DNA of 33,159 bases from a virus. The notes under the pieces were generated by a model. The model searched no databases and was not told the DNA's origin. It was given only the letters and a program-made list of their open reading frames with translations. Within the stretch, counting starts at the first letter, position 1. Each line of letters begins with the position of its first letter. Position numbers and translations under genes: made by a program. This document shows positions 1 through 33,159 of this stretch, piece by piece. Location: positions 1 to 33,159 of IMG/VR virus record IMGVR_UViG_3300034073_000866; one strand, 5' to 3'.

Positions 1-199
1 AGATTGCTTTGAACTTAGTCCAAATTGAATAACCTTTTAAATCAAGTACTAATTGATTAATAGCACTTTGTTGAGTAGGGTCTGTTATTGAAGCCGCTGT
101 GATGAATGCTTGTGCGTCGGGGTCTACACCTCCACCTGATGCTGATCTGGCTAAGATGCCATGTGTTGCTAAAAACATACTATTGCCGTAACCAATCAT
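1..199 (-). CDS. Partial: 5' part of the duplicated-module tail adhesin
   Basis: This is the same coding sequence as the start of the gene at 31545-33116, cut off by the window's left edge. It exists here only because the ends overlap. The ATG at 199-197 overlaps the TGA of the preceding gene (198-196) in an ATGA arrangement, which supports this start over the ATG at 211. It should not be counted as a second gene copy. Confidence 0.85.
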   Translation of the reverse strand, partial: MIGYGNSMFLATHGILARSASGGGVDPDAQAFITAASITDPTQQSAINQLVLDLKGYSIWTKFKAI

Positions 200-242
200 A
201 ATACCAAACAAACAGATCCAGATGTCAATGTGACACCACTAA
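1..242. repeat. Terminal overlap, left copy (circular closure)
   Basis: These 242 bases match 32918-33159 base for base except at position 128 (A here, T at 33045). The gene reading through the right copy is cut off by the window edge here, while the gene upstream of it (196-462) is intact only here. The two ends therefore join into a circle of about 32,917 bp. The single difference changes one glycine codon to another (GGT versus GGA). A true fixed terminal repeat is less likely because its two copies are normally identical. Confidence 0.9.
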
Positions 243-462
243 ACTTAGCATCTCTCAATGGTCTGATGATTGCACCAGCTTTCACTGCTGTTGCAGTTGC
301 TGCAATATAAGTTGATTTAACATCAACTCCAGCAACCTTAATCGAGCTGAATACTGTATCCTCTAAGACCAAAATTGCATCATGGTTAACTGTTTTCTCA
401 ACAGTGTTATTAACTATGAAAGTCCCTTGTTGTGCTGTTAGCACGCTGTTAGCTATTGCCAT
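196..462 (-). CDS. Small virion/tail-associated protein (88 aa), function unknown
   Basis: An 88-residue protein rich in Ala, Val and Thr, with alternating hydrophobic and polar residues that suggest an all-beta fold. It has no signal peptide or membrane segment and only one Cys, near the C-terminus (SVCLVL). It sits between a fibre-like protein (475-1032) and the large adhesin (31545-33116), which it overlaps by 4 bp across the circle junction. From position and composition I infer a small structural protein of the tail tip or fibre, perhaps a trimerising or capping protein for the adhesin. No family-specific motif was recognised, so the role is inference only. Confidence 0.7.
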   Translation of the reverse strand: MAIANSVLTAQQGTFIVNNTVEKTVNHDAILVLEDTVFSSIKVAGVDVKSTYIAATATAVKAGAIIRPLRDAKFSGVTLTSGSVCLVL

Positions 463-474
463 TTTTTATTTATT

Positions 475-1032
475 TTAAGTTGTTATATCTCCAGCTAAAT
501 ACCATTCATTAGTATCTCTTTTTATCAATGTTGCCAACCCATATTGAGCAGCAATCTTTGTCTTGCCTCCAGATGATCTCAATGTAACTCCTCCAGCTGC
601 AGTCACAGTTGTTTGACCGGCACCATATTGAGCAATCAAGATCTGAGTTCCTATTGGAAACGGCACAACAAGATTGGTTGGTATTGTCAATGTGTTGGCT
701 CCAGCTAAGTTCATCTCAACAAGTCTTGATGCATCTGTTGGATCCAAAACATAATTCGTTGTCTGAGTGTTAAATTTAACCTCTGTCACAACAGTGCCAG
801 TTCCATTTGGTCTGATTACAACATCACCATTTGAGGCACTTGTTATTGTGTTGCCATTTACATCAAGATTACCTCCAAGCTGTGGAGATGTGTCAAGACT
901 CAGCTCATTAATCTCTGATCCAGTTACTTTCCTTGACACATAAGATGGTCCACTCACTTGAGCTATCTCAATCAAATCTGTGCTTGCAATCTTGCTTGCC
1001 TTCGCTGTTAAGTCTGATATTTTAACTCCCAT
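475..1032 (-). CDS. Tail-fibre-like structural protein
   Basis: A 185-residue protein. The N-terminal region (about 1-45) is a short linker-type domain. It is followed by a motif common in phage fibres near residues 45-62 (SPQLGGNLDVNGNTI) and by GDVVIRPNGTGTV at about 69-81. The rest is beta-rich and ends in a compact domain (about 110-185) with repeated short strands. LGGNLDxNGxxI and xIxPNGTG motifs are typical of fibre and baseplate-attached host-recognition proteins, where they form beta-helical or stacked-strand repeats. Its place between the large baseplate protein and the adhesin fits a receptor-binding or fibre-connector role. It starts 3 bp after the upstream stop. Confidence 0.7.
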   Translation of the reverse strand: MGVKISDLTAKASKIASTDLIEIAQVSGPSYVSRKVTGSEINELSLDTSPQLGGNLDVNGNTITSASNGDVVIRPNGTGTVVTEVKFNTQTTNYVLDPTDASRLVEMNLAGANTLTIPTNLVVPFPIGTQILIAQYGAGQTTVTAAGGVTLRSSGGKTKIAAQYGLATLIKRDTNEWYLAGDITT

Positions 1033-1035
1033 TGT

Positions 1036-3417
1036 TTATGGATTTATGAATCTAATTTGACCATCTTCTGTCAACCTTGTTTGACTATCTTCTGTGAATC
1101 TTGCATTTGGATCTGTATATGGATCATATGGTGGAGTCACAATTGTTGTCTGGATACCTTCTCCTTCTATTATGCGAATCAGTTCGACAACTGTTGAGGT
1201 ATTCTTTCCACTCTGATAATCACTAACTTTGAGCAACCTATATACAACTCCATCAATGTTAATTAAGTTTCTGAAATCAAGGCTGTTGATATACGATGGT
1301 CTCAACATAACTGAGCAGCTGATTTGCTTTCCAAATCTTGATATCAATTCCTTGATGAACTTCTCATGATACAGATATAAGTTGTTGGTTGTGTATGTTG
1401 TTGTGGACCAGAACACATAATTAGGAACACCAAAATTAAAATCAAATGATGGTGAATCAAGGCTGTTGAGGTGACCAACATAAGGATATGAAAGCTCAGC
1501 ACTTGGAGATCCATTCTCTGATCTATGAGTCCAATCTCCAGTTCTTAATCCTCCAAGCTGCACAATGAATGGCTTGCCTTTTTTCTTTTCAACCACACTG
1601 GTCCCATCTTCATTGAACTTAACCTGGAATGATCTTGGCACAATCAAGTCAGTGAATGATCCTGGTGAATCCTCTGGAATGGCAGCCAACAATCTTTGAG
1701 AGAATGGCAGCTTAAATTCAGTGTCATTGATTGCAAATTGACTTTGACTCTGAATCATAAATGATCCATATTGCTGTTTGATATCTTCAAAATATCTGTT
1801 GTTCCAATAATCATCCTCTTGCTCAAAATTAAACTTGTAATTCTTTGAACTGAAATTGATGGTTGGCTCAATCTTAATCTCTTTGCTTCTATCTAATTTT
1901 TCACTCCAATCAATTGCATCACCGCTGGCATTGTAGAAATCAGACAATGGCTCAATCTCAAGAATGGTTGCATCTGCATTGCTTGGCTTGACATACAAGT
2001 TGAATGCAGTTACCAATCCTTTAAAGAATTGATCGCATGTCATATCCGGAAGGAATGCATCCAGATAAACTGTGCTACCAGCTGTCAATGATTGAGCTTG
2101 TTTTAAAATATCCAGATTTGCTGTATTGCTAACAACTTGAATTGTGGTTGTTGCATTGGTTATGTTTAATCTTTGAATCGTTGTATTGTCCAGAAAGAAT
2201 CCAAGCTTGAATGTGATCTCATCATTTATCAATGCGTTTATTTGCCTTGAGTAATCAAAGCTAAATGTCAATGATGTTGTTGCTGATGTGATTGCACCAT
2301 TATAAATAACATCTTGAGATATTGGAATATTATTTTTATAAATAACAAATCTGACTTGATAAGCTCCATTCACTGTATATGCACCAGATCCATTTCCAGA
2401 TATTGTAATATCAAGATCATGATCACCATAATAGTTGATATTGAATAATCCATCAGATGCTGCAATCCATTTCAATGGTGCAGTTGATTGAATCTGACTG
2501 AGATTATCTTGAATGGTTGTGCAATCATAATTATCAGCAAAGCTCTGATTGAATGTATTCAAATATCCAGATGGATTTCCTTGCTCTTGAGTTGTTAAAA
2601 AATTAGTGTTGAATATAAATCCGCCAGTATTATTTTGCTCTTCTGTAAATGAACTATCATTATCAGCCTGAGTCTGAGTAATTGTTGGAAGATCTCCACC
2701 AGGATATGCAAGCAATAGCTTTTTGAATAACTGAGTCTCAAGGAATTGACTGCTCCATGTTATTCCACAATATGCGAATGCCTTCTCTAAGATCTCATAA
2801 CAGAATACTTGAGGAGGTATGTGCTCAACTCCAAAGGTTGAAGGAGCTGGACGTGTGAACCCGTAATCAATCAAGCCGTAGTAATAACCTCTGCCCGTCC
2901 ACCCTTGTGAGTCTTGATTGCTGGATGGAGATCCATTCAATTGGATGATTCCATTCCAAGTATCTTGCTGATCTGTTAATGTCAAGCTGTGATTGTATTC
3001 TGAGAATCCAAGCTCATTAACCTTGATCTTTGCCAACCTTGAGATGTAGTCAATTGTGTCACTCACAAGAGTAATATCAAAGGACCAGATTCCATTAAGT
3101 AATTTGCAGCTCATCAACTGAGCAACACCATTGAACTCAAGCAATCCATTCTGGTAGTATTGTGCCTCTGCCTTTATGCTTGGATCAAAGTCAACAAAAT
3201 CAGATTCTGTGTCACTGATCTTTTCAGTTGCACTCAAGGTGAACACACTCAACATCAGAGATGTGTTGCTCTTTGTTCCTGGTAATGTTATGGTCTTTGA
3301 CTTGTTGCCCTTCCTTGCATTCAGATCCTTGATATCACTGATGTTGAATGTCAATGGAAATGGAGCATCTTGATCTATGTCAACCAACCTCCCATTTATG
3401 AATAACTCTCCAGCCAT
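1036..3417 (-). CDS. Large tail-tip/baseplate protein (793 aa)
   Basis: A 793-residue protein beginning MAGELFINGRLVDID. Its N-terminal 130 residues look like the hub domain of tail-associated proteins: after ITLPGTKSN come beta strands and a probable insertion into a distal-tail or gp27-like fold. A central beta-rich region with many Asn, Thr and Ser follows, then a conserved-looking C-terminal part with FGKQISCSVMLRP near 690. The last 30 residues contain two near-identical short units (RFTEDSQTRL / RLTEDGQIRF), a small internal repeat that may be a flexible attachment tail. It overlaps the upstream tail gene by one base (TAATG) and precedes fibre genes. I infer a baseplate hub or tail-associated protein; a lysozyme or peptidase domain is not evident. 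Confidence 0.7.
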   Translation of the reverse strand: MAGELFINGRLVDIDQDAPFPLTFNISDIKDLNARKGNKSKTITLPGTKSNTSLMLSVFTLSATEKISDTESDFVDFDPSIKAEAQYYQNGLLEFNGVAQLMSCKLLNGIWSFDITLVSDTIDYISRLAKIKVNELGFSEYNHSLTLTDQQDTWNGIIQLNGSPSSNQDSQGWTGRGYYYGLIDYGFTRPAPSTFGVEHIPPQVFCYEILEKAFAYCGITWSSQFLETQLFKKLLLAYPGGDLPTITQTQADNDSSFTEEQNNTGGFIFNTNFLTTQEQGNPSGYLNTFNQSFADNYDCTTIQDNLSQIQSTAPLKWIAASDGLFNINYYGDHDLDITISGNGSGAYTVNGAYQVRFVIYKNNIPISQDVIYNGAITSATTSLTFSFDYSRQINALINDEITFKLGFFLDNTTIQRLNITNATTTIQVVSNTANLDILKQAQSLTAGSTVYLDAFLPDMTCDQFFKGLVTAFNLYVKPSNADATILEIEPLSDFYNASGDAIDWSEKLDRSKEIKIEPTINFSSKNYKFNFEQEDDYWNNRYFEDIKQQYGSFMIQSQSQFAINDTEFKLPFSQRLLAAIPEDSPGSFTDLIVPRSFQVKFNEDGTSVVEKKKGKPFIVQLGGLRTGDWTHRSENGSPSAELSYPYVGHLNSLDSPSFDFNFGVPNYVFWSTTTYTTNNLYLYHEKFIKELISRFGKQISCSVMLRPSYINSLDFRNLINIDGVVYRLLKVSDYQSGKNTSTVVELIRIIEGEGIQTTIVTPPYDPYTDPNARFTEDSQTRLTEDGQIRFINP

Positions 3418-4598
3418 TAGTTCAGTTGAGATCTATATGTGAATGTTCTATCTATGTTGACAGTCTCTTGAATCAGACCATCTCTTCTGCGTTGCTTCAA
3501 TGTGTAGTTTGAATTCGTTACCTTAACTGGCTCAAACTCAGTTCCATTCTCTCTCTCAAGATATACCAATGGACTATCATATAAAGATTTCACAAGCCAT
3601 TGTTGAATGTCCTGGTTGATCCAATCAGAGTTCAATGTCAAAGTCTCAGTCTTAGTTTTGGCAAAGTTAATTGCTTGACCAGCATACAATGGATATGTGT
3701 AGCTTGTGCCATCCCATACTCCAGGATCTCTCTGATATCCATAGCTTTGAACATTTGCAGCTTCGGTTGAAACAAGACTGAATGTGAATGAATCAAATGA
3801 TCCAAACTTATTCAACCAATGCAGTCTATATGTATCATATCTCTTGCATTCAGTATCCATGTAAATCTTGAATGTCTCTGTTTTAATTGTCCTTGGAATA
3901 TCCCTTAAAAATATCTCATAGTAATAACATGTGTCAAAATCATTCTGAGTAACCGTTGTGTTGGCAATAATAACTTGAGGTCCAACATTAACAATGTTAT
4001 ATTCATCTGTTCCAACAGAATATGAATCACTAACAATTGTTGATCCACTAATATCTTTTAATACAACAATCATCTCAAGTGATGTGCCTTGGCTGTTATA
4101 ATATCCAAGATAGAAATTCTCATCATTACCACAAAGAGCTCTCTTTGATCTTGGAAAATATGTTAAGAACAAAGCATCATTAGTAAAGTTAAGGTCATAA
4201 TCTTGATAATCAAAAGCAATCCATTCTGGATATTCAAGAGCTGCATTGAAAGCACTTATGCCAGAGCTGTTTGTTGATGACGCTGTAATTACAGCTGCTG
4301 GAGTTCCATATTTCTCATATACTGTAATTGATACTGTTGGCATTACAACTGGAGTCTCAATATCTGTTGAGATTGGTGGATTGCTCAACACACTCTGCAC
4401 AGCCTCAGATACATCTATACGGCCAAGAGTATTGAATTGCCTGAATACCTCTTGAGTCAATCTCAATTGTCCATCAATATAAACCTCAACAATAAAACTG
4501 AAATTTGGTTGAGCTGTCTGATCACTGCTAAATGTGAACACCAATGGATTGCCAGCTGATGCAATTAGTTGCGGCTCATCATATATGGTTATTGCCAT
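3417..4598 (-). CDS. Tail/baseplate protein, distal-tail-like
   Basis: A 393-residue beta-rich protein with no membrane segment or signal peptide. Aromatic and acidic residues are abundant, with a Cys pair in the middle (CGNDENF near 158 and DTCYYYE near 225). The C-terminal third has a well-formed stretch, YAGQAINFAKTKTETLTLN, followed by WINQDIQQWLVKSLYDSP and an Arg-rich TLKQRRRDG near the end. Its place between the neck-like gene (4589-5113) and the large hub gene fits a distal-tail or baseplate adaptor. I know similar unnamed proteins from phages of Bacteroidota but cannot name a domain, so the functional part is inference from order and composition. Confidence 0.65.
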   Translation of the reverse strand: MAITIYDEPQLIASAGNPLVFTFSSDQTAQPNFSFIVEVYIDGQLRLTQEVFRQFNTLGRIDVSEAVQSVLSNPPISTDIETPVVMPTVSITVYEKYGTPAAVITASSTNSSGISAFNAALEYPEWIAFDYQDYDLNFTNDALFLTYFPRSKRALCGNDENFYLGYYNSQGTSLEMIVVLKDISGSTIVSDSYSVGTDEYNIVNVGPQVIIANTTVTQNDFDTCYYYEIFLRDIPRTIKTETFKIYMDTECKRYDTYRLHWLNKFGSFDSFTFSLVSTEAANVQSYGYQRDPGVWDGTSYTYPLYAGQAINFAKTKTETLTLNSDWINQDIQQWLVKSLYDSPLVYLERENGTEFEPVKVTNSNYTLKQRRRDGLIQETVNIDRTFTYRSQLN

Positions 4599-5113
4599 GT
4601 TTCTGTATTTTTATCAAATTTAATTTCAAACATCAATCCAGTAATCTCTGCCAAATCATTTGCTATCTTATTCAACACCTCATCAGTGATGACATTGTCA
4701 GTGATTCTCTTTGGCTTCAATCCTCGTTGCTTGATGTTGGATGCAACAGCATATGCATGTGACATCTCAAGTCCTTTCCATTGACTGATCGCTGTTGCCA
4801 TGTTATGAGATACACCAGGATAGTTGAATGAGAATTGACTACCATAGTTGTTGGTCCCAACAGCATTCACACCTTGATCCACAAATGGATAGTAATCATC
4901 AGCCTCTAATCTGAATGACAGCTGTCCAGTTGGAACTGGGATGATGGATGCTGCCAATCCTCCAGTATTGTTGGCAACTTTCTTTGTGTAATCTCTAAAC
5001 TCTGTTGCAAGCTGATTTGATATCTCAATTAAGAATCTATCATATACGCTTGCCGGTTGCTCAGCATCATTGGCTGATATCCCAAAGTCATCAAGAAAAT
5101 CAAGATCTGCCAT
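4589..5113 (-). CDS. Tail-completion/neck-type protein (HK97 gp10-like?)
   Basis: A 174-residue soluble protein. An N-terminal acidic segment leads into a helix (residues 24-47), then the motif LAASIIPVPTGQLSF and ADDYYPFVDQGVN at about 72-84. The pattern of a helix, a short beta unit and a tyrosine-rich YYPFVxxGV segment resembles HK97 gp10-type tail-completion proteins, which bind between the neck and the tail tube. The C-terminal part has helices with Lys-rich repeats (KQRGLKPKRI). It lies directly after the tail-assembly chaperone and overlaps the chaperone's -1 frame by 14 bp. The gp10 assignment is tentative, and a tail-tip role is the main alternative. Confidence 0.55.
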   Translation of the reverse strand: MADLDFLDDFGISANDAEQPASVYDRFLIEISNQLATEFRDYTKKVANNTGGLAASIIPVPTGQLSFRLEADDYYPFVDQGVNAVGTNNYGSQFSFNYPGVSHNMATAISQWKGLEMSHAYAVASNIKQRGLKPKRITDNVITDEVLNKIANDLAEITGLMFEIKFDKNTETWQ

Positions 5114-5890
5114 TACTTAATATGCGTTGATGTTCTTTTTCATCCACTATCTTAAAGTAGTTCATCCAGAATAAAGTCTTTACATAAGGTTGCTGCGTAA
5201 CTTTGTCCACACTGATTCCCATCTCTTTGGATAGTCTATGTAAGATAGTTGTCCAATTAAACCACTCCGAATCTTCTGGTCTTGAGCTATCTGCATCATC
5301 TCCATCTTCGCCCTCGCTGTCTGAATTCCTAAGATAGCCATCCTCCGCTTTTCTGATAAGTCCAAAAAAAAACTAAAGAAATTCAGAAACTCATCACCAG
5401 GGAAATGCTCCTTGAATAATTTATATCTATCCTCATTTGGATTCAATACTCTGCCTCTGTCATCCTCCTGACAATACTCCATCCCTTTCTCAACATACAT
5501 GATGGCAAGAGCTTGACATGGATCTTGGCTGATATCCTCAATCAGTTTTAAGTCAATGATCTGTCCAGTTGAAACGTGTCCAAAGTTTTTCTCAAATCTG
5601 AATTGCTTGCCTTCAATCTCAATGGTCTCATTTGGCTCCTGGTAATTATAAGATGTTAATATCTGGAGCATGTGAGCAGATGCAGCTTGAATGCTATTTA
5701 CATCAGCTCTCTTGATTCTGTTGATTGACTCTCCAGAAAATAGACTTAGCAACTGACATTGGAAGATTAGAAACTGAGTGATGTCATCCTTCTGGTCCTT
5801 CATTGCCTCTGCCATCATCAGCCACTTGGCCATCTGATCTGGAGTGCATTGACTTATTGATGTCGGTAGTTTTATCTCAAGTTCTTTCAT
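5100..5890 (-). CDS. Tail-assembly chaperone, -1 frameshift (long) product
   Basis: Tail-assembly chaperones of long-tailed phages are typically made in two forms by ribosomal slippage. Here the ribosome would read from the ATG at 5890, slip back one base on the T9 run at 5372-5364, and continue in an open -1 frame to a TGA at 5102-5100, giving about 263 residues. The -1 extension has 88 residues. It begins FGLIRKAEDGY, passes through a very acidic linker, and ends in a compact aromatic segment (KTLFWMNYFKIVDEKEHQ). That segment looks much more like evolved protein than a chance frame. The extension ends 14 bp inside the next gene, filling what would otherwise be an unexplained 66-bp gap. An assembly indel in the homopolymer is the alternative. 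Confidence 0.65.
5180..5890 (-). CDS. Tail-assembly chaperone, zero-frame (short) product
   Basis: A 236-residue mostly helical protein. I chose the ATG at 5890 because it overlaps the TerL stop as ATGA; an upstream ATG at 5944 would sit 58 bp inside TerL. The N-terminal half (to about residue 100) has helices with the segment CTPDQMAKWLMMAEAM. The middle contains GKQFRFEKNFGHVSTGQIIDLK, broken here as GKQFRFEKNF then GHVSTGQIIDL, and EDISQDPCQALAIMYV. It has no membrane segment. Placement after the terminase and before tail genes, with the slip site about four-fifths through, matches a G/GT chaperone pair. The last 61 residues after the slip site are open in this frame but look less constrained than the -1 reading. 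Confidence 0.7.
   Translation of the reverse strand: MKELEIKLPTSISQCTPDQMAKWLMMAEAMKDQKDDITQFLIFQCQLLSLFSGESINRIKRADVNSIQAASAHMLQILTSYNYQEPNETIEIEGKQFRFEKNFGHVSTGQIIDLKLIEDISQDPCQALAIMYVEKGMEYCQEDDRGRVLNPNEDRYKLFKEHFPGDEFLNFFSFFLDLSEKRRMAILGIQTARAKMEMMQIAQDQKIRSGLIGQLSYIDYPKRWESVWTKLRSNLM
5364..5374 (-). promoter_or_regulatory. Slippery site for -1 ribosomal frameshift
   Basis: On the minus strand the zero frame reads AGT TTT TTT TTG, so the heptamer T TTT TTT is in the correct register for tandem P- and A-site slippage. The run is nine T (5372-5364). The -1 frame beyond it stays open for 88 codons. I did not find a clear stem-loop directly downstream by eye. Transcriptional slippage on T9 would give the same product. 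Confidence 0.6.
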
Positions 5891-7089
5891 ACTCTTAAAG
5901 CCATATACCTTCCTCTGTTGCTGTATTCCTTTCTGCAGTTCCAAGCCAATGCTGTTGAGATGACACCATCATCATGCAAGCCAGCTGGTGCAGAATAAGT
6001 CACGTTCCTGGTATTCGGATTGTAAATATAAGAAAAATTCTCAAGCTCATCAATCAACCATTGTTCATTCACAATTGAAATTGCTGATTGCTCAAATGCA
6101 ACAGCCAAATCCTCAATGATGATTGGCTTTGTTTTGGAGGTAGTGACAAATGGATGGATCATATTCTTACATCTGGTTGCGAGCATCTCAAAGAATACAT
6201 CACCTTGATTGTTTACCTCCACCAATGTGGTTGCATTGTATTGCTTGATCAGTGTTGCCACCTTCTCAATAATCTTGCTCCACTCATCATGCCGCCATCT
6301 GTGAGCAGCAAACATCTGTCCATCCTGGTTGATGATTGTGAGTACAGTGTAGTCATCAGCTCTGCCAATATCAAGACCAGCATACATCTTTGATGTCTTG
6401 GCTCCAGTACCAATGCAATCAGATACATTTCTGAATATACCACTGGCATTGTCAATGAACTCAGCCAAGTACTCTTGCCTGAACACATAATCTGGTAGGG
6501 ATCGCTTTCTCTCATCCAACTCCCTTGGATCAATCATAGGATTGTCATAGGATGTGAAATGAAAGTACGCATATCTCTCATCATAGTTTGGTTGCATGCA
6601 AAGCTTATGGAAATGATTCCTCCCTTTTGGAGTTGAGATGAATATGACCTTCTTTCCTTTGACCAAGACTGTTGCACTCAAGACCTCATCCCAAAGCTCT
6701 GGTCTGGTGAATGCCATCTCATCAACAACCATGTAATCAAACGTATTGCCTCGGATATTGTCTGGTCTCTCTCCAGAGAAAAATTCAATGGTTGAGCCAA
6801 AACCAGAGATCATCAAGTCTGATCTATTGAAAGTAAACAATCCACTCGCTGTGGTTGCCCTCTCCATTTCAGAGAATACTTTCTTGCCTTGCTTATATAC
6901 TGGAGTAACCCAAGCAATCTTACAGCCTTTGTCATTGATTGCCCACCAAAGTAATTGGTTTATTCCGAGCATTGTCTTGCCGAACTGCCTACCTATATTG
7001 AGAGCATAGTATTTCTCATGACCATGGTTGATGGCATCATGAATGGACCTCTGATTCTCATGAGGCTTGTAGCCTTTGATTGTACTCAT
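5887..7089 (-). CDS. terL: Terminase large subunit (TerL)
   Basis: A 400-residue packaging motor with both expected domains. ATPase: the Walker-A-type motif GRQFGKT at residues 33-39, the Walker B motif VVDE at 121-124, and the coupling motif STPKG at 152-156. Nuclease (RNase H fold): Asp240 in YAGLDIGRADDYT, Glu291 in LVEVNNQGD, and a final acidic pair in HDDGVISTALAW near 380. It cuts concatemeric DNA and pumps it into the prohead through the portal. The length is typical of compact TerL proteins. It overlaps TerS by 4 bp (7086-7089) and the chaperone gene by 4 bp (5887-5890), so all three are probably translationally coupled. Identification is firm. Confidence 0.95.
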   Translation of the reverse strand: MSTIKGYKPHENQRSIHDAINHGHEKYYALNIGRQFGKTMLGINQLLWWAINDKGCKIAWVTPVYKQGKKVFSEMERATTASGLFTFNRSDLMISGFGSTIEFFSGERPDNIRGNTFDYMVVDEMAFTRPELWDEVLSATVLVKGKKVIFISTPKGRNHFHKLCMQPNYDERYAYFHFTSYDNPMIDPRELDERKRSLPDYVFRQEYLAEFIDNASGIFRNVSDCIGTGAKTSKMYAGLDIGRADDYTVLTIINQDGQMFAAHRWRHDEWSKIIEKVATLIKQYNATTLVEVNNQGDVFFEMLATRCKNMIHPFVTTSKTKPIIIEDLAVAFEQSAISIVNEQWLIDELENFSYIYNPNTRNVTYSAPAGLHDDGVISTALAWNCRKEYSNRGRYMALRV

Positions 7090-7481
7090 TCAAAATCAAA
7101 CTTCTCTACATTCCTGGTCTCAACTTGTTGACGATCATGCATCCCAAATTTATTCTTGGCATAGAATATTCCTTTGCCTTCATTGGCAACAATGTCCTTG
7201 CCAAGAGCTACGAACTCCCCCTCGATGTTTTTAATAGTGTGACTTTTGATTCCTTCCTCTCTCAACCATCTGTACCAAGTCCTTCTATTTATAAGATCCA
7301 TCTTCTCTCTCAAAGGAATCCAGATATTAAGAAAATAGTCAATTGTAGGAATGTGTCTATCTGGCATATTAACAACTTCACCCTTTGGAGATATCGTTGG
7401 CTTTGTGTGACTTAGACATTCTTGGACATATATCCAAGCTAATTCCTCTAATCTATCAACTTGTTCTGGAGTATACGCCAT
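7086..7481 (-). CDS. terS: Terminase small subunit-like protein (TerS)
   Basis: A 131-residue mostly helical protein directly upstream of TerL with a 4-bp ATGA overlap. The N-terminal part looks DNA-binding: helix EQVDRLEELAWIYVQECL, then IPTIDYFLNIWIP, and RRTWYRWLREEGI, which resembles the recognition part of a winged or homeodomain-like helix-turn-helix used by small terminase proteins. It is expected to recognise the packaging site and load TerL. No sequence signature proves TerS, but size, helical content, the HTH-like segment and position agree. It follows a 71-bp noncoding gap with a palindrome, so it is probably the first gene of the late unit. Confidence 0.75.
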   Translation of the reverse strand: MAYTPEQVDRLEELAWIYVQECLSHTKPTISPKGEVVNMPDRHIPTIDYFLNIWIPLREKMDLINRRTWYRWLREEGIKSHTIKNIEGEFVALGKDIVANEGKGIFYAKNKFGMHDRQQVETRNVEKFDFE

Positions 7482-7499
7482 AATAAGACATAATTTATC

Positions 7500-7527
7500 C
7501 TATCCAATATGTCTATATATTAGATAG
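7500..7527. promoter_or_regulatory. Imperfect palindrome upstream of terminase genes (operator candidate)
   Basis: Plus-strand arms CTATCCAATAT (7500-7510) and ATATTAGATAG (7517-7527) pair over 11 positions with one G-T wobble around a 6-nt loop. It lies in the only noncoding gap (7482-7552) between the sugar genes and TerS. No T run follows it on either strand, so it is a poor intrinsic terminator. A dimeric regulator site controlling late transcription is the better inference. No TAnnTTTG box was seen in the gap. Confidence 0.4.
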
Positions 7528-7552
7528 TTTTATTAATATATTTTCTTGTTCG

Positions 7553-8620
7553 TTATTTACAATATTTAACATAGAAAGTATATGGTACAACTTTAAGCTT
7601 TGCAAGGATCCAGATTAGATGCTTGTATTTTTTAAAGTCATATTTATCAAAGAATCCTCGATCTCTTTTGTGTAGATTAACCAATCTGAGCATTCTCTCA
7701 GCGGATGCTCCAAGTTTTGTGAAATCAAACTCTGATTTATTGCTAAGCTGTTGCTTTGCCTCTTCCTTTGATATCTTTCCAGATCTGACTTGAGCAGCGA
7801 GATAAACAATGCGTTTATCAATGCCGAACTTCTCTGGCAGAAGGAATGAGCCAACGAACTCAGTGTAAACATTCTCACAATGTTTGCCACCATAATCTTG
7901 CCAGTTGATTAGTCTCTTCATCTCAGCCTCCATTGATTCTCTATCAAATCCATAATGAAATGGTCTCACATTCTTGATACCTATCAAGGCATAGAATAAT
8001 TGGTCCTTGAAAGTGAATACAGGATAGTTATGGAGCTTGAGTCCAGTGTATTTGTTATAAACTGATTCAATGTATTTGGCATCCATATAAGTCCAACCTT
8101 TTGGAGTTGATCCTTCTGTTCTAAAATCATGACCATTGAGGATGTACTTGATATTGTACTTGAATGCAGTATCATACATCAGCTTTGTCATTGCAATATC
8201 ATTTGGAATATCAGCATCTGGAATACCAGCCCAAAGGAAAGCATCATTGAGTCTGTCGTATTCAGCTTTGTTGACATTGTATGTGATACAATCAACTCCG
8301 AGCTTTTCAACCAGAGCTCTCATGTTGTGCATTGCCTCTGGAGCATTCCAATTGTTGTCAAAGTGAATCACCAATGGTTTTAGATCCCAGTATCTCACTG
8401 CAGTGAATAACAGTGTTGAGGAGTCAATACCTCCAGAGATTCCCATGATACAATCATATCTCTTATCTTGACCTTTGGATCTAATCTCTTTAATCAGATG
8501 CTTGAGTTCATGAGGATTGGCTTGCAGCTCCAGTTCATCATGGAGATCACAATACTCACATTGCTCTTGACCAATTGAGGCAATGGACTCATCAAATAAA
8601 CAGCGTGGACATTCTTTCAT
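7553..8620 (-). CDS. N-acetyl-sugar amidotransferase-like PP-loop enzyme
   Basis: A 355-residue ATP-pyrophosphatase-fold protein. The N-terminus carries four cysteines in two CxxC pairs (CPRC at 4-7, CEYC at 21-24), a probable zinc ribbon. The PP-loop SGGIDS at 62-67 follows, inside a Rossmann-like domain with HFDNNWNAPEA and LNGHDFRTEG. This architecture and length match the WbpG/PseA-type family, which adenylates a UDP-N-acetyl sugar and aminates it to an acetamidino group with ammonia from HisH/HisF-like partners. Those partners are absent from this window, so ammonia would have to come from the host or the substrate differs. I chose the ATG at 8620 because the first in-frame start (8629) is a TTG. 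It follows two glycosyltransferase genes, which supports surface- or virion-glycan modification. Confidence 0.8.
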   Translation of the reverse strand: MKECPRCLFDESIASIGQEQCEYCDLHDELELQANPHELKHLIKEIRSKGQDKRYDCIMGISGGIDSSTLLFTAVRYWDLKPLVIHFDNNWNAPEAMHNMRALVEKLGVDCITYNVNKAEYDRLNDAFLWAGIPDADIPNDIAMTKLMYDTAFKYNIKYILNGHDFRTEGSTPKGWTYMDAKYIESVYNKYTGLKLHNYPVFTFKDQLFYALIGIKNVRPFHYGFDRESMEAEMKRLINWQDYGGKHCENVYTEFVGSFLLPEKFGIDKRIVYLAAQVRSGKISKEEAKQQLSNKSEFDFTKLGASAERMLRLVNLHKRDRGFFDKYDFKKYKHLIWILAKLKVVPYTFYVKYCK

Positions 8621-9332
8621 AATTAACAAATGTATGATAAATTTTTGATATAAAAGTATTATCTAAGTGACGGCATTGATATTCTTTCATTATGTTTTGA
8701 CAGATATCATTGACTGATTGCCAAGGAATTGATGCTGGCAGATCACCGTTGTAAATGGATCGCCTTCCCATGAGTCCCATCTCAATGTTTGTGTTTGGAC
8801 ATCCATCATGAGGAGTTAATCTAAGATTGATGAAACATTGAGAGTAAACATCAACCAGCTGATCTCTTGAGAATGTATCATGACCAGCTCTTATAATTGG
8901 AATGTCAATACGTTCTTTGATTTCATTGATTAGATCTTGACCATAGTATTCTGGAGAATTCCCTGAATACCAGAATATTTTGTTGCCATTCGGCACTTGT
9001 TGCCATCTATCTGGAATGACAGCATTGAATGGATAGTATATTGCATCCACTCCTTTTGACTCTAATGTGTCAAGCACTTGATGACTCACTGCTATGTTAA
9101 CAAATTTATTCACCATCTCAATCCAATCTTCTGCAAGGTCTTTTGCATCTGATCCAAACCAAACAATTGTGCCATCTCCAATGTGACCAGATAGAAGAGC
9201 AAAATCTTCCTCTCTATACATTCCCATGAATATTGTTGGCATTATTGGAGAGATATATTCTGTGAGTTGATACTTCTCAATGAGACCTTGATCGAGACCA
9301 GCCAAAGATTCTGATATGTGGGATTGATTCAT
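8592..9332 (-). CDS. Glycosyltransferase, GT-B type (GT4-like)
   Basis: A 246-residue protein that looks like a short GT-B glycosyltransferase. The middle has strand/loop pairs typical of a Rossmann-like donor domain (GNKIFWYSGNSPEYYGQDL; then RIDIPIIRAGHD). The C-terminal part contains LTPHDGCPNTNIEMGLMG, which corresponds to the donor-nucleotide motif (acidic residue, small residues, then E followed by a helix) of GT4-like enzymes. The acceptor-side N-terminal domain is shorter than in bacterial enzymes (normally about 350-400 residues in all), so this may be a minimal phage version. It overlaps the upstream small gene by 4 bp and the amidotransferase by 29 bp. Donor and acceptor cannot be read from the sequence. 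Confidence 0.65.
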   Translation of the reverse strand: MNQSHISESLAGLDQGLIEKYQLTEYISPIMPTIFMGMYREEDFALLSGHIGDGTIVWFGSDAKDLAEDWIEMVNKFVNIAVSHQVLDTLESKGVDAIYYPFNAVIPDRWQQVPNGNKIFWYSGNSPEYYGQDLINEIKERIDIPIIRAGHDTFSRDQLVDVYSQCFINLRLTPHDGCPNTNIEMGLMGRRSIYNGDLPASIPWQSVNDICQNIMKEYQCRHLDNTFISKIYHTFVNYERMSTLFI

Positions 9333-9565
9333 AGTTTCTCAATCTCTTGTCTGACATCCAATAGCCATTGATGTGCTAAGCTACCTTCATTGATATATAA
9401 ACCATTTCTAATATCAAGCATCTCATCAACACATATCAATGCACATCTTTTAGCTATTTCAAGATTCATGTAAAAAACATATACTCCACTTGCATCATCC
9501 TCTGATGGTTTATATTCAATATACATTTTACTGACAAGATCTTTTGCTTTCTCTTCTGCACTCAT
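9329..9565 (-). CDS. Small conserved phage protein (78 aa), unknown function
   Basis: A 78-residue helical protein. The pattern KAKDLVSKMY at the start, CALICVDEML in the middle and VRQEIEKL at the end is one I recognise from many unnamed small proteins of Bacteroidota phages and prophages, usually among accessory genes. No catalytic motif, membrane segment or zinc site is visible. It is placed between two glycosyltransferase genes with 4-bp overlaps at both ends, so it is certainly translated in the same operon, but this says little about its role. Confidence 0.75.
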   Translation of the reverse strand: MSAEEKAKDLVSKMYIEYKPSEDDASGVYVFYMNLEIAKRCALICVDEMLDIRNGLYINEGSLAHQWLLDVRQEIEKL

Positions 9566-10260
9566 AATAAAGTTTTTAATTCGTTAAATCCATTCTCAAG
9601 TAATGCCACATCACATCTCTCTGACTTGAGAGCTCCAGTCCAATGATCTGTGAATTTGTGCTTGTTAATCCATTTGTTTGTTGAGATTGACAACAGCTTG
9701 ATCTGTTTATCATCCGGAAGGATTCCAATCTCTTGTTTTGCTCTGATTGTTTTGAGCCACATGGACCAGTCAAGACCAGCATTGAGTCTTGGATCAAATG
9801 GTCTCCATGCTATGCTATCAAGGAAATCAGCTCTGAGCACTCTACCAATTCCAATTGGCTCATGATGTCTCTGTCCTGGACCATATCCTTTCCAATGCAC
9901 AAGTCTTATCGTATTGCTGACATCAGCGAAATGACAGCCTAACATTCCAAGCATTCCAAAGTCTTGAATGTGTAACTTGATTGAATCAATATAGTCATCA
10001 CTGCACCAGTCAGATGATCCCATGAACATCACTGCATCAGCCTTATAATTCTTTGAGGCAGCGAAGCCAGCATTCCATTTATTGCCAAGCGGATCATTAT
10101 CAATGTGAATGAATTCAACATTCAATTGTTTTGCAATATCCTCTGCCTCTTTCTCATGGCCCATCATAATTGGAATGACTCCTTGAGACTTAAGCCTTGA
10201 GACTGTTAATCTCACAAGAGGAAATCTGCCCATAACTGGTATTGGTGCTGTGATTATCAT
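9562..10260 (-). CDS. Glycosyltransferase, GT-A type (GT2-like)
   Basis: A 232-residue GT-A-like protein. The N-terminus (MIITAPIPVMGRFPLVRLTV) is the first strand and helix of a nucleotide-sugar-binding fold. GNKWNAGFAASK at about 59-70 is the family's base-contacting helix, and VMFMGSSDWCSDDYID near 77-92 contains acidic residues in the position of the DxD metal-binding motif (here SSDWCSDD). The later segment FDPRLNAGLDWSMWLK resembles the ED-motif region with the catalytic acid. Probable role: transfer of a sugar from a nucleotide donor onto a phage or host surface molecule. ATGA overlaps join it to the genes on either side. The exact GT family cannot be settled by eye. Confidence 0.7.
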   Translation of the reverse strand: MIITAPIPVMGRFPLVRLTVSRLKSQGVIPIMMGHEKEAEDIAKQLNVEFIHIDNDPLGNKWNAGFAASKNYKADAVMFMGSSDWCSDDYIDSIKLHIQDFGMLGMLGCHFADVSNTIRLVHWKGYGPGQRHHEPIGIGRVLRADFLDSIAWRPFDPRLNAGLDWSMWLKTIRAKQEIGILPDDKQIKLLSISTNKWINKHKFTDHWTGALKSERCDVALLENGFNELKTLL

Positions 10261-10493
10261 TGCTTTGTACCTATGAAATGAATGCGAGGCATGATATGCT
10301 CTCCTTGACTAATTGATTGGACGAGTTTACCCATAGCATTGCGAACACAAGTTGAGCAACCAATGTTCAGTTTGCCATAACCAGATTCTTTAAACCATGT
10401 CAATAGTTCTTTCTTTGTTTCTGATGTCAAAGCAAAGGATCTTGTCTTTGAGAATCTCTCAGCTTGTTGTTGCAGCTCTTCACTTACTTTCAT
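10257..10493 (-). CDS. Small CxxC-containing protein (78 aa), unknown function
   Basis: A 78-residue protein. After a helical N-terminus (EELQQQAERFSKTRSFAL) comes LLTWFKESGYGKLNIGCSTC, a CxxC pair within a basic region, then VRNAMGKLVQSI and a short C-terminal strand (RIHFIGTK). The single CxxC could bind a metal in a dimer or be redox active. Similar small proteins with a CSTCVRNAM-type segment occur, as I recall them, in Bacteroidota phages without assigned function. It overlaps the membrane-protein gene by 14 bp and the glycosyltransferase by 4 bp. Confidence 0.7.
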   Translation of the reverse strand: MKVSEELQQQAERFSKTRSFALTSETKKELLTWFKESGYGKLNIGCSTCVRNAMGKLVQSISQGEHIMPRIHFIGTKQ

Positions 10494-10692
10494 AAATCAA
10501 AATTAAATCGGATAGTAAATAAGTTATGAATGCCATTCCAATAAGATTATAATCAACAACACAGCAACCAGCAAAAGCTATCCAAAAAGATAGACAGCTC
10601 TGGCAGTTAAATGGTTTGTAATCCGGGAGATTGAAACTCATAAGAGCTCTGGCAATCCCTATTGGAATTGTGATAAGTAATATGTAAATCAT
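10480..10692 (-). CDS. Small membrane protein, DUF1360-like
   Basis: A 70-residue hydrophobic protein with a first membrane segment at residues 1-18 and a second hydrophobic stretch at about 34-66 that could cross once or twice. Between them is NCQSCLSFWIAF, the CxxC-xSFW pattern of the DUF1360 group of small phage and prophage membrane proteins, whose function is unknown. It overlaps the 3' end of the sigma-like gene by 86 bp, long for this genome, and the CxxC gene by 14 bp. It probably acts in the host inner membrane. Confidence 0.7.
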   Translation of the reverse strand: MIYILLITIPIGIARALMSFNLPDYKPFNCQSCLSFWIAFAGCCVVDYNLIGMAFITYLLSDLILIYESK

Positions 10693-11125
10693 TTTTAAAT
10701 TGTTTAATTGCTAAGTGGATTGTATCCAGGGATATTCCAGTCTCATTTCTGATCTCTCTATATGTCATCCCCATCAAATGCATCCTTGTGATTTCTTTTG
10801 TAAATAGCTCTTGATCATCTGTTGGACTTTGGTCCATATACGAATCAAGTAATTTCTGCATCTCTGTCTCATGGTATTCTTGATCTGTCTCTTTATCGTA
10901 GAGTTCTGGTAATGGATCATTGAGCCGATATTGCTTATTGAATGTTGAGTCTCTCCAGTTATATTGGTTGTATGAATACCTGGCAAATACTCTTGGCAGA
11001 TCATTGGCTGTGATGTCGAGTTCATACACCAACAGATAGACATGACTGACCAGGTCTCTGTATATTGGATTGCCTCCAGTGACTTTCTCTGCAATGATAT
11101 ATGCCTCATGTTTCCAAAATTCCAC
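10607..11125 (-). CDS. Sigma-70-region-4-like regulatory protein
   Basis: A 172-residue protein with a GTG start; no in-frame ATG occurs near the N-terminus. The N-terminal half (helices about 1-60, with IYRDLVSHVYLLVYE) resembles the region 2-like part of small phage sigma factors. The C-terminal part has MTYREIRNETGISLDTIHLA at about 119-138, a clear helix-turn-helix of the sigma region 4 or LuxR type, followed by a basic helix (IKQFKNDL). The likely role is recruiting host RNA polymerase to later phage promoters. Beyond about residue 147 the sequence looks like read-through, because the membrane-protein gene is encoded in another frame there. It is the best candidate for a switch to late transcription. 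Confidence 0.6.
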   Translation of the reverse strand: MEFWKHEAYIIAEKVTGGNPIYRDLVSHVYLLVYELDITANDLPRVFARYSYNQYNWRDSTFNKQYRLNDPLPELYDKETDQEYHETEMQKLLDSYMDQSPTDDQELFTKEITRMHLMGMTYREIRNETGISLDTIHLAIKQFKNDLHITYHNSNRDCQSSYEFQSPGLQTI

Positions 11126-11133
11126 ATGCTAAG

Positions 11134-11352
11134 TTATTGATTTTTATAATACCACTTAAACCATTTGATGTAAAAATCCTCTGAGACCTTCTTATCATTC
11201 ATGAATCTCCACAACTGAGTTGTGTTGACTCCGATATCCTCTGCAATGTGAATCTGTTTGTATCTATTCGATATCCTGGATGTTGTTTCGTTAATCATCC
11301 ATTTCTTGATGTTGATATCAGTATCTTTGAAATATATGTTAATACTTACCAT
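11134..11352 (-). CDS. Small helix-turn-helix DNA-binding protein (72 aa)
   Basis: A 72-residue basic protein. Residues about 32-52 (QIHIAEDIGVNTTQLWRFMN) fit a Cro/C1-like helix-turn-helix: helix, turn after GVN, then a recognition helix. The short length suggests it binds DNA as a dimer or works with a partner. The C-terminal FYIKWFKWYYKNQ is aromatic and basic. It lies between a small membrane protein and the sigma-like gene, overlapping the former by 14 bp. A transcriptional regulator is likely; its target cannot be read from the sequence. Confidence 0.65.
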   Translation of the reverse strand: MVSINIYFKDTDINIKKWMINETTSRISNRYKQIHIAEDIGVNTTQLWRFMNDKKVSEDFYIKWFKWYYKNQ

Positions 11353-11506
11353 TGCTTGATCTTATTGCAATCAGCCATAATGCTGATATGATTATGAATA
11401 TAACTAATCCAATTGTGCCAAAGAAATAATAAATGGCATAGTAAAATAACCCTATCCCTCCAAAAAAGAGGGACAGAGTAAATAACCAAACTAATATTTT
11501 TAACAT
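11339..11506 (-). CDS. Two-span membrane microprotein (55 aa)
   Basis: A 55-codon gene with ATG at 11506 and TAA at 11341-11339, overlapping the HTH gene start by 14 bp. Residues 3-30 (ILVWLFTLSLFFGGIGLFYY and on) and 31-48 (IGLVIFIIISALWLIAI) form two strongly hydrophobic segments, followed by a basic tail (RSSNGKY). Its high hydrophobicity and position in the early operon suggest a small inner-membrane protein of unknown role. A longer frame in the same stretch (11346-11540) is its shadow. Confidence 0.6.
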   Translation of the reverse strand: MLKILVWLFTLSLFFGGIGLFYYAIYYFFGTIGLVIFIIISALWLIAIRSSNGKY

Positions 11507-11508
11507 GA

Positions 11509-11781
11509 TTAAAAGATTGTTGATTCAACTTTGAAAGCATTCAGCTTGTTGTAATACTTTCCTTGATATTCATTTCCTCTGATGTCAAATGATACCTCAA
11601 CCTCTTCACCAATGTTGATGCCATTGAGCTGATCCATGTTTTTATTTGAGATTTGAAAGTTGATTGTCTGAGAATACTTCTCATCTTGAGTCTGAATGAC
11701 AAACTCTTTCATTGTGAACTTCTCTGATTTCACTTGCTCTGGTCCTATAAGGATGACCTTTCCTTTTGCTTTGTACTCCAT
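11509..11781 (-). CDS. DUF3127-type OB-fold protein (single-strand-binding-like)
   Basis: A 90-residue protein starting MEYKAKGKVILIGPEQ and containing KEFVIQTQDEKYSQTINFQI, then GEEVEVSFDIRGNEYQGKYY, and ending KLNAFKVES. This order of strands is the DUF3127 pattern seen in Bacteroidota phages and chromosomes, which fits a compact OB fold. Such proteins are thought to bind single-stranded DNA. Near the exonuclease, ERF and primase genes it probably protects or hands over single-stranded DNA during replication and recombination. Length is normal for the family. Confidence 0.75.
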   Translation of the reverse strand: MEYKAKGKVILIGPEQVKSEKFTMKEFVIQTQDEKYSQTINFQISNKNMDQLNGINIGEEVEVSFDIRGNEYQGKYYNKLNAFKVESTIF

Positions 11782-11793
11782 TTTATTTATTGT

Positions 11794-12333
11794 TTAATTT
11801 ATTACTGTTTGATTTATTCCCCATTCTCTAAAAAATCTTTCAACCGCTTGTATTTTTCTTGACATAAGTTTTTCTAAATCAGAATAATTTTTCTCTAATT
11901 TTTTAACTCTAATATTTAAATCATATAACTGACTTTGATTAACATTTTGAATTGTATTCTCAGCACTTATTCCAAGTATATTATTTATTGGATGAGGCTC
12001 TTTAAATTCAATTTTTTGTTGAATCATCTCATGATCTTTTTTTCTGATTTCATCACATAGTTTATCAACAAATTTTCTTTTACTTCTCGCTTTTTGAAAA
12101 TCAAAAGTTATATATTTTTGATAGATTTTTTTTGATATTTCATTTATATGAGGATCTGAATTTCCATTGAATATTTTATCTTTTACTTTTATGATATAAG
12201 ATAATTTTGAATAATTAGGCAACTCCATTGCTTGAGCAATATCTCTACCATCTTTTACAACAATTCCATTTTCATTTGTAATGGCACGTAAAAGCATTCT
12301 AATATGTTGCCATTTTACTTCTGATTTTTTCAT
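11794..12333 (-). CDS. Unknown basic coiled-coil protein (179 aa), AT-rich
   Basis: A 179-residue Lys-rich protein. An N-terminal helical part (about 1-35, KWQHIRMLLRAIT) is followed by a middle with many Lys/Asp residues and Phe-Asp motifs (KKIYQKYITFDFQKARSK). A C-terminal heptad-like segment (about 136-165, LYDLNIRVKKLEKNYSDLEK) is likely a coiled coil. Codons here are richer in A/T at third positions than those of the neighbouring exonuclease and DUF3127 genes, as if the gene came from another source. It begins 3 bp after the exonuclease stop. I cannot assign a function. Confidence 0.65.
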   Translation of the reverse strand: MKKSEVKWQHIRMLLRAITNENGIVVKDGRDIAQAMELPNYSKLSYIIKVKDKIFNGNSDPHINEISKKIYQKYITFDFQKARSKRKFVDKLCDEIRKKDHEMIQQKIEFKEPHPINNILGISAENTIQNVNQSQLYDLNIRVKKLEKNYSDLEKLMSRKIQAVERFFREWGINQTVIN

Positions 12334-12335
12334 AT

Positions 12336-12956
12336 CTATTTATTATTTAACTGATTAATATACTGACTGTAATATTCATTGCAAGCTGTGAGCTTCTCTC
12401 TCATTTGATCAATGTACTCATCAAGCATTGCATATCTTAAGACTGTGATTCTCTTTGATGGCTCAATATGAGATACTTTGTGAATGGATTTATTGTCCCA
12501 ATCTCCAAGCAACACATCATCTGTGTCAATCATGCAATAGATCAACTCAGCTTGCCACTTTCCAAGGAGCCAACAATATGCAAATAGTTGCCACATGTAA
12601 TCTTTATTCACTCCTTCATCTGGAGTTGCCGGCCAAGTCTCAAGTGACCATGATGTCTTGATATCAATGATCATGTCATCTTCAATAATATCTGGCTCTC
12701 CAGTTAAGAATTCATTCTCAAATCTTTCTGCATTCTTGACATACAATGTGCCTCTCACATCATTAACAAGAGCAATTGATTCCTCTTCCCAGTCCTTGCC
12801 TTTCATCATTGGCTTTGTGACTATGGTTGATGAGTATCCAAAGAATTGCTCCTTTGCTATCTTCCGAATCTCAGACTTTGCCGTCTCAGACAATACCTCT
12901 GACTTTAACTTTGGAGCCGTCATGAGCTTTCCTAATGTTGATGGGTGCCATTTCAT
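12336..12956 (-). CDS. PD-(D/E)XK exonuclease, YqaJ/lambda-exo-like
   Basis: A 206-residue nuclease. The core motif is visible: an acidic residue in LTGEPDIIEDDMIIDIKTSWS (Asp near 92, then D-x-K at about 101-103) plus downstream Gln/Tyr helix residues (WQLFAYCWLLGKW). This is the restriction-endonuclease-like fold of phage recombination exonucleases. It overlaps the ERF annealing gene by 4 bp, the classic exonuclease/annealing pair that resects a double-strand end and pairs the single strand. Length is typical of compact phage versions. Paralogous nucleases such as Cas4-like enzymes are the main alternative; their cysteine cluster is absent. Confidence 0.75.
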   Translation of the reverse strand: MKWHPSTLGKLMTAPKLKSEVLSETAKSEIRKIAKEQFFGYSSTIVTKPMMKGKDWEEESIALVNDVRGTLYVKNAERFENEFLTGEPDIIEDDMIIDIKTSWSLETWPATPDEGVNKDYMWQLFAYCWLLGKWQAELIYCMIDTDDVLLGDWDNKSIHKVSHIEPSKRITVLRYAMLDEYIDQMREKLTACNEYYSQYINQLNNK

Positions 12957-13468
12957 AACTGCTCCTCCTGCTCTTTTGTTAGTGAATAATTCTCTTTGAA
13001 CTTCTCAATGGTATACTTTCCAGCTTTGATTTTGTCAAGAGCTATCTTAAACTGCTCATCAGTTACCGATGGCTTTGGTGCCTTGACTGTTGCTGTCACT
13101 GAGTTACCATCATCATCCACCGCTTGCAATGATAAGAGAGCTTGCAATGTTGCTCTTCGATAGTAGGTTGTGGCTGAGATGATCTTTTGGGGATCCTGGA
13201 TATCTGGTAATGTCAACCAACTTTCAACTGATTGACCAGAATCAATGTCAATTATCTGAGTTATTAACACATTATCCTTGATTGGCTGGAGCAATAGCAA
13301 TCCATTCTCATGGAGTATTGGCTCAACTGTCTCAAGCAATGCATTGATATCAGCATATGACTTTTTGAAATGTGGATTCGTAGCGTTCTTAACTACCTTT
13401 CCAATGTGCATCTTTGCTCTGTGGAGCTTCATGTATATACCTACATGACTTAATTCATCGTTTTGCAT
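12953..13468 (-). CDS. ERF-family single-strand annealing protein
   Basis: A 171-residue protein. The ERF signature is spread over residues 35-120: KKSYADINALLETVEPILHE, then WLTLP, and YYRRATLQALLSLQAVDDDG. It promotes annealing of complementary strands during phage recombination and acts with the exonuclease encoded right after it (4-bp overlap). The C-terminal 45 residues are a Lys/Glu-rich helical tail that may bind the partner or an SSB-like protein. A possible promoter box lies at 13490-13497, but it is weak. Confidence 0.85.
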   Translation of the reverse strand: MQNDELSHVGIYMKLHRAKMHIGKVVKNATNPHFKKSYADINALLETVEPILHENGLLLLQPIKDNVLITQIIDIDSGQSVESWLTLPDIQDPQKIISATTYYRRATLQALLSLQAVDDDGNSVTATVKAPKPSVTDEQFKIALDKIKAGKYTIEKFKENYSLTKEQEEQL

Positions 13469-13486
13469 ATCTATTAATTTATATTT

Positions 13487-13954
13487 TTACAAATGTAATG
13501 TAAATTTTTCATACCACAATACAAAATCATCAAAAGTTTTTGCAATGATATAAGTACCTCCAGCTTTCTCAATAGCTTCTTGATAAGCTTTCTGATGATC
13601 TGATTGCCTATCCTTTCCATACTTCACCTCAATCTTGACTGATCTGCCTCTTATGGTTGCTGAGATGTCAGCTGTTCCTTTTGTCCCTTGTCCTGGGGTC
13701 CATTTGCCTGGTAGCTGTTTGAAAGAGTCCATCATTGGAATCTTTTTTCCAGCTCTGTATTGACCTTGATTTGATATCCTTTCAGCTTGACCGCCAAGAG
13801 CATTGATCCAGAAGATAATGCACTTAGTCAATCCATTGGCTGAGGTATCCTTCCAATCAGTCAGAGGAATGAGTTCTGGTCTCATTGATGGATATTTTGA
13901 TCTTAACTGCTCCATCTCAAGAGATTTGAGTTTGTCCTTGTTAGCTTTGTTCAT
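13487..13954 (-). CDS. VRR-NUC-type nuclease (PD-(D/E)XK)
   Basis: A 155-residue protein. The segment GTKGTADISATIRGRSVKIE followed by VKYGKDRQSDHQKAYQEA contains the D-x15-E-x-K catalytic core and the Q/H helix of VRR-NUC nucleases, which in phages act on branched or single-strand-end DNA. I used the ATG at 13954; the longer start at 13978 is a TTG inside the preceding gene's 25-bp junction repeat. It forms a replication/recombination set with the ERF protein and exonuclease. The N-terminal 55 residues carry a short basic helix of unknown use. Confidence 0.75.
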   Translation of the reverse strand: MNKANKDKLKSLEMEQLRSKYPSMRPELIPLTDWKDTSANGLTKCIIFWINALGGQAERISNQGQYRAGKKIPMMDSFKQLPGKWTPGQGTKGTADISATIRGRSVKIEVKYGKDRQSDHQKAYQEAIEKAGGTYIIAKTFDDFVLWYEKFTLHL

Positions 13955-13976
13955 TCTATTCTGATTTAAAGGTTTC
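13952..13976 (-). repeat. Junction repeat, copy 1 of 3 (25 bp)
   Basis: On the minus strand it begins GAAACCTTTAAATCAGAATA and runs into the next ATG. It encodes the shared C-terminal residues ETFKSE, the stop, and the following start codon. Identical to the copy at 14169-14193. Confidence 0.85.
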
Positions 13977-14171
13977 AAAATTTGTTAAATGCTTTTCAAG
14001 GTAAAACTCACAATTCCAATCTTTGTGCTTGTTATCGTTCCAACCTGCTCGGTAATCATTTTTTCGTTGATCTAATTCCATTTCTTTGGCTTGTTCAATT
14101 AGGCTTTCAGTATCGTTAATAAATTCGCCTTTCATTAATTTATCAACCAACCATTCTACTGCTGTTTTCAT
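13956..14171 (-). CDS. MKTAVEWL-family small protein, copy A (71 aa)
   Basis: A 71-residue charged helical protein. It shares its first eight residues (MKTAVEWL) and the core QAKEME with the neighbouring gene at 14306-14539, and ends in the same ETFKSE. Between these the sequences diverge. I recognise the family (N-terminal helix, QAKEME-type motif, C-terminal YxxETF-type end) from marine and freshwater Bacteroidota phages, where it is repeatedly found as neighbouring copies; its function is not known. The stop is part of the 25-bp junction repeat, and the next gene's ATG is at 13954. It is probably a soluble protein. Confidence 0.8.
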   Translation of the reverse strand: MKTAVEWLVDKLMKGEFINDTESLIEQAKEMELDQRKNDYRAGWNDNKHKDWNCEFYLEKHLTNFETFKSE

Positions 14172-14193
14172 TCTATTCTGATTTAAAGGTTTC
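14169..14193 (-). repeat. Junction repeat, copy 2 of 3 (25 bp)
   Basis: Second copy, spanning the end of the 43-aa membrane gene and the ATG of the 71-aa gene. Its 3' side continues into a second shared stretch (14149-14171) that encodes MKTAVEW. Confidence 0.85.
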
Positions 14194-14304
14194 TTTTTCT
14201 TTTTTTTTAAATAATTGGTAATACCAATAGTGAATTGCTATACAAAATCCTGAAAAACTAATTGCTCCATAAACAATACAAAATTCAATATCTTCACTTC
14301 TCAT
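14173..14304 (-). CDS. Single-span membrane microprotein (43 aa)
   Basis: A 43-codon gene with ATG at 14304 and TAG at 14175-14173, in a gap of 134 bp between two related genes. Residues 7-28 (EFCIVYGAISFSGFCIAI and on) form one membrane span; a basic end (KKKEKETFKSE) follows. The last six residues are identical to those of both neighbours because the junction repeat encodes them. Either it inherited a shared 3' end by recombination or the end has a common function. No family was recognised. Confidence 0.6.
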   Translation of the reverse strand: MRSEDIEFCIVYGAISFSGFCIAIHYWYYQLFKKKEKETFKSE

Positions 14305-14326
14305 TTTATTCTGATTTAAAGGTTTC
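14302..14326 (-). repeat. Junction repeat, copy 3 of 3 (25 bp)
   Basis: Third copy, differing from the others at one position (14306, T instead of C), which changes the stop context from TAG to TAA. It ends the 77-aa gene and includes the ATG of the 43-aa membrane gene. Confidence 0.85.
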
Positions 14327-14539
14327 GTTGTAGTATTGTTTACATCTTTCTTCTGTTAATGGTATATCTTGTCCACCCTCCCAATAAGCATTTTCAATCT
14401 GCTCTTTCTCCATTTCTTTGGCTTGTTTATGAGCGTCATATGTTTGAATCGACCAAAGAGTCTCGTCAATTATACCTACTTCATAATCATGATTAATTTT
14501 ATTAATTGTATCTATTAACCATTCTACTGCTGTTTTCAT
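14306..14539 (-). CDS. MKTAVEWL-family small protein, copy B (77 aa)
   Basis: A 77-residue relative of the gene at 13956-14171. The shared parts are MKTAVEWL at the start, QAKEMEKEQIENAYWEG in the centre and ETFKSE at the end, while the region between residues 11 and 37 is unrelated. The ending CKQYYNETFKSE is the form I know for this family. The pattern of conserved ends with variable middles suggests repeated recombination or duplication. No catalytic or membrane motif is present. Confidence 0.8.
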   Translation of the reverse strand: MKTAVEWLIDTINKINHDYEVGIIDETLWSIQTYDAHKQAKEMEKEQIENAYWEGGQDIPLTEERCKQYYNETFKSE

Positions 14540-14540
14540 A

Positions 14541-14621
14541 TCATGAATATTTTTTTACATAAATCAATGCATCCAATGCTATGCATATCTGTTGGACTTT
14601 CTTTCTTTGTTTTGTTGTCAT
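14541..14621 (-). CDS. Possible 26-aa microprotein
   Basis: A 26-codon reading frame (ATG 14621, TGA 14543-14541) fills the 93-bp gap between the primase gene and copy B, ending one base before the next ATG. The product is basic at the start (MTTKQRKKVQQ), then moderately hydrophobic (ICIALDALIYVKK). Placement fits the tight packing of this genome, but the small size makes it uncertain. Confidence 0.3.
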   Translation of the reverse strand: MTTKQRKKVQQICIALDALIYVKKYS

Positions 14622-14632
14622 GTTATTTGGTT

Positions 14633-16975
14633 TTAAAATGGAGCATCCTCCAATGGTAAAAATTCTTGTTTATTATCTTTGATTATCATCTTGCCAATAC
14701 CTCCAGAATAAACTGTCTCAAATTCAAGTTGATGAAATTGACAATATTTATTCAAGTTACGAGTCATTAAAGTCTGAGATATGTTCTTTTTTCTTAATTC
14801 TGGAAAACTATCAAGCAAGTCATCGTACGTTTTCTTGATGTTTAAATATTCATTCTTGTAAAGTCCTCCAAAGAATATGTTCATCTCATTGCCTATTTTA
14901 TCCAATAATTTTCTGTAATCAAGATTTTTTAATGGCATATCAATCAATCCATTGTCAAGATAAATACTAATGCAATTCATCATGTAATTATCAAATGAGG
15001 CCCATTCATCATCAGTCCATTCATTAAATAGTTCATGACCAAACTCCATGATCGGAGTAAAGTTGTCATTGAAATAAGAACTCATCTCAACCTCGTATTT
15101 TCTTGCATTGAATGAGGCACTATCTCCTTGTATGGTGTAGTTGGTTGTGATTATGATCTTTGGTGATTCTGTGACATCCAACTTTATGCTGTCCTTTCCT
15201 TTATATTCAATACTTATTCCTTCTGTAATTACACTGAATAGATTCTCAAAGTTGAATGACTTCTTAACATCATCGAACACAAGCACCTGACAATCGGTTG
15301 CAACACTTTGATAAGGGAATGACTTGTTAAAATCAAATGTTTTGCCATCTAATGACTGTACTTTTCTAAGTTGTTTCAATGCATTCCAAAAGATTCCCTT
15401 TCCAGATCTTCCATTTGGATTCTCAGATATGATTTCATCATTGAATATTATTGCCTTGTTATTGCTATTAGTTTTAAATGAATGCAATAGATATCCAATC
15501 ACAGTCTGAAATGCTTTATATTTATCTCTGTTCTCTCCAGCAATCTTCCAAATAAATCTTCTGTATTCTGCCTGATGGTGATCTGTTGGATAGTAATCTC
15601 TATTGATGACTTGATCTCTCCAGATCCCCACATTGACATCTGAATAACTTAGTATTTCTTTGTTATCCTTTGTTATTTTTACAATACAATTCCGATAAAA
15701 TAGATAGCATTCATCCTTACTATCCTTTAATACCTCAATTGATTTTGATTTTAATAAACTCAAATAATCTCTTTTAAAGAATTTCAGATTGCCAGTCATT
15801 AAGTTAAATACTCCTTCATCACACTGATTCTGCTCAATCCATTCAATAACAAAATCCTTGATATCTTTCTCATAGACAATCTTCATGAAGATGCCTTGCT
15901 TTTGAATAAAGTCGAATGTGCTCCCCTCATTTGGGGAGTTCTTAAAAAAATCATTTGACTCTAAAAAATCCTTAAATCTCTTGTTGTTAAGTGAGTAGTT
16001 CCCTTTCTCATTCTTGCTCCAGAATTCCTCATTGTCAACCATGTTGAATCTCTTTCTGAGTTCATCCTTTGCTCTCTTCCAATCTCCATCATATTTGAGT
16101 TCAGTCAGAATGTTAAATGGTGAATAGGCTTGCTTAGCATTGAATGGCTTACAATTAAGATCCTCTGAAAAGATATAGAACATTCCAGGAAAGTGTCCAA
16201 ATGTAGCAGAGAATCCATCCTTTATATCTTTGTTTGGTCTGGTCCAATACTCAACATCTCCTCTATTCTCGCAATACTGCCATCCAGATTTTGTCAATAA
16301 TTCTTTTGCCTCTTGTTGATTCTCAATATTATACTTTCCATCTGGAGTTGTATCCTTCCAACTCTCAGACCATTTCTTATTAGAGTCAATTGTTCTGGTC
16401 CTTGAGACAATCTCTTTATACTTATTGAATGAATGTGATAGATCTTTTATTCCAATAAATTCCTCATAAGATTCCAATGGTTGCAACTTCATATATTCAC
16501 AACCATTGATATGTTGATATCCTTGACTCGGCCAGCAAGCTGCATATTGACCATTCCCTCTAATCTCAATCATCACTGACTTGGTCTCCCAATATGAAAA
16601 AACCTCTCCAGATAATACATCATCTCTGTAAATAAAATAAATGTGATAACCTCCTCCGGCTGTTGAATAAATGGATAGTTTACCTTCCATTATTAATCCA
16701 AAGATATATGGAAGAGCAATGAAACTCTCATAGATATCTTTGATTGGCTCTCCATTATGTTTATCAAAATCAAGGCAATAGAATCCATTGGATACTTTAC
16801 CACAAGCAATGCCAATCTTTTGAGCATTATTGAATAACCTATCAACATCCTCCTCCTTTATGGATTCATATAGATAGTTATGTCCTTTCTCCAGCATTGG
16901 AGCCTTATTTTCTTTTAATGGCAAAGGATTAAATCCTTCCATTAATAAGTCATGAGCATGATTAGTTAGTTTCAT
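14633..16975 (-). CDS. Primase-helicase (AEP prim-pol + AAA+/SF3-type helicase)
   Basis: A 780-residue replication protein. Residues about 1-175 form an archaeo-eukaryotic-type primase-polymerase domain: YCLDFDKH gives the metal-binding Asp pair (69, 71), GGGYHIYF the conserved His (111), and IEIRGNGQYAACWPS the basic residue (139). The middle (about 210-460) is a linker with a lineage-specific part. Residues about 480-670 form a helicase: Walker A NPNGRSGKG (519-527), Walker B VLVFDDV (564-570) and sensor-1-like KIIITTNY. The enzyme should prime and unwind at the origin. It lies directly downstream of the iteron region and DnaA-like gene, so all three probably form the initiation unit. Confidence 0.9.
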   Translation of the reverse strand: MKLTNHAHDLLMEGFNPLPLKENKAPMLEKGHNYLYESIKEEDVDRLFNNAQKIGIACGKVSNGFYCLDFDKHNGEPIKDIYESFIALPYIFGLIMEGKLSIYSTAGGGYHIYFIYRDDVLSGEVFSYWETKSVMIEIRGNGQYAACWPSQGYQHINGCEYMKLQPLESYEEFIGIKDLSHSFNKYKEIVSRTRTIDSNKKWSESWKDTTPDGKYNIENQQEAKELLTKSGWQYCENRGDVEYWTRPNKDIKDGFSATFGHFPGMFYIFSEDLNCKPFNAKQAYSPFNILTELKYDGDWKRAKDELRKRFNMVDNEEFWSKNEKGNYSLNNKRFKDFLESNDFFKNSPNEGSTFDFIQKQGIFMKIVYEKDIKDFVIEWIEQNQCDEGVFNLMTGNLKFFKRDYLSLLKSKSIEVLKDSKDECYLFYRNCIVKITKDNKEILSYSDVNVGIWRDQVINRDYYPTDHHQAEYRRFIWKIAGENRDKYKAFQTVIGYLLHSFKTNSNNKAIIFNDEIISENPNGRSGKGIFWNALKQLRKVQSLDGKTFDFNKSFPYQSVATDCQVLVFDDVKKSFNFENLFSVITEGISIEYKGKDSIKLDVTESPKIIITTNYTIQGDSASFNARKYEVEMSSYFNDNFTPIMEFGHELFNEWTDDEWASFDNYMMNCISIYLDNGLIDMPLKNLDYRKLLDKIGNEMNIFFGGLYKNEYLNIKKTYDDLLDSFPELRKKNISQTLMTRNLNKYCQFHQLEFETVYSGGIGKMIIKDNKQEFLPLEDAPF

Positions 16976-17062
16976 ATTTCGCGTTTTAATCTTGCGTTTT
17001 AAAAAATAGGGGGAAAGGACGCAAGAAACCTTTTACTGGGCAGCTAACCGCAAACCCCTTGA

Positions 17063-17090
17063 CAAATATAAATAATTTTTGAATAGTAAA
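17063..17090 (-). promoter_or_regulatory. Candidate promoter for the primase-helicase gene
   Basis: On the minus strand the box TATATTTG (17070-17063) fits the Bacteroidota -7 consensus TAnnTTTG. A TTTA at 17090-17087 is an imperfect -33 element with about 16 bp between the two. It overlaps the edge of the iteron cluster, so a protein bound there could repress it. The leader to the ATG at 16975 would be about 80 nt. Confidence 0.35.
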
Positions 17091-17093
17091 CTT

Positions 17094-17340
17094 GTAAAGT
17101 TTTAAAAAATGAAACTTTACGGAAAGTTTCGGATGTAACTTATTGATATTAAATTGTTTAACTACCATTTGCAGACTTGTAAAGTTTTTTTTGACTAAAA
17201 AAATATTTTGTTTTTTATGTTTGTTCATAGAGCGTATAGGGGCAAAAAAAGTCTACAACTCTTCAAAGTGTTAATTTTCAATAAGTTAAACCGTAAAGTT
17301 TCATGTTTTTAAACCTCTTTGAAAGTTTACATCTTTACAC
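17094..17340. repeat. Iteron cluster; candidate replication origin
   Basis: The 9-mer GTAAAGTTT occurs four times without mismatch. Three copies are on the plus strand (17094-17102, 17179-17187, 17293-17301), and one is on the minus strand (17120-17112), forming with the first a 9-bp inverted repeat around a 9-nt spacer. Near matches lie at 17122-17130, 17321-17329 and, on the minus strand, 17340-17332. The longer word ACTTGTAAAGTTTT appears twice, and the 14-mer CCGTAAAGTTTCAT at 17291-17304 is repeated in inverted form at 17122-17109. The region is very AT-rich and lacks a convincing gene. It lies between a DnaA-domain-IV-like gene and the primase-helicase, so I infer an origin or initiator-binding operator. 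The rest of the gap (16976-17093) shows only the promoter candidate and a doubled GCGTTTTAA. Confidence 0.6.
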
Positions 17341-17715
17341 TTGATCATAATACCCATCCTTAATTCGTTGCTTAATTATGGCCAGAGCTGTTGTGTTATG
17401 GCAATCCATAATGTCCTGATAAATAGTAGGTTTATCGTAATCAATGTCAGTTATTTCCTTGCCAAAAATTGTCAGATACTCCTTAATCATTCTGTCATAG
17501 ATCTTATCCTTGCCAAAATAGTTGTCATGCAGATTCAAAGCATTGATCACTGTTGCATGGTTTCTGTTGAATAATCTTCCAATCTTTGACAGATGCCAGC
17601 CTTCCTCTCTGAGAATTGAATACAGATAGCTTCTCTTATAGATTAGATCCCGGTGCCGATCCTTGCTGTCCAGATTGTCTCTCTGAATCAGTTCTTTTAC
17701 TTTTTCTATACTCAT
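17335..17715 (-). CDS. DnaA domain IV-like DNA-binding protein (initiator candidate)
   Basis: A 126-residue protein. Residues about 30-66 match the C-terminal DNA-binding domain of DnaA: SYLYSILREEGWHLSKIGRL leads into the recognition segment NRNHATVINAL, the counterpart of the DnaA DHTTVLHA signature. The AAA+ domain of true DnaA is absent, so this binds DNA without its own ATPase. The remaining 50 residues form a helical tail. Its stop lies within the iteron cluster it may recognise, and the primase-helicase follows. I chose the ATG at 17715 because the longer frame starts with TTG. It may be a phage initiator, or a decoy for host DnaA; the first is favoured by the iterons. Confidence 0.75.
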   Translation of the reverse strand: MSIEKVKELIQRDNLDSKDRHRDLIYKRSYLYSILREEGWHLSKIGRLFNRNHATVINALNLHDNYFGKDKIYDRMIKEYLTIFGKEITDIDYDKPTIYQDIMDCHNTTALAIIKQRIKDGYYDQV

Positions 17716-17803
17716 AGTATTGTTCAATTGTTATTAATAAATCATCATTGTCAGCCTCTCTGCTTGCCTCCCAGGCTTCATCTATCCATGATAAGTCTTT
17801 CAT
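17636..17803 (-). CDS. Small acidic protein (55 aa) overlapping the DnaA-like gene
   Basis: A 55-codon gene whose ATG overlaps the upstream stop as ATGA (17800-17803), the joining style of this operon. The first 36 residues (MKDLSWIDEAWEASREADND, then a helix with EQYYEYRKSK) look like real protein. The last part lies in another frame under the start of the DnaA-like gene (80-bp overlap) and is of low complexity (SGQQGSAPGS). The function is unknown. Confidence 0.5.
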   Translation of the reverse strand: MKDLSWIDEAWEASREADNDDLLITIEQYYEYRKSKRTDSERQSGQQGSAPGSNL

Positions 17804-17991
17804 TTTGTTAAATAATATTTGTTAAATTTATCTTTGTTGACTTGATATCCTAATTGCTTGAACAAATTAAAATATCTGTAAACTGTTCTTTCAGATACGT
17901 TCAAATATCTTTTAATTATTGGCATAGGTCTTGGCTTTAATTTCAGTAATTGAAGCAATCTGATGCATCTATAAAGTTTCATTTGATTCAT
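17800..17991 (-). CDS. Small HTH protein (63 aa)
   Basis: A 63-residue basic protein. IIKRYLNVSERTVYRYFNLF at residues 25-44 is a helix-turn-helix of the winged DeoR/HTH_11 type, with a probable wing after LGYQVNKDKF. A regulator of the early genes or an accessory to replication are both possible. It joins its neighbours by ATGA overlaps on both sides. Confidence 0.75.
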   Translation of the reverse strand: MNQMKLYRCIRLLQLLKLKPRPMPIIKRYLNVSERTVYRYFNLFKQLGYQVNKDKFNKYYLTK

Positions 17992-18395
17992 AACTCCTCA
18001 ACTTTATATCCCCAAATAATGTATTGTTGTAATGTATCAAGCTCTTTTGGATTTTCATAGTGATATCCTTCTTGTCTGAGATAGCCTCTTGCATCTTTAA
18101 AGCAATGCCACCAGAAGCCACCTTCTGTCTCAACTGAATCCTCAATCCATACTCTGAATCTTTTTAATGGGACCATTGTCCACTTAGATCCGTTTGAATT
18201 TAAACCATTGTAGTTTTTAAGATATGTCTCAATATCCTTTGTTAAAACTTCTTTGGTTATAATTTGCTTAGTCACTGGATGCTCAATTTGCATCAGTATT
18301 GGAATTCTCTTTGTTGGCTTTTTATGCTCAATATATCGCATGAATTCTATTGATTTTAAATTCATAGCATTGTCCTGGTTTATTTCTATTTTCAT
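17988..18395 (-). CDS. Unknown early protein (135 aa)
   Basis: A 135-residue mixed alpha/beta protein without signal peptide or membrane span. Recognisable stretches are RFRVWIEDSVETEGGFWWHC and GYLRQEGYHYENPKELDTL, with many aromatic residues near the end (YIIWGYKVEEL). No family was recognised. Its first Lys-rich segment (EHKKPTKRIPIL) might contact nucleic acid or a protein partner. It sits in an operon of replication and regulatory genes, with ATGA overlaps. Confidence 0.7.
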   Translation of the reverse strand: MKIEINQDNAMNLKSIEFMRYIEHKKPTKRIPILMQIEHPVTKQIITKEVLTKDIETYLKNYNGLNSNGSKWTMVPLKRFRVWIEDSVETEGGFWWHCFKDARGYLRQEGYHYENPKELDTLQQYIIWGYKVEEL

Positions 18396-18589
18396 TTTAA
18401 ATCAGTTAAATCGTTAAAAAATAAACTTATATGTCTACCATTACTCATGTGTTCAACAACAACATCAATAAAATTTTTAAGATTATCATAATCTTCAAAT
18501 GATAATTGCTTGACTGTCTGAGTTGTGAATGTTTGTTCAAAATAATGAACTCCAGTTCTTTGGTCAAAATGTTCTTCTTGTATTTTCAT
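18392..18589 (-). CDS. Unknown early protein (65 aa)
   Basis: A 65-residue soluble protein with strands at the N-terminus (GVHYFEQTFTTQTVKQLSF) and a helix after EDYDNLKNFIDVVVEHM. It probably forms a small alpha/beta domain. It shares ATGA overlaps with both the 47-aa gene upstream and the 135-aa gene downstream, so translation is likely coupled. Confidence 0.65.
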   Translation of the reverse strand: MKIQEEHFDQRTGVHYFEQTFTTQTVKQLSFEDYDNLKNFIDVVVEHMSNGRHISLFFNDLTDLK

Positions 18590-18729
18590 ATCTTCTCAAC
18601 TTTTAAAATTAACGGAGGCCACATGTCCATCTTCTTGATTGCATCCTCTGGACTGTTGGCTTGAATGATTCTCTGTTGGATGATCCACTTGACATCCTTT
18701 ACTTTGTAGGTTACTCTGAAATTCTGCAT
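18586..18729 (-). CDS. Small early protein (47 aa), overprinted
   Basis: A 47-codon gene with ATG at 18729 and TGA at 18588-18586, overlapping the next ATG by 4 bp. The product (FRVTYKVKDVKWIIQQRIIQ, then ANSPEDAIKKMDMWPP) has the alternating hydrophobic pattern and helix of a compact beta-alpha-beta domain and ends LILKVEKI. It is far more protein-like than the second half of the 73-codon frame that covers it in another phase. Role unknown. Confidence 0.65.
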   Translation of the reverse strand: MQNFRVTYKVKDVKWIIQQRIIQANSPEDAIKKMDMWPPLILKVEKI

Positions 18730-18817
18730 CTCTTTTTGCTCTTAAATAGTTATCATATAAATTAGAATTGAATCTGCCAGCTTTCTGCCACCAGTATTCA
18801 TAATAAGCTGTTGTCAT
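18596..18817 (-). CDS. Small early protein (73 aa) with overprinted 3' half
   Basis: The first 30 residues (MTTAYYEYWWQKAGRFNSNL, then YDNYLRAKRD) look like a real N-terminus with aromatic content and an ATGA overlap with the gene upstream. After residue 30 the sequence becomes Ser/Gln/His-rich and unstructured, and this stretch overlaps the 47-aa gene over 134 bp. Either the gene truly continues with a disordered tail, or a +1 shift once joined the two into one protein (…AKRDAEF then RVTYKVKD). Confidence is lower for the 3' half. Confidence 0.5.
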   Translation of the reverse strand: MTTAYYEYWWQKAGRFNSNLYDNYLRAKRDAEFQSNLQSKGCQVDHPTENHSSQQSRGCNQEDGHVASVNFKS

Positions 18818-19023
18818 ATCTTGTTTTTATAAATGGTTAAACGACTTATTGCTCTTGCACATGTGTCAATCCTATTATCAAACTTATCAGCAAGTCCATA
18901 CAGACCAGCTCTTTTCAAGTCTGGAATCAGAGATTGATACATTTTGATTCTGTAAGTGAATCCATTGATAATGGCATTGACATTCTCAATCTTTTCAAGT
19001 CTTGTAATTATCTCCTCTCTCAT
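18814..19023 (-). CDS. Unknown early helical protein (69 aa)
   Basis: A 69-residue helical protein (MREEIITRLEKIENVNAIIN, then a basic middle with YQSLIPDLKRAG and a final RLTIYKNKI). The ATG at 19023 overlaps the stop of the upstream microprotein as ATGA, so it is preferred to the frame's upstream start at 19068. No membrane segment or enzyme motif is visible. It may be a small regulatory or structural protein of the early operon. Confidence 0.6.
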   Translation of the reverse strand: MREEIITRLEKIENVNAIINGFTYRIKMYQSLIPDLKRAGLYGLADKFDNRIDTCARAISRLTIYKNKI

Positions 19024-19166
19024 CTCATTAAACTTAACAAGGTAAACAATCCACCACAAACAATACAAACGATTGTCAGAAGGCTTAAAACTGCACTCAA
19101 AAATGATTTGTGTTCATCATTCGCTGGAAGGAATGGCTCAATAATGGTAATTAATTTTGTTTTCAT
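19020..19166 (-). CDS. Membrane microprotein (48 aa), first early gene
   Basis: A 48-codon gene (ATG 19166, TGA 19022-19020) directly downstream of the early promoter. Residues 1-21 are mostly polar (MKTKLITIIEPFLPANDEHK); residues 22-46 form one membrane span (FLSAVLSLLTIVCIVCGGLF and on). Being the first gene after the promoter suggests high early expression. Membrane depolarisation or superinfection exclusion are possible roles, not shown by sequence. Confidence 0.6.
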   Translation of the reverse strand: MKTKLITIIEPFLPANDEHKSFLSAVLSLLTIVCIVCGGLFTLLSLMR

Positions 19167-19191
19167 ATCTGTTTTGTTAATTATTGTGAAT

Positions 19192-19221
19192 CAAAGTTAA
19201 GAACTTTTTTCACTTATGAAA
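19192..19221 (-). promoter_or_regulatory. Early promoter (Bacteroidota type)
   Basis: On the minus strand TAACTTTG (19199-19192) matches the -7 consensus TAnnTTTG in full. TTTC at 19221-19218 is a one-mismatch -33 box, with 18 bp between the elements. The leader to the ATG at 19166 would be about 20 nt. The box sits right after the tandem terminators of the late unit, as expected for the start of an early transcript. Confidence 0.55.
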
Positions 19222-19253
19222 CTATTTTAACATTTTTTAACAAATTAAGGAAT

Positions 19254-19281
19254 AAAAAAACCCCTACGACTCAGATAGGGG
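19254..19281 (-). terminator. Intrinsic terminator T2 of the late operon
   Basis: On the minus strand TAGGGG... is mirrored by CCCCTA: arms 19281-19276 and 19266-19261 give a 6-bp GC-rich stem, followed by seven T (19260-19254). A separate perfect 8-bp AT hairpin (19307-19300 / 19294-19287) lies just upstream. It ends transcripts from the lysis genes. Confidence 0.8.
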
Positions 19282-19328
19282 CTTATTATCATTTATAAAA
19301 AATGATAGGTACAGGATGCAAATATAAT

Positions 19329-19357
19329 AAAAAAAGGGAATGATTTTCACCACTCCC
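19329..19357 (-). terminator. Intrinsic terminator T1 of the late operon
   Basis: On the minus strand GGGAGTG (19357-19351) pairs with CATTCCC (19342-19336), a 7-bp stem with one G-T pair and an 8-nt loop, followed by seven T (19335-19329). It is 48 bp downstream of the last lysis-region gene. Together with T2 it isolates late from early transcription. Confidence 0.75.
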
Positions 19358-19404
19358 TCTCTGTTATTAACCAAAAAACAGATATGCACTACAAATATAG
19401 TGTT

Positions 19405-19680
19405 TTATTTTCTTCTCAATAAGAATTTAACAACTTTTCCAATCAATCCAGACTGCTCATTGACATCAACCTTGACATCTCCATTATTGATCTCAACATC
19501 AACTGGAGCAGAATCAACTTTAACACTCTTGTTGTCCTTATCTTTGTGCAATTCAACATCAACCTTTGGAGTATCAACCTTAACATCAGTCACTCCATCC
19601 TTTCTGGTGATCTTGATGTCAACATTCTTTGTGTCAATGTTTATGTTTAAATTCTTTTTTGGTCTCCCTGGCTTTTTCAT
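19405..19680 (-). CDS. Small beta-repeat protein with cationic tail, lysis-linked
   Basis: A 91-residue protein in three parts. The start is basic with an AT-hook-like GRPKK (MKKPGRPKKNLN). The centre (about 12-75) has repeated strand units built on V-D-V-[DEK] and D-[IV]-[EK] patterns, spaced about 8-12 residues apart, suggesting a small beta-solenoid or sandwich. The end, SGLIGKVVKFLLRRK, is a short cationic amphipathic helix. The gene overlaps the endolysin gene by one base and is the last gene before the late terminators. Position and the cationic tail suggest a membrane-disrupting lysis factor, as in phage disruptins, but an envelope adhesin or DNA-binding role cannot be excluded. Confidence 0.6.
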   Translation of the reverse strand: MKKPGRPKKNLNINIDTKNVDIKITRKDGVTDVKVDTPKVDVELHKDKDNKSVKVDSAPVDVEINNGDVKVDVNEQSGLIGKVVKFLLRRK

Positions 19681-20198
19681 TATGCTTCATTTGTTGTTAT
19701 TACTCCTTTGGCTTCAAGATGCACCACTCTCACAGATGCTGGCTGTGCAACTTTCCATGCTGTCCTTCTTGCTTGACTCAATCTATCCTTTGCAATGCGA
19801 GATACACTGACTGAGTTATTCTGATTGCCACCAAGTACATGATAATGCGTTGCATCTTCACCAACATAGATTCCGACGTGACCTCCTCCATTCCTGGTGA
19901 ATGTCAACACATCCCCAAGCATTGGCACCTTTGCCACATTACCATACTTATTCCAGTTCAATGCCCACAATGGATGCTTGACAACTTGCAATCCAGCAGC
20001 ATGAGCACAATAAGCTACAAAAAGACCACACCAGGGAATCTCATCATTTGTGTAAACCTTCTCAAGTCCAAGAGCTTTTGCCCAGGATAGAATGGTTGGA
20101 TTGTGTTGACTGCCAACTATCTCCTTTGTGCCAATGTGTTTAACAGCCTCAACCAATATCTTTGGAGCTGTTTCTTTTTTTAGCCATGCATAGCTCAT
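19680..20198 (-). CDS. Endolysin, CHAP/NlpC-type amidase or endopeptidase (TIGR02594-like)
   Basis: A 172-residue peptidoglycan hydrolase. The N-terminal region, with AVKHIGTKEIVGSQHNPTIL, leads to the catalytic Cys57 in IPWCGLFVAYCAHAAG. His107 in GGGHVGIYVGED is the second catalytic residue, and Asn125 in LGGNQNN completes a likely Cys-His-Asn triad. This is the arrangement of the TIGR02594 family, many of which are phage lysins. It lacks a signal peptide, so it needs a holin or membrane lesion to reach the wall. It is the central gene of the lysis cassette, with a 4-bp overlap to the membrane/coiled-coil gene before it. Confidence 0.85.
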   Translation of the reverse strand: MSYAWLKKETAPKILVEAVKHIGTKEIVGSQHNPTILSWAKALGLEKVYTNDEIPWCGLFVAYCAHAAGLQVVKHPLWALNWNKYGNVAKVPMLGDVLTFTRNGGGHVGIYVGEDATHYHVLGGNQNNSVSVSRIAKDRLSQARRTAWKVAQPASVRVVHLEAKGVITTNEA

Positions 20199-20440
20199 AT
20201 TGAATCTCTTTGGATGTAAATATACTTAATTTTTCTTTTGATTGTCAATAGACTATCCACATCATGCTTAAGCTTCTCAACCTTGATCTCATTTTCTTTC
20301 TCAAGATCATGCAGATATTTTTCAGCTTTGATTGTGGTTTCATCTTTCTTTGGTGCCCTGTATTCATGAGTTGGCATTGGTGCAAATATTGCAAATAATG
20401 AGCTTGCAATTGTGGCAATCAATAATACTTTATTCTCCAT
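20195..20440 (-). CDS. Membrane-anchored coiled-coil protein (spanin-like?)
   Basis: An 81-residue protein with an N-terminal hydrophobic segment (VLLIATIASSLFAIFA, residues 5-20) that could be a membrane anchor or signal sequence. A charged helical region (ETTIKAEKYLHDLEKENEIK and on) of probable coiled coil follows, and a basic end (IKRKIKYIYIQRDS). It lies between another membrane-coil protein and the endolysin, overlapping the latter by 4 bp. A spanin or holin-associated role fits, though no lipobox Cys is present. A small accessory membrane protein is the alternative. Confidence 0.6.
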   Translation of the reverse strand: MENKVLLIATIASSLFAIFAPMPTHEYRAPKKDETTIKAEKYLHDLEKENEIKVEKLKHDVDSLLTIKRKIKYIYIQRDSI

Positions 20441-20672
20441 CGAGTTTCTTATTTAGTTCTTTTTGAAACAATATATCCTGCATCAGTTTTTTATCTGCCT
20501 TTCTTTCCTCATCACAATCATCAATTTTTTTTTGTTGTGTTTTGATTTCATTGTCTTTGGATGTGATTAGATATCTACCGATCATTATAACTATGGCAAA
20601 TAAGACAAAGAATAAATAAGTAAATGGACTTCTTAGGAATGTTTTGAAATCAAGTTTGAATATTTTCTCCAT
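20430..20672 (-). CDS. Membrane protein with C-terminal coiled coil (holin/i-spanin candidate)
   Basis: An 80-residue protein. Residues 16-36 (FTYLFFVLFAIVIMIGRYLI) form one membrane span after a short basic N-terminus, and residues 40-80 form a charged helix (NEIKTQQKKIDDCDEERKAD and on). This layout matches inner-membrane spanins or small holins of class III type. It begins the lysis cassette. It overlaps the following gene by 11 bp, and the two related architectures in tandem suggest interaction. Confidence 0.6.
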   Translation of the reverse strand: MEKIFKLDFKTFLRSPFTYLFFVLFAIVIMIGRYLITSKDNEIKTQQKKIDDCDEERKADKKLMQDILFQKELNKKLDGE

Positions 20673-20682
20673 ACTTAATATG

Positions 20683-21243
20683 CTAATATGTTTTATTCAA
20701 AACAAAGATATCTGAGTAAATTGAATTGGCTGCATTGTTTGAACTAAATTGAGCAGTAATATTCAATGTATTGCTGGCTGTTGTGTCAAAAGTTGTGTTG
20801 TTGATTGTATTCCATGCGAATCCCTCTTGACTTCCTCCAGCTTGTTTCTTTAATATATGGAATTGTGCAAGAGTCACAACAGATGCAACACCAGCTGCTC
20901 CAATAGCTCTGATTGTGAATGTAACTGTTAAGGCCCAAACTTGATTTGTCATTCCTGGAAGAGTCAAAGTTCCTGAATCTCCAAGACTCACAGATCCAGA
21001 CTTTAATCTGATTCTGATTGTATCATTGTTATGTGCAGAGATTATTCCACCCATCTCAACTCTGAATGAATCACCAACCTCAAATCCATTTGCCGGAACA
21101 ACCAAAGATCCCACTCCACCATCAATCAAAGTTCCTTCTGTTGTGGTTGCTGTTATCGTTGTGCTATTTGCAGTCTGAGCAAAGAGTCCATAGTTCATGG
21201 TTGGATTCTCTGTTGTCGTTACATTGATGGTTGTTGTTGCCAT
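20683..21243 (-). CDS. Beta-rich virion protein (decoration or tail, 186 aa)
   Basis: A 186-residue Thr/Asn/Gly-rich protein with little Lys. Segments such as LVVPANGFEVGDSFRVEMGG, then TIRIRLKSGSV and WALTVTFTIRAIGAAG, suggest a jelly-roll-like fold. The end ANSIYSDIFVLNKTY repeats a pattern I recall from unnamed structural proteins of marine Bacteroidota phages. It follows the tail-terminator-like gene (TAATG overlap) and precedes lysis genes. A capsid or tail decoration protein is most likely; it could also be a fibre head domain. Confidence 0.6.
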   Translation of the reverse strand: MATTTINVTTTENPTMNYGLFAQTANSTTITATTTEGTLIDGGVGSLVVPANGFEVGDSFRVEMGGIISAHNNDTIRIRLKSGSVSLGDSGTLTLPGMTNQVWALTVTFTIRAIGAAGVASVVTLAQFHILKKQAGGSQEGFAWNTINNTTFDTTASNTLNITAQFSSNNAANSIYSDIFVLNKTY

Positions 21244-21827
21244 TATAAATTGATATTAATAGTATTATTTGTTGTTGTGCTTTGTGTAAATGTATCCTCA
21301 AGTTGACCATTGACATAAAGTTCATAATCAGTTGTCAGATCACCGCAATTGCTTGCTGGAGGATTACCATTCTCAAAGTCATAATCATCATAGGGAATCG
21401 AACACCAGTCATTATAATCATAGATTGCAACTGTTGCTGCCATTGTCCATCCAGCTGTGACATCTGGTCCTCGATTAATGAATGGCTGAGTCTGAATATC
21501 TCCGACAATATCCATAAATTCCTCAAATCTCCATTGTTGGAATGTAACTCTAATGTCATTGCATATGCTCAAGCAATCAGAATGTATCTCATTGATCTGT
21601 CTATATTCCTGAAGATTGTATTTATCACAGATTGAGATGATCATGTTTATGTTCACAGATTGAGCAGTCATTGTTCCTGGTTGCAAAGTTACAACCATCA
21701 AAGGATATTGAGCCGCATCTCTTGAGACAGCATCAATGAAATCACCTTGAAAGAATTCGTTTATCTGTCTGTGCTCTGTTGCTATTATTTCCAGCTCTTT
21801 CATCAGCTGGTTTAATGTTTTTTCCAT
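21243..21827 (-). CDS. Tail-terminator-like neck protein
   Basis: A 194-residue protein. The N-terminal helix (KTLNQLMKELEIIATEHRQI) is followed by a beta region. The motifs SRDAAQYPLMVVTLQPGTM and FINRGPDVTAGWTMAATVA, then IYDYNDWCSIPYDDYDF, are in the order I know from neck/tail-terminator proteins of Bacteroidota phages. The C-terminal 40 residues are a Thr/Asn-rich extension. It would cap the tail tube where it joins the head and is placed after the connector gene, as is usual. The assignment relies on pattern memory and order. Confidence 0.55.
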   Translation of the reverse strand: MEKTLNQLMKELEIIATEHRQINEFFQGDFIDAVSRDAAQYPLMVVTLQPGTMTAQSVNINMIISICDKYNLQEYRQINEIHSDCLSICNDIRVTFQQWRFEEFMDIVGDIQTQPFINRGPDVTAGWTMAATVAIYDYNDWCSIPYDDYDFENGNPPASNCGDLTTDYELYVNGQLEDTFTQSTTTNNTININL

Positions 21828-21879
21828 CCTTATTGAGATATGCTTTTAATTTATCAATCTGTTTCTTAGAAAATTTCAT
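21742..21879 (-). CDS. Possible 45-aa basic protein overlapping the tail-terminator gene
   Basis: A 45-codon frame whose ATG (21879) overlaps the connector stop as ATGA and fills the 48-bp gap between the connector and tail-terminator genes. The first 20 residues (MKFSKKQIDKLKAYLNKDGK) form a basic helix; the rest overlaps the terminator gene by 86 bp and is low in structure. Its start placement is the main support. Confidence 0.35.
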   Translation of the reverse strand: MKFSKKQIDKLKAYLNKDGKNIKPADERAGNNSNRAQTDKRILSR

Positions 21880-22388
21880 TGTATCCAGTTCAATGGTTTA
21901 TATCCAGTATCATCTTTCTTGACATATTCATTGCAATGATCTGAGCACATATCACAATACTCTGGATATTTTGTTGCTTGATCATCTTTAAGATATCCAA
22001 TCAATCTCTCTTTGTAAAAATATGCATCCTTTCTCAACTGATCTCTGAGCTCAGCAACTTGATTCAATTCAAGAGTTGTTTGATTATCATCTTGCACTCT
22101 TCCAGCACCTTTATTTGTTAGCTTATCAGTCAACAAAAGAGCTGCTCTGTAATCAACGAATGCAACCAAACAAGGTACAACATAATCATTCATAAGATCC
22201 AAGTAATCTTGAGTCCATGTGTTTGTCTCAACTCTATCAAGCAATGCTCTGAATAATGGAGTCCCAAGAGCTGGCTGAATATGCATGTCTTGAGATCTCT
22301 TTATGGCCACAGCCAAGAGCTTAGTATCTGTATTATTGTGAATGATACCAAGCTTTTTTAAATTTTCAACCGATAATAAATAGTTCAT
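21876..22388 (-). CDS. Head-tail connector/adaptor protein
   Basis: A 170-residue helical protein. The opening MNYLLSVENLKKLG, then NTDTKLLAVAIKRSQDMHIQ and LGTPLFRALLDRV, matches the helical adaptor pattern found directly after portals in many phages (DUF6712-like family as I recall it). It fixes the portal ring to the neck. Two CxxxC pairs near the end (EYCDMCSDHCNEYV) are notable and may bind a metal. The gene starts 3 bp after the portal stop. Confidence 0.7.
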   Translation of the reverse strand: MNYLLSVENLKKLGIIHNNTDTKLLAVAIKRSQDMHIQPALGTPLFRALLDRVETNTWTQDYLDLMNDYVVPCLVAFVDYRAALLLTDKLTNKGAGRVQDDNQTTLELNQVAELRDQLRKDAYFYKERLIGYLKDDQATKYPEYCDMCSDHCNEYVKKDDTGYKPLNWIQ

Positions 22389-22391
22389 AGT

Positions 22392-24353
22392 TTATCTTTT
22401 TACAACTAATTGCTGAATCCATTCATGTCTACACCATGGTGTTGAGGCACCAGTATCTGGATTTGTATACCATCCACCTCTGTATCTCCAAACATCTCTG
22501 TCAACTCTTGATGATATTGTGTTGATTTCATCTCTTGAATATAGTCTATTCAATGACATAAGTCTCTCACAGAATTGTCTTGATCCACTCTTTGCTGGAG
22601 GCACATCTAATCTGGTCCGATATCCATAACGTACTTCAAATCTTTCAATTGGAATCTGCTCCTCACTAACTAATTGCTTTCCCAAATCAGTTACCTCTCC
22701 TTTCACCAGGATATCCCACTTCATTAATCTTGCCATTGACTTGGCAATCTCTTCGATATTTGTGTTTAATGCTTTGGCAATACCATTAGAATCTTCACCA
22801 TCACCAATCAACTTCAATACATTTTTATCAAAGTCATTCAGCTCAGCTGATATCTCAGCAATGGTTGCAAATAGTTCCTCTTGCTTTGAGAATACATCAG
22901 CGGATGGAGTATCCCATTCAATTGGAAATGTTGCATATACTTTATAATCATCAGCTGATTCACCGTATTCAGCAAAGTATCCAATCTCATCATCTTGATG
23001 ATCGAACTTGCATGATGACATTTGCTGAGCTCCTGGTTGCAATCCAACAATCCTTCTGGCTTGTGCCTCATCAATGGTTGGAAATGATGCCAATACAATG
23101 CTCAATGCACTCTCAGATGTCAACAGTCCTTCTTTAATCTTAGCAACTACATCAATAAGTGATGCAATCTGAGCTCCATTCAATGCTGATTTTGCCACAT
23201 CAACTTGAGTTTCATTTGCTGGAATATCACCAACTGGAGCTGCAACTGTTGGCTCTTGAGTTGTTCCTATTGGAGTCACATCTTTAAGCTTAATAACACC
23301 AGTCTCTCCAGATAATTTAACCATGTAATTCAATATCCACTCAATTCTTTTTTGTCTTGTCTCAACATAAGTCTTTTTAAAGATCTCAAATAGCTCTGCA
23401 CTCTCAGCTGCATTGAATGATCCCTCTGGAGCAACACCAAATAATGATGGAGCAACCACAGAATGAGCAACAAGAATGTTCTGTTGCACACTATCCTCAA
23501 GCATATCATATCTCTTATCAAGATCATTACCAGTTAAGTTGTCAACCTTTGGAGCTTGATCTGCAGATGGTGCAAATGTGATGATAATATCTCCAGAATT
23601 CTCAATTGCAGATGCTGGATTCTTGATTTGATTCTTGAATGACTCTGCCTCCTCTTGAGTTTCTGGAAAGCCATCCATAAATGTGATCATTGTACCGGAC
23701 TTGAATCCATTCTGTAGTTCATACATGTGGAATTTACTGATATCACAATCAGTCTGAATTGATGTGATACCTCCCTGATATGGTGGCTTTGGATATACTC
23801 CATGTTCTTTGCGACCTTTCTTTGCTGGATCTTTATAATACAATACAAATGATCCAACTTTGTTTTGCTCATCAAGAGCTGGCAATACTCTGAGATTGGT
23901 TTTCTCAGCTGATTGCTGTTGCACTGTCCAATCATCAGAAAGATAATACATTCTTTCATCAGAGGATATTCTGATCATGTCGATTGGTAGGTATTCCCAT
24001 ACAGCAACCCTGGTCCCTTCTCTATTCCAAGTACCTTTGACCGCGAATGCACCAAACAACTCATAATCAAATGCCAATTGCTCAACAATCTCATTCATAT
24101 TGAAATCAGAATAAGGATTGGCAATGAATCTTGCAAGCTCTCCAGATACAACCTCAAGACCTCCACCAGCAATGTAATGCGTTTTGTTCTTTATGATACC
24201 TTGGTGCCAAGCTGATCCATTGTAAAGATCAACTAAAAAATATGGATAGTCATTCTTTTTTCCCCATTTAATAAAGCCAAGCATTCTATCTTGCTCCTCA
24301 ATTGGAAGGACAAAATCCTTTCTGAATGACATTGATTCAAGTTTCTTATTCAT
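22392..24353 (-). CDS. Portal protein with C-terminal extension
   Basis: A 653-residue protein. Residues 1 to about 390 resemble phage portals: the opening LPIEEQDRMLGFIKWGKKND, then IIKNKTHYIAGGGLEVVSGE, EYLPIDMIRIS, and a stem-like SVVAPSLFGVAPEGSF near 310. The C-terminal 260 residues add a charged helical region and a winged-helix-like part (GEDSNGIAKALNTNIEEIAK). The end is Trp/Arg-rich (RDVWRYRGGWYTNPDTGAST, then CRHEW), similar to ends of minor head proteins. The portal docks TerL during packaging. The 653-residue length, longer than simple portals (about 450-520), points to fusion with a minor head module. It overlaps the preceding gene by 8 bp. Confidence 0.8.
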   Translation of the reverse strand: MNKKLESMSFRKDFVLPIEEQDRMLGFIKWGKKNDYPYFLVDLYNGSAWHQGIIKNKTHYIAGGGLEVVSGELARFIANPYSDFNMNEIVEQLAFDYELFGAFAVKGTWNREGTRVAVWEYLPIDMIRISSDERMYYLSDDWTVQQQSAEKTNLRVLPALDEQNKVGSFVLYYKDPAKKGRKEHGVYPKPPYQGGITSIQTDCDISKFHMYELQNGFKSGTMITFMDGFPETQEEAESFKNQIKNPASAIENSGDIIITFAPSADQAPKVDNLTGNDLDKRYDMLEDSVQQNILVAHSVVAPSLFGVAPEGSFNAAESAELFEIFKKTYVETRQKRIEWILNYMVKLSGETGVIKLKDVTPIGTTQEPTVAAPVGDIPANETQVDVAKSALNGAQIASLIDVVAKIKEGLLTSESALSIVLASFPTIDEAQARRIVGLQPGAQQMSSCKFDHQDDEIGYFAEYGESADDYKVYATFPIEWDTPSADVFSKQEELFATIAEISAELNDFDKNVLKLIGDGEDSNGIAKALNTNIEEIAKSMARLMKWDILVKGEVTDLGKQLVSEEQIPIERFEVRYGYRTRLDVPPAKSGSRQFCERLMSLNRLYSRDEINTISSRVDRDVWRYRGGWYTNPDTGASTPWCRHEWIQQLVVKR

Positions 24354-24714
24354 AAATGTTAAATGTTATATTTGTTGAGAATTCTGTTGATGGTGAATCT
24401 TGCACATAAACATGAGCTCTGCCCTCCTCAACCAATCCATCTGATAAATCTGGATCTAAATTGACAGCTGATGTTTGCTGATATATTCTATACGTGTAAT
24501 ATCCATCATAATCAAAGGTTACATCCACACCATCAGTCAGTTCAAATTCATCATATCTGGTGATGGCATTGCTGAGATTTGGTAGAATGCAATAATATTT
24601 TAAGAAAGATTGTTCATGCTCAAACTCAAATAGGTAATGAACTGGACTCACTGTTGTCAGTTCTGTCACTGTCACTATCATTGTTGAGGTTGAGCTCTTC
24701 TCTAATCTTAGCAT
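24346..24714 (-). CDS. Small structural protein (122 aa), head-associated
   Basis: A 122-residue beta-rich protein. The run VTVTELTTVSPVHYLFEFEH, then RYDEFELTDG, YYTYRIYQQTSAVNLDPDLS and VEEGRAHVY, is a pattern I recognise from small structural proteins encoded near portals in Bacteroidota phages, probably an immunoglobulin-like fold. The ATG at 24714 fits the family's N-terminus; the ATG at 24681 is an alternative. It overlaps the 78-aa gene by 89 bp and the portal by 8 bp. Function inferred: head decoration or neck. Confidence 0.65.
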   Translation of the reverse strand: MLRLEKSSTSTMIVTVTELTTVSPVHYLFEFEHEQSFLKYYCILPNLSNAITRYDEFELTDGVDVTFDYDGYYTYRIYQQTSAVNLDPDLSDGLVEEGRAHVYVQDSPSTEFSTNITFNIYE

Positions 24715-24862
24715 CTTTAATTAGTTTAGGTTTACGTTTTTCAAATATGTGCAAGAGTCCAATCTTAGCATAAAAATCCTCTTTGCCTCTCTCAATAGCT
24801 ATCCATTTACTTAGTAATGGTGACCATTGCATTGAGCCTATGTATTTTTTTAGTATTTCCAT
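24626..24862 (-). CDS. Small protein (78 aa), unknown
   Basis: A 78-residue protein. The first 55 residues (MEILKKYIGSMQWSPLLSKW, then a basic helix with FEKRKPKLIKDAKIREEL) look like real protein. The end is Asn/Asp/Ser-rich and overlaps the next gene, so it may be partly read-through. It is the first gene after the terminator at 24876-24900. A -7-like box TATATTTG lies at 24874-24867, but it would place transcription start on the ATG. Function unknown. Confidence 0.6.
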   Translation of the reverse strand: MEILKKYIGSMQWSPLLSKWIAIERGKEDFYAKIGLLHIFEKRKPKLIKDAKIREELNLNNDSDSDRTDNSESSSLPI

Positions 24863-24875
24863 GATTCAAATATAC

Positions 24876-24900
24876 AAAAAAAGGAGGGACACAGCCCTCC
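24876..24900 (-). terminator. Intrinsic terminator after capsid/tail-tube block
   Basis: On the minus strand GGAGGG (24900-24895) pairs with CCCTCC (24888-24883) around a 6-nt loop and is followed by seven T (24882-24876). It lies 26 bp after the stop of the tail-tube candidate and would limit transcription into the portal genes, letting capsid and tube proteins be made in excess. Confidence 0.8.
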
Positions 24901-24925
24901 CTTATGATAAGAGTTTATTCAATTC

Positions 24926-25456
24926 TTAAATTGATGGAGATTGCTGTGCCAATAAAGAGGCATATACAGCTGAATCAACATCTGGAACTGGATCATTTTC
25001 TAATCCACCCATGATGATATCATGACCTAATCTGTCAGATTTCAATACTCCAGATCCATAAGCGGAAGCCTCAGCAATTTGAAGACCTTCACCGAATCCA
25101 AGAGCAACAGTAGTTCCATCAGCTTTCTCAACAATTGCAACCACTTCGTTCTGACCTAACAAATGAATTTCAGAACGTAATTCTTTTGTATCCGAAGCCA
25201 AGATCATTGTCAAGGTTTGTTCATACCAAAGAGTTCCATTTCCTTTATTCACTCGGATTGGTGCAGTGTAACTTGATAAGTTTGATTTTAACTTATATAA
25301 GAATACTTCACCAGTAACAGTCAGAGCAGTGATCTCGTTATCAACAATTGTGGATGCAGAAACATTTCCCAAAGGAAACAACATAACAGATTTGATACCA
25401 CCTTTTCCATTGGTACATGTTCTGTCATTGTATCCGGTTGTCATATTACAAGCCAT
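24926..25456 (-). CDS. Tail-tube-like virion protein
   Basis: A 176-residue protein. I use the ATG at 25456; the frame extends to a GTG inside the upstream hairpin, which is unlikely to be used. Its N-terminus is Cys-rich (MACNMTTGYNDRTCTNGKGG). The body is beta-rich with KSVMLFPLGN, then EVFLYKLKSNLSSYTAPIRV and TLWYEQTLTMILASDTKELR, a pattern I know from tail-tube or major virion proteins of Bacteroidota phages. It follows the major capsid gene and is followed by a terminator, in line with high expression. A capsid decoration role is the alternative. Confidence 0.6.
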   Translation of the reverse strand: MACNMTTGYNDRTCTNGKGGIKSVMLFPLGNVSASTIVDNEITALTVTGEVFLYKLKSNLSSYTAPIRVNKGNGTLWYEQTLTMILASDTKELRSEIHLLGQNEVVAIVEKADGTTVALGFGEGLQIAEASAYGSGVLKSDRLGHDIIMGGLENDPVPDVDSAVYASLLAQQSPSI

Positions 25457-25486
25457 TGTTCTTAGTTTTTTTAATGTTATTAAATA

Positions 25487-25506
25487 GGGAGGAGTCACCC
25501 CCTCCC
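25487..25506 (-). promoter_or_regulatory. Hairpin between capsid and tube genes
   Basis: GGGAGG (minus 25506-25501) and CCTCCC (25492-25487) make a 6-bp GC stem with an 8-nt loop in the 61-bp gap. No T run follows, so it is a weak terminator at best. An RNA-stability or partial-attenuation element that tunes the ratio of capsid to tube protein is inferred. Confidence 0.45.
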
Positions 25507-25517
25507 GTTATTATTTA

Positions 25518-26489
25518 TTAGTTTGGAGATCCAGTTCCATTCCACACTCCGATCTGATCCAAGAAAGGTACTTGAACACCAGCTCTGAACTTAGAACGTA
25601 AATAGATTACATCATCATCTTGAGAATACCACAAATCAAAGTTTTCAAAGTCAGATGATAAGTCAGTACCAAATACAAAGTGAGAAGCTCTACCAGTGTA
25701 TATGTTATCAAGACCATTCAATCCATTAACTTTAACAATTCTCATGTTTGTTCCTGGTAAAACAAGCTCATTCAAGTCACCAAGAGCAGCAGGATTGTAG
25801 TGGAATAAATTATCATCAACTAAGTTTTTAGTAATGAAATTAAAATTCTCACGTCCAGTGAAACAAATGAAATCAGAAGCCTCAGCAACATTTGCTGGTG
25901 TGTTAATGAAACACTCATAGAATACATCAAAAGCATTAGATGCTGAGATTGATGCAGTTGATGATGTATTCAATTGAACACAACCATTTGCAGTCGTTAA
26001 GAATTGACGGAATCCATTCATCTTAGCCAAGTTACCAGATCCAGAAACTTTGTTTCCTTTCCAGATTAATTTGTCCAATTCAAATGAATGTAACTGCAAT
26101 AAATAGCTGATGATTTGTTGCTCAAATGGAAGAGTCTTATCTTCTGCAGATGCACCTGGACGCAATCCTAACTGAGTCCAAAAACCATCAAGGTCTTTTT
26201 GACAGAAAGATTTCATATATCCAAGAGTCTCAACTGCGATTGCACGATCAGTGAATACAGTGTCTCCATCTGGAGTCATTGTACAATCACCATCCTGGTA
26301 AACAATTGAATCATCCATTAATTTCAATTCTTGAGATCCTTTGATCCCTTGCTGAATTGTTACATATTGTAATGTGCGAGCTTCAGTAACTGACTTAACA
26401 ATTAAGTCCTCTCTTTGCTCATCAACATAAGCGGCAAGACCAGAAACATCCCAGTCAAATTTGCCTTTAAGGTACTTTTTTAATGACAT
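25518..26489 (-). CDS. Major capsid protein
   Basis: A 323-residue protein. The N-terminus (SLKKYLKGKFDWDVSGLAAY) and the stretch GRENFNFITKNLV look like the N-arm and core of HK97-fold capsid proteins. Near the end RIVKVNGLNGLDNIYTGRAS and HFVFGTDLSSDFENFDLWYS are typical A-domain and P-domain ends with a late strand LRSKFRAGVQV. Order (protease, scaffold, capsid) and the hairpin and terminator downstream, as expected for a strongly expressed unit, support the call. No obvious Lys-Asn crosslink pair can be assigned. The firmest alternative is another abundant head protein, which I consider unlikely. Confidence 0.8.
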   Translation of the reverse strand: MSLKKYLKGKFDWDVSGLAAYVDEQREDLIVKSVTEARTLQYVTIQQGIKGSQELKLMDDSIVYQDGDCTMTPDGDTVFTDRAIAVETLGYMKSFCQKDLDGFWTQLGLRPGASAEDKTLPFEQQIISYLLQLHSFELDKLIWKGNKVSGSGNLAKMNGFRQFLTTANGCVQLNTSSTASISASNAFDVFYECFINTPANVAEASDFICFTGRENFNFITKNLVDDNLFHYNPAALGDLNELVLPGTNMRIVKVNGLNGLDNIYTGRASHFVFGTDLSSDFENFDLWYSQDDDVIYLRSKFRAGVQVPFLDQIGVWNGTGSPN

Positions 26490-26494
26490 TTTTA

Positions 26495-27073
26495 TTAGAT
26501 TTTATTACGTTTCAAAAACATTTGTCTGGCTGTCAAGTTGCCAACTTTGCTGAATTTCTCAGCTTCTTTGGTTTCCACAGATGGTTGAGCTTTGAAAGCC
26601 TCGAATTCACTTTTCAATGAACTCAACTCATTAACCAATGTTGCGTTATTTTCTGCAATAGCCTTAGTCATTTCTGCTAAGCCTTCGACAGCTTTTGAGA
26701 ATGCCTCAAGTTTTGCATTTACTATTGATTCAACTTGCTCTGCACTCATTGACTCAGCACTTGTTTCCTCAACAGCAACCTCTCCATCTCCTTCATTTTC
26801 TCTTTCATCAATTATCTCTGTGATGATACCTTCTGCATCAACAACAATTGATACACCGGCAAGCTCACCAGATAACGCATGAGTTCCTTCTGGAGCTGGA
26901 ATCATTTCGCCATCAGCAACAACAAATACTGGCATGCCAACCTCAAGAGCTTCATACTCTATCACAGTTGTGCCATCAGCCAAAGTTGCTTGTTCAAATC
27001 TTTCAACGCTTTTTGAGAATTGTGCTTTCATTTCAGCAATCAATTCCTTAATAGTTTGTAATTCTTTGTTCAT
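26495..27073 (-). CDS. Head scaffolding protein
   Basis: A 192-residue acidic protein. A helix at 1-27 (KELQTIKELIAEMKAQFSKS) leads to a short beta module (about 30-85, EALEVGMPVFVVADGEMIPA), then a highly acidic linker (EGDGEVAVEETSAES), a long helix (VESIVNAKLEAFSKAVEGLA) and a basic C-terminus (RQMFLKRNKI) that likely binds the capsid shell. This layout with a basic end is that of removable scaffolds. The gene lies between protease and capsid genes, the usual place. Confidence 0.8.
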   Translation of the reverse strand: MNKELQTIKELIAEMKAQFSKSVERFEQATLADGTTVIEYEALEVGMPVFVVADGEMIPAPEGTHALSGELAGVSIVVDAEGIITEIIDERENEGDGEVAVEETSAESMSAEQVESIVNAKLEAFSKAVEGLAEMTKAIAENNATLVNELSSLKSEFEAFKAQPSVETKEAEKFSKVGNLTARQMFLKRNKI

Positions 27074-27085
27074 GTTTATTATAAT

Positions 27086-27988
27086 TTATTGTTCGAAAAT
27101 ACCTAACTCTTTGAGCTTAGCCTCTGCCCATCTCTTTCCAGCAAGTCCACCCCATAATAAATATGAGATTGTTCCACATGCTGAATTGTCATCTGGATTA
27201 TAATACTCCTCTGCTCTTGACAGATATGAATACATTCTTTTGATGATAGCTACAGATACGGTTTGCTTGTTTGCCAAAGTCGTTGCTCTCAAGCGACCAA
27301 CTCTGGTTGCACATTTATTACCATACTTTTGGTTGAGCTCAATTCCTTTCTTGGCATTGTTGCTCACAGCTTCTGGATAGTCATTGTAAAATCTTATGTA
27401 TTCCTGTACTGATTTCAGCTCTTGATAAATGTAAGCGAATTCATGCTCCCATCCTTTGCCAGTCTCAAGCAATTGGAATACTCCCTCAATTGAGAAGCCA
27501 GTAAACATTCCAGCCTTGGCTGCCTCATATACATCCTTGTTGGTTACTTTGTAACTCACAATCCATGATCCATCATTCTCTTTGTTGAATCTTTCTGGAG
27601 CTGTGAATCCTTTTGCCTCATCAATGATGTAACTCATGATCATATAGATCCCATCAACCACTCTCTTGCTATCATGCTCAAGATTTACATTGTTGAAATT
27701 ATCTCTGCGAGCATAGTCAAATACAATATCCTTGATTGCTTGCTTTGAAAAGTTCACATAATACTCTTCATTAGTCTGAGGATCTCTTCGATATATGGGA
27801 GTATCTGCAGATATAGCGACTCCAGTGATGACTTGCTCCTCATCATTGAATTGATAAGCAATTTTTTTGCTGAATGTCTCAAATGATTTCTCATGTGCTG
27901 GATTGGCTACCAATGAATTGAATGATACTGTTGTTTCTGGATCTTCAAGATCAATCACAATATCATAAAGAGGTAATTCTCTAATCAT
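27086..27988 (-). CDS. Prohead protease, XkdF-like, with C-terminal helical module
   Basis: A 300-residue protein. I chose the ATG at 27988; the longer frame (28069) is unlikely because it would overlap the divergent gene. The N-terminal 170 residues fit the XkdF-type protease: VSFNSLVANPAHEKSF, then GVAISADTPIYRR, and FNNVNLEHDSKRVVDGIYMI with the conserved His. After about residue 190 a second module follows: YPEAVSNNAKKGIELNQKYG, then RVGRLRATTLANKQTVS, and ACGTISYLLWGG with AGKRWAEAKL. I recall this second module from Bacteroidota phage proteins. The protease clears scaffold and capsid tails during maturation; the C-terminal module's role is unknown. Confidence 0.8.
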   Translation of the reverse strand: MIRELPLYDIVIDLEDPETTVSFNSLVANPAHEKSFETFSKKIAYQFNDEEQVITGVAISADTPIYRRDPQTNEEYYVNFSKQAIKDIVFDYARRDNFNNVNLEHDSKRVVDGIYMIMSYIIDEAKGFTAPERFNKENDGSWIVSYKVTNKDVYEAAKAGMFTGFSIEGVFQLLETGKGWEHEFAYIYQELKSVQEYIRFYNDYPEAVSNNAKKGIELNQKYGNKCATRVGRLRATTLANKQTVSVAIIKRMYSYLSRAEEYYNPDDNSACGTISYLLWGGLAGKRWAEAKLKELGIFEQ

Positions 27989-28012
27989 AAATATTATGTA
28001 AATTTGTTCGAA

Positions 28013-28660
28013 ATGGTTTTTGTTTATCCGTACCACAGCAAGTCTGAGTCTGACTTTGAAATCAACCAATCAATAAGATGGTTGAGATTAATATATCCAG
28101 ATGCAGAGATATGGACCATTGGCAAATCTGTTGCTGGAGTTAATAATCTGCCATGCACTCAACACAATAATATCAGAGGATGTGATGTGACAAATAGGAT
28201 TCTGAATTTTGCCAGGAACATTGGAGGTGATTTCATCTATATGAACAAAGATTTTTTCATTACAAAGATATGGCAGCCACATGTTGCCATTAACATGGGA
28301 TCAATCATTGTCAATCCAGAACATCCTCCACATACTCAAATGGCTCAACAGAATACTTTGGAATTCTTGAAACATAACAGCTTTACAGCATACAATTATG
28401 AGACACATACTCCAGTTATTATGAACAGCAAAAAGCTGATTGATCTATTTGACAATATCAATTGGCAGAATGACAACCATTTCATCAAATCAATCTATTG
28501 TAATGTGTACAAAGTTCCATCAAAGGAAGGATTTAATTGCAAGGTATCTGTGCCATCCATTGACAAAGCAAAGGAATTCATTGCACTCCAGGGATGTTTC
28601 TCAACTGGTGATGGTTTCTGGAATCAATCCAGATCTAATTGGATTAAAATGTACTCTTAG
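28013..28660 (+). CDS. Stealth/glycosyltransferase-like protein on the opposite strand
   Basis: A 215-residue protein and the only convincing plus-strand gene. It opens with a Rossmann-like segment (MVFVYPYHSKSESDFEINQS, then RLIYPDAEIWTIGKSVAG). The motif NIGGDFIYMNKDFFITK at about 75-91 aligns with the conserved F-[IL]-Y-x-N-[DK]-D-[FVI]-F pattern of Stealth-type phosphotransferases and related phage sugar transferases. I prefer the ATG at 28013 to the TTG at 28004. It starts 24 bp from the oppositely directed protease gene and its last 17 bp overlap the end of the tape-measure gene, so it sits as a moron between two virion genes. Target glycan unknown. Confidence 0.6.
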   Translation: MVFVYPYHSKSESDFEINQSIRWLRLIYPDAEIWTIGKSVAGVNNLPCTQHNNIRGCDVTNRILNFARNIGGDFIYMNKDFFITKIWQPHVAINMGSIIVNPEHPPHTQMAQQNTLEFLKHNSFTAYNYETHTPVIMNSKKLIDLFDNINWQNDNHFIKSIYCNVYKVPSKEGFNCKVSVPSIDKAKEFIALQGCFSTGDGFWNQSRSNWIKMYS

Positions 28661-31295
28661 CCTCTTGCACCTCAACCTTATTTTGAGTGCCAGTTATATC
28701 AGACTCAAGGACCACAACTTGACTGACTGGAACATTACCTCCTTGACCTTGTCCTAATGTTGTCAGATCTGTTTGCTGTGCATTTGTGTTGGCTGTGAAT
28801 GAACTTGCACCGGCACCAGCTTGACCTCCTCCTCCTCCAGTTGATAATTGTGGTGGAGTTGGTGCAGTTCCTGACTGATATTTTTGATTCATAACAGCCA
28901 AGGCTTGAGTCAATCCAATAAGACCAGCACTTGCAATGGCAGCAATACCAGCTGGAGATGGTGGTGGACCAAACTGAGCAATCCCCTTAACAATTGCACT
29001 GGCTGTGTCGATAGCAATCTGTGCAAGCTTCAATGCTTTGTCTCTGTTGAATTGAGCTTTCTTGATTTTCTCTTCCTCCTCATAGGCTTTGAGTTGGACA
29101 TCATATTTTTGCTTAGCAAATTTTTCCTCAATCTGTTTTTTCTGATCAGCCGTTAATCCTTCTTGATTCAATTCAGCTTGTAACTTAGCATCCAAGTTTG
29201 CAAGATCAGCATCTCGATTCTCTGCAATCTTATTCAACCTGGCTTGATCAATTTCATTCATCAAAGCATTCAAATCCTTCAATTGATTCAATGCCTCTTG
29301 AGCTCCCTCAATTGCTTGAGTCACTCCCTTAAGTTGCTCCTCTCTTGATTTGATTGCATTCTCTTTCTCAATATCAGCATACTTCTTATCAATCTCAGCT
29401 TTTTTCTTTTTATATTTTTCAGTCAGTTGATTCTCTCTATCAAGATAAGTTTCCTCATCAATCAGACCAGCTTTCAAAGCATTCAATGCAATATCTTTCT
29501 CACTTTCATAAGTAGCTCTCAGATCCATTAATTCATTGTCCTTATCTGAATTGAAAAGCCTTGTATATTTTTCTCTAATCTCTCTCTTTTTAGCTTCTGT
29601 CTCCGCTAATTTTGCAAGCTCAATATCAGAATATTTTTTTATCAAATCAGCTTTGTCAATCTGAAACTGCATTTCAACTTGAGCCTCAAGCTCTTTATCT
29701 CCATGAGCTTGCTCCATTCTTTTGTCTGATTGGATTACGAGCTCTTGCAATTCTTTCTCAAATCCAGCTTTCATCAGCTCCATTGAAAGAGCAAATCTAT
29801 CATCCTCTTCTTTTATTCTTTTATCATTAGCTGCCTTCTCAGCTTCTGCAATAGCCTTCAATCTATTGAGCTCATCCTCTTTTTGTTTTTTGATTCTTTC
29901 TTTGCGTTTCTCATAAGCTGCTTTATTTGCATCATCTCTTTTTTTGTTTTCTTCAATTTCAAGGATGGTTAAGTCTTGAGCATTCTTTTTGTTTTCTTTG
30001 TATTGCTCATAAGATTTTTGTTTTGTATCCTTTAATGACTTTTCTAATTTCTTAGCTCGATCACTATCTGCATCTCCAGTTCTTTTAAGCAATGCAATCT
30101 CTTCCTCATAAGCTCTGATCTTTTGTTTCTGCATTTCAAGAATTGCTCTACCAGATTTCAATGCTGCCTTGAGTTTCTTTTCCTCCATCTCCTCTGTATT
30201 CTTTCCAGCTGCTTGAGCCTTTCTGATTTCAAAGGATAGATTATCATCCACAGCTTGAGCTTTCTTTTTCTCAGCTGCAATCTTTTTGTTCATCTCTTTT
30301 TCTGTGGAATCTGTTTTGGCTTTGGCATTAGCTTTCATCTTGGCTGTCTGAGCATCATCAATGACTCCAAAAAATTCAAGAGCTTTAACCACACCATAGA
30401 TGACTCCTATCAATGGAAACATTACACCAATAAGAATCTTAACAGCTGGTCCAAGTTGTTCAAATTTTCTATAAGCATTTGTAACCGCTGCAGATACCTT
30501 GTCAAAGTTGGTTATCAATAAACCAATACCAACAACAATGGCACCGATTCCAGTTGCAACCAATGCCAATCTAAACAATTGCAATGCACTCATTGCTCCT
30601 AATGTGGATGTTGTTAATCCAGCATTAGCTGCTGTTTGTGCTTGTGTTGCTGCGACATTAGCTGTGGCTGGTGCAATGCTACCAGTTAATATGAAATTCT
30701 TTGCGGCCTCAAGTCCATTCCTAACTTGCAATCCAAGGATTGACTCCTTGTTAAGATTATTTGCTATGATTGAAACTGAGTTGACAAGTCCCTGGACAGC
30801 TTGCAATTTAACCATTGTTTGAACAAGAGCCTCATTCTCAACACCAGCCAATGCAGCTGCAGATTGAATACCTTGAAATGCAGCGGCACCAGTCTCAACT
30901 CCTTTCAATGTAGTATCTAATCCAACAAAGTCAGATGACAATGCCATTGTCTGAGCCTTGAGATCACCAATCTCATCTTTAAGATTTGCAGCATTTGAAA
31001 TGGCTTGCTTTCCAACCGGACTCTCTGCTCCAGCTCTGGCTGCCAAGTTCTGATATTCCTTCATGAGCTTAGTCATCTCGCGCATTGAGAGACCACCATT
31101 CTCAAGAGTTTGATTCAACTCAGCAAGCTTCTGATCAAATGTCTCCATTCCTTTTGTGGAGGCATCTGTTGCTGTTTTGGATGTATCTTTTAAATCTTTG
31201 TTCAAATCCTCAACAGCCTTATCAAAGGCTTGAATATCTTGAACAGATTTACCAGTATCAACCTTGAGTGAGAATACCGCTGTTTTTTCTGCCAT
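28644..31295 (-). CDS. Tape-measure protein
   Basis: An 883-residue protein that sets tail length and enters the host during injection. Residues 1-235 are helical. Hydrophobic segments follow at about 240-263 (FRLALVATGIGAIVVGIGLL) and 284-305 (AVKILIGVMFPLIGVIYGVV), as in most tape measures. The region from about 315 to 760 is a long charged coiled coil rich in Lys, Glu and Ala. Near the end another hydrophobic stretch (GIAAIASAGLIGLTQALAVM) and a Gly-rich linker precede the C-terminus. At the usual 1.5 Å per residue it would specify a tail of roughly 130 nm. It overlaps a convergent plus-strand gene at its stop. Confidence 0.9.
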   Translation of the reverse strand: MAEKTAVFSLKVDTGKSVQDIQAFDKAVEDLNKDLKDTSKTATDASTKGMETFDQKLAELNQTLENGGLSMREMTKLMKEYQNLAARAGAESPVGKQAISNAANLKDEIGDLKAQTMALSSDFVGLDTTLKGVETGAAAFQGIQSAAALAGVENEALVQTMVKLQAVQGLVNSVSIIANNLNKESILGLQVRNGLEAAKNFILTGSIAPATANVAATQAQTAANAGLTTSTLGAMSALQLFRLALVATGIGAIVVGIGLLITNFDKVSAAVTNAYRKFEQLGPAVKILIGVMFPLIGVIYGVVKALEFFGVIDDAQTAKMKANAKAKTDSTEKEMNKKIAAEKKKAQAVDDNLSFEIRKAQAAGKNTEEMEEKKLKAALKSGRAILEMQKQKIRAYEEEIALLKRTGDADSDRAKKLEKSLKDTKQKSYEQYKENKKNAQDLTILEIEENKKRDDANKAAYEKRKERIKKQKEDELNRLKAIAEAEKAANDKRIKEEDDRFALSMELMKAGFEKELQELVIQSDKRMEQAHGDKELEAQVEMQFQIDKADLIKKYSDIELAKLAETEAKKREIREKYTRLFNSDKDNELMDLRATYESEKDIALNALKAGLIDEETYLDRENQLTEKYKKKKAEIDKKYADIEKENAIKSREEQLKGVTQAIEGAQEALNQLKDLNALMNEIDQARLNKIAENRDADLANLDAKLQAELNQEGLTADQKKQIEEKFAKQKYDVQLKAYEEEEKIKKAQFNRDKALKLAQIAIDTASAIVKGIAQFGPPPSPAGIAAIASAGLIGLTQALAVMNQKYQSGTAPTPPQLSTGGGGGQAGAGASSFTANTNAQQTDLTTLGQGQGGNVPVSQVVVLESDITGTQNKVEVQEAKSTF

Positions 31296-31305
31296 TAGTT
31301 ATGGT

Positions 31306-31533
31306 TTAATTTTCTATTGGTGGGAATGGTGTTGGTTTAGGCTCAAATGGGCTTAATGGAATATCTAATAAATATGCATACTCCGTGTTTGCGATGTCTG
31401 CCTCATCTGATTCACTTAAGAATAAAAAATATACATCGTTAATATCTTGAACAAAATTAAAGAATGTATCTGCGTCAAAGAATACACCTTGTAAATCTTG
31501 AGCTTGTTGGTTTGTTACTATTCGTCCTTCCAT
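31306..31533 (-). CDS. Small acidic protein (75 aa) between adhesin and tape measure
   Basis: A 75-residue acidic protein with many Phe and Asp residues (GVFFDADTFFNFVQDINDVY, then ESDEADIANTEYAYLLDIPL) and a Pro-rich end (FEPKPTPFPPIEN). It could be a small tail or adhesin-associated protein, or a chaperone, as acidic Phe-rich proteins next to adhesins often are. I do not recognise a family. It begins 11 bp after the adhesin stop. Confidence 0.65.
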   Translation of the reverse strand: MEGRIVTNQQAQDLQGVFFDADTFFNFVQDINDVYFLFLSESDEADIANTEYAYLLDIPLSPFEPKPTPFPPIEN

Positions 31534-31544
31534 TTTAAATTATT

Positions 31545-33116
31545 TTATACGTTTCTATTTAATGCTGTTTGGTATGTGTTTACACGGGTGTAAAAATTAT
31601 CACATTCAGTTTGAGTCAAACCATCTGATAAATATCCGAATGCTAATTGTCTGCTACCATTCTGGAAAGTATTATTACTTAAATCTGTTGACCTTGCACC
31701 AAATAGAAAATTTAAATCTGGCTTTGCAGTTGATGCAGCAGTTGATGTTGCGTGGGTTGTATTTCTAACTAATCTCACAGCATTTGATGCTGTTCTACTT
31801 ACTTGATAAAAACCACTTGAATCTGTAACTGCAAGTGATGTATTAGTTGTTGTATTAACCTGAGCATAAGAAACATTATCAGTCCATCTCTCAACAATAA
31901 AACAAGAATCTTGATTAGCTGCACCTGCACCATGACCAGTTGCACTACCTATACTATTTGTTCTTGAATATATACCAAATGCCATACTATTCAATGTCAT
32001 AACACTATTAACATTTATTCCAGTATTGGCATACGTTGTACCATTTGGAGTCATCCCCGTAGAACTATGAGTCCACCCCGTAGCAAATGTCAAATTGTAA
32101 GTTCCAGGAGTCTTAAGGTTGACTGCGTGACTACTCGCAGATCCACCAACTATTGGATAGATAGCATTCATCTTAGTCCATAAACTATCAGCCTTTAATC
32201 CTATTACTAAGTTGTTTATTGCTGTTGCTTGAACTTGGTCATCTATTGCAGCTGCAGTAACAAAAGCTTGTGCATCAGCGTCGCTAACTGTTTGTGTTCC
32301 CATTGAGCGTCCTAAAGTTGTTTGATATGCTTGAACAGCTGTGTAAAAATTAGCTGCATCCGTATCTGTTAATCCGTCACCTATTGAAGCAAAGGCGCAT
32401 TGTTTTGTTGTATAAGTTCCTGTGTCTGGTGCGCCTGATTGATTGTAAGTCCCTATGTAAATATTATTATTAATAGTGCCACTTGAAGCCGTTGAGCTTG
32501 TTACTACTTTTGTGCCATTTTTCCAGCCATTTAAAACATTTGACGCTGTTCTATTTGCAACATATAAACCTTGTGAATTAGCGTCTGAATAAGTAGCAAA
32601 ACCACCTGCATTAATAGTAAAATAACTTGTTCCTGCAGTTCTTATTTCAAGTAATGAATATACTCCTGATAATAAATGACCTATTTCAACTTCAGTTCCA
32701 TTACTATTAGTTCTTGAATAATAACTCAAATGCTCAGAATTTTGACTTAAACTTACAGCCCCATTTAAAAATGTATTTGCCCAAGCATTTGTGGGTAACA
32801 TTCCGTTAGCTGAATGTGTCCAACCAGTTGAAAATGTCAATCTAAACGCAGCATCTAAATCTCTTGGGTCTTTAAGATTGAATTTATGGCTACTCGCAGA
32901 ACCTCCTACTATTGGATAGATTGCTTTGAACTTAGTCCAAATTGAATAACCTTTTAAATCAAGTACTAATTGATTAATAGCACTTTGTTGAGTAGGGTCT
33001 GTTATTGAAGCCGCTGTGATGAATGCTTGTGCGTCGGGGTCTACTCCTCCACCTGATGCTGATCTGGCTAAGATGCCATGTGTTGCTAAAAACATACTAT
33101 TGCCGTAACCAATCAT
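31545..33116 (-). CDS. Large tail adhesin with two repeated LamG-like modules
   Basis: A 523-residue protein (ATG at 33116 overlaps the preceding stop as ATGA across the circle junction). It consists of two homologous units of about 240 residues. Each starts DAQAF[IV]TAA, continues with the conserved I[YW]PIVGGSASSH segment, N-L-K-x-P and F-[SA]-T-GWTHS, then a beta-rich middle, and ends with LTxT(D/E)xxNFYTxV-x-x-YQT. The second unit begins near residue 281. This fold order is typical of concanavalin/LamG-like carbohydrate-binding modules found in marine Bacteroidota phages. Duplication probably raises avidity or broadens receptor specificity. The small start domain (IGYGNSMFLATHGILARS) may attach the protein to the tail. 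Confidence 0.75.
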   Translation of the reverse strand: MIGYGNSMFLATHGILARSASGGGVDPDAQAFITAASITDPTQQSAINQLVLDLKGYSIWTKFKAIYPIVGGSASSHKFNLKDPRDLDAAFRLTFSTGWTHSANGMLPTNAWANTFLNGAVSLSQNSEHLSYYSRTNSNGTEVEIGHLLSGVYSLLEIRTAGTSYFTINAGGFATYSDANSQGLYVANRTASNVLNGWKNGTKVVTSSTASSGTINNNIYIGTYNQSGAPDTGTYTTKQCAFASIGDGLTDTDAANFYTAVQAYQTTLGRSMGTQTVSDADAQAFVTAAAIDDQVQATAINNLVIGLKADSLWTKMNAIYPIVGGSASSHAVNLKTPGTYNLTFATGWTHSSTGMTPNGTTYANTGINVNSVMTLNSMAFGIYSRTNSIGSATGHGAGAANQDSCFIVERWTDNVSYAQVNTTTNTSLAVTDSSGFYQVSRTASNAVRLVRNTTHATSTAASTAKPDLNFLFGARSTDLSNNTFQNGSRQLAFGYLSDGLTQTECDNFYTRVNTYQTALNRNV

Positions 33117-33159
33117 AATACCAAACAAACAGATCCAGATGTCAATGTGACACCACTAA
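32918..33159. repeat. Terminal overlap, right copy (circular closure)
   Basis: Matches 1-242 except at 33045 (T versus A at 128). It contains the first part of the adhesin gene and the end of the gene that is complete at 196-462. Confidence 0.9.

Follow-up and report, generated by a model that had tools for sequence, protein, structure and literature searches.

A conserved T9 run and an open −1 frame in a gene following terL, a candidate two-product tail assembly chaperone of uncultured phages

The stretch of DNA analysed here (the window; 33,159 nucleotides, IMG/VR record IMGVR_UViG_3300034073_000866) is a complete phage genome of ~32.9 kb, bases 1–242 being exactly repeated at 32918–33159. 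The minus strand encodes almost all of its long genes, and the host is probably a member of the Bacteroidota. The terminase large subunit gene terL (5887–7089, minus strand; Pfam Terminase_6N, 2.5e-18; phrog_2, 2.4e-43) overlaps by 4 nt the start of the gene that is the subject of this report, referred to here as gene X. On the other side of gene X lies a 174-aa gene (4589–5113, minus strand), which resembles gp10/tail-completion proteins by eye only and had no match in Pfam or PHROGs. Gene X therefore sits in the interval between terL and the tail-region genes, which include a tail-fibre-like gene at 475–1032 with PHROG tail and fibre matches. Elsewhere in the window are a DUF6712 gene (21876–22388), the portal gene (22392–24353, PHROG portal match), a prohead protease gene (27086–28069, Peptidase_S78_2) and a gene for an 883-aa tape-measure-like protein (28644–31295, minus strand), the last recognised by its length and, by eye, its coiled-coil and hydrophobic segments, with no family match in Pfam or PHROGs. 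Gene X is not adjacent to this tape-measure-like gene, which is several genes further on in the circular order. Upstream of terL, the genes at 7553–10260 (minus strand) look sugar-related by eye, 7553–8629 resembling an N-acetyl sugar amidotransferase and its neighbours glycosyltransferases. A 48-nt repeat is present in three copies (13948–13995, 14165–14212 and 14298–14345; 71–100% identical, sharing about CATTCTATTCTGATTTAAAGGTTTC) that surround the starts of small genes and are possibly promoter or operator repeats.

The zero frame of gene X (5180–5890, minus strand; G-like) encodes 236 aa and is conserved in all homologues. It comprises an N-terminal domain (residues 1 to ~175) followed, beyond a run of nine T, by a 61-codon tail; the AlphaFold2 (AF2) model has a mean pLDDT of 77, with ~85 in the N-domain and ~45–70 in the tail. 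The run, T9, lies at 5364–5372 on the minus strand and is read in the zero frame as AGT TTT TTT TTG, which places T TTT TTT in the slip register, as in the original prediction; two heptamers overlap within it, T_TTT_TTT (5372–5366) and T_TTT_TTG (5369–5363). From this site the −1 frame (5100–5366, minus strand; T-like) is open for 88 codons before its stop at 5102–5100, 80 nt beyond the zero-frame stop and 14 nt into the 174-aa gene (ATG at 5113). The same open frame and the same end point had been described previously; the zero-frame run-on of 61 codons beyond T9 (to 5180) had not. The N-domain and the −1 extension together make a fusion of 263 aa, in which the −1 part consists of a variable acidic linker and then a conserved helical domain. 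The core of this domain (5103–5273, minus strand) reads DSEWFxWTxILxRLxKExGxxVDxITxQPYVKTLFWMNYxKLxxEQxY in alignments, and AF2 predicts helices at 36–51 and 62–88 with pLDDT ~80. The two frames overlap for ~190 nt (dual-coded overlap 5180–5363, minus strand, with selection counts and codon-position variability as evidence), and just the final ~80 nt of the −1 frame are not shared. No other T run of eight or more occurs on the coding strand; however, a first-order model expects ~0.5 runs of nine or more there, so that T9 by itself is weak evidence. A second candidate of the XXXYYYZ type, TTTAAAA at 18401 (minus strand) near the end of a 65-aa gene (18392–18589), was rejected as probably due to chance or coupling: its −1 frame merely enters the overlapping gene at 17988–18395.

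Homologues of gene X were collected from IMG/VR contigs and from a single contig of a bacterial MAG. Because some contigs entered the set repeatedly, the meaningful counts are those of distinct sequences, namely 169 for the gene and 151 for the fusion protein, with identity to the window down to 46%. A search of 388 genomes around the single MAG match found no more copies of gene X. Exactly nine T in the same codon phase were found by script in 335 of the 337 homologous loci, and the remaining two (one at a contig end, one with an upstream indel) hold T9 too when inspected by eye. The flanking bases vary, with G or C before the run and G, A or C after it. The −1 frame is conserved and open in all homologues and always reaches the same domain, while the position of the zero-frame stop varies from 216 to 261 codons, although a few of the longest zero frames in this range may stem from the choice of an upstream start. 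Between T9 and the EWxxW core, 168 of the 169 distinct sequences contain no ATG, GTG or TTG, so independent initiation of the −1 domain is unavailable. The neighbourhood is equally constant: terL stops no more than 150 nt upstream of gene X in all 328 testable loci, and in all 315 loci testable for it the 174-aa gene starts no more than 250 nt from the −1 stop.

Selection was estimated on 67 distinct sequences of the window clade by parsimony on a tree, and the resulting omega values rest on approximate counts. The zero-frame omega is 0.17 in the N-region. Over the first half of the overlap (the first ~30 codons) omega is 0.33 for the zero frame compared to 1.38 for the −1 frame; in the second half (the last ~30 codons) it is 0.68 for the zero frame and 0.25 for the −1 frame; and beyond the zero-frame stop it reaches ~0.13 in the −1 frame compared to 2.19 in the zero frame. 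The −1 frame past the zero-frame stop is under strong purifying selection, in agreement with its codon-position variability, which is 0.245 at third positions compared to 0.066 and 0.032 at the others. This handover of constraint from the zero frame to the −1 frame is the pattern that a G/GT arrangement predicts.

A structural search pointed to distant relatives in a cultured phage. Foldseek with the zero-frame model returned 34 viral models at E<1e-3, including a protein of Nonlabens (Persicivirga) phage P12024S. In its sister phage P12024L (NC_018272), the corresponding gene, gp40, begins at the end of terL, and the gp40/gp41 region (23946–24640) contains T9 at 24388–24396, read CTT TTT TTT TAT, with an open −1 frame. 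This frame encodes a W-rich domain with W-x-W (...FSLKWGWYHTFNVIAASNGYFGLEKVEREPLGSILYWLAYQSDLGKV), of which only the final 55 aa are annotated, as gp41. Among 63 relatives of gp40 (25–100% identity), 62 carry T9 and one carries T10, and the same domain is found in the −1 frame apart from a few contig ends. The T10 relative (L402, near 2900–3000) reads TTT TTT TTT TAT and retains the −1 domain, and is a natural variant in run length. Profile–profile comparison matched the N-domains of the two families at E 7.5e-11; the alignment of their C-domains is co-linear but weak (E 5e-4, probability 31%). The gp40–gp41 pair has the look of a single frameshifted gene that was annotated as two hypothetical proteins, and PHROGs files the halves as two families of unknown function (phrog_32199 and phrog_38404), which fits the earlier suggestion that such genes are usually annotated by their short frame only. 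Two other cultured phages were considered. Gp10 of Flavobacterium phage 6H (NC_021867), probably the Foldseek match R9VW65 (matched by length only), was not counted as support, since the T6 run close to the end of the gene leads straight into a −1 stop. In the same phage (10048–10927, minus strand), the 304 nt that follow gp10 carry no annotation, and their −1 frame is open and encodes a plausible C-domain. In Olleya phage Harreka_1 the portal gene follows terL and no X-like gene is annotated there.

The arrangement of gene X is that of the G/GT genes, whose −1 frameshifting is widely conserved in long-tailed phages (PMC5009743): a short ORF that is extended in the −1 frame from a slippery site close to its 3' end, a transition conserved across related phages, and an extension under selection at the protein level. 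It departs from the typical, though not strictly defining, G/GT location just upstream of the tape measure gene, following terL instead. Searches of Pfam and PHROGs with both frames gave no convincing match and no named tail-chaperone family. A PDB fold search with the zero-frame model gave no match, and annotated chaperones appeared in the Foldseek search with that model only at E 0.33 and 0.64. Foldseek with the −1 domain alone, a model of modest confidence, found nothing at E<1e-3, and tblastn of cultured phages with gene X and diverged homologues of either part was without match. We infer a tail chaperone function from architecture and neighbourhood rather than from named homologues, and gene X is likely to encode two tail assembly products in the manner of the G/GT genes, in a phage of siphovirus-like type. 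In its workings it resembles a G/GT chaperone gene; its membership of that family is putative, because the searches found no likeness to a chaperone studied by experiment. In the mechanism that we propose, most expression would yield the short zero-frame protein (a product ratio that we presume), and a minority of events would slip back one base on T9 and yield the 263-aa fusion, exchanging the zero-frame tail for the acidic linker and the small helical C-domain. By analogy with lambda gpG and gpGT, the tape measure protein would be coated by many copies of the short form, and a small number of long copies would bring in the major tail protein via the C-domain; the likely client is the tape-measure-like protein encoded at 28644–31295.

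That the transition to the −1 frame is programmed is supported because T9 is invariant, the −1 domain is open and conserved, and selection on it continues beyond the zero-frame stop; judged from the sequences, we consider a programmed transition close to certain, and the original prediction of one is borne out. Homopolymers are error-prone, and the true run could in principle be T10, or the zero frame alone could be real; however, the 169 distinct gene sequences, which come from many assemblies made independently, all carry T9, and both frames are constrained in the overlap, which makes an assembly or sequencing error a negligible prospect. Nor do the homologues match the zero frame at their C-terminus, an outcome that would have contradicted the original prediction: the conserved C-terminal domain belongs to the −1 frame, although there is partial constraint on the zero-frame tail as well. 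The annotation of P12024L gp41 as its own 55-aa ORF would instead make the −1 domain a separate gene, with its own start or translated by coupling, which is highly improbable given the invariant run and the near-universal lack of a start codon between T9 and the core in the window family. Taken together, the conservation of T9, the selection on the −1 frame and the missing internal start make error, chance and a separate gene all very unlikely. A programmed transition might still serve a protein other than a tail chaperone, such as a packaging or neck factor acting beside TerL. The direct adjacency of terL in all loci, the failure of the searches to find a named chaperone homologue and the distance of several genes to the tape-measure-like gene all speak for such a factor; however, the genes downstream look tail-related and the vicinity of the tape-measure-like gene holds no further −1 candidate. 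To our knowledge, genes of this size that give two products through a 3' frameshift are, in tailed phages, nearly always G/GT chaperones. We regard a non-chaperone role as unlikely.

If gene X is read as a two-product chaperone gene, the slip could be made by the ribosome or by RNA polymerase, and the sequence alone does not decide between them, because dual coding constrains the flanking bases too. The heptamer T_TTT_TTT, a proper X_XXY_YYZ ribosomal site, is in zero-frame register in all homologues and in both branches, that of the window and that of P12024, and in the window branch the overlapping T_TTT_TTG/A would allow a ribosomal model to make use of all nine T. A downstream structure or an upstream SD-like element is common, not obligatory, in ribosomal −1 frameshifting. 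Here we found no downstream RNA stimulator (mean z −0.3 to −0.5 over 19 representatives) and, by eye, no SD-like stimulator in the upstream 25 nt. The same two products could arise if RNA polymerase slipped on T9 and added a U, moving ribosomes to the −1 frame, a route that we hold to be quite possible, if somewhat short of an even chance. It is favoured by the lack of either stimulator and by the length of the run, a homopolymer of at least nine A or T: bacterial transcriptional slippage uses runs of nine A or T (PMC5009743) and occurs on Tn with n>8 (PMC3711429). It is favoured too by the retention of T9 in the window branch and of T9 or T10 in the P12024 branch, despite differing codon phase. 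However, the ribosomal heptamer is in register in both branches, dual coding constrains the T positions on both flanks, and two branches represent few independent events. For gene X the ribosomal route seems slightly ahead of the transcriptional one. We nevertheless put forward, tentatively, that in this candidate tail chaperone family the two products may be determined by RNA polymerase slipping on T9 and not by ribosomal frameshifting, a mechanism that two divergent branches of Bacteroidota phages would both have retained.

Gene X represents a new, widespread and unannotated family of a known kind. For a large group of uncultured phages of fresh and marine waters, whose copies of the gene are listed as unknown fragments, it provides a candidate tail chaperone together with its frameshift product, and it suggests a rule that annotation pipelines could apply: a gene after terL, a T9 run and a W-rich domain in the −1 frame. 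P12024L is a cultured phage that carries the same layout. Were the slip transcriptional, this would be a new way of setting tail-chaperone ratios; in the literature searched we found no report of transcriptional slippage in that role.

Among the closest known counterparts is gp40–gp41 of phages P12024L and P12024S, which shares with gene X the order TerL, N-domain, T9 and W-rich −1 domain. The two are only ~12% identical, their zero-frame tails differ in length, and the codon phase of T9 is 1+3+3+2 in the window branch compared to 2+3+3+1 in the P12024 branch; gp40 and gp41 are annotated as two unrelated hypothetical proteins, with no frameshift. Like gene X, the transcriptional slippage genes Thermus dnaX and Shigella mxiE carry a stretch of nine A or nine T inside a coding frame and have a functional product in another frame (PMC5009743, PMC3711429). 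These known cases are cellular genes, however, and gene X has a ribosomal heptamer as well. The slip site of lambda G/GT is GGGAAAG, from which the T9 of gene X differs. Gene X also lies directly after terL rather than before the tape measure gene, and its zero frame extends 61 codons beyond the slip, further than that of lambda. In common with lambda gpG/gpGT, gene X combines an N-domain with a small C-domain and is a single gene in the genome of a long-tailed phage (PMC5009743).
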